In this document: positions 1 to 64,000 of the stretch, piece after piece
Layout of the letters: each line of letters starts with the position of its first letter
Position numbering within the stretch: position 1 is the first letter of the stretch
DNA from: Methylobacterium sp. Leaf112
Lineage (GTDB): Bacteria; Pseudomonadota; Alphaproteobacteria; Rhizobiales; Beijerinckiaceae
Direction of reading: 5' to 3'
DNA: 64,000 nt
Assembly (NCBI RefSeq): GCF_001423295.1
Contig: NZ_LMNG01000031.1
Coordinates: forward strand, 309,863 to 373,862
Translations under genes and position numbers: made by a program
The notes under the pieces: model-generated
The model's input: the letters and a program-made list of their open reading frames with translations, nothing else
Database searches by the model: none
Told to the model about the DNA's origin: nothing

Positions 1-194
1 CGCTCGCCGTCCGGCAAAGGGACGGGGTTCCAGGCCGACAGCCCGGCCTGAGCCCTCCCCGGCGGATGCGATCGCCAGCGGGGGCCCGACCGCTCGACTG
101 CCCGCTGCTTCCCATGGTCGCCTGCCAACATCCGTGCGAACCGCTATGGTCGGGGGCCTGACCGCACGCGACGCCGAAGGGCGACGTCCCGCGC

Positions 195-491
195 GTGCCA
201 CGCATGAGTGCCCCCATGAGTGCCACCCTCCTCGGGCTCACGACCCTCGCCTTCCTGTTCCCCGCCCCGGCGGAGCGGCCGGCCTTTCCCGATCCGCCGC
301 GCGGAACCGGATGGGCCATCGCGGCGGTGGCGGTGTTCCTCGGCCTCGTGACCCTGGTGCCCCTCAGCCTCGCCTTGGCCGACAAGTGGGTGATGGACGC
401 CCGGGCGGCCGAGTGCCGGGCGACGGGCGGCCGGATCGCCTACGTCTCGGCCGAGGGCCGTGCCCATCGCTGCGAACACCCGGACAAGTGA
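195..491 (+). CDS. Small hypothetical membrane protein
   Basis: A 98-residue protein with no family I recognise. A hydrophobic stretch near residues 8-25 and a stronger transmembrane segment near 40-63 suggest an inner-membrane protein. The short C-terminal tail holds two cysteines (in 'ECRATGG' and 'HRCEHP'). The listed start is GTG, with in-frame ATG codons at 204 and 216, so the true N-terminus is uncertain. It converges with the ABC exporter on the other strand, 55 bases away. Coding status rests on the clean hydrophobic pattern rather than homology. Confidence 0.5.
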   Translation: MPRMSAPMSATLLGLTTLAFLFPAPAERPAFPDPPRGTGWAIAAVAVFLGLVTLVPLSLALADKWVMDARAAECRATGGRIAYVSAEGRAHRCEHPDK

Positions 492-545
492 CCGCCGATC
501 CGCAGGCCGGGGCATCGCCCGTCGCCGTAAGGTGAGGCACCGTCC

Positions 546-2324
546 TCACGCACGCACGGCCGCTTGGGTCTCGAACAGCGCGCGGTACCGGCCCTCCGGC
601 TCATGGATCAGGTCGTCGTGGGGACCGTCCTCGACGATGCGGCCGCGGTCGAACACCAGGATGCGGTCGAGGGACCGGACCGTGGAGAGCCGGTGGGCGA
701 TGACGATGGCGGTGCGCCCGCGCATGAGCCGCTCCATCGCCTGCTGGATCAGGGCCTCCGATTCCGAATCGAGGCTCGAGGTCGCCTCGTCGAGGATGAG
801 GATCGGCGCATCGGCCAGGAAGGCGCGGGCCAGCGCCACCCGCTGGCGCTCGCCGCCCGACAGCTTCACGCCGCGCTCGCCGACCAGGGTGCCGTAGCCC
901 TTCGGCAACCGGGCGATGAAGTCGTGCGCGTTGGCGAGCCGCGCCGCCCGCTCGATGGCCTCGGCGGAAGCGCCCGGCCGCGCGTAGGCGATGTTCTCGG
1001 AAAGCGACCGGTGGAACAGCACCGGCTCCTGCGGCACGATGGCGATATTCTCGCGCAACGAGGCTTGGGTGACATCGGCGATGTCGATGCCGTCGATGCG
1101 GATCCGCCCGCCGGTGACGTCGTAGAGCCGCTGCACCAACTTGACGAAAGTGGTCTTGCCCGATCCCGAGCGCCCCACCAGACCGACCCGCTGTCCGGGG
1201 GGAATCGTCACCGAGAGGTCGCGGTAGAGCGGCGCGGCGTGCCCGGCATAGTGGAACGTCACCGCCTCGAACCGCAGCGCCCCGCCCGTCACCGAGAGCC
1301 CCGTCGCGCCGGGCCGGTCGGCGACGCCGTAGGGCTCTGAATCGAGGGCGACGAGTTCCTCCATTTCGTTCACCGCCCGCTGGAGGTGGTTGATGTGCTG
1401 GCCGATGTCGCCGAGGTAGCCGTGCACCACGAAGTAGGTGGTGAGCACGTAGGCGACATCGCCGGGCGTGGCGGCCTTCGTCCACCACAGCCACAGGGCG
1501 ACGCCCACGATGGCGGTGCGCAGGGCGAGCAGAAGGCCGAGTTGCGCGGTGACGCTCCAGGTCACCCGCATCCAGGTGCGGCGGGTGCGCTTGTGCCACT
1601 TGCCCAGGATGTGCGCGAGGCGCGCATCCTCCCGGCCCTCGGCGCCGAAGGCCTTCACCACGGCGTTGTTCCCGATGGCGTCGGACAGGGTGCCGCCGAG
1701 CCGGGTGTCCCAGCCGTTGGAGAGTTGCGCCGCCGGGGCGATCACTTTGGTGGCGAGGCCGATGGCGGTGCCGACATAGGCCAGGGTGCCGAGCCCGATG
1801 ACCGCCCCCATGGCGGGCCAGTGCCAGCCGAGGAGCACCATGGTGCCGAGCAGCACCACCACGGAGGGCAGCAGGGCGAGTAGCAGGGTGTCGTTGAGCC
1901 CGTCGAGGGCCCACATCCCCCGCGAGATCTTGCGGACCGTCGAGCCGGAGAAGCTGTTGGCGTGCCAGTCCGTCGACAGGCGCTGGACCCGGTGGAAGCC
2001 GGCCCGCGCCACGTCCGCCATGGTGCCGAGGGTGAGCGGCACCACGAGGGCCCATGCGACGTGGCGCAGGCCGATATGGACCGCACCCAGGGCCGCCATG
2101 GCGGCGAAGGCCGGCAACGCCGCCGCGAGGGCCGCGTCGCGGTCGTCCCCCGCGAGGGCATCGACGAGGCGACCGGCGTAGAGCGGCAGGAACACGTCCG
2201 CGAGGGTGGCACAGGTGATGGCCGCGACGAGGCCGGCGACGAGGCCGAGCCGCGCGCGCCATCGGCGGAACACGAAGGCGAGGACCGCCCGATAGGCGCT
2301 TTCGCGCTGGTGACGAACAGACAT
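546..2324 (-). CDS. ABC exporter, fused permease and ATPase
   Basis: A 592-residue half-transporter expected to work as a homodimer or heterodimer in the inner membrane, driving export of a lipid, drug or peptide by ATP hydrolysis. Residues about 20-310 form the six-helix transmembrane domain. The C-terminal nucleotide-binding domain has Walker A GRSGSGKTT (about residue 380), signature LSGGERQRVALARA (about 485), Walker B ILILDEATSSLD (about 507) and the switch histidine in AHRLSTV. No accessory secretion gene is adjacent, so the substrate cannot be inferred. A perfect 7-bp inverted repeat (2335-2353) lies directly upstream of the ATG and could be an operator. Confidence 0.9.
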   Translation of the reverse strand: MSVRHQRESAYRAVLAFVFRRWRARLGLVAGLVAAITCATLADVFLPLYAGRLVDALAGDDRDAALAAALPAFAAMAALGAVHIGLRHVAWALVVPLTLGTMADVARAGFHRVQRLSTDWHANSFSGSTVRKISRGMWALDGLNDTLLLALLPSVVVLLGTMVLLGWHWPAMGAVIGLGTLAYVGTAIGLATKVIAPAAQLSNGWDTRLGGTLSDAIGNNAVVKAFGAEGREDARLAHILGKWHKRTRRTWMRVTWSVTAQLGLLLALRTAIVGVALWLWWTKAATPGDVAYVLTTYFVVHGYLGDIGQHINHLQRAVNEMEELVALDSEPYGVADRPGATGLSVTGGALRFEAVTFHYAGHAAPLYRDLSVTIPPGQRVGLVGRSGSGKTTFVKLVQRLYDVTGGRIRIDGIDIADVTQASLRENIAIVPQEPVLFHRSLSENIAYARPGASAEAIERAARLANAHDFIARLPKGYGTLVGERGVKLSGGERQRVALARAFLADAPILILDEATSSLDSESEALIQQAMERLMRGRTAIVIAHRLSTVRSLDRILVFDRGRIVEDGPHDDLIHEPEGRYRALFETQAAVRA

Positions 2325-2639
2325 GGGAACCTCGCGACGCGGATCGCGCGTCGTTCCGGAGGCCGCGGCACGGTGCGAAACCGGCGGCGGACAAAAGGAT
2401 CAGAGAAGGGGCGACAGACGGAAGCGGGGCGCCCTCGGGCGCGCGGCTGACGTCAGATCTGGCAGCCGAAGCGGCTGGCGCCGGCACGGACGGGAATCGC
2501 TACGATACGCATGCGGCCTCCCTCGTCGGCGCGGGAACAATCGGGCGGTGGGTTGAGCATGGCGCGCGGTGATTCGCAAGCCGACCCGAAGGGGCGACAC
2601 GCGGATGGAGGCAGGGTGCGTCCCTCACCACCGAGGGCT
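2325..2639. other. Intergenic stretch upstream of the ABC exporter
   Basis: No convincing gene is visible. The stretch should hold the exporter promoter reading leftward. The only structure I see is the inverted repeat CGACGCG-gatcg-CGCGTCG at 2335-2353, immediately before the start codon. Confidence 0.4.
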
Positions 2640-3083
2640 TCAGGCGGTATTGACGAGACCTTGGAGCAGCGTCCGGTTCGCCGCGACGAGATCCCATAGG
2701 ATGCGGGTGTTGCGATCGTCGTTCGCGTCCATCCACGCGTCCACGGCCGTCAAGGCGGACGGCGTGCGCCAGTCGCGCATGCCGGTCTCGTAGGTCTGCC
2801 GGAATTCAGGGTGTGCCGCGTCGGCCTGCAGGATCGCCAGCATCGCGTTCTGACACGGAAGGGGCGTGGCTTCGAAGTAGGTCCACACGCCGGAGCGGAC
2901 GCCCTGGGCGAACCACGCGAGACGCTCGACGAGACCGAACGCGACCTCCGGCAAGCCGTAGGTCGGCGCCTCGGGATCGTAGCGGCTGCACCCGGCGAGA
3001 ATGCCGGCGATCCAGACGAGATCCTCGTAGGCCGGCGCCGCGAGCATCCGATCCAGGGTCGCGGACGAGAGAATGATCGGCAT
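2640..3083 (-). CDS. Hypothetical soluble protein
   Basis: A 147-residue protein with no signal peptide or membrane segment and no family I recognise. It has normal amino-acid composition for a folded, mostly helical cytoplasmic protein (several Trp and Tyr, 'YGLPEVAFGLVERLAWFAQG'). A GAGG sequence sits about 6 bases before the ATG. It is followed by pncC/cinA upstream on the same strand with a gap of about 100 bases that contains a short tandem duplication (see findings). Function unknown. Confidence 0.6.
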   Translation of the reverse strand: MPIILSSATLDRMLAAPAYEDLVWIAGILAGCSRYDPEAPTYGLPEVAFGLVERLAWFAQGVRSGVWTYFEATPLPCQNAMLAILQADAAHPEFRQTYETGMRDWRTPSALTAVDAWMDANDDRNTRILWDLVAANRTLLQGLVNTA

Positions 3084-3181
3084 GGTCTACCTCGGCGAGG
3101 GTATCTGCCTCAGCGAGGGTACTTGCCTGGATCGCGCCTCGGAACCCTGTCGTCGCGGACACGATGCTCGGTGCCAACCCG

Positions 3182-3691
3182 TCAGGGCGCCGGCATCGGG
3201 CCGACGAGCCCTTCGAGCAACCCCAGCGCGTCCCCCACGGCCAGACGCCGGATCTCGCCCCGGCCGAGATCGCCGTAGCGCCGCTCCAGATGACGCGTCG
3301 GTTCGCCCGTGAGGGCCAGCCCGAAATGCACCAGTCCCACGGGCTTGTCCGCGCTGCCGCCGCCCGGGCCGGCGATGCCGGTGATCGCCACCGCCACATC
3401 GGCGCGGGCATGGGCGAGGGCGCCCTCCGCCATGGCGCGGGCCGTCGCTTGGCTGACGGCGCCGTGGGCGGCGATCAGCGCGGTCGGCACGCCGAGGGAT
3501 TCGGACTTGGCGTCGTTCGAATAGGTGACGAAGCCGCGTTCAAGCACCGCCGAGGAGCCCGGCACGGCGGTGAGCAGTCCGGCGACGAGGCCGCCGGTGC
3601 AGGATTCCGCCGTGGCGATTCTCCGCCCCGCCGCCGCGAAGGCGGCGACCAGCGCCTCCGCGCGGGCGAGCAGGGCGGTGTCTGCGATCAA
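3182..3691 (-). CDS. pncC: Nicotinamide-nucleotide amidohydrolase, CinA C-terminal domain type
   Basis: A 169-residue stand-alone CinA_C domain protein, which in characterised relatives deamidates NMN to nicotinate mononucleotide in pyridine-nucleotide recycling. The active-site region AESCTGG (Ser30 if counted from the proposed start) and the glycine-rich [17 protein letters not shown] segment are intact. The N-terminal MoCF-like domain of full-length CinA is absent. No ATG fits. The best start is TTG at 3691, which overlaps the ispF stop codon in the sequence TTGA, implying translational coupling. The frame stays open further upstream, but only as a shadow of ispF. Confidence 0.88.
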
Positions 3692-4221
3692 GACCGACGC
3701 TCGGACGTCTCGGAGGCGGTGTCGAGGTCGATCTCCGGCAGGCGCACGGTGGCGGCGGCCTGGGCGGCGAGGCCCTCGGCCCGGCCGACGAAGCCGAGCT
3801 TCTCCGTGGTCGTCGCCTTGATGGAGACGGAGGTCAGCGGCACGCCAGCGATCTCGGCGATGCGGGCGCGGATGGCTTCGCGGTGGGCGCCGATGCGCGG
3901 GGCCTCGGCCAGCACGGTGATGTCGAGGTGATCGATCTTGCCGCCGCGCGCGCGGACGAGATCGCAGGCATGCGCCAGGAAGCGGTCCGAGGAGGCACCG
4001 CGCCACTGCTCGTCGGAGGGCGGGAAGTGAGTGCCGATGTCACCGTCCGCGATGGCGCCGAGCAGGGCGTCGGTGAGGGCGTGGAGCGCCACGTCGCCGT
4101 CCGAATGGGCGAGCACGCCCCGGTCGGCCGGGATCTTGATGCCGCCGAGCCAGACGTGATCGCCCTCCGTGAAGGCATGGACGTCGAAGCCGGTGCCGAG
4201 GCGGGTGAGGTAGGTGGTCAT
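3688..4221 (-). CDS. ispF: 2-C-methyl-D-erythritol 2,4-cyclodiphosphate synthase
   Basis: A 177-residue MEP-pathway enzyme that cyclises CDP-methylerythritol 2-phosphate, making isoprenoid precursors for hopanoids, carotenoids and quinones. Diagnostic motifs are the metal-binding GFDVHAF near the N-terminus, [18 protein letters not shown], and the C-terminal [16 protein letters not shown]. Length is typical for a single-domain IspF apart from a short polar tail. It lies 52 bases downstream of ispD on the same strand, so ispD and ispF are adjacent but not fused, unlike the IspDF fusion of many alphaproteobacteria. Confidence 0.96.
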
Positions 4222-4273
4222 GCGGGCTCCAGGCTGAGCGGGTTTCGTGAAAGCGGCCGACGCACGTCTCGCC

Positions 4274-5011
4274 TCAAAGGGAGACGGGGCCGGAAAAGTC
4301 GCGGTCGGCGTCGATGAGGTCGGAAGGCTGGGTGATCTTGCGGTTGCGCGGGTCGCCCTCGAACACCACCACGGGGAGACCGGCCCATTCGGCGAGCGCC
4401 CCGTCGTCGGTGAAGCCGTCTAGGTTCTCCGCGCGCGCGGCGCGATGCGCATCCAGCAGCAGGCGGAAGGCGAAGGCCTGGGGCGTCTGCACGGCGCGCA
4501 GGGTTTCGCGGGCCGGCGTCTCGACCACACGGCCGATCCCAGGCGCGATGGTCTCGACGCGCTTGATGGTGTCGGTGACGGCAAGGCCCGGCACGGCGGC
4601 GCCGTAGGCGCGCCCGGCCGCCAGGGCGCGGTCGATGAGGGCGGTGTCGACATGCGGGCGGGCGGCGTCGTGCACGAGGACGAGATCCGGCGTCGCCCCC
4701 GTCGCCAAGGCTTCGAGCCCGGCGCGGACGGAGAGCTGGCGCGTGGCCCCGCCCGGTACCGGCGCCCGGAGTTTCTCGCGGTGGGCCGGGTCGAGATCGG
4801 CGACGCACTCGTGATAGAACGCCTCCGCGTCGACCGCGATGACGGGCTGGATGCAGGTGATGGACTCGTGCGCGGCAAGCGCCGCCAGGGTCCGGGTCAA
4901 CACCGCCTGGCCGCCGACCCGGCGATACTGCTTGGGCACATCGCCGCCGATGCGGATGCCGCGGCCGGCCGCGACCACCACTGCCGCCGCCTCGAACGCG
5001 GTGCCGGCCAT
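4274..5011 (-). CDS. ispD: 2-C-methyl-D-erythritol 4-phosphate cytidylyltransferase
   Basis: A 245-residue cytidylyltransferase of the MEP pathway. It shows the CTP-binding [20 protein letters not shown] motif near the N-terminus and [11 protein letters not shown] in the middle. I chose the ATG at 5011 ([13 protein letters not shown]) because it places the nucleotide-binding loop at the usual distance from the start; an upstream ATG at 5089 would add 26 residues with no family resemblance. First gene of the ispD-ispF-pncC operon, divergent from dusB. Confidence 0.95.
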
Positions 5012-5153
5012 GAAAACGCTCCCACCATCGCGTTGCAAGGCCTTGCGGATTGTAAGGGCTTGAACGAGCCCAGCGTTTAAGCGGGGCATGGCGTGAAATC
5101 AAATCGCCGGGAGCGCTTGCGCCCGCCGCGGTTTTGACTATTCCTTGAGCACA

Positions 5154-6226
<1,073 letters not shown>

Positions 6227-6230
<4 letters not shown>

Positions 6231-7366
6231 CGGCCCCTGACGAGTCCCGCGGCCCGACCGTCGCGGCCCCCACCAGCGAAGCGGTGATCAACGCCCTGCC
6301 GCTGCCGGTGCTCACCATCGGGGTCGACGACCGCATCCTCCACGTGAACCATGCCGGCGAATCGTTCTTCGACCATTCCGCCCGGCTGATGCAGCGCCGG
6401 CGTCTCGCCGACATCATCCCGTTCGCCTCGCCCATCTCGGCCCTCGTCACAGAGGTCCGGCGCCGCCGGGCCAGCGTCAGCGAGTACGGGGTCGAACTCG
6501 TGCATCCGCGCTCGGGGCAGGAGCGCAGCGTCGACGTGTTCGCGACGCCGCTGGGCGACGACGGCGAGGCCGTGGTGCTCATGCTGCAGGAGCGCACCAT
6601 CGCCGACAAGATGAACCGCCAGCTCACCCACCGGGGGGCGGCCCGCTCCATGGTGGCGCTCGGCGCCATGCTGGCCCACGAGATCAAGAACCCGCTGGCC
6701 GGTATCCGGGGGGCGGCCCAGCTCCTCGAGCAATCGGCCGACGACGAGGACCGCCTCCTCACCCGACTCATCTGCGACGAGTCCGACCGGATCGTCCGCA
6801 TCGTCGAGCGCATGGAGCTGTTCGGCGACGAGCGCCCGGTGGAGCGCGTCTCCGTCAACGTCCACGGCGTGCTCGATCAGGTGAAGCGCTCGGCCCAGTC
6901 GGGCTTCGCCCGCCACATCCGCTTCGTCGAGACCTACGATCCGTCGCTGCCGCCGGTGCTCGGCAACCGCGACCAGCTGATCCAGGTGATCCTCAACCTC
7001 GTGAAGAACGCCGCCGAGGCCATCGGCGCCGACACGGTGGACGGCGAGATCACCCTGTCGACGGCCTTCCGCACGGGCCTGCGCCTGCAGATCCCGGGCT
7101 CGCGCGAACGCGTCAGCCTGCCCATCGAGGTGGCGGTGCGCGACAACGGACCCGGCGTCACCGCCGATCTGCTGCCGGACCTGTTCGACCCGTTCGTGAC
7201 CACGAAGGCGCAGGGGTCCGGCCTGGGACTTGCTTTGGTGGCCAAGATCGTCGGCGACCACGGCGGCATCGTCGAATGCGATCCCGCGCCGCGCCGCACC
7301 ACCTTCCGCCTTCTCCTTCCCATGTCGAGCGCCCGTGACGGGCGCGAGTCGAGCGCGGAGCTGTAG
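6227..7366 (+). CDS. ntrB: Nitrogen regulation sensor kinase NtrB
   Basis: A 379-residue soluble histidine kinase that controls NtrC phosphorylation in response to PII and nitrogen status. An N-terminal PAS domain spans about residues 15-130. The phosphoacceptor His151 lies in [11 protein letters not shown], and the ATPase domain has an N-box ([11 protein letters not shown]), G1 (DNGPGV) and G2 (GSGLGLALV). The ATG overlaps the dusB stop, and ntrC follows after 9 bases. The first in-frame ATG after the overlap was chosen because the PAS domain then has normal length. Confidence 0.95.
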
Positions 7367-7375
7367 AGTCGCTGC

Positions 7376-8836
<1,461 letters not shown>

Positions 8837-8918
8837 CGCCGGCACGGGGGGCGGGACGGGGGACCGGGACTTAACGATGGCGTGAGGGAGGGCCGCGCGG
8901 CGGATGATCGGGGCACCT

Positions 8919-8939
8919 GCATGCGTTCACGACGCATGC
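8919..8939. repeat. Inverted repeat upstream of the cyclase gene
   Basis: A perfect 8-bp inverted repeat GCATGCGT-tcacg-ACGCATGC lies between ntrC and the cyclase gene, about 95 bases before the likely cyclase start. There is no T-tract, so an operator is more likely than a terminator. Its role is unknown. Confidence 0.4.
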
Positions 8940-9034
8940 GCCCACGACATCGCTCGCGTCGTCATGCGGCGTTGGCCGGGTCCGCGCCCCGTGGCCTAAG
9001 ACCGGCCAGCCCGAATCCCTCCCGCCGGAGTCTC

Positions 9035-10381
9035 ATGCCCCCGTTCACACGCCGCCCGCCCCACGGCGACCCGACAGTCATGCGCCTCATCCAGACCGCT
9101 TCGGGGCGGCGCTCCCTCGTGCTGCACCTCGTGATCGTGCTGGTGCTGCTGGCCACCGCCAAGGGCTTCGACGGATCGAGCCACACCGCCAACCACTGGA
9201 TCGTGCTCGTCGTCTACGCCGTCTGCTCCGTCTGCCTCGGCCTCGCCGACTGGCGCGAGGCCCATCGCGGCCGCCGCCGGGAATACGGCGGCACCGATCC
9301 GGACAAAGCGGCCGACACGGAATGGCTCGCCTGGACGGCGACGCTCCTCAATGCCGGCGTCGCCCTGTTCCTCGTGGTCGAGCACATGCTCGTCGGCGCG
9401 GTGGAAACCGAGGAGACCGCGACGGCGGTGAGCCGGCTCCCCGCCTTCCTGCTCCTGCTCCAGACGGGCTTGAGCATGCGGGTCCTGCACACGGCGGTGT
9501 TCGCGGGCCTCGTCAGCCTCGCCTGGGGCAGCACCATCCTGTTCGCCTTCGCATACCCCGAGAGCGCCCTGCTCGGCCCGCACGTCACCCTCGACGAGGA
9601 GGTGCCGGGCCTGCTCACCTTCATGGCCGCGAGCCTCGTGGTGATCGACGGGGTGCGGCGCCTGCGCTCGGCCGTGACCACCGCCCTGCGGATGGAGCGC
9701 GAGCGCACCACCCTGGCGCGGTTCGTCCCCACCCGGGTGGTCGGCGAACTCGCGAGCGCGGGCCTCGAAGCCGTGCGCTCGCGCCATGCCTGCCTGTTCG
9801 CCCTCGACCTGCGCGGCTTCTCGGCCTTCACCCGCGAGCACGCGCAGGAGGAGGTGGTGCGCGCCCTCCTGGATGTCCGCGCCCTGACCCACGTGGCGGT
9901 GACGGAGCACGGCGGCATCGTCGACAAGTACGTGGGCGACGGAATCCTGGCGCAGTTCGTCGTCGGGCGCCCGCAGGCCCAGGCCCATGCGGCGCTGGCC
10001 TGCGGGCGCGCCATCGTCGCGCGCCTCGCGGCCCTCAACGCCGAGCGGGCCCGCGAAGGGCGGCCGACCCTGCGCATCACCATGGCGCTCCATTGCGGCG
10101 AGGTGCTCGTCGGGGTGTTCGACGACGGCCACCGGGCAGAGTTCACGGTGCTCGGCCAAGCGATGAACACCCTCGCGCGGATCGAGGCGCGGGCCAAGGC
10201 AGCGGACCTGACCCTAACCGCGTCGGACGCCTTCCGGCGCCTCCTCGGCCCGGCGATCCGCTCGGGCCTGACCCTTTCGGCCATGCCGCCCTCGGAGTGC
10301 CGCGACACCCGCGACCTGGCGCTCTACGCGGTGGCGTGGGCCGACGCGCCGGCAGAAACCGCACTGAATCCGGCCGCGTGA
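9035..10381 (+). CDS. Membrane-anchored class III adenylate/guanylate cyclase
   Basis: About 448 residues from the ATG at 9035, chosen because CGGAG lies 4 bases before it; the frame is open further upstream without resemblance. The N-terminal half has several transmembrane segments (for example LVLHLVIVLVLLAT and IVLVVYAVCSVCLGLA). The C-terminal catalytic domain has both metal-binding aspartates (ALDLRGFSAFT and YVGDGILA), the purine-binding Lys (DKYVGDG) and the transition-state Asn/Arg pair (NTLAR). The position that is usually Asp in class IIIa is Thr (FTVLG), as in class IIIb bacterial cyclases. The product is predicted to be cAMP; the signal sensed is unknown. Confidence 0.88.
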   Translation: MPPFTRRPPHGDPTVMRLIQTASGRRSLVLHLVIVLVLLATAKGFDGSSHTANHWIVLVVYAVCSVCLGLADWREAHRGRRREYGGTDPDKAADTEWLAWTATLLNAGVALFLVVEHMLVGAVETEETATAVSRLPAFLLLLQTGLSMRVLHTAVFAGLVSLAWGSTILFAFAYPESALLGPHVTLDEEVPGLLTFMAASLVVIDGVRRLRSAVTTALRMERERTTLARFVPTRVVGELASAGLEAVRSRHACLFALDLRGFSAFTREHAQEEVVRALLDVRALTHVAVTEHGGIVDKYVGDGILAQFVVGRPQAQAHAALACGRAIVARLAALNAERAREGRPTLRITMALHCGEVLVGVFDDGHRAEFTVLGQAMNTLARIEARAKAADLTLTASDAFRRLLGPAIRSGLTLSAMPPSECRDTRDLALYAVAWADAPAETALNPAA

Positions 10382-10526
10382 CGCGAGAGAAGCGTCTGTG
10401 CTTAATCCGCGATGCCGCGTGCGTCGCGACACGTCGTATCCGGCAAAGGCACCCTATATCAGTATCAGACGCAACGGAAACAGACCGGACCGCCGGACTG
10501 TACTGATCAGGAGCTAGTAGACCATT

Positions 10527-10784
10527 ATGATGACCCGTATCGCCGCCGCCACTGCCGCCCTGGTACTTGGTGTTGCTTCGATCTCGTCCGCGATGGCCTT
10601 CGATCGCCCGGCCCGCTACACCGGGTTCGCCAACGACACCGAGACGACCGGCACGCTCTACGGCAACCCGCAATCCCGCTCGCCCGCGAATTGTCCGGTG
10701 AGCTCCGCCGCCGAGGGCAACGCCAACCAGCAGAACTTCCCGGTCAAGCAGTACGGCCAGACCGCGGGTGGCAACCGTTGCTGA
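10527..10784 (+). CDS. Small secreted hypothetical protein
   Basis: An 85-residue protein with a clear Sec signal peptide (MMTRIAAATAALVLGVASIS, cleavage likely after SAMA). The mature part is about 60 residues, rich in Asn, Gly and Gln, with two cysteines (ANCPVSS and the final GGNRC) that could form a disulfide in the periplasm. An AGGAG lies 13 bases before the first ATG, with a second ATG immediately after it. I recognise no family. It is followed by a possible 42-residue membrane peptide and then a strong terminator. Confidence 0.7.
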   Translation: MMTRIAAATAALVLGVASISSAMAFDRPARYTGFANDTETTGTLYGNPQSRSPANCPVSSAAEGNANQQNFPVKQYGQTAGGNRC

Positions 10785-10906
10785 ACCGGTCCCTCAAGGC
10801 GGTCTCGCTGATCTGGAACGGGTTCTCCTACGCCATGGCGGTCGCCTTCGTGGGCGGCCTGGTCTTGACCCTCATCGGCGCATCCCAGGCCCTGCTCGGC
10901 CTGTAG
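10778..10906 (+). CDS. Possible 42-residue single-pass membrane peptide
   Basis: A TTG (or CTG at 10781) overlapping the stop of the upstream secreted-protein gene would start a peptide with one long hydrophobic helix (YAMAVAFVGGLVLTLIGAS). The hydrophobic segment, its position between a real gene and a strong terminator, and the stop-start overlap support translation by coupling. There is no good ribosome binding site and no ATG, so this is tentative. Confidence 0.35.
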   Translation: MLNRSLKAVSLIWNGFSYAMAVAFVGGLVLTLIGASQALLGL

Positions 10907-10933
10907 ACGCCCCGGGGCGATGGGAAACGAAGA

Positions 10934-10970
10934 ACGGCGGGGCTCGGGGCCCCGCCGTCTTTCGTTCTCG
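10934..10970. terminator. Bidirectional rho-independent terminator
   Basis: Stem ACGGCGGGGC / GCCCCGCCGT with a 5-base loop, followed on the + strand by tctttcgttctcgtt. The minus-strand side is also pyrimidine-rich (ttcttcgtttccc), so it can end both the small-protein transcript and the convergent MFS gene. Confidence 0.8.
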
Positions 10971-10990
10971 TTCCGCGACTGCCCGCGGGC

Positions 10991-12265
10991 TCACGCCAGG
11001 GCGGGCTTGCCCACGGCCACGGGCGCGCCGCCGAGCCCGAGCCACTCGCGCCGCATGGGACGCAGGACGAACCAGGCGAGGGCGGCGGTGAGGAGGTCGA
11101 GGCCGATGGCGATGCCGAACACCGGGATCCACGACCCTTGCGCGGCGTAGATCATCGCCGCGACGGGGCCGCCCAACAGCGAGCCCACGCCCTGCGCCAT
11201 GTACAGGAAGCCGTAATTCGTGGTGGCGTGCTTGGTGCCGAAGGTGTCGGTGAGGAGCGACGGGAACAGGGAGAAGATCTCGCCCCAGGCGAAGAACACG
11301 ACGCCCGACAGCAGGGCGAACGCGTAGGCGTTCTCGCGGAACACCAGCATCAGCGCGATGGCGACGGCCTCGGCCGCGAACGCGATGGCCATGGTCTTCT
11401 CCCGGCCGATCCGGTCCGAGACCCAGCCGAAGAACGGGCGGGTGAGGCCGTTGGTGATCCGGTCGAACGTCAGGGCGAAGGGCAGGGCGGCAAAGCCGAA
11501 CACGATGGCGTCGGCGACCCCGAAGTCGCGGGCGAAGTAGGCGAACTGCGCCACCACCATCAGGCCGCCCGTGGACATCATCGTCATCATCACGAACATC
11601 AACCAGAACAGCGGCGTGCGCAGCATCTCCTTCGGCGCCGTGTCGTGGGTGCAGGTCGAGAGGTTGCGGGCCGGCGCCGGCAGGGCCTCGCCGGGGCGCG
11701 GGGCGCGCAGGCCGAGGGCCGCCAGCACGCCGACGATGCCGAGCACGATGCCGAAGGTGTTCAGGGTCTCGCGGTAGCCCGAGGCCGCCATCATGTTGGT
11801 GATGGGGAAGGTGGTGAGCAGGGCGCCCATGCCGTAGCCGGCCGCAACCACGCCGACGGCGAAGCCCCGCCGGTCGGGAAACCATTTCACCATCAGGCCG
11901 ACGATGCCGACATAGACGATGCCGGTACCGAGACCGCAGAACAGGCCGTAGGTGGCGTAGAGGCCCCACAGGCTGTCGATCCGGGCGGCGAGCACCCAGC
12001 CGAGGCCCGAGAGCGCGGCGCCCAGCGCGATCATCACCTTCGGGCTGAACCGGTCGATGAGGTAGCCCTGCACGGGCGAGAAGAACGTCTGCAGGACGAT
12101 GACGATGGTGAAGGTGACCTGGATGGCGGCCAGCGTCGCGCCGGTGGTCGCCATCAGCGGCTTGGTGAAGAGGGTCCAGACATACTGGGGACTGGAGATC
12201 GCCATCATGGCGACGAGGCCGAGGCCGAGTTGCAGCCAGCGCTGGCGGGAGACGATCGTATCCAT
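10991..12265 (-). CDS. MFS transporter of the oxalate/formate antiporter type
   Basis: A 424-residue major-facilitator protein with 12 predicted helices. It has the OFA-family feel: an N-terminal WLQLGLGLVAMMAISSPQYVWTLF segment and the cytoplasmic loop motifs GYLIDRFSPK (loop 2-3) and GWVSDRIGREKTM (loop 8-9). Members exchange small mono- or dicarboxylates such as oxalate and formate across the inner membrane. Two genes upstream on the same strand is an oxamate-amidohydrolase-like enzyme whose product would be oxalate, which fits but does not prove an oxalate substrate. Confidence 0.85.
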   Translation of the reverse strand: MDTIVSRQRWLQLGLGLVAMMAISSPQYVWTLFTKPLMATTGATLAAIQVTFTIVIVLQTFFSPVQGYLIDRFSPKVMIALGAALSGLGWVLAARIDSLWGLYATYGLFCGLGTGIVYVGIVGLMVKWFPDRRGFAVGVVAAGYGMGALLTTFPITNMMAASGYRETLNTFGIVLGIVGVLAALGLRAPRPGEALPAPARNLSTCTHDTAPKEMLRTPLFWLMFVMMTMMSTGGLMVVAQFAYFARDFGVADAIVFGFAALPFALTFDRITNGLTRPFFGWVSDRIGREKTMAIAFAAEAVAIALMLVFRENAYAFALLSGVVFFAWGEIFSLFPSLLTDTFGTKHATTNYGFLYMAQGVGSLLGGPVAAMIYAAQGSWIPVFGIAIGLDLLTAALAWFVLRPMRREWLGLGGAPVAVGKPALA

Positions 12266-12338
12266 AATTCACTCCTGAGGCGGAGCGCCCGAAGCATACG
12301 CCGTGCCAGGATGTCCGGTGTCGTCTGGTCGTTCGGCG

Positions 12339-13211
12339 TTAACGCACGGCCGTGACCAGCCAGCACGCCGCTCCGAGCCGCAGGGCTCCGTTCGAGACCC
12401 TCTCCGCGAAGTCGCGCAGGACGATCGCGTGGGCGCGGCTGCGGATCTCGGGGGTCTGATCGCGGACGAGGCGGGAAGCCGGGCCGAGGTCGAGGGCGAA
12501 GTTCGCCGCCGCCTCGGCCGCTTCCCGGGGGTCGCCGGCCTCGGAGTGACCGAGCACGAGGGGCTCGTCCACGGGCATGAGGGCGATGTCGCGGAACCCG
12601 GCGGCGGCCAGGATGCCGGGCAGCCGGGCCGGATCGGCGAACCGGAACGGGCCGGCGGCGTCGAAGGGCGTCGGCTCTGGCTCCGGCACCAGGGCGCGGA
12701 CGAGGCCGAACGGGTGGTCGATCCAGGCGTTCTCGGCTTGGGCTCGCCAGCACAGCATCGTCAGCCGGCCCTCCGGCCGCAGGGCGCGGTGGAGGTTGGC
12801 GAAGGCGGCGATCGAGTCGTCGAAGAACATGATCCCGAAGCGCGAGATCAGGTGCGTGAACGCCGCGTCCGCGAAGGCGTGCGTCTGCGCATCGGCCTCC
12901 ACCAGGGCGATGGGGGCGCCGCCGGGCGGCCGGGATGCGGCCCGGCGCGCGGTGACGGCGAGGAGGGGCGCCGAGACGTCGGCGGCGGTGACGCGGCCGG
13001 ACGGACCGACGATGTCGGCGGCCCGCAGGGCGGTGGCACCGGCACCGCACCCGACATCGAGCACGGCGTCTCCGGGGCGCAGGGCGGCGCCTGCGAACAG
13101 GCGTTCGGTCAGCGGCGCGAACACCCGATCGAAGGTCGCCTGATGGCGGGCCCAGCGGGCGCCCGCGTCGCCGTTCCAATAATCGCTCTGGGTCTGGTCG
13201 GATGCCGCCAT
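12339..13211 (-). CDS. Class I SAM-dependent methyltransferase
   Basis: A 290-residue protein with the canonical glycine-rich SAM site DAVLDVGCGAGATAL (about residues 48-62), an acidic residue at the end of strand 2 (VTAADVS) and the motif IV segment FTHLISRFGIMFF. It resembles the generic Methyltransf_11/25 group often annotated UbiE-like; the substrate cannot be read from sequence. It sits between the MFS carrier and the Ntn hydrolase on the same strand with gaps of under 75 bases, so the three may be co-transcribed. Confidence 0.85.
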   Translation of the reverse strand: MAASDQTQSDYWNGDAGARWARHQATFDRVFAPLTERLFAGAALRPGDAVLDVGCGAGATALRAADIVGPSGRVTAADVSAPLLAVTARRAASRPPGGAPIALVEADAQTHAFADAAFTHLISRFGIMFFDDSIAAFANLHRALRPEGRLTMLCWRAQAENAWIDHPFGLVRALVPEPEPTPFDAAGPFRFADPARLPGILAAAGFRDIALMPVDEPLVLGHSEAGDPREAAEAAANFALDLGPASRLVRDQTPEIRSRAHAIVLRDFAERVSNGALRLGAACWLVTAVR

Positions 13212-13269
13212 GGAGTCTGAACCGCTCTGTGCCTGATGCTCTGGCGCGCGAAACGCGCCGGGCCGGCTT

Positions 13270-14868
13270 CTACAGCCCTTCGGACCCGCCGTCCGAGCGC
13301 GGATCGTGCACCGCCTCGATGCGGCCGTTGCCGGGGTGACGGATCAGCATGCCGGCATGGCCCAGCGAATCGATGTAGGCGCCGCCGAGTTCCTCCACCG
13401 TGTGCCCCATGGCGCCGAGGGCGGCGATGCAGGCGGGGTCGAACCGGTCCTCGACCTTGACGGTGAGGGATTCCGCTCCCCAGGTCCGGCCGTAGAGCAG
13501 GCGCGGCGCGTCCACCGCGGCGGCCGGGCTCATGCCGTAATCGGCGTAGCGGGCGAAGATCTGAGCCTGGAACTGGGGCTGGCCGTCGCCCCCCATGGAA
13601 CCGTAGGCCATCACCCGGCCGTCGTCGAAGGCGGCAAGCGCCGGGATCAGGGTGTGGAACGGGCGCCGGCCCGGCTCCAGGGGATTGACGGCGTTGGGGT
13701 CGAGGGAGAACGACGTGCCGCGGTTCTGCCAGTGGATGCCGGTCTTCGGCAGCACCACGCCGGAGCCGTACTCCCAGTAGATCGACTGGATGTAAGAGAC
13801 GGCGAGGCCGTCCCTATCGATCGCCCCCATCCACACGGTGTCGCCCTCGCCGGGATTGCGCAGGGGCAGGGTGGCGGCGCGGCGCATGTCGATGGCGGCG
13901 GCCTCGCGGTCGAGGCGGGCGGGGTCGAGGAAGCGCGCGGGATCGACGCTGAGGCGGTCGAAATCCGTGACGATGCGGTCACGGATGGCGAAGGCGCGCT
14001 TCGTCGCCTCGATGAGCCCGTGATAATGCGCCGTCGTCTCGGGCCGGGTGACGCCGAGGCGGTCGAAGATCCCGAGGATCAGCAGGGCGGCGATGCCTTG
14101 GGTCGGGGGCGGGAAGTTGTAGAGGGTGGCGTCGCGCCGGCGCAGGCTGAGGGCCTGGCGCTCGCGCGGCGCGTAGGCTTCGAGATCGGCCCGGGTCACG
14201 GGCGACCCGAGATCGGCGAGGTCGGCGGCGATCTCGCGGCCGAGATCGCCCCGGTAGAAATCGTCGAGGCCCGCATGGGCGAGCTGCGCCAGGGTGTCGG
14301 CGAGGCCCGGCAGGCGCCGGATCGCACCGGCCGCATACGGCTTGCCGTCGTCGAGGAAGGTTTTGGAGAAATTCGGCTGGTCGTGGAGGGTGTCGATCTC
14401 CTTCGGCACGTAGCGCGCCTCCGAGGGCGAGACGGCGACGCCGTCGCGGGCATGCCCGATGGCGTCGGCCAGGAGGGTCTCCAAGGGCAGGCGCCCGCCC
14501 AGCGCCTTGGCGAGATCGAGGGCGAGCCTCCAGCCGCCGATGGCACCCGCCACGGTCAGGGCCGCGTCGGCGCCGCGCGACGGCAGCACGTCGTAGCCCT
14601 TGCCGCGGTAGCGGGGAATCGTGGCCAGCGCGCCGGCCGGGCCGCAGGCTTCGATGCCGCGCACCCGGCCGCCGCGCTCGCGGACCAGCCAGAACCCGTC
14701 GCCGCCGATCCCGTTCATGTGCGGGTAGACCACCGCGATGGTCGCCGCCATGGCCGCCATGGCCTCGATGGCGTTGCCGCCCTGCGCCAGGACGTGCTGG
14801 CCGGCGCGGGCGGCGAGCCGATGGGGCGCGGCCACGGCGGCGGTCGCGAAGACGGGTGTGTCGGGCAT
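13270..14868 (-). CDS. Gamma-glutamyltransferase-family Ntn hydrolase, HpxW/YwrD-like
   Basis: A 532-residue homologue of gamma-glutamyltransferase, without signal peptide and so probably cytoplasmic. The autocatalytic nucleophile is predicted to be Thr344 in GEGDTVWMG, followed by the SYIQSIYWEYGSGVVLP segment and GSMGGDGQPQ. This GDTV pattern differs from the TTH context of classical periplasmic GGT and resembles the YwrD and oxamate amidohydrolase (HpxW) branch. If HpxW-like, it would release oxalate and ammonia from oxamate. ATG 14868 was chosen (MPDTPVFATAAVAAPH); the frame extends upstream without resemblance. Confidence 0.82.
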   Translation of the reverse strand: MPDTPVFATAAVAAPHRLAARAGQHVLAQGGNAIEAMAAMAATIAVVYPHMNGIGGDGFWLVRERGGRVRGIEACGPAGALATIPRYRGKGYDVLPSRGADAALTVAGAIGGWRLALDLAKALGGRLPLETLLADAIGHARDGVAVSPSEARYVPKEIDTLHDQPNFSKTFLDDGKPYAAGAIRRLPGLADTLAQLAHAGLDDFYRGDLGREIAADLADLGSPVTRADLEAYAPRERQALSLRRRDATLYNFPPPTQGIAALLILGIFDRLGVTRPETTAHYHGLIEATKRAFAIRDRIVTDFDRLSVDPARFLDPARLDREAAAIDMRRAATLPLRNPGEGDTVWMGAIDRDGLAVSYIQSIYWEYGSGVVLPKTGIHWQNRGTSFSLDPNAVNPLEPGRRPFHTLIPALAAFDDGRVMAYGSMGGDGQPQFQAQIFARYADYGMSPAAAVDAPRLLYGRTWGAESLTVKVEDRFDPACIAALGAMGHTVEELGGAYIDSLGHAGMLIRHPGNGRIEAVHDPRSDGGSEGL

Positions 14869-14999
14869 GGGGGTCTCTTGACTGGGATGGCGCGAGGATA
14901 ATGAATTTTGGTCACGGGTCGATGGCGGGGCGCAAGGCAGGGTTCGTGCCCTGCCCAAACCAGCTTGCTCGATCCATCGATGTTGACGAGACTGATCGA

Positions 15000-15266
15000 A
15001 TGCCACTGCGTTCCTCTCAGGACAGCCTCACGATTCGCAACCTAGATCCGGGGTTGAAGGAACGGCTACGCGTCCGCGCCGCCCGGAATGGGCAATCCAT
15101 GCAAGCCGAGGCCCGCCATATCCTCGAAGGCGCCCTCGGCGAATCCAATGACCGTCAGGCCGGCAATCTCTACGAGCGCATACGGGCGCGGTTCGCTCCC
15201 CTGGGAAGCATCGAGATCGACGTGCCCGCACGCGGGCCGCCCCGCGATCCGCCCGTGCTCGAGTGA
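15000..15266 (+). CDS. FitA/VapB-type ribbon-helix-helix antitoxin
   Basis: An 88-residue protein whose N-terminal half matches the Arc/FitA fold: LTIRNLDPGLKERLRVRAARN followed by GQSMQAEARHILEGAL. Such proteins bind the operator upstream of the operon and neutralise the PIN toxin with their C-terminal tail. The stop overlaps the toxin start (GTGA), the standard arrangement for coupled toxin-antitoxin translation. The pair lies between ntrC and ntrY, next to the Ntn-hydrolase gene. Confidence 0.85.
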   Translation: MPLRSSQDSLTIRNLDPGLKERLRVRAARNGQSMQAEARHILEGALGESNDRQAGNLYERIRARFAPLGSIEIDVPARGPPRDPPVLE

Positions 15267-15685
15267 AATTTCTCCTGGATACCAACGTCCTGTCCGCCAT
15301 GATGACAGGCAGGGGCACTCCGGAGGTGGCGGCGTGGATTGCGATCCGCAGCACAGAGAGCCTGTTCACGGCGTCCATCTGCGAAGCCGAGATTCTCGCC
15401 GGTTTGGCCATCATGCCTGACGGGCGCCGGCGTTCGGCGCTTGAATTGTCCGCCCACGCCATGTTCGCGGAGGATTTTCGTGGACGGGTCTGGGCCTTCG
15501 ACGCTGAGGCCGCACGAAGCTATACCGGCATTTTCGCGGCGCGGCGGCGAACGGGCAGGCCCATTGCGACGATGGACCTGATGATTGCAGCCATCGCGCG
15601 CACGAGAGACGCTGTCGTCGTCACACGCAACGTGGCGGATTTCCTCAATTGTGGGCTGACGATCGAGAACCCATGGTTGCCCTGA
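15263..15685 (+). CDS. FitB/VapC-type PIN-domain ribonuclease toxin
   Basis: A 140-residue PIN-domain protein. The acidic metal-binding residues are in place: Asp6 (LLDTNVLS), Glu41/Glu43 (ICEAEIL), Asp105 (IATMDLMIAA) and Asp126 (RNVADF). Relatives cleave tRNA or other RNA when freed from the antitoxin. It starts at GTG 15263, overlapping the antitoxin stop by 4 bases. The motifs are complete, so the toxin is probably active. Confidence 0.88.
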   Translation: MKFLLDTNVLSAMMTGRGTPEVAAWIAIRSTESLFTASICEAEILAGLAIMPDGRRRSALELSAHAMFAEDFRGRVWAFDAEAARSYTGIFAARRRTGRPIATMDLMIAAIARTRDAVVVTRNVADFLNCGLTIENPWLP

Positions 15686-15773
15686 CGTTGACCGATCGCT
15701 CGCCCGCCCTCGTCGTCGGCGCCATGACCATCCGCCGCTTCGACGGCTCTTCCCGGCCCAATTCGTATTAATT

Positions 15774-15793
15774 TCGCCACACTGTTGTGGCGA
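15774..15793. repeat. Inverted repeat before ntrY
   Basis: TCGCCAC-actgtt-GTGGCGA ends 10 bases before the ntrY ATG, in an AT-richer stretch (attcgtattaattt just upstream). It may be an operator or an mRNA hairpin controlling ntrY translation. Confidence 0.45.
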
Positions 15794-15803
15794 TGCATCA
15801 CGC

Positions 15804-18152
15804 ATGGCGTGGCTGCGGCGTTTCAAGGCATCGAAGGGTTCTGGGGAGGCGTCCGGTCCGGCCGGAACGCCATTGGATTCCGATGCGGCCCCGTTGAAGC
15901 CGCCGCCGCGCGGACCCGGCTGGGTCGGGGCCCTGGTGGTGGTCACCGCCCTCGTCTCGGCCATCGCCACCTTCCTGATCCTGGCCGGGGTGATCCGGGT
16001 GACGCCGACGCCCACCGTCGGGCTGACGCTGCTCGGCATCAACGTCGTCCTCGTGCTCGGTCTCATCGTCATCATCGCCTGGGAGGCGCGGGTCTTCCTG
16101 CACGCGCGCCGCACCAACGCGGCGGTGGCCCGGCTCCACACCCGCATCGTCGGCCTGTTCTCCCTCATCGCCATCCTGCCCACCGTGCTGCTCGCCGTGG
16201 TAGCGGCCGTGACCATCGACCGGGGCCTGTCGCTGGGCTTCACCGACCGGGTCCGCGACGTGGTGCTGAAATCCGTCGAGGTGGCGGACGCCTATCAGGA
16301 AAACCAGTGCCAGAGCCTCGCCCGCGAGATCCGGATTCTGGCCGACGACCTCACCCGAGCACGGCCGAACTTCGACGTGAACCGGCAATGGTTCGAGAGC
16401 TTCCTCACCACCCGCGCCACGGCCCTCGGCCTGCCCGTCGCCGAGATCATGCGCGGCCCCGATTCCGTGGTGGCGCGCGCGCAGATCGATCCCTTGAAGG
16501 ACCGGCGCCTGCCCTCGGCCGCCGCCTTCGAGGACGCGGCGAAATCCACCGACCCCATCTGCCTCGTGCCGAGCGAGGGCCGGATCTTCGCCGCCCTGTT
16601 TCGGATGACCGCCTATGACGGCGCCGTGCTGCTGGTACAGCGCGAGGTCAGCCAGCTCGCCGTCGAGTTCCCCGGCGTGTCGCGGGCGGCGGCGGCCGAG
16701 TACCTCACCTACGATTCCCTGAAGCGCTCGATCCAGATCAGCTTCGCCTCCGTCTTCGTGCTCATCGCCCTCATCGCCCTGCTGTCGGCGGTATGGTTCG
16801 GGTTGAACTTCGCCAACCGCTTCGTGGCGCCCATCCGTCGGCTCATCAACGCCGCCGATCAGGTCGCGTCGGGCAACTTCTACGCCCAGGTCCCGGCCCG
16901 GAAGAGCGACGGCGACCTCGCGCACCTGTCCGAGAGCTTCAACAAGATGACGCAGGAGCTCAGGCGCCAGCACGACGGGTTGATGGCGGCGAGCGACCTC
17001 ATCGACCGGCGCCGGCGCTTCACCGAGGCCGTGCTGTCGGGCGTCTCGCCGGGCGTCATCGGCGTCGATGCGGGGGGACGCGTCACCATCGCCAACCCCT
17101 CCGTGGAGCGCACCCTCGGGCTGACGGCGGACGCCATCGTGGGCCAGCCCCTGATCCAGGCCGTGCCCGAGTTGGCGCCGCTGTTCCCCGAGGGAGGCGA
17201 GGGCCGTCAGCGCGCCCTTCAGCAGCAGATCCAGCTCACCCGCGACGGGCGCGAGCGCACGGTGACGGTCCGGGTCACCAGCGAGCAGGCGCAAGGCGGC
17301 GCCCGCGGTTTCGTGGTGACGCTCGACGACATCACCGACCTCGTCTCGGCCCAACGCACCTCGGCCTGGGCCGATGTGGCCCGCCGCATCGCCCACGAGA
17401 TCAAGAACCCGCTGACGCCGATCCAGCTCTCGGCCGAGCGCATCCGGCGCAAATACGGAAAAGTGATCGTCGCGGACAAGGACGTGTTCGACCAGTGCAC
17501 GGCGACGATCATCCGCCAGGTCGACGAGATCAAACGCATGGTCGACGAGTTCTCGTCCTTCGCCCGGATGCCGAAGCCGGCCATCGCCCAGAACGATCTC
17601 AGCGAGATCACCCGCCAGAACCTGTTCATGATGCGCGTGGCCCATCCGGACATGGAGTTCGGCTTCTCGGAAGCCGGAACCGAGCGGGTGCTCGCGGCCT
17701 TCGACATCCGGCTTTTGTCCCAGGCCATCACCAACATCCTCAAGAACGCCGTCGAGGCGGTGCAGGCGGTGCCGGAGGCCGATCTGGGCAAGGGGAAAGT
17801 CGATGTGCGCCTCATCCTCGAGGAGGGCTTCGCCGTCATCGAGGTCACCGACAACGGCAAGGGATTTCCCGCCGAGGGGCGCCAGCGCCTGCTCGAGCCC
17901 TATATGACCACCCGCGAGGGCGGGACGGGACTCGGCCTCGCCATCGTCAGCAAGGTGCTGGAAGAGCACGGCGGCGGGATCGAACTCAACGACAACCCCG
18001 AGGGACGGGGCGGACGCGTGCGGATGCGCGTGCCGCAAGTTCCGCAGGAGAAGGCCCCCCCGGGGCAGACGACGCCGGAGGGCCAACCCTCCGCGCAGGA
18101 TGAGAAGGGCGCCGCGCGGACGGCCCCCCCAATCGCGGAGATGCAGTCATGA
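15804..18152 (+). CDS. ntrY: Nitrogen/redox sensor kinase NtrY
   Basis: A 782-residue membrane histidine kinase. Three transmembrane helices lie in about residues 35-145, then a periplasmic domain, a fourth helix near 310-335, HAMP, PAS (about 395-500), the H-box with His531 ([16 protein letters not shown]) and the ATPase domain (NILKNAVEAV, DNGKGF, GTGLGLAIV). Partner of NtrX, whose start overlaps its stop. The family responds to nitrogen or redox cues and controls respiration and envelope genes in several alphaproteobacteria. Confidence 0.95.
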   Translation: MAWLRRFKASKGSGEASGPAGTPLDSDAAPLKPPPRGPGWVGALVVVTALVSAIATFLILAGVIRVTPTPTVGLTLLGINVVLVLGLIVIIAWEARVFLHARRTNAAVARLHTRIVGLFSLIAILPTVLLAVVAAVTIDRGLSLGFTDRVRDVVLKSVEVADAYQENQCQSLAREIRILADDLTRARPNFDVNRQWFESFLTTRATALGLPVAEIMRGPDSVVARAQIDPLKDRRLPSAAAFEDAAKSTDPICLVPSEGRIFAALFRMTAYDGAVLLVQREVSQLAVEFPGVSRAAAAEYLTYDSLKRSIQISFASVFVLIALIALLSAVWFGLNFANRFVAPIRRLINAADQVASGNFYAQVPARKSDGDLAHLSESFNKMTQELRRQHDGLMAASDLIDRRRRFTEAVLSGVSPGVIGVDAGGRVTIANPSVERTLGLTADAIVGQPLIQAVPELAPLFPEGGEGRQRALQQQIQLTRDGRERTVTVRVTSEQAQGGARGFVVTLDDITDLVSAQRTSAWADVARRIAHEIKNPLTPIQLSAERIRRKYGKVIVADKDVFDQCTATIIRQVDEIKRMVDEFSSFARMPKPAIAQNDLSEITRQNLFMMRVAHPDMEFGFSEAGTERVLAAFDIRLLSQAITNILKNAVEAVQAVPEADLGKGKVDVRLILEEGFAVIEVTDNGKGFPAEGRQRLLEPYMTTREGGTGLGLAIVSKVLEEHGGGIELNDNPEGRGGRVRMRVPQVPQEKAPPGQTTPEGQPSAQDEKGAARTAPPIAEMQS

Positions 18153-19519
18153 GCGCCGATATCCTGATCGTCGACGACGAGGCCGACATCCGCGACCTCG
18201 TCGCCGGCATCCTTGACGACGAGGGCCACCGCACCCGCACGGCCGGCGGCTCCGACGAGGCCCTGGCGGCCATCGAATCGCGCCGGCCCCACCTCGTCTT
18301 CCTCGACATCTGGCTCCAGGGCTCGCGCCTCGACGGGCTGCAGGTGCTGGATCAGATCAAGGCGGGCCACCCCGATCTGCCCGTCGTGATGATCTCGGGC
18401 CACGGCAACATCGAGACCGCCGTGGCGGCCATCAAGGCGGGTGCCTACGACTTCATCGAGAAGCCGTTCAAGGCGGACCGGCTCATCCTCGTCGCCGAGC
18501 GCGCCCTGGAGGCGTCCCGCCTCAAGCGCGAGGTGCGCGACCTCAAGACCCGCTCGGGGCAGGCGAGCCGCCTCGTCGGTGCCTCCGTGGTGTGCAACCA
18601 GTTGCGCCAGACCGTGGAGCGCGTGGCGCCCACCAACGCCCGGGTGATGATCCTCGGGGCGCCGGGCTCCGGCAAGGAGCTCTCGGCCCGCACCCTGCAC
18701 GCCACGTCGACCCGGGCCAACGGCCCGTTCGTGGTGATCAACGCCGCCACCATCACCCCCGACACCATGGAGGCCGAGCTGTTCGGCGTCGAGGCGGGGG
18801 AGGGGCGGGCGCGCCGGGTCGGTGCCCTGGAGGAGGCCCATGGCGGCTCCCTCTATATCGACGAAGTCGCCGACATGCCGCGCGAGACCCAGAACCGCAT
18901 CCTGCGGGTCCTCGTCGACCAGAACTTCCAGCGCGTCGGCGGCACCACTCGGGTGCACGTCGATGTCCGCATCATCTCGTCGTCGTCGCGCGATCTCGCC
19001 GAGGAGATCGCCGCCGGCCGCTTCCGCGAGGACCTGTTCCACCGCCTCTCCGTGGTGCCGATCCGGGTGCCGGCCCTGTCCGAGCGCCGCGAGGACGTGC
19101 CCGAGCTGATCACGTTCTTCATGGAGCAGATCTCGGGCGCCACCGGCCTGCCGCGCCGGCGCATCGCCGACGACGCCATGGCGGTGCTGCAATCGCACGA
19201 CTGGCCCGGCAACGTGCGTCAGCTGCGCAACAACGTCGAACGCCTGATGATCCTCACCCACACCGACCCGGAGCAGGAGGTCACCTCCGAGATGCTCCCG
19301 ACCGAGATCGGGGCCCTGGTGCCGACGACGCCCAACGGCTCGGGCGGCGAGAAGCTCATGAGCCTCGCGCTCCGCGAAGCCCGCGAGATCTTCGAGCGCG
19401 AGTACCTCGTGGCGCAGATCGCCCGATTCTCGGGCAATATCTCGCGCACGGCCGAGTTCATCGGCATGGAGCGTTCGGCCCTGCACAGGAAACTGAAGTC
19501 CCTCGGCATCGGCCCCTGA
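18149..19519 (+). CDS. ntrX: Response regulator NtrX
   Basis: A 456-residue NtrC-family regulator. The receiver domain has DDE (9-11) and phosphoacceptor Asp53 (VFLDIW). The AAA+ domain is divergent: Walker A is GAPGSGKE, Walker B GGSLYIDEVADMP, but the GAFTGA loop is missing, its place taken by EAGEGRARRVGALEE. It is therefore not expected to activate sigma-54 in the usual way and may act on sigma-70 promoters. The C-terminal Fis-type helix-turn-helix (ISRTAEFIGMERSALHRKLK) is intact. The start overlaps the ntrY stop. Confidence 0.95.
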   Translation: MSADILIVDDEADIRDLVAGILDDEGHRTRTAGGSDEALAAIESRRPHLVFLDIWLQGSRLDGLQVLDQIKAGHPDLPVVMISGHGNIETAVAAIKAGAYDFIEKPFKADRLILVAERALEASRLKREVRDLKTRSGQASRLVGASVVCNQLRQTVERVAPTNARVMILGAPGSGKELSARTLHATSTRANGPFVVINAATITPDTMEAELFGVEAGEGRARRVGALEEAHGGSLYIDEVADMPRETQNRILRVLVDQNFQRVGGTTRVHVDVRIISSSSRDLAEEIAAGRFREDLFHRLSVVPIRVPALSERREDVPELITFFMEQISGATGLPRRRIADDAMAVLQSHDWPGNVRQLRNNVERLMILTHTDPEQEVTSEMLPTEIGALVPTTPNGSGGEKLMSLALREAREIFEREYLVAQIARFSGNISRTAEFIGMERSALHRKLKSLGIGP

Positions 19520-19555
19520 GGCGCGGCACGGACGATGCCGGGCGCATGGCCGGAA

Positions 19556-19597
19556 GACGGGCCTGCCAAGACGGGCTTGCCAACACGGGCTTGCCGA
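19556..19597. repeat. Three tandem 14-bp copies after ntrX
   Basis: GACGGGCCTGCCAA, GACGGGCTTGCCAA and CACGGGCTTGCCGA are head to tail, followed by two looser GAGCCGGACT copies up to about 19635. They lie in the ntrX-hfq spacer. No gene is seen in this 250-base interval. Confidence 0.6.
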
Positions 19598-19769
19598 GCC
19601 TGACTTTCGGAGCCGGACTCTCCGAGCCGGACTTGCATCGCTGCGCCGATGCACGTGTAATGGTGCCTGCGGGGGGCACCGGATCAAGTCGTCGCTCCGA
19701 ACACCCCGCACCCGACTGATGAGAACCCGTCATTCGCGGCGGGCGGCAGTTTGATCAAGGATAAGAACA

Positions 19770-20033
19770 ATGGCGGGCGAACGCGCTCAAAACCTGCAGG
19801 ACACGTTCCTGAACCACGTTCGTAAGAACAAGATCCCGCTCACCATCTTCCTCGTCAACGGCGTCAAGCTTCAGGGCGTGGTGACGTGGTTCGACAATTT
19901 CTGCGTCCTGCTGCGGCGCGACGGCCATTCCCAGCTCGTTTACAAGCACGCCATCTCGACCATCATGCCGGGCCATCCTGTGCAATTGTTCGAGCCGGAC
20001 GAGACCGCCCCGACGGAGAAGGCGCTGGCCTGA
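19770..20033 (+). CDS. hfq: RNA chaperone Hfq
   Basis: An 87-residue Sm-like protein that forms a hexamer and pairs small RNAs with mRNAs. Sm1 ([25 protein letters not shown]) and Sm2 ([13 protein letters not shown]) are intact, including the uridine-binding YKH. An AAGGA sequence lies about 8 bases before the ATG. Position between ntrX and hflX is the usual alphaproteobacterial order. Confidence 0.97.
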
Positions 20034-20077
20034 GCGATTGCGGGGACGCTTGAGGAAACGGGCGTCTCCTGCGCCGT

Positions 20078-20214
20078 GTCATCCCGGGGCCGCGCAGCGG
20101 AACCCGGGATCCAGAAACACAGGGTCCGCCGAGTTTTCCCGCAATCGGCAGCTCTGGATTGAACGCCTCCGGCGCGGCCGTCCGGGTTGCCTCAGCGCGC
20201 GCCCGGGAACGACG
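20078..20214. repeat. Imperfect palindromic intergenic repeat
   Basis: The left arm begins GTCATCCCGGGGCCGCGCAG and contains AACCCGGGATCCAGA. The reverse complement of the right arm begins CGTCGTTCCCGGGCGCGCGC and contains AACCCGGA and ATCCAGAGC. This is a degenerate long inverted repeat of the 'CCCGGGATCCAG' type common between genes in Rhizobiales. The rest of the hfq-hflX gap (20215-20380) shows no gene and should hold any hflX promoter. Confidence 0.6.
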
Positions 20215-20380
20215 GCGGTGTGGCCTGTGATCGCTTCGATCTCCTCCGATGGAAGGGGGTTCGCTTGATCCGCGGAGAGTCGAAGGCCCCGTTTCCCCGG
20301 ATTAGCACCCTGCGCCCTTGTCTGGCGTGTCCGCGCGCCCAATGTCCTGAAATCACAGGACAGGGTCTGACGCGCAACCC

Positions 20381-21793
20381 ATGACGGAAACCATGACGCC
20401 CGGCGAAGCCCGGCTCCAGGCGATGGCCGCCCCCGAGGGCGATATCGCGGCCGCGACCCACACCCTCGTGGTCGGGCCGTATCTCGGCCGGGTCGCGCAG
20501 CGCAGTGTCGGGGGCGTCCACAACACCGAGATGCTGCGCTCCAACGAGGCGCGCCTCGACGAAGCCTCGGGCCTCGCCGCCGCCATCGAGCTCGACGTGG
20601 TCGAGGCGATCTTCGCGCCGGTGCAGCGAATCCGGCCCTCGACCTATCTCGGCAAGGGCCGCGTCGAGGAGCTCGCCGGCATGATCAAGGCGCGCGAGAT
20701 CGGCCTCGTGGTGATGGATTGCGCCCTCTCCCCGGTCCAGCAGCGCAACCTGGAGAAGGAGTTCGGCTGCAAGGTCATCGACCGCACCGGCCTCATCCTC
20801 GAGATCTTCGGGCGCCGCGCCTCCACGCGCGAGGGCACGCTGCAGGTCGAGCACGCGCATCTGGCCTACCAGCGCAGCCGCCTCGTGCGGTCCTGGACCC
20901 ACCTGGAGCGCCAGCGCGGCGGCTTCGGCTTCCTCGGCGGCCCCGGCGAGACCCAGATCGAGGCCGACCGCCGCATGATCCAGGAGCGGATGACGAAGAT
21001 CGAGCGCGAACTCGACGGCGTCACCCGCACGCGCGGCCTGCACCGGCAGGGCCGGGCGCGGGTGCCGTATCCCATCGTCGCCCTCGTCGGCTACACCAAT
21101 GCCGGCAAGTCGACCCTCTTCAACGCCCTCACCAAAGCCCAGGTGATGGCGCAGGACATGCTGTTCGCCACCCTCGACCCGACGGCGCGCGCCACCAAGC
21201 TTCCCCACGGCGAGACGGTGATCCTGTCCGACACGGTGGGTTTCATCTCCGAGCTGCCGACCTCCCTCATCGCGGCCTTCCGGGCCACGTTGGAGGACGT
21301 GATCGAGGCCGACATCCTGCTCCACGTCCGCGACGTGTCGCACGGCGACAGCGAGGCCCAGGCCGAGGATGTCGGCGCGGTCCTGCGCGAACTCGGGATC
21401 GAGACCAGCGCCACCCGGATCATCGAGGTCTGGAACAAGGCCGACCTCCTGGATCCGGCCGAGCGCACGCGCCTGCTCAACCTCAGCGCGCAGGGGCGTA
21501 CGGACCGGGACAGCGACGCGCCGGTCCTCGTCTCGGCCCTCACGGGGGAGGGGCTCACGGCGCTCACCAGCCGGATAGAGGCCCGCATCGCGCGCCAGCG
21601 CTCCACCTTCGCGGTGGTGCTGCCGCCCGAGGACGGGGCGTCCCTGCACTGGCTCTACGAGAACGGCGAGGTTCTGGACCGGCGCGAGGAGGAGGGCGGC
21701 ACCATGCACCTCGCTTTCCGCATCGCCCCCGAGAAGGAACCGCGATTCCTCAACCGGTTCGCCGGCGCGCGCCGGCTTAACCGGGTCGGTTAG
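20381..21793 (+). CDS. hflX: Ribosome-associated GTPase HflX
   Basis: A 470-residue GTPase that splits or rescues stalled ribosomes. The N-terminal HflX domain contains [10 protein letters not shown] and the linker [21 protein letters not shown] in pieces. The G domain has G1 GYTNAGKS (about residues 237-244), G3 DTVGFI and G4 NKAD. The C-terminus ends within a short extension. A second in-frame ATG lies at codon 5; the first gives a normal length. It converges with the next gene, 32 bases away. Confidence 0.95.
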
Positions 21794-21825
21794 CGGCCCC
21801 GCTCACGCACCCCGCGCCGCCGGCA

Positions 21826-24132
21826 TCAATCCCGCAGCGGCGCGGCCTTCGTGTGCCCGAGCTTGTCGAAGAACGCTTCGAGGACGTTGGCGTAGTCGTC
21901 GGTCCAGGGCCGGCGCGTCATGTCGGGGGCGACGGGCGTCCAGCCCAGCCGCACGGCTTCCCGTTCGACCACCGGATCGCGGGTGGCGATGACCACCAGG
22001 GCGGGCGCGCGGTAGTGGGCCTCGAAGGGCTCGTCGAGCCGGTCGAGGCGCTGGAGGAGGGTCAGGCCCTGCTCGGCGGCGGCGCGCGCCAGGGCCGGCC
22101 GCAGGTCGAAATGGCGGTTGGAGATGTGGAGCGCGAGGACGCCCTGCGCATCGAGACGGCTGCGGTAGAGCGCCAGGGCCTCACCCGTGAGCAGGTGCAT
22201 CGGGATCGCGTCGGACGAGAACGCGTCGACGATGAGCACGCGTACCGAACCGGTCTCGGCGGCGAGGGTCAGGCGGGCGTCGCCCTGGACGATCCGGGCC
22301 GAGGGCGTGCATTCCTGGAGGAAGCGGAACCGGGCGGGGTCGGTGGCGAGGCGGATGACCACGGGATCGATCTCGTAGAACGTCCAGGCTTCCCCGGGTT
22401 CGGACTGGCAGGCGAGGCTGCCGGCGCCGAGGCCGACCACGGCCACCGCCGGCAGGGGCCCGTGCGCCGCGCGGCCGACCGCGAGGACATCCGCGATGGC
22501 GTTGCCGGGCGCGTAGTAGGTGGTGGATTCGGGCCGCCCGAGGGCGGGCCCGCCATCGTCCGCGCGGATGCGGATGGCGCCGTGCAGCGTGGTGCCGTGC
22601 GTGAGCAGGCGGAAGCGGCCCGACGCATCGGTCTCGATGCGATGGACCCCGAAGAAGCTGCGCCGGCTCTCGTAGTCCCGGGCGACGAGGTGCGGCATCG
22701 CCAGGCCGAGGGCGCAGAGCAGCGCGGCAAAGCCGACGACCCGCCGCGGCGCGCGCCAGCTCACCAGAAGCCCGGCCATCAGCACGATCATCGCCAGGTG
22801 GGGCGTGAGGCCCGGGACGCACCATCCCAACACCCCGACGATTCCCACGAACGCGCCGGCGAGCAGGGCCGGGCGCAGCCGGTGCCGCAGGTCGGGGCGC
22901 ACGCGGCGCAGGCCCGCGAAGGTGCCGGGGCGGCAGGCCAGGGCCGCGACGAGGAGCAGCGGATATTCCGCCACCGTCGGGAACAGCCGCGGGGCGATGA
23001 GCGCCGCGAACAGGCCCCCGAGCATGCCGCCGAGCGACGTGAACAGGTAGAACTCGGTCAGGCGTCGTGCGGACGGCCGCAGCCCGTAGACGGCCCGGTG
23101 GGCGACGAGGCTCGCGACGAAGCCGAGCCCGAGGCTCAAGGGCAGATCGATCAGGAACGGCAGGCGCCCGATGACGGCGACGCCCAGGACCACGGCCGTC
23201 CCGGCCGTCAGCAGGACGGCGAGGGGGCGCTCCGGCCAGGTGGCGAGGGGCCGGAAGGTGATGACGAAGGTCAGGAGATAGAGGGCCAGCGGGATGACCC
23301 ACATGAGGGGGATCGCCGCCACATCGGTGGTGATGTGGGCCGTGACCGCGACGAGCAGGCCCGACGGCACGGCCGAGAGGCCGATCCAGGCCAAGCGCCG
23401 AGATGGGCCGATGGGCTCGGCCTCGGCCTCGGCCGCGCGAACCGGCCCGCGCGCCGCCCGCATCACCGAGAGGGCGCAGGCTGCCAGTGCGCAGGCCCCG
23501 AGGCCGTAGCCGACCGACCACAGCCGCGTCTGCTCGGCGAGGCCCAGCATCGGCTCGATGGCGAGGGGATAGGCGAGGAGGGCCGCGAACGATCCGAGGT
23601 TCGAGGCCCGGTAGAGGAAGTACGGGTCCGCCGCCGCGGGGTCGTCCGAGCGGGCGAACCAGGCCTGAAGCAGGGGCGCGCTCGCGGAGAGGGCGAAGAA
23701 CGGCGCGCCGACGGAGGCGAGGAAGAGGCCGACCAGCCACAGGGCCTCGTCGCCCGTGCCGACGCTCCCGTATCTGGCGGCGATCCCGATGGGCAGGAAC
23801 GCAGCGCCGCCGAGCAGAACGGCGCCGTGCACGGTCGCGGCAATCCGGAACGGCAGCCACCGGGTCAGGGCGTGGGCGTAGGCGTAGCCCGCGAGCAGCA
23901 GGGCCTGGAAGAACACCATGGCGACGGACCACACCCCCGGCGTGCCGCCGAGGACGGGCAGGATCCGCTTGGTGAAGATCGGCTGCAGGCTGAACAGCAG
24001 GAAAGCCGCTAGCAGCAGGGTGCCGGAGAACAGCGCCACCTGCGTCAGGCCGCGGCCGGGCAATCCGCGCTCCGGACATGACACCCGGGCGGATCCGTCG
24101 GGTCCCATCGCGCCGGTCTCGCTGGCTTGCAT
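21826..24132 (-). CDS. Membrane protein fused to a spermidine-synthase-like domain
   Basis: A 768-residue protein from ATG 24132. Residues about 30-480 carry a dozen or so hydrophobic helices, and the C-terminal 230 residues form a SAM-type Rossmann domain with VAVVGLGAGSLACQ (about 567), the acidic FYEIDP, QGDARL and DAFSSDAIPMHLLT. This matches the family annotated as fused MFS/spermidine synthase. Whether it is an aminopropyltransferase is unproven; the polyamine-binding residues cannot be judged by eye. It transcribes toward hflX. Confidence 0.82.
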   Translation of the reverse strand: MQASETGAMGPDGSARVSCPERGLPGRGLTQVALFSGTLLLAAFLLFSLQPIFTKRILPVLGGTPGVWSVAMVFFQALLLAGYAYAHALTRWLPFRIAATVHGAVLLGGAAFLPIGIAARYGSVGTGDEALWLVGLFLASVGAPFFALSASAPLLQAWFARSDDPAAADPYFLYRASNLGSFAALLAYPLAIEPMLGLAEQTRLWSVGYGLGACALAACALSVMRAARGPVRAAEAEAEPIGPSRRLAWIGLSAVPSGLLVAVTAHITTDVAAIPLMWVIPLALYLLTFVITFRPLATWPERPLAVLLTAGTAVVLGVAVIGRLPFLIDLPLSLGLGFVASLVAHRAVYGLRPSARRLTEFYLFTSLGGMLGGLFAALIAPRLFPTVAEYPLLLVAALACRPGTFAGLRRVRPDLRHRLRPALLAGAFVGIVGVLGWCVPGLTPHLAMIVLMAGLLVSWRAPRRVVGFAALLCALGLAMPHLVARDYESRRSFFGVHRIETDASGRFRLLTHGTTLHGAIRIRADDGGPALGRPESTTYYAPGNAIADVLAVGRAAHGPLPAVAVVGLGAGSLACQSEPGEAWTFYEIDPVVIRLATDPARFRFLQECTPSARIVQGDARLTLAAETGSVRVLIVDAFSSDAIPMHLLTGEALALYRSRLDAQGVLALHISNRHFDLRPALARAAAEQGLTLLQRLDRLDEPFEAHYRAPALVVIATRDPVVEREAVRLGWTPVAPDMTRRPWTDDYANVLEAFFDKLGHTKAAPLRD

Positions 24133-24260
24133 CGGTCGGGTCTCGCGTCGTTCGAGCGGACACCTTCGACCAGGAGACTTAAGGAGTGGCTGACGGCCCC
24201 CCGCGGTGACCCGAGTTTCGCGCGAGCCTCCGGCGGTCGACGCCAGCCCCGAGGGCGCCA

Positions 24261-24295
24261 AAAACGAAAAACCGTCCCTCCCGGGGGAGGAACGG
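24261..24295 (-). terminator. Rho-independent terminator of the outer-membrane gene
   Basis: Reading leftward, stem CCGTTCCTCC / GGAGGGACGG (one mismatch) with a short CCCG-rich loop, followed by TTTTTCGTTTTTGG. It lies about 57 bases past the stop of the MetA-type channel gene and before the promoter of the next leftward gene. Confidence 0.8.
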
Positions 24296-24351
24296 CGTGT
24301 TGTGTCCGGGGACCCTGCGGACCCGGAGGTCCGCGATCAGTCCTTGTCGGA

Positions 24352-25323
24352 TCAGTACTTGCGGATGATCGGAGCCGGCGCAGCAGCGGCAACGGCGGTG
24401 GGCGAGTACAGCGGAACGATCAGGCGGAACCAACCTTCGACCGTGTCGGTGCGACGGTTGACGTTGGCATTGGCGACCGTGGTGGCGACGTAGGCCTGGG
24501 CGGTGACGGGCCCGAAGTCGTAGCCGATGAGACCACCGACCGAGAAGTTGCCACGGTTGCCGGCGGCGAGGCTGGCAGCGCTGATGTCGAAGTTCATCGT
24601 GCCGTAACCGATGACACCGATCTCGAACTTGCCGAACTTCTTGGTCGCGGTCAGGTCGAGGTTGAGCGAGTCGGAGATGATGAACGGACCGCGGGTGCCG
24701 AAGGTATTGTTGCCACCGAACGAGGCCGGCGAGTCGTAGATGTTCGCGGTCAGGTTGGCGGTGAGGTTGTAACCATCGCCGGTGTAGCTGGCGGCGACGC
24801 CCATACGGTAGGTATTGGAGGCGAGGAACGGCAGGACCGGCGAGCTGGCCGTGGTGCCGGCATTGTTCACGAGGACGCCGCGACCGGCATTGAGCTCGTT
24901 GAGGTACACGCCGCCGAGCAAGCTGACGCCGAAGTTGTTGCCGAGATCGAAGGCCCAGATGCCGCCGACGAAGGTGCCGACGTTGATGGACAGGTCACGC
25001 GAGCCGTTGGCGCCGCCGTTCTTGCCGAAGGCGAACACGGTCGGGGGAGCGACGAGGAGCTCGACGCGGCCGCCGAACGGCACGAACGGGGTCGACCAGA
25101 CGAGCACGGGGACGTTGACGGCGACGTCGACGGCGCCGGGGCCGGTGTTCTCGTTGCTGCGGTAGACGAAGGTGTTGAGGGCGTAGATGCCCTCGGGCAG
25201 CGGCGCGCCGGTGGCGAGGCCGACCTGCTCACCGGGAACCGTGGTCGTCTGGGCGAAGGCGGCGGTGGCGGACATGCCAACCGAAAGCGCCACCGCTCCG
25301 GCGGCGAGCCAGTTCTTCATCAT
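24352..25323 (-). CDS. Outer-membrane MetA-pathway-type channel (Phenol_MetA_deg-like)
   Basis: A 323-residue protein with a signal peptide (MMKNWLAAGAVALSVGMSA, cleavage near AFA-QTTT) and alternating beta-strand pattern throughout, ending in the aromatic IIRKY expected for an outer-membrane barrel. It resembles the family named after the phenol meta-pathway channel, whose substrates are mostly unknown. Good AAGGA ribosome binding site; a second ATG follows directly. Codon use is cleaner than its neighbours and it has its own strong terminator, suggesting high expression. A 7-bp hairpin (25388-25405) lies in the probable leader. Confidence 0.75.
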   Translation of the reverse strand: MMKNWLAAGAVALSVGMSATAAFAQTTTVPGEQVGLATGAPLPEGIYALNTFVYRSNENTGPGAVDVAVNVPVLVWSTPFVPFGGRVELLVAPPTVFAFGKNGGANGSRDLSINVGTFVGGIWAFDLGNNFGVSLLGGVYLNELNAGRGVLVNNAGTTASSPVLPFLASNTYRMGVAASYTGDGYNLTANLTANIYDSPASFGGNNTFGTRGPFIISDSLNLDLTATKKFGKFEIGVIGYGTMNFDISAASLAAGNRGNFSVGGLIGYDFGPVTAQAYVATTVANANVNRRTDTVEGWFRLIVPLYSPTAVAAAAPAPIIRKY

Positions 25324-25852
25324 GTGTCTGTCCTTCCCAAGGATTTCAGGCGGGCGCCGCGTAGCCTTCCGCACCATTCTGCCGGTCCGCTGCTTTGGAG
25401 CAGCGTGTTCCCGTTGGTTTGGAAGGCCCCCCTTGCGGCCCGAATTCGTGTCTCAACGAGGGGAACTATTCTACAGCTTGGCCCGGAAGGACAGCGCGTT
25501 GCACTGAAACGGGGCAGTTCCAAACTGACCGTTGCGCAAAAGCCGCAATCTTGCCGCGGTGCAACAGCGCGGTTCGTTAACCATTGTGGCGCGGCGCACG
25601 CGGGTCCGTTCGGACGAACTGGAACGATATCGCTGACGGCGCAAGCGTTTGCCGCCCCCGCACGGACCGGGCAAAACCGGAAAGACGCCTCCGGCGATTG
25701 CGCAAGCATTAACCTTTGGCGCCGGGGGCCTTCGACCGCTTCCGCGATGCGGCGCCGCCCGAAGACGCCAGAATGCCTTGGCGGCCCCGCGAATCACCCC
25801 CGAAATGCCGCCGATCCGCGTCCGAGGGCCGGTTCGTAGGGCCGCCCGATCC
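25324..25852. other. Intergenic region between the channel gene and uvrA
   Basis: No gene is supported. It contains the leader hairpin CGCTGCT-ttgg-AGCAGCG (25388-25405) and AT-richer segments around 25455-25480, 25570-25585 and 25705-25720. At least the first of these is likely to belong to the promoter of the leftward channel gene. Confidence 0.4.
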
Positions 25853-28831
<2,979 letters not shown>

Positions 28832-28919
28832 GGAATCTCTTCACGCTTCGGGTCGGTTCGACAGGCTTCGCATCCGCCGGCCACCCGCATGTCGGGCGTC
28901 GGGTGTCCAAGACAAGGTG

Positions 28920-28953
28920 CCGCCACCGGCCGTGCAAGTCCGGCCGGTGGCGG
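28920..28953. repeat. Strong hairpin upstream of uvrA
   Basis: A perfect 12-bp inverted repeat CCGCCACCGGCC / GGCCGGTGGCGG separated by 10 bases, in the divergent uvrA-oxidoreductase region. No T-tract on either side, so a terminator is unlikely. Confidence 0.6.
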
Positions 28954-29003
28954 GCTGGACGGGCAGAAACGCCGACCGACATCGGCTTCCACGATATCAT
29001 TCG

Positions 29004-29018
29004 GAACAAACTGAGTAC
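29004..29018 (-). promoter_or_regulatory. Candidate LexA (SOS) box for uvrA
   Basis: Reading toward uvrA the sequence is GTAC-N7-GTTC, which differs by one base from the alphaproteobacterial LexA consensus GTTC-N7-GTTC. It sits in an AT-richer patch in the uvrA upstream region. The rest of 28832-29259 holds no gene. Confidence 0.45.
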
Positions 29019-29259
29019 ACGGACGATGTGGGGCATCAACGCCTGCGATCGCGACGGGCGTATCGGATCGCGGCGTCGCTACGGCCGCCGCGCTCGTCGG
29101 GTCCGGCCGGACGGATCGTCACCTGAGGCGGATCGTATCCCCCAGCAACGATCGAGGAGGGCCTCCGTTGACTGCCCGTGCGCCGCCTCCTGCGGCCCGG
29201 GTGCGACGCCCCGCCCGGCTCGATCCCCACGCTTCGCTCGCCCTCGTTTGGAGACCCGC

Positions 29260-30417
29260 ATGAGCATCGCCTCGGCCCTCGGTCTGACCTCCGGCAAAAA
29301 GGTCCGCTACGCCTTCGTCGCTCTTGGTGACATCACCCAGGAAGCCATGCTGCCCGGCGTTGCCCACACGGGCAATTCCGAGGTGGTGGCCTTCGTCACC
29401 GGCGACCCCGAAAAGGCGTCCGGCGTCGGCAAGCAGTACGGCGTCACCGCTTCCTACACGTACGACCAGTTCGACGAACTCCTCGCCTCTGGGACCATCG
29501 ACGCGATCTACCTCGCGACGCCGAACTGGCGCCATGCGGAGTTTGCGATCCCGGCCCTCAAAGCCGGTATCCATGTGCTCGCCGAGAAGCCCCTGGAAGT
29601 GTCGACGGAGAAGTGCCGCGCGATCCTCAACGTCGCCGAGACCTCGCCGGCCAAGCTGATGGTGGCGTACCGCCTGCATTTCGAGCCCGCCACCCTGGCG
29701 ACCATCGATCTCATCCGCTCCGGCAAGCTCGGCGACCTCCTTACCTTCTCCTCGACCTTCACCCAGATGGTCTCGCCGGAGAACCACCGGGCCCGGAACG
29801 GCGTCGAGGCCGGCCCGATCTTCGACATGGGGCCGTATCCCGTGAACGCCGCCCGCTACGTCTTCGGCGACGAGCCGACGGAGGTGGTCTCGGCGGTGGG
29901 CGTCCGGCACCCGGATGCGGGCATGGGCGATTTCGATGACACCGTGGCGGTCACCCTGCGCTTTCCCGGCAACCGCCTCGCACAATTCGTCCTGTCCTAT
30001 TACGGCAACACCCTCGACACCTACGCGGTTGTCGGCACGAAGGGCAGCGTCGAGGTCAATCCCGCCTACATGTACGGCAAGCCCCTGGAACACACCGTGA
30101 CCCTGGGCGAATCGAAGAGCCACGCAAGCTTCAAGAACACCGACCATTTCGGCGGGGAGCTGAAGTACTTCTCCGACTGCATCCTCGAGGATCGCGAGCC
30201 GGAGCCGGACGGCGAGGAGGGCTACGCCGACGTGCGCGTGCTGGAGGGCATCGTCCAGGCCCTGAAGACCGGCGGCCCCGTGGCCCTCGAACCGTTCACC
30301 CGCACCAAGCGCATCGATACGAAGGCACAGGAAGAGACCTTGCGCGCCCAGAAATCACCGGCGCTCGTCAACACCTCGAACCCGGGCAAGGGCAAGGACA
30401 AAGTCCCGAAGAACTGA
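29260..30417 (+). CDS. Gfo/Idh/MocA-family oxidoreductase
   Basis: A 385-residue NAD(P)-dependent dehydrogenase of the glucose-fructose oxidoreductase type. The N-terminal Rossmann domain begins VRYAFVALGDITQEAMLPG, and the diagnostic EKP motif is in LAEKPLEVS near residue 112. The conserved YRLHFEPA segment and the C-terminal sheet (FDMGPYPVNAARYVFG) are clear. The tail from about residue 355 is Lys-rich and disordered. The likely substrate is a sugar or sugar derivative, not identifiable. ATG 29260 chosen because the upstream extension has no resemblance. The GH15 gene follows after 22 bases. Confidence 0.85.
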   Translation: MSIASALGLTSGKKVRYAFVALGDITQEAMLPGVAHTGNSEVVAFVTGDPEKASGVGKQYGVTASYTYDQFDELLASGTIDAIYLATPNWRHAEFAIPALKAGIHVLAEKPLEVSTEKCRAILNVAETSPAKLMVAYRLHFEPATLATIDLIRSGKLGDLLTFSSTFTQMVSPENHRARNGVEAGPIFDMGPYPVNAARYVFGDEPTEVVSAVGVRHPDAGMGDFDDTVAVTLRFPGNRLAQFVLSYYGNTLDTYAVVGTKGSVEVNPAYMYGKPLEHTVTLGESKSHASFKNTDHFGGELKYFSDCILEDREPEPDGEEGYADVRVLEGIVQALKTGGPVALEPFTRTKRIDTKAQEETLRAQKSPALVNTSNPGKGKDKVPKN

Positions 30418-30439
30418 CCGCCCCCGCCGGACCCCGACG

Positions 30440-32302
30440 ATGACTCTGGAACGCGATTCGACCATGCACGAGGGAACGAGCGGCGACCCGGACCGCGCGG
30501 ATAAATCAGGGCGGAGTTCCGGCGCTGAGGTTCCGATCCAGGACTACGCCGCCCTCGGCGACGGCCGGTCCGTGGTCCTCGTGGCGCCGGACGGGACCGT
30601 CGCGTGGTGGTGCGTGCCCGAGATGGACTCGCCGCCGCTGTTCGACAGCCTGCTCGACCCGGAGGCCGGGGGCTACTTCCAGATCACTCCCGAGGGCGCG
30701 ACCCGCGTCGCGCGGCATTACCGCCAGGACAGCAACGTACTGGAGACGGTGTTCGCCTCCGACACGGGCCGGGCGCGGCTCACCGAGTCGCTCAACAGTT
30801 CCACGGCCGGACGCCTGCCCTGGTGCGAGCTCGCCCGCCGCATCGAGGTGCTCTCAGGCACGATGACCTTCCGCATCCGCGCGGTGTTCGGCACCCGCGG
30901 CGACACCGCCTCGCCGTGGCTGCAGCCGACCCCCAACGGCTGCGTGTTCCATGTCGGCCCGGTCCTCGGCCTGTTCCGGTGCAGCGACAACGTCACGATC
31001 ACCGAGGAGGCGGACCGCACCATCGCGGCGACCGTGACCCTGACGGCGGGCGAGCGCGCCACGGTGGCGCTGCTCGCCGGCGAGGACGAGCCCCTGGGCG
31101 TGCCGGCGATGGACGAGATCGACCGGCGCATCGACATCAGCGACGGTGCCTGGCGGGCCTGGGCCGAGAGCCTGCGCTACGCGGGTCCGTACCGCGACGC
31201 GGTCCGGCGCAGCGCGCTCGCGCTCAAGCTGCTGCTGTACTCGCCGAGCGGCGCCATCGCGGCGGCGGCCACCACCTCGCTGCCCGAGCGCATCGGCGGC
31301 CCGAAGAACTACGATTACCGCTACGCCTGGATCCGCGATGCCGGCTACGCGGTGAACGCCTTCCTGCGGGTGGGCGCGATGCCGGAGGCCAAGGCGGCGT
31401 TCTCGTGGCTGATGAACCGCCTCGATCGGCACGGCCCGCAGGTTCTCTACACCCTGTGCGGAGATGTCGGCCCCGAGGAACAGACCCTCGACCTGCCCGG
31501 CTATCGCGGCTCCCGTCCGGTACGGGTCGGCAACGGCGCCGCGCTCCAGCACCAGCACGGGATCTACGGCGACATCTTCGAGACGGCGGCCCTGTTCGTC
31601 GCCGACGGCAACATCCTCGACCAGCGCAGCGCCATGGTTCTGTCCGGGCTCGCCGACCAGAGCGCCGATCGCTGGCGGCAGAAGGATGCGGGCATCTGGG
31701 AACTGCACGAGCCGCAGCACTACACCATGTCGAAGATCAGCGCCTGGCAGGGGCTGGCGCGCGCCGTCGAGCTCGCCGAGGCCGGGCACCTCCCCTCGAC
31801 CTGCGTGCCGCGCTGGAAGCGCGAGCGCGACCGCATCGCCGCCTGGGTCGAGGCGCATTGCTGGTCGGAGACGCGGGGCGCCTACACGTTCTATCCCGGA
31901 ACCGAGCGCCTCGACGCCTCCATCGCCCTGGCCGTGCGCTTCGGCTTCGACGGGCGCGACCGGCTGTCGACCACCCTCGACGCCGTGCGGGCCGAACTCG
32001 GGCATGGCCCGTTCCTCTACCGCTACTCCGGGGCGGAGCGGGAGGAGGGGGCGTTCCTCGCGTGCTCGTTCTGGGTGGCGGAGGCCCTGGCCGAACTCGG
32101 GCGCCAGGACGAGGCCGAAGTCGCCTTCGCGGCCGTCCTGGGGGCCCTGCCGCCCGGCGTCGGCATCCTGAGTGAGATGGTCGACCCGGTGACGGGGGAC
32201 GGCCTCGGCAACACGCCCCAGGGCCTGAGCCATCTCGCGCTGATCCACGCCGCTTGCACCCTCGGGGGCGACCGGGCGGACCCGGTCCGGTTCCGCCTGT
32301 GA
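30440..32302 (+). CDS. GH15 glucoamylase/trehalase-like glycoside hydrolase
   Basis: A 620-residue cytoplasmic protein (no signal peptide). Residues about 30-270 form the N-terminal beta domain (IQDYAALGDGRSVVLVAPDGTVAWWCVP), and the rest an (alpha/alpha)6 barrel with the GH15 signature KNYDYRYAWIRDAGY and the acid/base region DVGPEEQTLDLPGYRGSRPV. Bacterial relatives act on trehalose or alpha-glucans. With the preceding oxidoreductase it probably forms an operon. A second ATG at codon 9 is an alternative start. Confidence 0.87.
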   Translation: MTLERDSTMHEGTSGDPDRADKSGRSSGAEVPIQDYAALGDGRSVVLVAPDGTVAWWCVPEMDSPPLFDSLLDPEAGGYFQITPEGATRVARHYRQDSNVLETVFASDTGRARLTESLNSSTAGRLPWCELARRIEVLSGTMTFRIRAVFGTRGDTASPWLQPTPNGCVFHVGPVLGLFRCSDNVTITEEADRTIAATVTLTAGERATVALLAGEDEPLGVPAMDEIDRRIDISDGAWRAWAESLRYAGPYRDAVRRSALALKLLLYSPSGAIAAAATTSLPERIGGPKNYDYRYAWIRDAGYAVNAFLRVGAMPEAKAAFSWLMNRLDRHGPQVLYTLCGDVGPEEQTLDLPGYRGSRPVRVGNGAALQHQHGIYGDIFETAALFVADGNILDQRSAMVLSGLADQSADRWRQKDAGIWELHEPQHYTMSKISAWQGLARAVELAEAGHLPSTCVPRWKRERDRIAAWVEAHCWSETRGAYTFYPGTERLDASIALAVRFGFDGRDRLSTTLDAVRAELGHGPFLYRYSGAEREEGAFLACSFWVAEALAELGRQDEAEVAFAAVLGALPPGVGILSEMVDPVTGDGLGNTPQGLSHLALIHAACTLGGDRADPVRFRL

Positions 32303-32477
32303 GGCATCCGGATGCAGGACAAATTCACTTAGACATAGGTTAAATCAGGCAAGAAAGGCTTTATCGATCCGCGGCGTCGAACAACGCAGCAATCAAAACA
32401 CGTTGGAGGAGGCCGTTTATTGCCCGGAACGTTCGCGGACCGGTGCGGTTGATGGAGGAAACCAAGGGAGATTCCTC

Positions 32478-32975
32478 ATGTCGGCACCCAGCAGCTTGAA
32501 AGACGTCTATCTCGACGAATTGAAGGACAGCTGGTCGGCGAACGACCAGATGGTCCGTGTCGTCCAGCAGCTCAGCCAGAAGGCCAGCGACGGGACGCTG
32601 AAGCAGATGCTGGACGGGTCGGTCGACGGCATCAACAAGCACACGGGCATTCTCAAAGCGCTCATCGAGCAATGCGGCGGAACCGTCGAGCCCGAGCATT
32701 GCAAGGGCATGGAGGGTCTGGTCAGCGAGGCGCGCAAGCACGCCGGCGAGGAGGCGCCGCAGGACGGCAAGCTGCGCGATATCGTGATCATCGCGCAGTA
32801 TCAGCGCATGGCCCATTACGGCCTCGCTGGTTTCGGGTCCGCCGCCGCCTACGCCAAGGCGCTGGGCAAGTCCGACGACGAGGCCAAGCTCAAGCAGGCC
32901 GTTTCGGAGATCTACAAGGGCGACGCCTTCGCGAGCCACCTTGCCGAGAGCTTGCAGGGGGTCGCGACCGCCTGA
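32478..32975 (+). CDS. Ferritin-like DUF892 (YciE/YciF) protein
   Basis: A 165-residue four-helix-bundle protein. It begins with the family hallmark LKDVYLDELKDSWSAND and retains acidic and His residues spaced for a di-metal site (E in YLDEL, H in INKHTG, E in VEPEHC, H in MAHYG). The family is induced by stress, with unclear function. AAGGGA lies about 8 bases before the ATG. Upstream (32303-32477) is an AT-richer promoter-like stretch. Confidence 0.88.
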   Translation: MSAPSSLKDVYLDELKDSWSANDQMVRVVQQLSQKASDGTLKQMLDGSVDGINKHTGILKALIEQCGGTVEPEHCKGMEGLVSEARKHAGEEAPQDGKLRDIVIIAQYQRMAHYGLAGFGSAAAYAKALGKSDDEAKLKQAVSEIYKGDAFASHLAESLQGVATA

Positions 32976-33025
32976 CGATCACCGTCGCGGTCGCCGGGGT
33001 CCTACGTCACGAATGGGGTCGGGCC

Positions 33026-33073
33026 CGGCGCCCGGCCCTTCCGGCGCCCGGCCCTTCCGGCGTTCAGCCCCTG
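33026..33073. repeat. Three tandem 16-bp copies
   Basis: CGGCGCCCGGCCCTTC is present twice exactly and a third time as CGGCGTTCAGCCCCTG, between the DUF892 gene and the small acidic protein. Probably slippage-derived. Confidence 0.6.
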
Positions 33074-33153
33074 CCGTGTCGGTCACAGGCGAAAGCCGGG
33101 AACACACCCGAGCGTCGCGGCTTGGTCTCTGCATTTCAGCGGGAGAGAGCACC

Positions 33154-33303
33154 ATGAGCCCAGGCGAGACCCACGACGCGTCCGAGACGAAGTCGGACCA
33201 GACGCAGCCCACCCCCCAGCAGCCCCCCAAGGGCGAGCCGCATCCGGCGATCCCGCAGGAGGACGATCCGGAGATCGAGAAGACCGAAGAACAGCCGAGC
33301 TGA
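33154..33303 (+). CDS. Tiny acidic, disordered hypothetical protein
   Basis: A 49-residue protein made almost entirely of Pro, Glu, Asp, Gln, Ser, Thr and Lys (for example TPQQPPKGEPHPAIPQEDDP). No hydrophobic core, so intrinsically disordered. A good GGGAGAG ribosome binding site lies 7 bases before the ATG, which is the main reason to believe it is translated. It sits in a run of stress-type genes. Confidence 0.6.
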   Translation: MSPGETHDASETKSDQTQPTPQQPPKGEPHPAIPQEDDPEIEKTEEQPS

Positions 33304-33334
33304 CGCCCCCCGCCCGAGAGACGAGGCAGAGTTC

Positions 33335-33736
33335 ATGAACAGTGCACCGGACGGTTCGGTGATCCGGCGTGAATCACCGCGCCCGGATCTTCTGGCTTTC
33401 GAGATCAAGGACCGGATCACAAAGCCGGATATCGAGTGGATGTCGGCCGTCACCGACGAGGCCATGAAGAGCCTCGACACCATCGACATGCTGATCGTGA
33501 TGTCGAACTACGAGGGCTCCGACCTCGGCGCGACCTTCGACGGCTACGCGGCGAGCGTGAAGGCGCGCTCGCTGGCGCACATCCGGCGCTACGTCGTCGT
33601 GGGTGCGCCGGCCTTCGCAAAGGCGATGATCGACCTGTCAGGCTTCGTCATGCCGGTGGAGACGAAAACCTTCGATCTCGCGGACGAGGGGGCGGCTTGG
33701 GCCTGGCTCGCGAACGCGCCGACGACCAAGGCTTAG
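33335..33736 (+). CDS. SpoIIAA-like STAS-fold protein
   Basis: A 133-residue protein resembling the SpoIIAA-like family (PF11964): an N-terminal strand DLLAFEIKDRITKPDIEWM, the central ...IDMLIVMSNYEGSDLGATFDG and RRYVVVGAPAFAKAM. Family members are STAS-fold proteins with poorly known roles. It follows the disordered small protein by 31 bases, so probably shares its transcript. Confidence 0.75.
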   Translation: MNSAPDGSVIRRESPRPDLLAFEIKDRITKPDIEWMSAVTDEAMKSLDTIDMLIVMSNYEGSDLGATFDGYAASVKARSLAHIRRYVVVGAPAFAKAMIDLSGFVMPVETKTFDLADEGAAWAWLANAPTTKA

Positions 33737-33790
33737 ACGCTGCCCCTCAGACCCGTCCGGTGCGCGTCGGACCGCGCATCGGATGGGATT

Positions 33791-34039
33791 TTAGCGAGCG
33801 GCGGTCGCCTCGGCATCCGCCACGATCTGAATGGTGCGCGCGGCGTTGAGGGGCTTTGCCACGACCACGAGGTTCGGCGTGGTGGTGAGGTCGCTGACAC
33901 GACGCACCTTCTGGGTGTCGCGGGCCTGCTCGCGGAAGAGCGGCGGGGTCAGGTACGTCGCCTCGCCGGCAACGGCGGCGCCCGACACGAAAGCGGCCGA
34001 CACGAGGGTGGCGAGGGTGAGGGCGGTCATGGCGCGCAT
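33791..34039 (-). CDS. Small secreted hypothetical protein
   Basis: An 82-residue protein with a signal peptide (MTALTLATLVSAAFVSGAAVA, cleavage before GEATY). The mature part of about 55 residues is polar with no cysteine and no family I recognise. It reads leftward, convergent with the SpoIIAA-like gene. Upstream, a plausible promoter reads TTGATC-18 bp-CTATAG within the first repeated CTATAG site. Confidence 0.6.
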   Translation of the reverse strand: MRAMTALTLATLVSAAFVSGAAVAGEATYLTPPLFREQARDTQKVRRVSDLTTTPNLVVVAKPLNAARTIQIVADAEATAAR

Positions 34040-34713
34040 GGGAAAATCTCCGTTTGAGCAGCTCGATGCCGCCCGATGGAGTGATTAGACCACGCTTTTG
34101 TGCGGTGCGGTATGCTGTTTTTGCAGCGCACTATAGCGCCGAGCCGGGTTCGCGGATCAACTATAGCGCCGATCCTATATTGCAGAGCACAGGAGAGATT
34201 GGCTTGAGCCATGCTCCCCGCGCATTCCCCAGGGTTTCGTTAATTTTCAATGCAAAAATAACTTGGTCGAGGCGAAAGTTTTTCTTCTCAGAGGCGGCAA
34301 ATCCCAGACTCCGGTAACCCGATCGGCATTTTCGGGCCGGTCGACCGGACCGACGGGTCGGGCCACTGGCACGCGTCTCCACCATCGCCGGTCGCGGCGA
34401 CGTCTGCCCCGGGAGGCACGCTGCGATGGTCCGATCGGCCACGCTCGGTCCGCACGGCCCCGTGGGTGGTCCTCCTCGGACCTTGGCCGCACGCCATCCG
34501 CGAGTCGCGGGCCATCCCCACCCGCACGGCTACCAAGGTTCATCACTGAAACCGCACCGCACGCAATCATGTAGCGAGTCAAATCCGTGGATCACAACCA
34601 AAACGAAGCATCGGTTCGCAGTATTGTTCGCCTCGACGTGCGATGAAGTTTGCATCAATTAGGATTAAAAATTAGGCATTTCATCGTGCGCAAACACGAC
34701 GTTTACATTCGTA
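34040..34713. other. AT-rich non-coding region with duplicated ACTATAGCGCCGA
   Basis: No gene is supported in this 674-base stretch. The 13-mer ACTATAGCGCCGA occurs at 34130-34142 and 34160-34172, 30 bases apart. A second AT-rich block (about 34560-34713) precedes the chemoreceptor and should hold its promoter. Base composition is clearly lower in GC than the flanks. Confidence 0.5.
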
Positions 34714-36804
34714 ATGCAGTCAGAGCGGGATTTCTTCTCCTGGGTTGCTCCGATGCTCGGTTCCGTTCTCTCGTCCCTCCGCGGCCGAATTCTCCTCGTC
34801 GCCCTGGCGCCGTGCCTCGCCTTCGCCGTGGTGGCGAGCATTGCGCTCTCCGGGCGAATCGAAGAGCGCGGCCGCATGGTCGAGGTGGAGCGCCTTCTCG
34901 GCCTCGCGGGTCATGCCGGCGGTTTCGTGCACGAGGCCCAGCGCGAACGCGGCGCCTCCAGCCTGTATCTCGGATCGAAGGGTACCCGGTTCCGCGCCGA
35001 ACTCGACACCCAGCGCGGCCGAACGGATGCAAGCCGCGAGCGTCTCATGACGAGCTACGGCTCGATGGAGACGGGCGCCGCCGGCGGACTCGCCCCAAGG
35101 GGCAGAACCCTCGCCACCGCCCTTGAGGGTCTCGCCGCGCACCGTCAGGCGGTGGACACCCTCGCCCGCAGCCCGGCCCAGAACCTCGCGGCCTACACCG
35201 ATCTCATCGGCAAGGCCCTCGACCTCGTTCGGGACATGTCCCAGGTCGCGGACGACGCCGCCCTGAGCGCACGGGTCTCGGCCTACTCGTCGTTCCTGTC
35301 CCTGAAGGAGCTCGCCGGCCAGGAGCGCGCGACCGGGGCCGCCATCATCGGCAGCGGCCAGCTCGATCTGCCGGGGTTCTCAAGGCTGACGGCCCTCGGC
35401 GCCGGTCAGGCGATCCACGAATCCCTGTTCCGCCTCGCCGCCGATCGCGCGCAGGCCGAACTCCTCGACGCCGTCGCCACGAGCCCGGCGGCCCGGGAGG
35501 TCGAGCGCCAGCGGGCGATCGTCCTGGCGACGATCCCGGGCCAACCCCTCGGCATCACCGATGCACCGGGCTGGTTCACCGCCGCGACGCAGCGCATCGA
35601 CGCGCTCAAGGGGATCGAGGATCGACTCGTCGACGATCTCGGGCGCGCCGCGGCAGCGGCACGTTCGGGCGTGGAGCGTAGCGCCGTCCTGTGGTTGAGC
35701 GCCAGCTTGGCGACCCTCGCCCTGTCCTGCCTCGTCGCCTTCGGCTTCGGCACCGCCATCGCCCGTCCGCTCACCCGGATCGCCGATGCCCTGTCGGCCA
35801 TCGGGCGCGGCGCGGATGCCGGCCCGCTTCCCACGAAAGGCCCCCGCGAGGTCATGGCCATCGCTCGCGCGGCCGCCGAGTTCCGCGACAGCCTGAGCGA
35901 GGGCCGGCGCATCCGTGCGGAGTCCGAGCAGCTGACGCACGCTTCGGCGACCGAGCGGCGCCAGGCGATGCTCGCCCTCGCCGACGGGTTCGAGGCGCGG
36001 GCCGGCGGCATCGTCGAAGCGGTCTCGGCGGCCTCGGCCCAGCTCGAAGCCGCGGCCTACGCCCTGTCACAGGCCGCCAACGACACCTCGACCTTGAGCG
36101 GCGCCGTCGCCAGCACCTCGCGGAATGCGGCGCTCAGCGCCGATACGGTGGCGGCGGCGACGGAGGAACTCAGCGCCTCCGTGCGCGAGATCGGCACTCG
36201 CGTCGAGACTTCCGCCACGGTGGCGGCCCAGGCCGAGCGCGACACCGCCCGCATGGGCGAGGACGTGCGCCGCCTCGCGGCGGCGGCCGGCAGCATCGGC
36301 GAGATCGTCGGGCTCATCTCCAGCATCGCCGGCCAGACCAACCTGCTCGCCCTCAACGCCACCATCGAGGCCGCGCGGGCCGGCGACGCCGGCCGAGGTT
36401 TCGCGGTAGTCGCCGCCGAGGTGAAGGAACTCGCCAACCAGACCACCCGGGCGACCGAGGAGATCGCCGCCAAGGTCCAGGAGATCACCGCCTCCACCTC
36501 GGCGTCCGTCGAGACCATCGGGGGCATCGCCACGGTGATCCAACGCCTCAGCACCCTGTCGCAGGACATCGCCGCGGCGGTCCAGCAGCAGGACGCGGCC
36601 ACCCAGGAGATCGCCCGCACAACAATCCTCACCTCTGACGGCACCCGCCAGGTCTCGACCCACATCGCCGGCGTCAGCGAGGCGGCGGAGTCCGCCCGCT
36701 CGGGCTCGGACCAGGTGCTGACCGCCGCCAGCGACCTCGCCCGCCAGGCCACGAGCCTGCGCGCCGAGGTCGACGGGTTCCTCGCCACCGTGCGGGCGGC
36801 GTGA
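34714..36804 (+). CDS. Methyl-accepting chemotaxis protein with NIT-type sensor domain
   Basis: A 696-residue chemoreceptor. TM1 is near residues 25-47 ([20 protein letters not shown]). The periplasmic region (about 50-325) matches the nitrate/nitrite-sensing NIT domain in [21 protein letters not shown]...[14 protein letters not shown]2 is near 327-350 ([22 protein letters not shown]), followed by HAMP and the signalling domain with its hairpin tip ([27 protein letters not shown] in pieces). It has no C-terminal CheR pentapeptide. An alternative start at codon 14 exists. Ligand nitrate/nitrite is inference. Confidence 0.88.
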
Positions 36805-36866
36805 ACCGAACGGGAACGATACGCTTTCCGCTTGATCAGTTCGGCAGGGTGGTGAAACGCGGGTCC

Positions 36867-36887
36867 CCTCTCCTGGAAGGAGAGGGA
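36867..36887. repeat. Hairpin after the chemoreceptor gene
   Basis: A 9-bp perfect stem CCCTCTCCT-gga-AGGAGAGGG, a common intergenic hairpin type in Rhizobiales. No T-tract; it may stabilise or weakly terminate the chemoreceptor mRNA. The remaining gap to 37064 shows nothing else. Confidence 0.55.
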
Positions 36888-37064
36888 GCACCGACGCGAC
36901 CGTTCGATCCGAGATGACCAACCGGAGGCGGTATGAGACCCCGTGCCGAGAATTGGCTGCTCGGGAGCTCTCGATCGACGTCCCGATCCTTCGATACCCC
37001 AGATCGGGGGCCTTCGGCACGTCGAGGGCCGAGACCCAGGATCGATCCGGGTCTCAGGTCCGCG

Positions 37065-38150
37065 TCAAGGGGCCTGGAAGACTTCTTCGACCCATCCTGT
37101 GCGGAGCCAGGCCGGCATGCGGGCGTGGCAGCGGAACCCACGGTCGCGGGCGAGGTCCGCGACGACATTCTGGCGGTGGTCGCCGTTCTGGACGGCGGAT
37201 TCCTGATTGATGCTGAGGAACAGGCCGCCGGGGCGGATACGGTCGAGGTAGCGTCCGGCATCCGCCGGCGCCATCTCGGGCATGCTGTCGATGTTGATCA
37301 CCACATCCCAATCGGCAAACCGGTCTGCGCCTCCCGCGTAGGCGTTCACCAGGGCGATACCGGGCTCGCTTCGGTGGCCGAAGCCGACCACGTCCGCTCC
37401 GAACGCGGTGGCGAGCAGGATGTATTGCGGCACGAGGACCGGCGGCAGGTCGATGATGGCGAACCGCTCGCAGCCCATCCGCCGGGCGTAATAGGCAAGG
37501 TGGCCGGAGCCGCCACCGATCTCGAGGAGTGCAGGGGACCGAATCCCGAAATCGCGGGCGATCCGGTGGGCGCGCAAAGCCCCATAGATCCCGTCGAAGT
37601 GCCGATCGGAAAACGTGCCCTTGGCGAGTTGGACGCCGAACAGTTCGCCGGCCTGGCGGGGCGGGGTCAGGTCGCTCCCGATCCGATCCTCGATGGCTGC
37701 GAACAGGGCATCGAGTCCGTCGAGGACGAACTGCGTCTGGCCGTGCTCACGGCTCTGGACCCGCCCGGCACCGACGGCCTCCGAGAGGCGTACGAGCCGA
37801 TCGAGGATGATCCGTCCGACATGGAGGCGCGCCGCCGGATTGGACGTGAGGGATTCGTGGACCATGTGGCCCTGGAGGAAACCATGGGTCAGGGGCGTCG
37901 CGTAGAGCCGTTCCTCCACACGCGCCGCACGCACGGGGTCGTCGCCGGCGAGGTCGGCGAGACTCTCGCCGTAGAGTTCGGCATAGTCGCTCCAGAGCGA
38001 GGCATCGAGGCGCGCGGCCGGTGCCAAGCTCCGAACGTACGACCGAAGTCGCGCCTGCGGACCCGGATCGAGGCTGACACCGGTGCCGAATCCGAAGAGC
38101 TCGTCGCACAATCCCGTCCAATCGGGACGCCGGGAAAACGGATGCGACAC
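37065..38150 (-). CDS. Putative sugar O-methyltransferase
   Basis: A 361-residue protein with an N-terminal helical region and a C-terminal SAM-binding domain starting ALLEIGGGSGHLAYYARRMG, then AIIDLPPVLVPQYIL and the catalytic-region WDVVINIDSMPEM. This fits the 'putative sugar O-methyltransferase' family found in capsule and O-antigen clusters. I chose GTG 38150 because AGGAG lies 10 bases upstream; the frame continues upstream without resemblance. It ends the leftward surface-glycan gene run. Confidence 0.78.
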   Translation of the reverse strand: MSHPFSRRPDWTGLCDELFGFGTGVSLDPGPQARLRSYVRSLAPAARLDASLWSDYAELYGESLADLAGDDPVRAARVEERLYATPLTHGFLQGHMVHESLTSNPAARLHVGRIILDRLVRLSEAVGAGRVQSREHGQTQFVLDGLDALFAAIEDRIGSDLTPPRQAGELFGVQLAKGTFSDRHFDGIYGALRAHRIARDFGIRSPALLEIGGGSGHLAYYARRMGCERFAIIDLPPVLVPQYILLATAFGADVVGFGHRSEPGIALVNAYAGGADRFADWDVVINIDSMPEMAPADAGRYLDRIRPGGLFLSINQESAVQNGDHRQNVVADLARDRGFRCHARMPAWLRTGWVEEVFQAP

Positions 38151-38277
38151 GCGGGGGCTACTCCTGTTGCCCCGTTCTACAACCCCAGAGCAGAACGGCC
38201 AAGCCTTGGCGGTCGAGCCTCGGGGGCCACGTCGTGATGGCCGCTCCGATCCGCTCGAGGGGACGGGCTGATCCGAG

Positions 38278-38353
38278 AGAGGCCGAACCATCTCACAGAG
38301 GCCAGGTCACCTTACAAAGGCCAAGTCACCTCATAGAGGCCAAATCATCCGGT
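38278..38353. repeat. Four tandem 19-bp repeats
   Basis: Consecutive copies begin AGAGGCCGAACCATCTCAC, AGAGGCCAGGTCACCTTAC, AAAGGCCAAGTCACCTCAT and AGAGGCCAAATCATCCGGT. The last one and a half copies encode the final residues and stop codon of the adjacent leftward methyltransferase gene. Confidence 0.8.
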
Positions 38354-39197
38354 CCTCGGCCGCGTGACCGCCGATGCTCAAGGCCGGACGCGTCGCGCCG
38401 GGCTGGCGCAGGGGGTGGTCGAGGACGTGGAGGCCGTACATCTGTTCGAGCCAGGGCTCGTCGACGAAGGGCCGCCGGTAGCGAAGGGTGCGTAAGGTAT
38501 CGATCTTTCGCGATGCCGAGGCGCCCTGGTTGAACTCGTCGATGGCGAGCAATTGCCCGCACCAGCGGTTACGGAACAGGCTGCCGATGCGGGCCGGGCC
38601 GCCGATGGTGTCGTCGAAATAGGCCGGCACCACGGGGAGCAGGCAATCGGCCTTCGCCCCCGAGAACAAGGTCAGGCAGTCGACGCTGGAGCGGTAGATG
38701 TCGACATCGACGCTGACGAAGCCCACCGGCATCGCAGGCGTCAGCCCCGCGATGAAGCCCGGCAGGGTCTCGGCGATGTCGCCCCACACCATGGTGGCGT
38801 GCTCCGACAGCGCCTCGGGGTCGCGGGTCGGGAAGTCGCCCGCCTGCCAAATCTCGGGATGGTCGCGCACATCGACCAGGGACGGCAGGCCCGCTCCGGT
38901 GTCGAAGCCGAAGATGGTGAATCGGACGCCCGTCACCGCCGTCACCTTTGCGGCGAGCTCCGACAGGGCGCGCAGGCCTGCGCCCTCGGCGACGCCGAAC
39001 TCAATGGCCGCCACGTGGTCTATTCCTGAAAAGCGCGCGACATCCGCCGCCGTCAGCAGGCCGAATAGGTAGAACGGCCGCGTCTCGACGTCGTAGCGGG
39101 CCCGCTCGCGCAAGTCCGTGGAAACGGCGGCGCGGGCGCGCTCGGCCAGAAGGAACTCCGGATAGCGCCCCGTGAGCGGCGGCAGGGCCTCAGACAG
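38331..39197 (-). CDS. SAM-dependent methyltransferase-like protein
   Basis: About 288 residues. The core IDHVAAIEFGVAEGAGLRALSELA looks like a degenerate SAM-binding loop, and VGFVSVDVDIYRSS with ...LPVVPAYFDDTIG resembles the metal-dependent TylF/macrocin-O-methyltransferase fold. No ATG or GTG fits. CTG 39197 is proposed because AGGAGG lies exactly 6 bases before it inside the end of the upstream gene, overlapping that gene's stop by 8 bases; a TTG further up (near 39213) is the alternative. Substrate probably a surface sugar. Confidence 0.68.
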   Translation of the reverse strand: MSEALPPLTGRYPEFLLAERARAAVSTDLRERARYDVETRPFYLFGLLTAADVARFSGIDHVAAIEFGVAEGAGLRALSELAAKVTAVTGVRFTIFGFDTGAGLPSLVDVRDHPEIWQAGDFPTRDPEALSEHATMVWGDIAETLPGFIAGLTPAMPVGFVSVDVDIYRSSVDCLTLFSGAKADCLLPVVPAYFDDTIGGPARIGSLFRNRWCGQLLAIDEFNQGASASRKIDTLRTLRYRRPFVDEPWLEQMYGLHVLDHPLRQPGATRPALSIGGHAAEDRMIWPL

Positions 39198-39984
39198 GGG
39201 TCGCCTCCTCAAGCTTCTTCCACTGCACCGTGCGGGGCGTGGCATCGCCCTCTTCGGGATGACGGGAGTAGTAGAAGAACGCGAGCGACTTGCGGGTGCG
39301 CCCCTCGGGGCAGGCCAGCGGCTCGGGGTGGCCGTGATGCGAGGTCGACAGGGTACTGAACACCGCGAGCCGGTTGAAGTGCGGCATCACCCGGGCCTCG
39401 CACTTGGTGGCGTCGCGGTTCCAGAGCTGGAGGTCGCCGCCCCAGGATTCGTCCCAGTCCTTGTTGAGATAGAGGATGGCGTTGAGCTTCCGGTAGAGCC
39501 CGAACGGCTCGATCATGTTGAAGTCCGCGTGCACCCGGAGTTTCCCGCCCGGCAGGATCTGGTGCATGCCGCCGCCGTTGAGGCACGGGTCGGAGATGAG
39601 GTCCTTCAGGCCCGTCAGCGTCTCCAGGAAGTGCAGGAACGTGTAGGAATTGAACGCGTAGCACATGTTATGGATGAGCGGCGGCGCGCCCTCCATCCGC
39701 GAGGCGTGGCGCACCCCGAGCTTCTTCGGCTGATTGACCGTATCGCCCGCCTTCCAGTCGAACCACACCGGATCGTCCACCCCCGGATAGGCGGCGTGGA
39801 TGCGCTCGGCCACGTCGGCGGGCAGGAAGTCGTCGATCACCACGTGCGGGAATGGGTGCGCGCCGTTGTAGCCGGCGGCGTAATGCGCTGCCTTCTCCTG
39901 GAGGAACGCGTCCTCGAACTTGAAGAAGGGCTCGCCCACAGGGGGGAGGGGAGCCGGGGCCGCTCGCTTGAAGAGGTTCAGCAT
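39190..39984 (-). CDS. 2-oxoglutarate/Fe(II)-dependent oxygenase
   Basis: A 264-residue cupin-fold hydroxylase of the prolyl-4-hydroxylase-like 2OG-FeII_Oxy group. The iron ligands are His152 and Asp154 (RVHADFN) and His217 (TSHHGHP); Arg231 (RTRKSLAFFYY) should bind 2-oxoglutarate. Relatives are found in polysaccharide and glycoprotein loci, but substrates are mostly unknown. It lies 66 bases after the GT4 gene and overlaps the next methyltransferase, so all are in one operon. Confidence 0.85.
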   Translation of the reverse strand: MLNLFKRAAPAPLPPVGEPFFKFEDAFLQEKAAHYAAGYNGAHPFPHVVIDDFLPADVAERIHAAYPGVDDPVWFDWKAGDTVNQPKKLGVRHASRMEGAPPLIHNMCYAFNSYTFLHFLETLTGLKDLISDPCLNGGGMHQILPGGKLRVHADFNMIEPFGLYRKLNAILYLNKDWDESWGGDLQLWNRDATKCEARVMPHFNRLAVFSTLSTSHHGHPEPLACPEGRTRKSLAFFYYSRHPEEGDATPRTVQWKKLEEATPV

Positions 39985-40050
39985 CGACGCGATGTCTCGA
40001 AAGGGTGGGGCAAGCGATGTCGGTCCGCGCCGTGGCGGAATCGTGGCGGC

Positions 40051-41244
40051 TTACAGGAGGGAGGCGATGAGCGCCTTCTGGCGCGGCAGGCAGTGGCCGT
40101 GGAGGTCGTAGCGCTCCAGGATGGTGCGGCGCGCCTCCAGCCGGATGGCGTCGTAGTCGCGCGGGCGCTCCAGCACGGCGCGGACCCGCTCGGCCAGGGC
40201 GTGGGCATCGTGGAAATCGACGAGCAGGCCGTTGTGGCCGTCGACGATCACCTCCTCCACCGGGGGCGTGCGCGAGCCGATCACCAGGCACTCGGCCGCC
40301 ATGGCCTCCAGCATCGACCAGGACAGGAAGTACGGGTACGTCAGATAGATGTGCGCCGAACTCACGTAGAGCACGTCGAGGAAGGTGGTGTAGGGCACCC
40401 GCCCGAGGAAGTGGACGCGGGTCGCATCGATCTCCAGCTCGGCGAGCAGGCGCTGCCGGTGGGTCTCGCCGTTGGGCAGCGGGTTGCCGTAGGCCGGCTC
40501 GTCGGCCCCGATGATCACGAAATGCGCCTTCGGCCGGGTCTTGCACAGCTCGGCGATGGCCCGGATGGCGGTGGGGAAGCCGCGCAGGGGCTCCAACCCG
40601 CGCCCCACATAGGTCACCACCTCGTCCGCGCTCGTCAGCACGCGCCCGTCGGGGAGGGTGAGCTTGCCCCGGGCCGGGCGGCGGATCGACACCGTGTCGA
40701 TCCCGTCGTGGATCACGTTGAGCTTCTTCTGGATCGAGGCCGGATAGCTCGCGTACTGATAGTGCATCGGCGTCAGGCCGGCGTCGCACAGCTCGGCCGA
40801 CATCACGTTGGCGGTGTTCTTCATCCGGAACACGAACGGCGCGTCGCGGTCCACGGGCTCGGTCGGTTCGAAGTCGGCCAGGGGCTTCGCGCGAAGATAC
40901 CACTCGAAATAGCCGAGCACCGGCACCTTCGGGTAGAGGTCCTTGACGTAGAGGAGCTCGCCCCAGCCCACGTGGCCGATGATGAGGTCCGGCACCACCT
41001 TGAGCTCGGTCTGGAGGTGGAGGAGCGCCTTCGTCACCTTCTGCGCGTAGGTGAAGTGCGCCATCACCGGCAGCTCGTTCTTCACGTCGATCTGGTACTG
41101 GACCCGCTTCGTCCCCATCGATTCGCCCTGCCCGGCGGTGATGAAGTAGACGTCGTTCCCCGCCGCCGCCATCGCGGGGGCGAGGTTGCGGAACTGCGCC
41201 GGAATGTTCTGATGCACGAAGGCGATCACGGGCTTTTTCGACAC
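40051..41244 (-). CDS. Glycosyltransferase family 4
   Basis: A 397-residue GT-B enzyme. The N-terminal Rossmann domain has VIAFVHQNIPAQFRNLAPAMAAAG and PDLIIGHVGWGELL. The C-terminal domain holds the donor site: TYVGRGLEPLRGFPTAI, HFVIIGADEPAYG and the acidic E-x7-E region (LSWSMLEAMAAECLVIGSRTPPVEE). It transfers a sugar from a nucleotide donor onto a surface glycan in the cytoplasm. First gene of the leftward operon; divergent from the radical SAM gene. Confidence 0.9.
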   Translation of the reverse strand: MSKKPVIAFVHQNIPAQFRNLAPAMAAAGNDVYFITAGQGESMGTKRVQYQIDVKNELPVMAHFTYAQKVTKALLHLQTELKVVPDLIIGHVGWGELLYVKDLYPKVPVLGYFEWYLRAKPLADFEPTEPVDRDAPFVFRMKNTANVMSAELCDAGLTPMHYQYASYPASIQKKLNVIHDGIDTVSIRRPARGKLTLPDGRVLTSADEVVTYVGRGLEPLRGFPTAIRAIAELCKTRPKAHFVIIGADEPAYGNPLPNGETHRQRLLAELEIDATRVHFLGRVPYTTFLDVLYVSSAHIYLTYPYFLSWSMLEAMAAECLVIGSRTPPVEEVIVDGHNGLLVDFHDAHALAERVRAVLERPRDYDAIRLEARRTILERYDLHGHCLPRQKALIASLL

Positions 41245-41275
41245 GCGCGGAACTTTCAGCGGCTCAACAATCGAC

Positions 41276-41323
41276 GCGCCCTATAGCGCACCGCCACATT
41301 CTCGGCCATTGCGCCCTGTAGCG
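41276..41323. promoter_or_regulatory. Duplicated GCGCCCTATAGCG sites in a divergent promoter region
   Basis: GCGCCCTATAGCG at 41276-41288 and GCGCCCTGTAGCG at 41311-41323 lie in the 108-base region between the GT4 and radical SAM genes. A related pair with CTATAGCGC occurs at 34130-34172. They may be regulator binding sites or duplicated -10-like elements. Confidence 0.4.
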
Positions 41324-41352
41324 ACGGGGACCGAACGAGGGACCGAGGACCG

Positions 41353-42399
41353 ATGCAACACCTGTTTTCGCGTTTCCTCGCGAAACCCGCGGCGAAGTTG
41401 GTCCCGGCGGAGGCCCCCGGAGTGGCCCCGCAGGCCGCCGTCGCCCTGCCGCCCCTCAACATCCGGTATTACACCGACTACCCCACCTGCAACCTCGCCT
41501 GCTCCTATTGCGTCGCCGGCCACGGCACCACGTTCCAGAAGCCGCCGACCTCGAAGTGGGACCCCGCGCGCTACCGCCGCGTCATGCACAACATCGCCCA
41601 GCTGCCCTACGCGGTGAACATCCGCATCGGCGTCGGCGGCGAGTTCTTCGTCTCCAAGGATCTGGTGGACGGCGCCCGCACCCTGTCGCAGAGCCCGAAC
41701 CTCCACGCCCTCAACCTCATCACCAACCTCACCCTGTCGGTGCCGCAGTTCGAGAAGACTTTTGTCGGCTTCGACGAGGCGAAGATCGCCATGGTGGCGA
41801 GCTTCCACCCCGAGCAGATCAAGGACCACGAGGCGTGGTTCGACAAGGCGGCCGAGTTCAACCGCCGCTACGATTTCGCCGTCATCATGGTGGCCTTCCC
41901 CGAGGCGCTCGACGTGCTGGCCGACTACAAGGCCCGCCTCAATGCGCGGGGCGTCGACGTGTTCATCCAGCCCTTCGTCGGCCCCCACCAGGAGAAGTGG
42001 TACCCGCAGGCGTATTCGGACGCGGAGCGCGCGCAGATCAAGGCGATGATCTACTCGCGGCACGATTACGAATACCTGCTCAACGCCAAGCGCCCCGGCG
42101 CCTGCAACGCCGGCTACCGGGCGATCTTCATCGACCCCATGGGCGTCGTCACCCCCTGCGGCATGGGCAAGTACCACGGCTCGCTCGGCAACCTCGCCGA
42201 ATCACCCGAGATCACCCTGCGCGATGGGCCCGCCCCCTGTCCGTTCTCCTCGTGCCAGTGCGATACGGAGAACGTGAACACCGTCGAGTTCCACACGCAC
42301 TACGAGAAGAGCGGCGCCAACCAGCACCGCTACCGCTACCGCTTCGAGGACCTCGCGGCCCTCGACGAGCGCTACGACGAGTGGAAAATCCATTACTGA
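41353..42399 (+). CDS. Radical SAM protein with C-terminal cysteine cluster
   Basis: A 348-residue enzyme. The [4Fe-4S]/SAM motif is Cys46, Cys50, Cys53 (TCNLACSYC). A C-terminal SPASM/twitch-like set of cysteines lies in GACNAGYRAIFIDPMGVVTPCGMG and CPFSSCQCD and probably ligates a second cluster. The organisation resembles peptide- or sugar-modifying radical SAM enzymes with auxiliary clusters; the substrate is unknown. It is transcribed away from the glycan operon toward the surface-protein gene. Confidence 0.87.
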   Translation: MQHLFSRFLAKPAAKLVPAEAPGVAPQAAVALPPLNIRYYTDYPTCNLACSYCVAGHGTTFQKPPTSKWDPARYRRVMHNIAQLPYAVNIRIGVGGEFFVSKDLVDGARTLSQSPNLHALNLITNLTLSVPQFEKTFVGFDEAKIAMVASFHPEQIKDHEAWFDKAAEFNRRYDFAVIMVAFPEALDVLADYKARLNARGVDVFIQPFVGPHQEKWYPQAYSDAERAQIKAMIYSRHDYEYLLNAKRPGACNAGYRAIFIDPMGVVTPCGMGKYHGSLGNLAESPEITLRDGPAPCPFSSCQCDTENVNTVEFHTHYEKSGANQHRYRYRFEDLAALDERYDEWKIHY

Positions 42400-42404
42400 G
42401 AAAA

Positions 42405-42428
42405 AACAAGCCGGCTCATGGGCTTGTT
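42405..42428. terminator. Hairpin after the radical SAM gene
   Basis: An 8-bp stem AACAAGCC / GGCTTGTT with an 8-base loop, directly after the stop. The + side T-tract is weak (ttcatt), while the minus side has a run of T. Partial or bidirectional terminator. Confidence 0.5.
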
Positions 42429-42573
42429 CATTGCCTGAACGTCCCATTCAGGTGGAACTCTGTGATACTTCCACAACACGAATTTGAGGATTTCAGAGGC
42501 CTGTGCGGTTAACCCAAAATCCGGTTGCACCGCGCTCGGTTCTCTGAAAAAAGAGCCCAACCTTAAACGGAAC

Positions 42574-42590
42574 ACCCCTCTCGAAGGGGT
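42574..42590 (+). promoter_or_regulatory. Leader hairpin of the surface-protein mRNA
   Basis: ACCCCT-ctcga-AGGGGT lies about 80 bases before the surface-protein ATG, in an otherwise AT-richer leader. A 5' hairpin of this sort could stabilise an abundant mRNA. The gene's ribosome binding site AGGAG is about 7 bases before the ATG. Confidence 0.4.
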
Positions 42591-42670
42591 CCCCGCGGTG
42601 GGTGTCACGGCACTGGCAAGAATAGCCGGGCTGCGAAGCGAATTTTTGTCTGAGACCCCAGGAGAGCTTT

Positions 42671-44575
42671 ATGGCCACCTTTATTTTCGACGGTTCGTCG
42701 AACCAGACCGCGCTCAAGACCGATACCGTAGTCATCTCTGCAAACCCCGCTCTCTTCCGCGGCGTGTCTGAGGTGAACGGCAATTCCGTTTTCACCTACA
42801 CCAACGGCAACACTCTCACGATCACGGGCACCCCGGTCGCCGAGGGCAACTTCCCGAACGTTTCGCTTGCTAACGGTCTCTTCTCCGTCGCCAGCAGCGC
42901 AACGGTCAACCAGAGCGCAGCGAATGCGCTCGTGTTTGCTCCGACCGGCACCGTTGATGTGTCGGCCGGCAGCGTTGCTGGCGGTGTGAAGACGGTCTTC
43001 GGCGGCGTTGGCATTTCCGATCCGTCCGATGGCATTGACAACATTGCTATCGGTGGTGCTGGCAGCTTCCTCGTTTACGGCAACGCCGGTGCTGACGTCA
43101 TCACCCAGAACGGCGCGTTCGATTCCTCGAGCTTCGTCACTGTGTTCGGTGGCAAGAACGCTGTCGGAAACGATTCGATCACGCTGAATGCCGCCGGTAA
43201 CGCCACCAGTGGCGCTAAGATGGCCATCTATGGCGGTGAGAACACCGACTCTATCAACATCGTGAATGGTGGTACGGGCGCTGTTACGACGATCTTCGGT
43301 GGTCAGGGCGCTGCTGATCCCAACGATGGTAACGACAGCATCACCTTCAACGGTGGTGGAACGGTCAACATCTTCGGCAACGCTGGAGACGATAGCATCA
43401 TCGTTGGTGGCACGACCGGCCTGGCCTCGTCCTCCGTCGCTACCGTCTATGGCGGTCTCGGCAAGGATAGCATCGCTATCAACGTCGCTAACGTCAAAGC
43501 AACGGTTTCCGTCTTCGGTGGCGAGAACAACGCCGGCACCAGCAACGAAGATTCGATCACTGTGACCGGCAACACCGGCACCACGGTCATCTACGGCGGC
43601 ACTGCTGCTGCTGACGCGGCTGATAATGCCGATGTGATCAGCTACACTGGCCAGGGCACTGCGACCATCTACGCCGCTGGTGGCAATGACTCGATCACGC
43701 TGAACGGTGGCTTCGGCGTCACCGCTGACTCGACCAGCACCGTTACGCTGTTTGGCGGCAATGGTGATGACACGGTCAACGTGCTCAACACGCAGGCTGC
43801 GACTGGCATCACCACCATCACGCTCGGCGCTGGCGCTGACATCGTGAATGTTGGCTTGTCGAACGCTGCCACGACGGCTGCAACCACGGCCGCTGTTCCG
43901 GCCGTGACCCAGGTTACGAACGGTGCCGGTGCTGCATTTGAGGTCGACACTGTTGCTTTCAAGGCTCTGATTGCAGGTGATGCAGTCACGGCTGGTGGTC
44001 TTACGTTCACCGCAGCGCAAGATCTCACGGCAACACAGGTTGCTACTGCGTTTGCAGGTGTTGCCGCTAACGGTGTTGGTACCGCTTCAACCGCCCAAGG
44101 CGCTTATACCGGCACTCTGACTGGGTTCGCCAGCAGCGCTACCACGGCTGGCAATGTCGTCACGTTCACCGGTACGGTTGCTGGTACTACGACCGACATC
44201 ACCACCTCGGCTGCGCTGGGCAAAAACAGCATCGTCGGTAGCGGCTCGGGAACCATTGTCATCTCCGACTTCCTCGTCGGCGCTGGTAATGACACCCTGA
44301 ACGTTTCGGACGGCATCACCGGTACGCCGACCAAGTTCACCATCGTCGACGCATCGACCGCTCAGACGCTCGCAAGTGCTCTGAACCTCGCGTCGGCTAA
44401 CAATGGCGGTCCCACGACTGCTGGTGTTGTGACCGGTATCCTCTACGACAAGAGCGCCTACATCGTTGTCAACAACGACGGCAATGGTACCTTCAATGCG
44501 AGCTCTGATCTCGCGATCAAGCTGACCGGCGTGACGGATATCGCCGCGCTCCAGACCGCCACGACCCTGATCTAA
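42671..44575 (+). CDS. RTX/S-layer-like secreted surface protein
   Basis: A 634-residue, acidic protein of Gly, Asn, Asp, Thr, Ser, Ala and Val with no Cys, almost no Lys/Arg after the start, and no Sec signal peptide. Residues about 105-400 repeat a 40-45-residue unit with RTX-like calcium-binding turns (GNAGADVIT, GNAGDDSII, GGLGKDSIA, GGNGDDTVN) alternating with VFGG/IYGG strands. The C-terminal part ends hydrophobic (ATTLI), as expected of a type I secretion signal. ABC exporter and HlyD genes follow. Codon use is T-ending (GCT, GGT), unlike its neighbours. An S-layer monomer is the best guess; an adhesin is possible. Confidence 0.8.
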   Translation: MATFIFDGSSNQTALKTDTVVISANPALFRGVSEVNGNSVFTYTNGNTLTITGTPVAEGNFPNVSLANGLFSVASSATVNQSAANALVFAPTGTVDVSAGSVAGGVKTVFGGVGISDPSDGIDNIAIGGAGSFLVYGNAGADVITQNGAFDSSSFVTVFGGKNAVGNDSITLNAAGNATSGAKMAIYGGENTDSINIVNGGTGAVTTIFGGQGAADPNDGNDSITFNGGGTVNIFGNAGDDSIIVGGTTGLASSSVATVYGGLGKDSIAINVANVKATVSVFGGENNAGTSNEDSITVTGNTGTTVIYGGTAAADAADNADVISYTGQGTATIYAAGGNDSITLNGGFGVTADSTSTVTLFGGNGDDTVNVLNTQAATGITTITLGAGADIVNVGLSNAATTAATTAAVPAVTQVTNGAGAAFEVDTVAFKALIAGDAVTAGGLTFTAAQDLTATQVATAFAGVAANGVGTASTAQGAYTGTLTGFASSATTAGNVVTFTGTVAGTTTDITTSAALGKNSIVGSGSGTIVISDFLVGAGNDTLNVSDGITGTPTKFTIVDASTAQTLASALNLASANNGGPTTAGVVTGILYDKSAYIVVNNDGNGTFNASSDLAIKLTGVTDIAALQTATTLI

Positions 44576-44598
44576 AACTCAGATAATTGGCGAATGAG

Positions 44599-44626
44599 AA
44601 GGGCGGCTTAGGCCGCCCTTTTTTTG
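44599..44626 (+). terminator. Rho-independent terminator after the surface-protein gene
   Basis: Stem AAGGGCGGC / GCCGCCCTT with loop TTAG followed by seven T residues. It separates the very abundant surface-protein message from the exporter genes. Confidence 0.9.
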
Positions 44627-44770
44627 CATTTCGATTCTTGGTTATTGGGGATATGGCAGACGGCACGCCCTAATTTCGACGCACCAAAAAGCTAATCGCT
44701 GCACAAATACCACTCCTTCAAATCTCTCCAAAAGTTTCGTGAGTATACTTCAACTCACGCAGGAACTGGC

Positions 44771-46510
44771 ATGACTGACATTCGCCGCAACCTGCTCGAC
44801 CAAGCGTTGAGGTCGTCAGTTCGACCCCTTGGTTATGCTTTTCTTTTTAGCTTTTGTATCAACATACTATACTTAGCTTTGCCGCTTTATATGGTTCAAC
44901 TCTATGGGCGGGTGTTTGCGAGCCAAAGCATCGCGACCCTTCTGATAATGGCTTTTAGCGTAACTGGTGCATTTATAGTTTCTGCTGTTCTTGATCATTA
45001 TCGTAGCAGCGTTCTGATCCACTTTGGTGTGCTTTTTGACCGCCTTTTGGCTCAGCACGTCTTCGGCGCACTCTTTTCTGGAGAATTAAAAGAGAATACT
45101 GGCCAGAGCCAGGCTGTTCGTGACCTCGATGTTTTTCGTCAAACATTGACGGGCAGCGGCATGGCAGTGTTCTTTGACCTACCGTGGATGCCCATATTTA
45201 TGGGCGCACTATTTATTATAGATCCTTGGGTGGGCTTACTTTGTCTCGTTGGTGGCTTTATCCTGCTGGGCCTTGCAGTCTTACAGGATCGGGTTTCCCG
45301 CAGGGCAATCACCCGCGTGAACAGCGCTGCGATTCGAGGCTATCAGTTTACCGACATGGCGCTCCGCAATGCGGAAGTTGTGCGCGCACTTGGAATGCTT
45401 CCTGCATTGACCAAGCGTTGGCAAGTTGATCGGCTGACTCTTATTAACGGTCAAGCTCATGCCAGCGAACAGGCTGGTAAGATCGGCGAGCTCATCAAGT
45501 TTACCCGCATGCTGATCCAGATCATGGTCTTAGCCCTCGGCGCCTTTCTGGTTCTCAAACAGGTTATTGGGCCCGGCGTTCTTTTTGCAAACATGATCCT
45601 GTCTTCGAAGGCGTTAGCACCTTTCGAACGGGTTGCCGGTTCATGGCAGAGCCTTGTCGAGGCCGGACAGATTTACAAGCGCCTTGGTAAACTCATGGAT
45701 GGGTACGAACCCAATCCTGTCGCGACGGCTATGCCACGCCCCAACGGCTTGATCGAAGTTCAGAATGTCACCTTTCAATTGCCCACCATGAAGGAGCCGG
45801 TTCTCAAGAACATTACGTTCTCCCTGAAGGCCGGCGAGGCCCTCGGCATCATCGGCCCCTCGGGCGCCGGCAAGTCGACCCTGACCCGAATGCTCATCGG
45901 CATCTGGAAGCCGACGGAGGGGCATGTCCGCCTCGACGGCATGGAGGTCCATGCCTGGGACCGCGCCGCCTTCGGCCGGCATGTGGGTTACCTGCCCCAG
46001 GACACGGAGCTGTTCACCGGTACCGTACGCGACAACATCGCCCGGTTCCGCACCGACGTCTCCGACGAGGCCGTGACCCGCGCCGCCCAAGACGCCGGCA
46101 TCCACGACCTCATCGTCCGCCTGGAGAAGGGCTACGAGAGCGAGCTCGGCGCCAGCGGCACCACGGTGTTCTCCGTCGGCCAGCGCCAGCGCCTCGGCCT
46201 CGCCCGGGCGCTGCTCGGCGACCCCAGCCTCGTGGTTCTGGACGAGCCCAACGCCAACCTCGACACCGAGGGCGAGGCCGCGCTCCTCGACGTGCTCGGC
46301 GCCCTCAAGGCCCGCGGCGTCACCGTGGTCATCGTCTCCCACCGGGCGTCCGTGTTCCGGCACGTGGACAAGATCCTGTTCGTGCGCGGCGGCGAGGTCC
46401 AATCCTTCGGCGACCGCGACGTGATCCTGGGCCAGCTCATGCAGCCCGCCGGCGTCCCCGGCACCGCCGAGACCCGCGCCGCCCCGCCGCCGGCCGTGGC
46501 GCAGGGGTAG
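44771..46510 (+). CDS. Type I secretion ABC exporter (PrtD/RsaD-like)
   Basis: A 579-residue permease-ATPase. Residues about 20-310 are the transmembrane domain (YAFLFSFCINILYLALPLYM). The ATPase has Walker A GPSGAGKST (about 363), signature SVGQRQRLGLARAL, Walker B VVLDEPNANLD and His in SHRAS. The VGQRQR signature is that of type I protein secretion exporters. The first roughly 1000 bases are AT-rich with A/T-ending codons; from about 45790 the gene turns sharply GC-rich with G/C-ending codons. It should export the RTX-like protein through the HlyD adaptor and an outer-membrane TolC not found here. Confidence 0.93.
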   Translation: MTDIRRNLLDQALRSSVRPLGYAFLFSFCINILYLALPLYMVQLYGRVFASQSIATLLIMAFSVTGAFIVSAVLDHYRSSVLIHFGVLFDRLLAQHVFGALFSGELKENTGQSQAVRDLDVFRQTLTGSGMAVFFDLPWMPIFMGALFIIDPWVGLLCLVGGFILLGLAVLQDRVSRRAITRVNSAAIRGYQFTDMALRNAEVVRALGMLPALTKRWQVDRLTLINGQAHASEQAGKIGELIKFTRMLIQIMVLALGAFLVLKQVIGPGVLFANMILSSKALAPFERVAGSWQSLVEAGQIYKRLGKLMDGYEPNPVATAMPRPNGLIEVQNVTFQLPTMKEPVLKNITFSLKAGEALGIIGPSGAGKSTLTRMLIGIWKPTEGHVRLDGMEVHAWDRAAFGRHVGYLPQDTELFTGTVRDNIARFRTDVSDEAVTRAAQDAGIHDLIVRLEKGYESELGASGTTVFSVGQRQRLGLARALLGDPSLVVLDEPNANLDTEGEAALLDVLGALKARGVTVVIVSHRASVFRHVDKILFVRGGEVQSFGDRDVILGQLMQPAGVPGTAETRAAPPPAVAQG

Positions 46511-46537
46511 GGCCGAGACTGCCTCTCCCACCCACCC

Positions 46538-46652
46538 ACCTCATCCTGAGGTGCCGAAGCGCAGCGGAGGCCTCGAAGGAGGGTTCCAGATCGCGCTCCG
46601 GGGCCTGGAACCCTCCTTCGAGGCTCGCTGCGCGAGCACCTCAGGATGAGGT
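46538..46652. repeat. 115-bp palindromic intergenic repeat
   Basis: The ends are ACCTCATCCTGAGGTGC and GCACCTCAGGATGAGGT, with inner arms CCTCGAAGGAGGGTTCCAG and CTGGAACCCTCCTTCGAGG. The whole can fold into one long stem. This 'CTCATCCTGAGG' element type is widespread between genes in Methylobacterium and relatives. It sits between the exporter and adaptor genes. Confidence 0.85.
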
Positions 46653-46730
46653 CGGGAGTAGGATGCCCAACATCGGCCGCAGAGCGGCCCCACCACACGG
46701 TTCAGACCGATCGCCCGAAAAGGCACTCCG

Positions 46731-48158
46731 ATGAAACTCCCCGCCAATCTCGGCCAGACCGTGGGCACCGCCATCGGGCGGATCGTCCCCGTGAAGATGC
46801 CGGCCTTCGCCCTGGCGCCGGCCGCCCCCATCCCGCATTCCGCCGACGAGGCGGAGATCCTGCGCGAACTCGAAGCCCGGGTGAAGAAGCCCATCGTCGC
46901 CGGCATGGCCGTGGTGGTGGTGTTCGTGCTCGGCACCTTCGTCTGGTCGGCGGTGGCGAGCCTGCACGGCGCCATCGTCACCCCCGGCTACCTCCGGGTC
47001 GAATCCAGCCGCAAGACCATCAAGCACCGCGACGGCGGCGTGGTCCGGGAGATCCTGGTCAAAGAGGGCGCCGTGGTGAAGCAGGGCGACGTGCTGATCC
47101 GCATGGACGACGCCACGCCGCGCGCCCAGGCCGAGGTGCTGGCGTCGGGCCTCGACGGCCTGCTGGTCCAGCGCGCCCGCCTCTACGCCGAGCGCGACGG
47201 GGCCGACAGCATCACCCTGCCGAAGGAGATCGTCGCCCGCGCGTCCGAGCCCGACATCGCCATGATGATCCGCGACCAGGAGAATCTTTTCAAGACCCGC
47301 AAGGCCTCGATGGAGAGCCAGTTCGACGTGTTGCGCAAGCGCATGGACCAGTCGCAGACGCGCCTCGCCGGCCTCGACGCCACGATCAAGTCCATCGAGA
47401 GCCAGTCCGCCCTGATCCAGGACGAACTCGTGGGCGTGCAGTCGTTGTACGAAAAAGCCCTGGTGCCGAAGGCCCGGGTGCGCCAGCTCGAGCGCTCGGC
47501 CGCCGAACTCGTCGGCAACCGCGGCGCCCAGATCTCCGAGGTCGCCCGCACCAAGGAACTGATGTCCGAATCCGAGTTCCAGATCGCCAGCATGCGCCAG
47601 ACCCGCTACGCCGAGGTGGCCGAAGCGCTCCGCGACGTCCAGGCCAAGATCAACGACACGCTGCCCCGCCTCCACGCCGCCCGCGAGACCCTCGACATGG
47701 TCGAGGTCCGCGCCCCCGACGACGGCTACGTGCTGAACCTGACCCAGTTCACCAAGAACGGCGTCGTCACCCCCGGCGAGCGCCTCATGGACCTCGTGCC
47801 GACCGACGCCCCCCTGGTGGTGGAAGCCAAGCTCAAGCCCGATGAGGCCTACGAGGTCACCCAAGGCATGAAGGCGCACATCCAGCTCGCCACCTACGAG
47901 GCGCGCCAGCTGCCGCCGATCCCCGCCACGGTCACCAAGGTCTCGGCCGACCGCCAGCAGGACCAGCGCACCGGCGAGCCGTACTTCACCGTGGAACTCT
48001 CCATCGAGCCCGAGGCCCTCAAGGACCTCGTCAAGCACATTCGCCTCTACCCCGGCATGTCGGCCACCGCGATGATCGGCACCGGCGAGCGCACGGTCCT
48101 CGACTACGTCACCAGCCCGGTCCGCGATTCGCTGAAGGGCGCCCTCAAGGAGCGCTAG
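46731..48158 (+). CDS. Type I secretion HlyD-family membrane fusion protein
   Basis: A 475-residue periplasmic adaptor. Short cytoplasmic N-terminus, one transmembrane helix near 56-76 (AGMAVVVVFVLGTFVWSAV), a lipoyl/biotinyl half-motif (GGVVREILVKEGAVVKQGDVLIRMDD), a long coiled coil (about 150-320), the second half-motif (VRAPDDGYVLNLT) and a beta-barrel with ...GMSATAMIGTGERTVLDYV. It bridges the ABC exporter to an outer-membrane channel. Normal high-GC codon use, unlike the start of the exporter gene. Confidence 0.93.
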   Translation: MKLPANLGQTVGTAIGRIVPVKMPAFALAPAAPIPHSADEAEILRELEARVKKPIVAGMAVVVVFVLGTFVWSAVASLHGAIVTPGYLRVESSRKTIKHRDGGVVREILVKEGAVVKQGDVLIRMDDATPRAQAEVLASGLDGLLVQRARLYAERDGADSITLPKEIVARASEPDIAMMIRDQENLFKTRKASMESQFDVLRKRMDQSQTRLAGLDATIKSIESQSALIQDELVGVQSLYEKALVPKARVRQLERSAAELVGNRGAQISEVARTKELMSESEFQIASMRQTRYAEVAEALRDVQAKINDTLPRLHAARETLDMVEVRAPDDGYVLNLTQFTKNGVVTPGERLMDLVPTDAPLVVEAKLKPDEAYEVTQGMKAHIQLATYEARQLPPIPATVTKVSADRQQDQRTGEPYFTVELSIEPEALKDLVKHIRLYPGMSATAMIGTGERTVLDYVTSPVRDSLKGALKER

Positions 48159-48269
48159 GCGTTCCGCCCTGGCGCAAGGCACCATTCCGACTTTCGCGGT
48201 TCGTCGAAGGTTTATCGGTGCGAGACCGCCTCGGGTGATTTCCGTCCGCTACAACTTTAGGGGCACCTG

Positions 48270-49247
48270 ATGCCATCGGAAACGCGCGCCGACGCCATGG
48301 CGGGACTGAACGCACGTTCTCTGGCTGCGAGGCCATGGGTCCAGCCGGGCTACCGTTACCGTCCCGCCAGCCAGCATGATCAGGCGGGACACGACTTTCG
48401 CGGCACGCATCCCTACTTCGGGTGGACACACGTGCAGGTCGACGAGATCGACCTGACGATGTTTTCGAGCAACGACGACGGCGTTGCCATGGTCTACCAC
48501 GCGTTCGGACCGGACGCCTATGAAGCGGCCAGCGTCGCTGCGTGGCTGGCCATCGCGAAACATTCGGCAGCCGTGGCCGATGTCGGATCATTCACGGGCT
48601 TGTTCGGCATGTTGGCGCAGGTCGCTGCCCCCAATGCATCGGTGATCGCCATCGAACCCAATCCGGCCGTGCGTGCGCGCTTGTTCATGAATCTCGTGGC
48701 GAATGGTTGCTACCCGAAACTGAAAGTTGCCCCCTACGCCGTCTCGAACGCGCTCGGTACGCTGTCCCTGCATGTCGCCTGGGGGCCAGACATCCTTGAT
48801 ACGGGATCGTCATTGAACGCTCCGCAGAACCGGCCGGACTGGCTCCCAATAAGGATGGAGATCGTGACGGCGGCGCCGCTCGACGTGATCCTGGCGGAAC
48901 ACGGATTTGCGAAGCTCGATCTGATCAAAATCGACGTCGAAGGCGTTGAGGCTATGGCTTTAGCCGGAGCTCGCAAGACATTGGCAGCTCAGCCCACCCT
49001 GTTTCTGGAGGTTCAAGGGCATGAGAACTTCGCCGCCTGCTATGCAATTCTGGCAGCGCACGGCTACCGTGTCTCTGCAATCGATGACGAGAACCTGCGG
49101 CTAATCCCGTACCAGGGATCGTCTGCGGCTGAATGGTTCTCGGAGAACGTTGGTGCACGGGTGATGAACTATCTCTGCGTTGCCCGTTCGGAGCATGAGG
49201 AAATGGTCCGCCATGGTCTCGCTCGCATACAAGCAAAGAACAGATAG
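48270..49247 (+). CDS. FkbM-family methyltransferase
   Basis: A 325-residue SAM-dependent methyltransferase. The FkbM core is clear: VADVGSFTGLFGMLAQVAAP, VIAIEPNPAVRARLFMN, and the signature LDLIKIDVEGVEAMALAGA. Members methylate sugar hydroxyls in polyketide, capsule and glycolipid pathways. An ATG at codon 10 (48297) is an alternative start. The base composition of this gene is a little lower in GC than the secretion adaptor. Confidence 0.87.
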   Translation: MPSETRADAMAGLNARSLAARPWVQPGYRYRPASQHDQAGHDFRGTHPYFGWTHVQVDEIDLTMFSSNDDGVAMVYHAFGPDAYEAASVAAWLAIAKHSAAVADVGSFTGLFGMLAQVAAPNASVIAIEPNPAVRARLFMNLVANGCYPKLKVAPYAVSNALGTLSLHVAWGPDILDTGSSLNAPQNRPDWLPIRMEIVTAAPLDVILAEHGFAKLDLIKIDVEGVEAMALAGARKTLAAQPTLFLEVQGHENFAACYAILAAHGYRVSAIDDENLRLIPYQGSSAAEWFSENVGARVMNYLCVARSEHEEMVRHGLARIQAKNR

Positions 49248-49339
49248 TCTGCACAACCGAATATCATCGTAAGGTCAGCAATAATTACAACAAGATCACC
49301 AGTCAAACCCGCATATACTAAGCCTGATTACTTTGGGCT

Positions 49340-50353
49340 CTAGTTTATAAGCTCCAGCATTTCCCGAGCAACATCAGAAGCGTCGGGTAGATATCGCAGG
49401 GTGAGGAAATTGGCCTGCTGCTCCAAAACCTGCAGGGCCGGGGGATAATGGTAGGTCGAGGTGTTTCCAGCCAATCCATCAATGAGCAAGTAGTTGGTAT
49501 TGATCTGCTCCGTAACATTGAGGCATGTGATACGACGGTTGGGGCAGAAGATACTGGCATGCAAGAATGAACCTGCAGACCCCATGATACGCTCGCGTGA
49601 CGACATCAAGCGAATTTGATCAACGAAACTCAAGGTCTCCGGATAGATGATTTCGACACCTGCCTGATCGAGAACCGTCTCGATTTCGTGCTCATTGGTG
49701 ATCCGGCCTACCGCTGACATTAGCCTGGTCTTCGAATAGTAAATCGGTGTGGGGTTTTGATTAACAGAACTCGTGGCCCGTATACGGGCACCCATCTTGC
49801 GGCACATGTCGCCATAGACCTGATAGCCCGCGGATTGTTCCTCCAAGCTCGTACTTGGAATGACGACAGAGCGGACGCGTGTAGGTTCGTGAAAATTTAC
49901 GAAGTCCCGCGGCGATAGACCGAGCAGACCGAAGGCGGCGGCAATGAAAGGCACGCCGAACCATTCAGCCGGCGTTCCAGGTCCATGACACAGGATCGGA
50001 GTCCGGGGCGAACGAATGCGCGCCATGGCCCAGAAACGCGGGAGGGTGTTGATCAAAAAATGCCCAAAATGCGGGTTGATACGTCCACCGTAGATGTATG
50101 CTCCATGGGGGGCCTCACACGCGATGTCTTCCGCGGTGAGGCTGGTCTCCAAACGTTGATCCGGCGGGATATGCGTGCGTTCACGGTAATCCGTCGCCGC
50201 GGCGATGGGGGTTCCGTCCTGTGCGAACAACCCCCAAGCCTGACCATGGGTGTAAGGTAAGTAGAATCCGTCCTGCACGACGGAGACGTCCGGTTCGAGG
50301 CCGCGAATTTCCGCGGTACCCCATAAGCTCGTGCAGGATCGGAGGAGGCTCAT
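49340..50353 (-). CDS. Glycosyltransferase family 61 protein
   Basis: A 337-residue protein of the GT61/DUF563 type. Diagnostic pieces are INPHFGHFLINTLPRFWA, RVRSVVIPSTSLEEQ, IYYSKTRL and the C-terminal ...GSAGSFLHASIFCPN. In bacteria these occur in capsule and O-antigen loci and probably transfer pentose or hexose residues. It follows the methyltransferase gene by 6 bases on the same strand, so they form one operon. AT-richer than the region-1 genes. Confidence 0.8.
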   Translation of the reverse strand: MSLLRSCTSLWGTAEIRGLEPDVSVVQDGFYLPYTHGQAWGLFAQDGTPIAAATDYRERTHIPPDQRLETSLTAEDIACEAPHGAYIYGGRINPHFGHFLINTLPRFWAMARIRSPRTPILCHGPGTPAEWFGVPFIAAAFGLLGLSPRDFVNFHEPTRVRSVVIPSTSLEEQSAGYQVYGDMCRKMGARIRATSSVNQNPTPIYYSKTRLMSAVGRITNEHEIETVLDQAGVEIIYPETLSFVDQIRLMSSRERIMGSAGSFLHASIFCPNRRITCLNVTEQINTNYLLIDGLAGNTSTYHYPPALQVLEQQANFLTLRYLPDASDVAREMLELIN

Positions 50354-50359
50354 GGGGAC

Positions 50360-51025
50360 TCAATAGTTGACGCGAAGCGATTCGTTGCCGATCATTTTCA
50401 TAAATTTATTAATCATTGGCGCGCGCTCGAAAACAAGAATGCTGTCGTAGGCAGTCATTGCGATTGTTTGTCGCGTAAAGGCACTTGGGGCCACGGTACC
50501 GTCCTTGACGTGATCCGCATTGAGATCGTCGATAAGCCCTTTGAAACGTTCGACCATGGACCGCGGATCGTTACGACCGCCGCCGTAATCCGGCCAGTAT
50601 GCGGTATGCATATCCTCGATCATGTAGATACCATTGGCGGCGATACGCTCGTAGAGAAACTCGAACGTCGCCGTGACATGCGCCATGTGATGGCTGCCAT
50701 CATCGAGTACGGCATCGAAAACACCGAACTCATCGATCAACGATTGCAGGAAAGCGGGGTCGGACTGATCACCGATCCTTACGGCGACTTGCTCGTCACC
50801 GTACTGTCGACAAACATCATTGATGTCGATGGTGACGATACGTGCAAGCGGCCCGAGCCAACGTTTCCACATCTGCGACGAACCGCCATTCCCGGCGCCG
50901 ATCTCAAGAAATGTTACAGGCTGGCCGACATAGCGACCGAAATGGCGCTCATAGGCGAAGAAGTAGTGCCCCGATTTGTGGATTGGTCGACCGGTATTGG
51001 AGAGAAAGATTTCGTACAAGGACAT
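50360..51025 (-). CDS. Class I SAM methyltransferase, CmcI/rhamnosyl-methyltransferase-like
   Basis: A 221-residue protein from ATG 51025 (MSLYEIFLSNTGRPIHKS). The SAM site is VTFLEIGAGNGGSSQMW, followed by IVTIDINDVC, DAVLDDGSHHMAHV (metal- or substrate-binding acidic patch) and GIYMIEDMHTAYWPDYG. The family methylates sugars of surface lipids or acts like cephalosporin hydroxylase CmcI. An ATG at 51052 would add 9 residues; the frame further upstream has no resemblance. Pairs with GT61. Confidence 0.8.
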   Translation of the reverse strand: MSLYEIFLSNTGRPIHKSGHYFFAYERHFGRYVGQPVTFLEIGAGNGGSSQMWKRWLGPLARIVTIDINDVCRQYGDEQVAVRIGDQSDPAFLQSLIDEFGVFDAVLDDGSHHMAHVTATFEFLYERIAANGIYMIEDMHTAYWPDYGGGRNDPRSMVERFKGLIDDLNADHVKDGTVAPSAFTRQTIAMTAYDSILVFERAPMINKFMKMIGNESLRVNY

Positions 51026-51524
51026 GTGGCGTTCGGGCTCCGGCTGTATCATGGACTCGTACGCTCGTTCGGGCACTGCGCGAGCGGGTCGTCCGTCAGT
51101 AGTTTGTTTGTCGTCGAATCCCCGCCTCTTCTGTTGATGGGGAACGCGGTTTATCGAATTTATACCCGTTTGCTCGTGGCAGATCGGAGCAATTTCAGGG
51201 CCGGGCCGATTTCGTCCTCGGGCCTGGAACCGCAATGCCCTGCGGCGGGATTGCTCAAACACCGGGAGCTGATGGTACGAAGCGTGCCTTCGACGCCATG
51301 CGCCTCCCTTCCCCCTATCGCTTGTGAACCCAATTCCTATGGTCTCGCTCGGTACCCGGTGTTAGGCCAACGTGCTACAGGAATCGACGATAGAGCGAAC
51401 GAAGCCGATACCCTGATCCATGCGGTATGTGGGTGATTGGTCCGGCGTCACATGATAGGGATGGCAATGTAAGGACAGCAAACCGCCCTCAAGTCAGCTC
51501 TTAGACACGCCCGGAAAATATTGC
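51026..51524. other. Intergenic region between divergent glycan genes
   Basis: No gene is supported. It should contain promoters for the leftward methyltransferase-GT61 pair and the rightward giant glycosyltransferase. The final 40 bases before 51525 are AT-rich. Nothing else was seen. Confidence 0.35.
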
Positions 51525-54500
51525 ATGTTCGTTAGGCGGCTATTTCGCAAAAATTCTCGGGTCGGCAAAACCAATTCAAAAAGTTTCGATCATAAGTTTT
51601 ACCGTATATATTATTCGGATCTATCGAATGTTTCGACCCCTCGTGCGTTGCTAAAGCACTACACGGCGCATGGTCGTCGGGAGGGACGTTACCCGCATGC
51701 ATCCGCTCTCATGGACGCCTTGAGTTCTGAGCTTGGGCAACTACCTACTGATTTCCATGCTGAACGCTATCGTCAGCTCAATGGTGATCTTTCTCATATA
51801 CGAGAGGACTGGGCGCTCGCGGAACACTACCTGCGTTTTGGTCGCGGGGAGGGTCGGGCGTACGGCCTCCCAGACGACTTCGACGCGGCATTCTATCAGC
51901 GCTACTACCACGACCTATCCGAGATTCCGGATGGCGGCCTGATCGAGCATTTCTTACAGTTCGGTCACCTGGAGGGGCGAGCGCCGAACCCGCGCGTGCT
52001 CATCAGACGACTCGAAGAAGAATTCGGGCGGCTTCCGGGCGATTTCATTCCGAGCCATTACCGCCGGCTCTACGGAGACCTCTTCGATAAGGTCGCACCC
52101 TGGGAACTGCAGGAGCATTTTCTGCGCCATGGTCGGTCTGAGGGCCGCCCCTATCGCCGTCGGCGCAACGAGGCCGGCGAGCGGGATCTTGCCAATATCC
52201 GCGGGGCCGCCGCCGCAACCGGTGTTTTGCCCGAGCCCGTGCTTGACCATTTCATGCTCTACGAATTTTCCATCCTGAATGCGAGCTGGCTTCCCCATCG
52301 CCCGGCTTCACGCTTGGAGGGTATCCACTTGTTCCTGGAACAGGGGGTCGAACGATTGGCACCCATGTCCATGAAGGCCAAGTTCGATCCACAATTCTAC
52401 CGCTCGCAGTTTCCCGACAAGGCGTCCTTGAGTGATGTCGAACTCTATCGCGATTGGCTGAGTTTCGGGATCGTCGATGACGTTCCAGGCAGCGAAGGAA
52501 GCGCCCTGGCTCAACTGATCGGTGAGGACACGTTCCCCGACTGCTTCGATGACGTAGCCTATGATGCCAGCCAAGCTTTCAGCGAGAAGCCTTTTCCCGC
52601 GGGTCGGTTCGCTGCCCTCGCACATTTCGTCGCCGGCGGCTTTGTCGAGCATCATCGAGTCGTGCGCGGGGCCGGTGCAGCTCGCCTGTTTGGACAGATC
52701 GCCAACTATCATCTCATCCGCAACGATCACGATAGGACCCTGACGGCCGCCGGGCACGGACTTGCCGCCGCTCCCTCGGACCCATTGCTCCTACACCAAC
52801 GCGCCGAAGCGCTGCGAGCACTTGGCCGCGATGGTGAAGCGACAGCCGACTATGCCGTAGCGGCCAATCTCCCTGGGGCGGGCTTGTGGACCCATATTCA
52901 CGCCGCTTTGGGGCTGGCTGCCAAGCCTGGTGCATCCGAGGAGGCACTCGACCGGATCGAACGATCGGCCAGAACCTTCCGTGGTGCACCAGAATGGCGG
53001 ATCGCTGCGCATCAGACCGTCGCGCTTGTCTTCGCCAGCATCAGCCGGGACGCAAAAGCCCTTTATGCGCTCGGCCGGCGACAGGAGGCCGACGATCGCC
53101 TTACCGCCTGTCTCGACCGGTTGACGGGGGTCATTGCAACCGTCGACCCCTTACCGGGGCGACTTCCGCCACTTCGCAACGGCCGGATCGTGGTCGTTGC
53201 CAATCGCGACCTCCCCCAGTGCGACCACTACCGCGTGGTGCAGAAATGTCGGCAGCTCGAGCATGGCGGATGGACCGTCGAACTTTTCAAGCAGGACGAG
53301 GCGGATCGATGCCGATCGAGCCTCGACTCTGCGTCTGCGGTGATCTTCTATCGAGTCGCAGCCTTCCCCGCGGTTTTGCATGCAATTCTTTACGCAAAGG
53401 CGCTTGGGCTACCGACGTTTTATGAAATCGACGATCTGCTGTTCGACCCGCGACATTATCCTGATCCGTTCGACAGTTTCGAGGGGCAGATCACCGAACA
53501 GGATTACATCGAACTACAGTATGGCGTACCGCTGTTCCGTTACGCCCTAGGCTTGTGCGACGCCGGATTTGCGTCGACACCTGCCCTGGCGGACGCCATG
53601 CGGCCGCATCTTCCTCAAGGATCCTGTCACGTTCTGCGCAATGGGCTCGACCAGCGCAACGAACCCTTCCTCGCACATCGGGCGGCCCCCTTCTCCGAGG
53701 GCTCCGTGACGCTCTTCTACGGATCGGGGACGAAAGCCCATAACCGGGATTTCACCGTCCTCCTTGCCCCCGCCCTGTTGGAAATTTTAGCCCGCCATCA
53801 GCATGTGCGGCTCGTGATCGCCGGCTACCTCCACCTCGACGCACGGTTTGACGCGTTTGCGGGCCAAGTTCGACAACTCGGCTTTTGTGGGGACGTGGCG
53901 TCCTATTGGGACGTCCTTTCCGCCACCGATATCAATCTTGCGGTGCTCATGCGCAGCCCCATGGCGGACGCCAAGAGCGAGATCAAATGGTTGGAGGCCG
54001 CCATGTGCGGGGTTCCGTCGATCGTTTCCGGGACGCGCACCTACCGGGAATTGCTCAGCGATGGGGTCGACGCGGTGCTCGCCGATACGTCCGAAGATTG
54101 GCTTCAGGCCCTCGACCGGTTGATCGTCGATCATACTCTGCGGCGGGCAATCGGAGAGCGGGCTCGTCTGAAAGCGTTGCGCGAGTACGGATTGGATCAG
54201 GCCGTCGCGGTTCTTACCCATGCACTGCCGCCGCCGCGGCCTGAGTCCCCCAATCTTATGGGAACCGCTCAGCCTCGCCCGAGAACCTACCGGCCGGTCG
54301 CTGGGCGAAAGCCGCGTGTTCTCATTCTGAATGTCTATTTTCCCCCGCAACTCGTGGGTGGGGCGACGCGCGTCGTTCGGGACAACCTGGATCACTTTCT
54401 CGATCATGCCGCTGACCGTTTCGAATTCGCGGTCGCGGCGGCTGACGATGGCGCTCACCCGGCCTACAGCACGCGCATCGACCATTACCGTGGCGCACCG

Positions 54501-55544
54501 GTGTACCGGATCGCGCCACTTCAGAGTGAGCATGGTGGTTGGCAACCGTTCGACACGCGCATGCGCGAGCCCTTCGACGAACTCTTGGATCGCTTCGATC
54601 CCGATCTCGTCCACGTTCACTGCGTGCAGCACCTCACCGGTACCGTGGTGGAAGCCGTTCGGGCGCGTGGCATTCCCTATGTTGTCACGCTCCACGACGC
54701 GTGGTGGATCTCGGATTTTCAGTTTCTCGTCGATGCGGATGGACGCGTTCATGCGCCCTCGGCAGATCCGTTGATGGACGCCACGAACGGCTCCCTCGAC
54801 CCGATCGCTTCTTTGAGTCGGCGCAGGAAGCTCGGAGACCTGCTCGATGCTGCACACGCTCTCATCGCCGTCTCGGAGAGTTTCGCCGGTCTTTATCGTG
54901 CGGCCGGACATCCCCGAACGGTCGCTGTGTCGAACGGGGTCCCGGTGATGGCTTTTGTACCGCGGCGTCCGGGTCCGGCGGGACGCGTGCGCCTCGGACA
55001 GATTGGTGGTCGGACAACGCACAAGGGCGCAACCTTGATCGAATCCGTCCTGCGGACCGGAGCCTTTCCAAACCTTGATCTCACGCTTGTCGATCACGCG
55101 CGAGCGCCTGGGGAAACGTCCACGGAGATCTGGGGGAGCACACCGGTTCGTCTCATCGGGCGACAGCCGCAGGACTCCATCGCCGAGCTCTACGCCGAGC
55201 TCGACGTCTTACTCGCGCCTTCCTTGTGGCCGGAAAGCTATGGCCTTGTGACCCGAGAAGCGCGTGCTGCCGGACTTTGGGTCGTTGCGAGCGATAGGGG
55301 TGCCATTGGAGCGGATCTGACCGACAAGGTCGACGGGTTCCGTATCGATGTCGAATCGCCTGACTCCCTGCGTGACGTCCTAGTCTGCATCAACAACGAT
55401 CCCGTGCGCTTCAGCCAAAGCCCGTCGGCCGTTCGCAGTTCGGAACGGACCACGGCGGATCAAGGAAACGACTTGCTGAAGCTATACGAACGCATCGTCG
55501 TTTCGGAGGTAGGCGCTCAAATTATTACAACGCCTAAAAACTAA
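51525..55544 (+). CDS. Giant two-domain glycosyltransferase with N-terminal repeats
   Basis: A 1339-residue protein. Residues about 20-215 hold four degenerate units of the form FDxxFYRxxYxDLS...LxxHYxxHGRxEGRxP, with a fifth, weaker one near 285-330. A helical TPR-like region (about 395-545) has HLIRNDHDRTLTAAGHGLAAAPSDP. Glycosyltransferase 1 spans about 555-900 (IVVVANRDLPQCDHYR...MADAKSEIKWLEAAMCGVPSI). Glycosyltransferase 2, GT4 type, spans about 930-1330 (VLILNVYFPPQLVGGATRV...LAPSLWPESYGLVTREARAAG). Probably adds two sugars in sequence to a surface glycan. The first 80 codons are noticeably AT-rich. Confidence 0.88.
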   Translation: MFVRRLFRKNSRVGKTNSKSFDHKFYRIYYSDLSNVSTPRALLKHYTAHGRREGRYPHASALMDALSSELGQLPTDFHAERYRQLNGDLSHIREDWALAEHYLRFGRGEGRAYGLPDDFDAAFYQRYYHDLSEIPDGGLIEHFLQFGHLEGRAPNPRVLIRRLEEEFGRLPGDFIPSHYRRLYGDLFDKVAPWELQEHFLRHGRSEGRPYRRRRNEAGERDLANIRGAAAATGVLPEPVLDHFMLYEFSILNASWLPHRPASRLEGIHLFLEQGVERLAPMSMKAKFDPQFYRSQFPDKASLSDVELYRDWLSFGIVDDVPGSEGSALAQLIGEDTFPDCFDDVAYDASQAFSEKPFPAGRFAALAHFVAGGFVEHHRVVRGAGAARLFGQIANYHLIRNDHDRTLTAAGHGLAAAPSDPLLLHQRAEALRALGRDGEATADYAVAANLPGAGLWTHIHAALGLAAKPGASEEALDRIERSARTFRGAPEWRIAAHQTVALVFASISRDAKALYALGRRQEADDRLTACLDRLTGVIATVDPLPGRLPPLRNGRIVVVANRDLPQCDHYRVVQKCRQLEHGGWTVELFKQDEADRCRSSLDSASAVIFYRVAAFPAVLHAILYAKALGLPTFYEIDDLLFDPRHYPDPFDSFEGQITEQDYIELQYGVPLFRYALGLCDAGFASTPALADAMRPHLPQGSCHVLRNGLDQRNEPFLAHRAAPFSEGSVTLFYGSGTKAHNRDFTVLLAPALLEILARHQHVRLVIAGYLHLDARFDAFAGQVRQLGFCGDVASYWDVLSATDINLAVLMRSPMADAKSEIKWLEAAMCGVPSIVSGTRTYRELLSDGVDAVLADTSEDWLQALDRLIVDHTLRRAIGERARLKALREYGLDQAVAVLTHALPPPRPESPNLMGTAQPRPRTYRPVAGRKPRVLILNVYFPPQLVGGATRVVRDNLDHFLDHAADRFEFAVAAADDGAHPAYSTRIDHYRGAPVYRIAPLQSEHGGWQPFDTRMREPFDELLDRFDPDLVHVHCVQHLTGTVVEAVRARGIPYVVTLHDAWWISDFQFLVDADGRVHAPSADPLMDATNGSLDPIASLSRRRKLGDLLDAAHALIAVSESFAGLYRAAGHPRTVAVSNGVPVMAFVPRRPGPAGRVRLGQIGGRTTHKGATLIESVLRTGAFPNLDLTLVDHARAPGETSTEIWGSTPVRLIGRQPQDSIAELYAELDVLLAPSLWPESYGLVTREARAAGLWVVASDRGAIGADLTDKVDGFRIDVESPDSLRDVLVCINNDPVRFSQSPSAVRSSERTTADQGNDLLKLYERIVVSEVGAQIITTPKN

Positions 55545-55779
55545 ACATGATTCAAAACTAGGGCATCTAACGATAGAATTAAATAGTATTCAATACTGTA
55601 GATTAACTATAGTGATCGATTTTATAGAAGTTCAACGAATTATTCTCCACTGCCCCACATACACAAAACCTCAGGTTTTATATGCTCATCTACATGTGCC
55701 TGATAAACTTAGGGCGCTAAACATGGCGCTTGTCCAATCCCCCTCATAGGCAACATTTTGGGCGTGCTAAAAGAACGCA

Positions 55780-56940
55780 TCAGTTGCGTTGCCACCACCG
55801 CCGCGGGGGGGCGTCCTTGGATTTGGCTTGCTGAATCGCCGATTCCAATCGACCAATCTGATCGTTTTTGGCCTGTAACGCCGCTCGCAATTCGGCGACC
55901 TCAGCGCCCTCAATGAGCAGGGCTGCGATCCGGGCGTCTGCTTCGGCCCACTTCGCGTTTGCGCTGCGAGCCAAGTCTTGTGCCGCATCGCGCTCCGCCT
56001 GGAGGCCAGGGATCAACATATTTCGGCCCTGGGCGTCCTCGAACCCTTTATTCGTTGCGTGCAAAGCCGGTACGAACGCGGCGCAGGCTGTTGCAAAGGC
56101 TGCATGGGTCTGATCCAGAACCACGGAGACCGGCTGCTGCCCAGCTCGTTCGTGCGCTGGTGTCAGCTCCCGCACGTAGGATGTCACGGCGTCCTGAAGC
56201 CATGGGTGGAGATGGTCGATGCTCCCGCACCCGGCCCGGCTCCGCCTGAGATCAGGATCGATGAACCTATCAAGCGCGGCGAGGTCTGCTTCCGACAAAC
56301 GGGGGAGGGGCAATTGCAGGGTGTCGACCACCCGTCGCATCACCGACCGGCCGTCCGCCAGAAGATCCTCGTAACGGAGGAAAACCCGGCGCATCCCACG
56401 GCTCTCACGCTCCGCCTCGAGGACGTAGCGCAGCCATGTCATCAGGGTGTTGGGCAAGGGAAAACCATCCCGGGCGTGCAGCGAACGCGCCACCTCGTCG
56501 GGGTGGCGGAACGGTAGGACAGCCACGGCGTCGAGGTCGAGGATCGCCGCAACGCGCCGCCATAGGGGCATCAGCTTGCAGGTGCGCGGATCCTTGACGA
56601 CGAAAACCGGGGCGTCCCCGAATTCCGCTCGCACAATGTCGACAAGTTCATCGATGAATTCCTGCGCGGCCGGGGAATCGTACCAAGCGTCGGGAAACCT
56701 GTCCCAATCCCACCAATGCATGCCAGCCGATGCCAGCACCCGGTCGTGCAGGGCGACGATTTCCTTCGGTTCGAAATGCCCCTTTGGATTGTCGTCTGAG
56801 AGACCAAGCCCTTTGGCCGGCATAGTCGCTCCGAGCACGCCGAGCGCTCCCGCCACGGTGGACGTCCCGCTGCGATGCATCCCGATCACGAGGACGAGGG
56901 TCCGCCGCGGGCGCTCAGATCCGGATCCCGTCACGCTCAT
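55780..56940 (-). CDS. Sulfotransferase-like protein with C-terminal coiled coil
   Basis: A 386-residue protein. The PAPS-binding P-loop is VIGMHRSGTSTVAGAL (Gly20-Ser27), with PFRHPDEVARSLHARDG as the 3'-phosphate-binding region. Residues about 310-375 are a predicted coiled coil (AKWAEADARIAALLIEGAEVAELRAAL in part), then a basic tail. It would sulfate a surface glycan or a protein in the cytoplasm. It reads leftward, toward an AT-rich gap (55545-55779) that shows no gene. Confidence 0.82.
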   Translation of the reverse strand: MSVTGSGSERPRRTLVLVIGMHRSGTSTVAGALGVLGATMPAKGLGLSDDNPKGHFEPKEIVALHDRVLASAGMHWWDWDRFPDAWYDSPAAQEFIDELVDIVRAEFGDAPVFVVKDPRTCKLMPLWRRVAAILDLDAVAVLPFRHPDEVARSLHARDGFPLPNTLMTWLRYVLEAERESRGMRRVFLRYEDLLADGRSVMRRVVDTLQLPLPRLSEADLAALDRFIDPDLRRSRAGCGSIDHLHPWLQDAVTSYVRELTPAHERAGQQPVSVVLDQTHAAFATACAAFVPALHATNKGFEDAQGRNMLIPGLQAERDAAQDLARSANAKWAEADARIAALLIEGAEVAELRAALQAKNDQIGRLESAIQQAKSKDAPPRRWWQRN

Positions 56941-57132
56941 TCCACACTCACCTCACCATCCCGGGTTGGGATCCTGTTCACCGATACCAGTGCTCTTGAA
57001 CGATCCCAAGCGCCTGCCCGAACTGAGCCAAGGCTCAGACGGTGGCAGGCCAAACGCCACTGCACCGCTCCGGGTTTCCCGGAGGCCATTTGGTTTGGGT
57101 CAGGCGGCCAAGGCTTGTGCCTCGGCCTTGGT

Positions 57133-57761
<629 letters not shown>

Positions 57762-57894
57762 AATCCTTCGATCGGGGTTCCAGGAAGGGTCGTCGCCCGC
57801 CGGGTGTCGGGCCAGATCAGCCTCCGGCCCAGGGCGCCACCCCGGGCCAATCACAGGGGCCTACCCTCCGCATCCCGGATCGTATCGAAGCCGG

Positions 57895-59064
57895 TCATGC
57901 GAGCGGCCGGCCCGCCAACCAGCGCACGATCCTGCGGAGCCACGCGACCTGCGTGGCGCGGGCTCGCAATCTGTCGCGCGCTGTCATCAGGACCGTTGCG
58001 AAGCGACCACGGGCGGTAATGGCCTCGTCGTAGCGGACCAGCGGCATCAGGGCGTTGGCCCAATCGTCCTTGTAGGCCTCTTCGCCGACGGTAAAGTCGA
58101 AAACCCGCAGGCCTTCGTCGAAGGCCTGGCGCAGCAGAGTCTCGGTCATGAGGCGTCCGGTACTGAAACGGCGCCAGCCGTCCGCCTCCCATCCGATCAG
58201 GAGGAGGTAGAAGCGGCTGCGATAGACGAGGCCGAGATGCGCTGCCACGGCCGTGCCCGAGACGTTGAGCGAACTCCCGTGGATTCGCCCCTCCGGAAGG
58301 TCGATCCGGGCCATGGCGTCGTAGAAATCGGAGAAGGCCGGGACGGCGAACCAATCCTTGGAGTGGGTCTCACGCCATCGCCGCGACTTCATCCGCTTCA
58401 GCGAGACGATAAGCGCCCGCATGCCGGCGTCATCGTCGGCGACGACGAAGGCAATGGGCCCCACTTCGGCGAGTCGGCGGCGACAGCGCTGCGTGTCGGC
58501 CCAGAATCTCGGGCGCAGGGTCCCTGTCAGCGCTTCGTATCTGTCCGGGAACGTCACGCTTCGCGCTTGCCCGGCAGCGTTGACGCCCGGCAAAAGGGCG
58601 AGGGGATTGGGCACCCGCTCCCCGACCGCTCCCTCGGGCGGGTCCAGGGTCACGGGCATCCGTGTCAGGCAAACGACGTCGTGGGACGGCAGGGCGGCAG
58701 TGATCCGGCGCCACAGAGCTTGCACGGCCGTGGCGTCGAGGCTGCGGGCGAAGTCGGGATCGATAGCGGGCGCGTTGTAGTCGGTGACGATCCCACCGAG
58801 AAATTCCAACGTGCGCAAGCCGTTCCGCCGAGTGATGCCGAGGGGCAGGACCATTTGGATGCGCACACCCGCCATCACGACGATGGCGGGTTCTATGTGA
58901 GCCTGCGCGCCGAAGGTATCGGCCCAGGCCTGGAGCCAAGCGTGACGCGCGAAGGCGTAGCCCGCCAGGCCGGGCGTCTCGAGATCCGGGGCAGCGGCGC
59001 GCACCGACGGATAGATGCGGAGGGTCAACTCGTCCATCAGCGATGCCCCTTCGGCATTGTCCAT
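57895..59064 (-). CDS. FemAB/BioF2-like GNAT acetyltransferase
   Basis: A 389-residue protein of the acetyltransferase group PF13480 found in exopolysaccharide loci. Seen pieces are GYAFARHAWLQAWADTFG, LGGIVTDYNAPAIDPDFA, the central LTGTLRPRFWADTQRCRRRL, AHLGLVYRSRFYLLLIGW, and ...LRVFDFTVGEEAYKDDW. It probably acylates a sugar amine or hydroxyl. ATG 59064 overlaps the stop of the upstream glycosyltransferase remnant (TGATG), showing that the two were translationally coupled. An in-frame TTG lies just before it. Confidence 0.82.
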   Translation of the reverse strand: MDNAEGASLMDELTLRIYPSVRAAAPDLETPGLAGYAFARHAWLQAWADTFGAQAHIEPAIVVMAGVRIQMVLPLGITRRNGLRTLEFLGGIVTDYNAPAIDPDFARSLDATAVQALWRRITAALPSHDVVCLTRMPVTLDPPEGAVGERVPNPLALLPGVNAAGQARSVTFPDRYEALTGTLRPRFWADTQRCRRRLAEVGPIAFVVADDDAGMRALIVSLKRMKSRRWRETHSKDWFAVPAFSDFYDAMARIDLPEGRIHGSSLNVSGTAVAAHLGLVYRSRFYLLLIGWEADGWRRFSTGRLMTETLLRQAFDEGLRVFDFTVGEEAYKDDWANALMPLVRYDEAITARGRFATVLMTARDRLRARATQVAWLRRIVRWLAGRPLA

Positions 59065-59420
59065 CAAAGCAGCTTGCCGGCGACCTGCGCGACCTTGAGC
59101 CGGCGCGCGCCCGTATCGGGAGCGTTGCGCAGGCGCGCGACCGTCCAGAGGGCGGCGACCAGCCTGAGTTGCACCAGACCATGCGGCGACCGGGGCGGTC
59201 GCGGCGCACGTACAGGTCGTAATCCTCGCCCCCCGAGCGACTGAGGCGCGGATCGAACGGGTCGGCCTCGGGGAGACAGGTATTGCGCCGCAGAAGCGAG
59301 TTGCCGGTGCCGATCCAGCGGTCGCTCGCCTGCGCGTCGTAGCCGATACCCAAGGCGGTGCCGCTGGGCTGAGGGGGCCGGCGTTCGTAGGTGCGGCCGC
59401 CAGCCGTCAGGCGGCGGACT
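59064..59420 (-). pseudogene. C-terminal remnant of a GT2-type glycosyltransferase, frameshifted
   Basis: In one frame the DNA encodes RTYERRPPQPSGTALGIG, DRWIGTGNSLLRRNTCLPEA, DPFDPRLSRSGGEDYDLYVR and GRRMVWCNSG, which fits the acceptor-side part of a family 2 glycosyltransferase (GED motif). The expected ending (ARLRNAPDTGARRLKVAQVAG then stop) is only found in a neighbouring frame, so a frameshift lies near 59160. The nucleotide-sugar-binding N-terminal half is missing. The start above 59420 is not recognisable. Confidence 0.65.
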
Positions 59421-59612
59421 TTTGCTCCCCCCAATGCCGATATCCATCGACGATCACTGATGCTCCGCCTCGCGAAAAGGCGTCCTGCTGATCGACGGTT
59501 TTGCCGTAACAGCAGGAACGCTGGCGGCGATGGATTCATCGGATGGGCCTGACCGACAGACGCCCGACCGCAGACTGATCGCAACGCCGCACGCGATCGT
59601 GGGCCCGCATGT

Positions 59613-62600
59613 TCAGCACCTCCAACGTTCGGGCTCGATCCCATAGGGGCGCTCGGGACTGAGCCGTGAATCGTACCAACGGCTAGCAAGCAGTCGCTCC
59701 TCGAGCCCAGCCAACAGGCCTGTCCGGTCGACTGGAAGAATGAGGCCGGGTGCCGGTTTCCACACCGTTCGTAGGTAAGGCGTGACCGCAACGAACCGGG
59801 CGTTGTGGACCGCGTCGAGTCCGAGACGAATCATGAGCTCGTCGGAGGTCAGGGCGTCGCCGCTCGTGCGGAGGACCCGTTGCAGGGCCGAGATCCGGAT
59901 GACGACGTTGGTCGGTGCGGCAACGTCGACACAGCGCTGGGTATGGATCTGCCCGTGATAGGAGCCGTCGAACGTCCGGCCGAGATTTGGGTCGAGCACC
60001 GTCCCGTCCGGGCAAAAGAACGCCCCGGACCACGTGATGAGGGTTCCCGTGGCATCGGTGAGCAGACCCGAGGCGACGTCGAGGCGCTCGTCCCACAGGG
60101 CGAGGGCCGAGAGCTCCAGCAGATCGGCCTCAACGGGCGACGCCCCGGTATGCAGGTACAGCCATTCGGCGTCCGTGCTCGCAGCGGCCCGCAACACAGC
60201 CCCGCCGTCTCGCCAAGCCTCCTCGACACGGAGATTCATGACGCTGTCGAGGGTGCGCCGTGGTCTCAGCGACCACATGCCGGTGTGCTGGCCGCTCTCG
60301 TTCGAACGCACGGCGACATCGCCCGACCGCCCCCGTGCCTCGACCAACCGATCGAGGACGAACTTCTGTGAGGCCACCGCTGCAGGCTTGTCCCCGGTCT
60401 CCGCCGAGGCCGTCGACCCGGGATTGATCCGCCAGGCGTAGAGCAGTTCCGGCACATGCACGGGCTCATGCCCGACGGCCCAGGCACGACCGATGGCATC
60501 CCAATCGTGGCACCAGGTCGCGCGATCATCGCTGTACGCGTCGATCTCGACGAGGAAGTCGCGCCGCCAAGCCATGAGATGGGTCTGATAGCAGCAGTTC
60601 GCAGACAGAAACGGATCGAAGGCGGGTTTGAAGAACGGGCTCGCCTTGGCGGAGGCGGGATTGGACTTGAACTCGTCCGAGTAGAACACCCGTGCCTCGG
60701 GGAAGCGCTCGATCCAGTGCGCCATCACCTGGAGCGCGTCGATGGTGAGGTAGTCGTCGGCGTCGAGGGGTACGAGGATCTCGCCCTCGGCCGCGGCGAG
60801 CCAGGTCCGGTTGGCGCCGGCGATGCCGGTGTTCGCCTCGTGCCGGATCACCCGGGCATGGCCCGCGGCCTCGACCTTGGCGAGCCAAATCAAGGTATCC
60901 TGCCGGGTCGATCCGTCGTCGACGATGACGATCTCGCGGTTGGTGTAGGTCTGCAATAGGCAGGATTGCAGCATTTCCTCCAGGAAGGCGGCCGGCTGGT
61001 CGTAGACTGGCACGCAGAGCGTGAACCGGATCGCGCCGGAGGTTGGGTAATGTCGGATGCGCCAGGCGATATGGCGATCAAGCCAATTCTCGAACGCGGC
61101 CGGGTCCGTCTCGACGGGGGCCCGCTCGGGCCGAAGCAGCACACGGTAGGTCGGATCGCGCTGGTCGAAGCCTGGGTTGAAGTACGGGTCGCGCAAGCCC
61201 GGCCAGCGGGCGTAGAGCGCTTCCTTTTCGCAGCGATAGGTGCCGGTCTTCGAGGCACTCTCGTAATGATAGACCCGCACGCCCGGATCGACGACGCAGG
61301 TGCGGCCGGATTCGCGCATGCGCAAGCAGAAATCGACGTCGTTGTAATTGAGCGGGAAGCGCTCGTCGAAGCCGCCGAGCGCCTGATAATCGGCGCGGCG
61401 CACGATGGCCATGGCCCCGGTGACGCCGAACACCTCGCGCCGACACTGCAGGAGATTGCCCGTGGCGCCGGCATGGCTCGGGGCGACGAACAGCCCCGCG
61501 TGTGAGGGCCCCTGTTCGAGGAGGATAACCCCGTTGTGCTGAACGGTGCCGTTCTCGAACAGGCAAAGGGGGCCGATCATGCCGACGTCCGGATGGGCGA
61601 GCAGGAAGGCGACGAGTTCCTCGCCGCCGCGCGCCGTCATGGCCTCGACGTCGTCGTTCAGCAGGCAAACGAATTCACCCGCGGCGGCTGCGACGCCGAT
61701 GTTGAGTTTCCGCGCGATGTTGAGGGAGCGGTCCTCGTAGTGCACCAAGCGAATACCCGGCGTCTCGGCGAGTTGCGCGTTCTGCTCATCGGAAAGATCG
61801 CCGTTATGGACGATCACGTATTCCCGGTTCGGATAGAACTCCGTGTTCTCGAAGCTCCGAACGCAGTTCAGGATCAGATTGATGCGTCGGTCCCGCACCA
61901 TCCTGGACCCCGCCCCCGTGGGAATCACGTAGGACAGGAGCGGTGCCGCGGCCGGCAGGGTGTAGTGCGTGCGCCAGAATCCATCGCCGAAGCCGGGCGA
62001 GACGGACGCGTCCGGATCGCGCTGCCGGGCGAATTCGAGGAGCGACGCCTCCTGGCGCCCGACGCTGTAGGATTTCGTCGTCATCGACGTCGCCGTCGAG
62101 GTCGGCGACGCGCGCCAGACGTAGCCGATCACCGGCACGTGGATCGCCTTCTCGACATGGCGGGAGGCGCGCAGGACGAAGTCGTAATCCTGAGTGCCGT
62201 CGAAGTCCGGCCGAAACGCGCCCACGGTCGCGAGAAAGTCCCGGCGGTAGACGGAAAGGTGAGAGAGATACATGGTGTTCTCAAGAAGAACCGGCGACCA
62301 GCCGGGCTTCAGAACCACGTCGTAGAGTTCGCCCGTGTCCGAGATCTTGCACTCGTCGGTGTAGACGAGGTCCGCATCGGGCTCGGCTTCGATCGCCTTC
62401 CAGATCGCCTCGAACACGGTACGCGGCAGCAGGTCGTCGTGGTCGACAAGCGCGACGTGCGTCCCGTCGGCCTCGGCGATGGCGCGATTCGTGCCGCCGG
62501 CAATGCCGAGGTTGCGCTCGGCGAACACCACGGTGACGCGGGGATCCGCGGCCGCGATCCGGCGCAGGGTTCGCAGCGTATCGGGCCGCTCGGATCCGTT

Positions 62601-64000
62601 GTCGACGATGATCCAGCGCCAGCCGACGTAGCTCTGATTCAGCAGGGTCTGAAAGAGTTCCTGGAGATAGGAAGGCTCGGTGTTGAAGGCCGGCGTCACC
62701 ACGCTGGGGCGAAACGCCGGGTCCGACAGGCCGGCGGTGGCCTCTGAACGGGTGGGCTCGCACAGGTCGCGCAGACTGAGTTGCTGACCGATCCCGCGGG
62801 GGTTCAGGGGCGCCTCACGTCCCTCAAGGGTTCCTGTCCGCAACCAATGCACGAGGGGATTGATCGCGCTGGCGCGGACATCGGGGTAGCGCTCCAGGTA
62901 GGTTTGGCCGTGGAAGAACAGCGACGGTTCGCGCTCCTGGAGGTGCCCGCTCGTGAGGTAATGGGCAATGGGATCCATGCCGTCGGCGGCGACGTCGGGA
63001 TAGGTGCGCAGATAATAGCCGACATCGAACAGGCCGCTTCGGGCGACGAGTTCATAATCGGAGGCGATACCAGCACCGGGCGGTAGGGCGCCGCGCAATG
63101 GTGGCCGCCGCCCCTCGACGAGGCCGACGCGTACCCAATGCACCAGGGGTGCGGTATCCACAGCATCGGGATAACGGGCGTGGTAGCCACGTCCATCGAA
63201 GAATTCCGACGGCTCGCGTCCCTCACGAAAACCCGAAGTGACGTAATGTGCCACCGGATCGAACCCAGCCGCGGCGACGTCAGGATTTTCGCGTAAGTAG
63301 TAGGACCGGTCGAACAATCCGCTGCGCACTGCAACGTCATAGTCCGAGCCGATCCCGGCTCCGACGTCGGTCAGGGCGCGGATCGGTGCGTCGCGACCTT
63401 CACCCAACCCGATACGCAACCAGTGAATCAGGGGCGCGATATCGGCGAGGCCTACGTCAGGGTAGCGCGCGCGGTAACCACGTCCGTCGAAGTACCCCGA
63501 TGGCTCACGATTCTCGCGAAAGCCCGAAGTTAAGTAATGTGCGACGGGATCGAGGCCAGCCTCCGCCACATCTCGATTCTCCCGTAAGTAGTACGCTCGA
63601 TCGAACAAACCACTTCGGATCGCGATGTAGTAATCGGAGCCGCCTTCCGGCTCGGCTATCCCGCTGTGGAATGGAGCATCGCGGCCTTCGGCCAAACCGA
63701 TGCGCAACCAATGAATCAGGGGCGCAGTGTCTGCGAGCCCAACGTCGGGGTAGCGGGCGCTGTAACCACACCCGTCGAAGAACCCAGACGGCTCTCGGTT
63801 CTCTCGAAAACCGGAAGCGAGGTAGTGAACCACCGGATCGAGACCGGCTTCGGCAACATCCTTGTTCTGCGAAAGATAGTATGCACGATCGAACAGCCCA
63901 CTTCCGTTTGCCAGGGCATAATCGGAGTCGTGACCTGGGCTCGGTAGGACGTGGATCGGTGGATGACGCCCCTCCGTACGACCGATACGAAGCCAATGGA
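59613..64000 (-). CDS. Giant triple-GT2 glycosyltransferase with N-terminal repeats (partial)
   Basis: More than 1460 residues; the N-terminus lies beyond the right edge. The visible part starts with four roughly 95-residue units (62800-64000), each of two halves: LFDRxYYLRENxDVAxAGxDPVxHYLxSGFREnREPS and FFDGxGYxARYPDV...PLIHWLRxGLxEGR. Three GT2 domains follow. The first shows SVVTPAFNTEPSYLQELFQTLL, VDHDD and DYDFVLRAS; the second has VCLLNDDVEAM and NYNDVDFCLRMRESG; the third has TLCVPVYDQPAAFLEEML, PLDADDYLT and CHDWDAIGRAW. The C-terminal 200 residues are a beta-rich region ending ...IEPERWRC. It likely polymerises or decorates a surface glycan. Confidence 0.88.
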   Translation of the reverse strand, partial: HWLRIGRTEGRHPPIHVLPSPGHDSDYALANGSGLFDRAYYLSQNKDVAEAGLDPVVHYLASGFRENREPSGFFDGCGYSARYPDVGLADTAPLIHWLRIGLAEGRDAPFHSGIAEPEGGSDYYIAIRSGLFDRAYYLRENRDVAEAGLDPVAHYLTSGFRENREPSGYFDGRGYRARYPDVGLADIAPLIHWLRIGLGEGRDAPIRALTDVGAGIGSDYDVAVRSGLFDRSYYLRENPDVAAAGFDPVAHYVTSGFREGREPSEFFDGRGYHARYPDAVDTAPLVHWVRVGLVEGRRPPLRGALPPGAGIASDYELVARSGLFDVGYYLRTYPDVAADGMDPIAHYLTSGHLQEREPSLFFHGQTYLERYPDVRASAINPLVHWLRTGTLEGREAPLNPRGIGQQLSLRDLCEPTRSEATAGLSDPAFRPSVVTPAFNTEPSYLQELFQTLLNQSYVGWRWIIVDNGSERPDTLRTLRRIAAADPRVTVVFAERNLGIAGGTNRAIAEADGTHVALVDHDDLLPRTVFEAIWKAIEAEPDADLVYTDECKISDTGELYDVVLKPGWSPVLLENTMYLSHLSVYRRDFLATVGAFRPDFDGTQDYDFVLRASRHVEKAIHVPVIGYVWRASPTSTATSMTTKSYSVGRQEASLLEFARQRDPDASVSPGFGDGFWRTHYTLPAAAPLLSYVIPTGAGSRMVRDRRINLILNCVRSFENTEFYPNREYVIVHNGDLSDEQNAQLAETPGIRLVHYEDRSLNIARKLNIGVAAAAGEFVCLLNDDVEAMTARGGEELVAFLLAHPDVGMIGPLCLFENGTVQHNGVILLEQGPSHAGLFVAPSHAGATGNLLQCRREVFGVTGAMAIVRRADYQALGGFDERFPLNYNDVDFCLRMRESGRTCVVDPGVRVYHYESASKTGTYRCEKEALYARWPGLRDPYFNPGFDQRDPTYRVLLRPERAPVETDPAAFENWLDRHIAWRIRHYPTSGAIRFTLCVPVYDQPAAFLEEMLQSCLLQTYTNREIVIVDDGSTRQDTLIWLAKVEAAGHARVIRHEANTGIAGANRTWLAAAEGEILVPLDADDYLTIDALQVMAHWIERFPEARVFYSDEFKSNPASAKASPFFKPAFDPFLSANCCYQTHLMAWRRDFLVEIDAYSDDRATWCHDWDAIGRAWAVGHEPVHVPELLYAWRINPGSTASAETGDKPAAVASQKFVLDRLVEARGRSGDVAVRSNESGQHTGMWSLRPRRTLDSVMNLRVEEAWRDGGAVLRAAASTDAEWLYLHTGASPVEADLLELSALALWDERLDVASGLLTDATGTLITWSGAFFCPDGTVLDPNLGRTFDGSYHGQIHTQRCVDVAAPTNVVIRISALQRVLRTSGDALTSDELMIRLGLDAVHNARFVAVTPYLRTVWKPAPGLILPVDRTGLLAGLEERLLASRWYDSRLSPERPYGIEPERWRC
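62800..64000 (-). repeat. Tandem repeat block of about 285-290 bp units inside the giant GT2 gene
   Basis: Units begin at 'GLFDRAYYL' or 'GLFDVGYYL' in the protein and recur near 63910, 63625, 63335 and 63045. Adjacent units match well at DNA level, for example the stretch near 63420 and the one near 63710 (gcaaccagtgaatcaggggc against gcaaccaatgaatcaggggc). The array continues past the window edge. Confidence 0.8.

What the first reader, a model, noticed from the sequence alone, without database searches (positions are those of the whole stretch)
37065..42399. Glycan operon pairing GT4, 2OG-oxygenase and two methyltransferases, divergent from a radical SAM enzyme
A 2OG-Fe(II) oxygenase, a radical SAM protein with an extra cysteine cluster and O-methyltransferases sit directly beside an S-layer-like gene. 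Radical SAM and 2OG enzymes are not standard parts of capsule loci. Together they suggest an unusual oxidised, methylated sugar or a modified peptide, possibly an S-layer decoration or anchor.
Basis: inference. Interest (0 to 1): 0.62.

Follow-up and report, generated by a model that had tools for sequence, protein, structure and literature searches.

The report
Sugar-tailoring genes beside secreted surface protein
In a Methylobacterium genome, four sugar-modifying genes and a radical SAM enzyme travel as one block with a secreted calcium-binding surface protein and its export pump, which suggests that they make an unusual methylated, oxidised sugar for the cell surface; the parts are of known kinds, but this combination was found in only one other genome.

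Summary
A minus-strand operon GT4 > 2OG-Fe(II) oxygenase > O-methyltransferase (MT2) > NanM-like methyltransferase (MT1) is divergent from radical SAM > RTX protein > PrtD > HlyD. The eight genes form one cassette, found whole only in Methylobacterium sp. J-090 among 111 genomes of the genus, at another chromosomal site and under purifying selection. The radical SAM enzyme's extra cysteines are a family trait (SPASM-like, shared with the STM4011 family); two of three non-STM4011 relatives lie among methyltransferase and sugar genes. Relatives of the GT4 lie beside type I secretion genes in about 9 of 43 other Methylobacterium places. The RTX protein is acidic and cysteine-free; its solenoid and C-terminal module recurs fused to an M10 protease and a GH16 domain, as in Caulobacter RsaA and Sap. 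No precursor-peptide gene is evident. Most likely the enzymes tailor a surface sugar on which the RTX protein docks (inferred); glycosylation of the RTX protein itself is the main rival. New variant of a known kind (RsaA-type S-layer and glycan locus).

The parts
40051..41244 (-). GT4 glycosyltransferase (Glyco_trans_4_3 + Glycos_transf_1), first gene of the minus-strand operon
   Evidence: 97-98% identical in J-090; relatives beside T1SS genes in Methylobacterium and beside RTX and methyltransferase genes in Azospirillum
39190..39984 (-). 2OG-Fe(II) oxygenase (PF13640)
   Evidence: 98% identical in J-090, dN/dS 0.03; relatives in EPS loci
38331..39197 (-). MT2, class I SAM O-methyltransferase (weak Methyltransf_24 / CalS11-like); probable CTG start with AGGAGG, overlapping the 2OG stop (translational coupling)
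   Evidence: 2OG>MT2 tandem also in Sinorhizobium sojae
37065..38150 (-). MT1, putative sugar O-methyltransferase (weak TIGR04371 NanM-like); GTG start, 361 aa in both genomes
41245..41352 (.). 108-bp divergent promoter region between GT4 and radical SAM genes, strongly conserved in J-090
41353..42399 (+). Radical SAM enzyme, remote relative of the STM4011 family; C46-x3-C50-x2-C53 plus auxiliary Cys 251, 269, 296, 301, 303
   Evidence: weak model matches viperin, anSME, EpeE and DesII
42400..42670 (+). Conserved leader between radical SAM and RTX genes; no precursor-peptide gene evident
42671..44575 (+). RTX-type surface protein, 634 aa, pI 4.05, no Cys; ~400-residue beta-solenoid and ~110-residue C-terminal module
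44771..46510 (+). PrtD-type T1SS ABC transporter
   Evidence: TIGR01842 E 4e-189
46731..48158 (+). HlyD-type T1SS adaptor
   Evidence: TIGR01843 E 1.4e-106
55780..56940 (-). Sulfotransferase-like gene; directly follows HlyD in J-090 (68% identity), separated in the window by four low-GC3 genes
48270..55544 (.). Accessory glycan genes of the window only: FkbM methyltransferase, GT61, Methyltransf_24-like, 1339-aa multi-domain GT; GC3 0.62-0.70
57133..57558 (-). Integrase-core (rve) fragment, an insertion-sequence remnant at the right edge of the block

Best explanation
A co-inherited surface cassette. PrtD/HlyD export the RTX protein (strongly implied by family and adjacency). GT4, 2OG oxygenase, the two O-methyltransferases and the radical SAM enzyme tailor a surface sugar: GT4 transfers it, the radical SAM enzyme (SPASM-like) and the 2OG enzyme oxidise or epimerise it, and MT1/MT2 O-methylate it (each activity inferred from family). 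The modified sugar most likely ends up on lipopolysaccharide or exopolysaccharide, where it serves as the docking ligand for the RTX module, as O-antigen does for Caulobacter RsaA (inferred).
For: The eight-gene order is conserved in J-090 at a different site, with purifying selection on every gene. The radical SAM gene (2 of 111) and close 2OG and GT4 orthologues occur in the genus only in genomes that also carry this RTX family (3 of 109). 2OG relatives lie in EPS loci and in a 2OG>MT2>Wzy_C order in S. sojae. Radical SAM relatives lie beside FkbM methyltransferase and UDP-sugar dehydrogenase genes or among methyltransferases, an epimerase and a GT2. GT4 relatives lie beside T1SS genes and RTX genes. 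The RTX module is also fused to M10 and GH16 domains encoded elsewhere in these genomes, which suggests a common surface ligand. Caulobacter precedent: RsaA binds O-antigen after T1SS export (PMC8828063); O-antigen genes are required for S-layer attachment (Awram and Smit 2001, listed in PMC3034196).
Against: No substrate or product is known for any of the five enzymes. The cassette has no flippase, polymerase or nucleotide-sugar genes, so it must depend on a glycan made elsewhere. Only two genomes carry it, so the co-inheritance statistics are thin. G267 has the RTX/T1SS genes but no detected sugar genes, though that genome is 85% complete and the contig ends inside the RTX gene. Linkage of RTX and glycan genes does not prove that they act on each other.
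Confidence: 0.5

Rival explanations
1. The enzymes build and tailor a sugar directly on the RTX protein in the cytoplasm before type I export (glycosylated RTX surface protein).
For: One GT with tailoring enzymes but no flippase or polymerase in the cassette; GT4 relatives beside at least three distinct T1SS arrangements in the genus; RTX surface proteins such as SwmA and oscillin appear glycosylated (PMC3034196).
Against: Enzymes are 91-98% conserved between the two genomes (MT1 82%) while the RTX protein is 58% identical; the RTX-module fusions lie elsewhere without these enzymes; 2OG and MT2 relatives occur in EPS loci without T1SS genes.
Confidence: 0.27
2. Radical SAM and 2OG enzymes modify a peptide (a RiPP, or residues of the RTX protein) rather than a sugar.
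For: Weak similarity of the 2OG enzyme to the YhhC peptide oxygenase model (E 4.1e-6, far below its cut-off) and of the radical SAM enzyme to a sactipeptide maturase (StsB, E 1.4e-5); Foldseek matches include the peptide epimerase EpeE and anSME.
Against: No precursor-peptide gene is evident between the genes; the 2OG gene is in the operon with the GT and the methyltransferases, not with the radical SAM gene; relatives of both lie with glycan genes.
Confidence: 0.07
3. Flagellar glycosylation island: the genes decorate flagellin.
For: FlgE- and FlgK-like genes lie just beyond the window end, next to the 1406-aa GT2 gene.
Against: In J-090 the GT2 gene stays beside the flagellar genes on one contig (C52, no cassette within about 18 kb to its left) while the cassette is on another contig (C53).
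Confidence: 0.05
4. Neighbouring but functionally unrelated genes kept together on a mobile block.
For: dS differs strongly between genes (0.16 for GT4 to 1.1 for RTX and PrtD), and RTX and PrtD have lower GC3: a mosaic history.
Against: Order and spacing are conserved at two chromosomal sites; GT4-T1SS linkage recurs in independent arrangements.
Confidence: 0.11

Closest known systems
Caulobacter crescentus rsaA-rsaD-rsaE S-layer locus with O-antigen genes needed for attachment
   Same: Acidic, Cys-free RTX protein with a C-terminal T1SS region, adjacent PrtD/HlyD-type exporter, associated sugar genes, and a related RTX-module protease (Sap there; an M10 fusion here)
   Different: The protein is shorter (634 aa) and shows no detectable sequence similarity to RsaA chains in the PDB; the sugar genes here are tailoring genes (2OG, radical SAM, methyltransferases); no evidence of abundance or a lattice
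STM4011 family radical SAM protein (NF038073)
   Same: CxxxCxxC and the same auxiliary cysteine pattern; E 2.5e-21
   Different: 76 bits against a cut-off of 200; 24-28% identity; no STM4012-4015 partners
2OG-Fe(II) oxygenases of alphaproteobacterial and cyanobacterial EPS loci
   Same: 36-49% identity, beside GT, methyltransferase, flippase or Wzy-type genes
   Different: Here coupled to an RTX/T1SS unit and a radical SAM gene
Azospirillum brasilense plasmid locus (NZ_CP032350.1) with GT4, methyltransferases, long GT and RTX proteins
   Same: GT4 47% identical; RTX calcium-binding and M10 RTX proteins and two methyltransferases nearby
   Different: No 2OG, radical SAM or T1SS gene within 9 kb

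Membership tests
RTX S-layer protein (RsaA type) | Acidic protein lacking cysteine | tested here: met
   pI 4.05, 0 Cys in both orthologues
RTX S-layer protein (RsaA type) | Glycine/aspartate-rich calcium-binding repeats forming a beta-roll or solenoid | tested here: inconclusive
   3 GGxGxD-like repeats against 0.08 in shuffles but no Pfam HemolysinCabind match; weak model, best matches a Ca-dependent beta-helical antifreeze protein, adenylate cyclase toxin RTX domain, alkaline protease and RsaA, all E > 0.03
RTX S-layer protein (RsaA type) | Adjacent type I secretion genes | tested here: met
   PrtD and HlyD directly downstream
[quoted passage not shown]
   No PDB chain, RsaA included, at E <= 0.01
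RTX S-layer protein (RsaA type) | Abundant two-dimensional lattice on the cell | not testable with these tools
   Needs microscopy and proteomics
STM4011 radical SAM family | Score above the NCBIfam cut-off | tested here: not met
   76.2 bits, cut-off 200
STM4011 radical SAM family | Linkage to STM4012-4015 genes | tested here: not met
   None in window or J-090 block; annotated beside the Deinococcus relative
Radical SAM superfamily | CxxxCxxC cluster motif and TIM-barrel-like fold | tested here: met
   C46/C50/C53; weak model matches viperin, anSME, EpeE and DesII
2OG-Fe(II) oxygenase | Profile match above the Pfam cut-off | tested here: met
   PF13640 61.3 bits, cut-off 27
Sugar O-methyltransferase (TIGR04371) | Score above the NCBIfam cut-off (MT1) | tested here: not met
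   22.1 bits, cut-off 44
RiPP locus (radical SAM + 2OG) | Small precursor-peptide gene next to the maturase | tested here: inconclusive
   Neighbouring gaps inspected only by ORF list and pairwise DNA alignment; no candidate evident

The most novel reading that the evidence does not exclude
The radical SAM and 2OG enzymes modify the RTX polypeptide itself (for example epimerisation, cross-link or hydroxylation later capped with a methylated sugar) before type I secretion, a kind of modified surface protein that I do not know to have been described.
Probability: 0.08. Interest if true: 0.8.

Novelty: new variant of a known kind. Interest (0 to 1): 0.42.

Why it matters
If true, the cassette gives a compact, testable case of an RTX surface protein inherited together with the enzymes that make its sugar ligand or sugar coat, and assigns a probable sugar-tailoring role to a rare branch of radical SAM enzymes related to the uncharacterised STM4011 family. 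It also corrects the assumption that 2OG oxygenases are foreign to exopolysaccharide loci.

Tried and rejected
The radical SAM structure model is poor (pLDDT 47, two sequences) and the RTX model moderate only over about residues 69-400, so fold matches are supporting evidence only. A small precursor peptide between the radical SAM and RTX genes was looked for and not found. The flagellar-island reading was rejected from J-090 synteny. Three non-STM4011 radical SAM relatives were examined; one (L204) has no glycan context. Not all 2OG relatives are in glycan loci: Sphingomonas, Comamonadaceae and Variovorax plasmids and two Methylobacterium loci are not clearly so. Paper searches for STM4011, for radical SAM in EPS loci and for RTX glycosylation found nothing usable. 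No baseline for glycan-gene density on the searched plasmids was computed; pSymB is rich in EPS genes.

Full report
Observation. On the minus strand lie GT4 (40051-41244), 2OG-Fe(II) oxygenase (39190-39984), MT2 (38331-39197) and MT1 (37065-38150); on the plus strand lie the radical SAM gene (41353-42399), the RTX gene (42671-44575), PrtD (44771-46510) and HlyD (46731-48158). MT1 starts at GTG 38150, giving 361 aa in both genomes. MT2 probably starts at CTG 39197 behind AGGAGG, overlapping the 2OG stop; the J-090 copy has no ATG/GTG/TTG start upstream of motif I. The start is inferred.

Distribution. The window lies in a Methylobacterium genome (G000; genus taken from the 91% identical J-090 record). 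One close orthologue set was found, in Methylobacterium sp. J-090 (L001/G271). In the genus the radical SAM orthologue is in 2 of 111 genomes; the close 2OG and GT4 orthologues are in the same two. Searches of 199 family, 385 class and 398 phylum genomes found only remote relatives or none. The RTX family is in 3 of 109 genus genomes: G000, G271 and G267 (85% complete, fragmentary contig).

A travelling block. The eight genes keep order and orientation in J-090, but the surroundings differ. The window's chemoreceptor gene left of the block is on another J-090 contig, and the GT2 gene beside the flagellar genes to the right is on a third, without the block within about 18 kb to its left. An integrase-core fragment lies at 57133-57558. 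In J-090 a sulfotransferase gene directly follows HlyD; in the window four low-GC3 glycan genes lie between. All genes are under purifying selection (dN/dS 0.03 for 2OG to 0.32 for RTX), but dS varies from 0.16 (GT4) to about 1.1 (RTX, PrtD), which points to recombination or exchange.

Radical SAM enzyme. It matches NF038073 (STM4011) at 76 bits, below the cut-off of 200. An alignment with the J-090 orthologue and 14 remote relatives shows that the CxxxCxxC motif and five further cysteines are conserved, so the 'extra cysteine cluster' is a family feature, SPASM-like in pattern (inference). The Deinococcus relative is annotated within an STM4011-4015 set, and G410 has similar-looking neighbours (read from sequence only). 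Of three other relatives, one sits beside an FkbM methyltransferase and a UDP-sugar dehydrogenase, one in a locus with several methyltransferases, an epimerase and a GT2-like gene, and one has no such context.

2OG oxygenase and MT2. Relatives at 36-49% identity lie in EPS or sugar loci of Allocoleopsis, S. meliloti pSymB, Beijerinckia, Ruegeria and Parasedimentitalea, with exceptions. On the S. sojae plasmid a 2OG relative is followed after about 60 bp by an MT2 relative (43%) and a gene with a weak Wzy_C match.

GT4. Relatives of 34-44% identity occur in 39 further genomes of the 109 searched. In about 9 of some 43 places outside the two cassettes a PrtD or HlyD homologue lies within about 10 kb, in at least three arrangements; a rough expectation from a few such pairs per 6-Mb genome is under one. 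This expectation is an estimate, and related genomes are not independent. In Azospirillum brasilense a 47% relative lies with two RTX proteins, two methyltransferases and a long GT.

RTX protein. No Pfam match even at E 1, pI 4.05, no cysteine, RTX-like repeats above shuffled expectation. The model matches Ca-dependent beta-helical and RTX structures only weakly. About 400 residues plus a C-terminal region of about 110 residues recur in proteins encoded elsewhere in G000 and J-090: fused to an M10 metallopeptidase with HExxH, to GH16, and to a PATR-containing protein. This resembles the RsaA/Sap relation in Caulobacter (PMC3034196) and suggests a shared export or surface-docking module (inference).

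Mechanism. Shown: gene content, order, conservation, families. Inferred: T1SS export of the RTX protein (strong), sugar as substrate of the enzymes (moderate), docking of the RTX protein on the tailored glycan (weak to moderate, by analogy with RsaA and O-antigen; PMC8828063). The main rival is glycosylation of the RTX protein before export; RTX surface proteins such as SwmA and oscillin are reported as glycosylated (PMC3034196). A RiPP reading lacks a precursor gene.

Verdict. The 2OG enzyme, and probably the radical SAM enzyme, are not out of place in glycan loci; what is unusual is their fixed linkage to an RTX/T1SS unit. New variant of a known kind.

Noticed in passing
39190-39197: MT2 probably begins with a CTG codon six bases after AGGAGG and overlaps the 2OG stop codon; the same arrangement with AGGAGA is in J-090.
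   Followed up: partly
L186:8121-10193; L188:8571-10712; L189:7940-10180; L185:5806-9558: The RTX solenoid and C-terminal module recurs fused to M10 peptidase, GH16 and PATR-containing proteins elsewhere in G000 and J-090; no close relative of the cassette's PrtD/HlyD pair was seen in these stretches.
   Followed up: partly
57133-57558: Integrase-core fragment at the right edge of the block; J-090 has a transposase-like ORF left of the GT2 gene at the corresponding flagellar site (L222:11908-12438), named from its sequence only.
   Followed up: partly
59613-63833 and L107:2922-6413: A 1406-aa protein with three GT2 domains lies next to FlgE- and FlgK-like genes, conserved at 85-89% in J-090: a likely flagellar glycosylation gene separate from the cassette.
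   Followed up: partly
42671-46510: RTX and PrtD have GC3 of about 0.70 while the flanking radical SAM and HlyD genes have 0.93-0.95, and their dS to J-090 is about three times higher: the RTX-PrtD segment may have been exchanged.
   Followed up: no
L188:3461-8183: Beside the M10-RTX fusion gene in J-090 lie two methyltransferase-like ORFs and a GT61-like ORF of low GC, resembling the window genes at 49340-51262.
   Followed up: no
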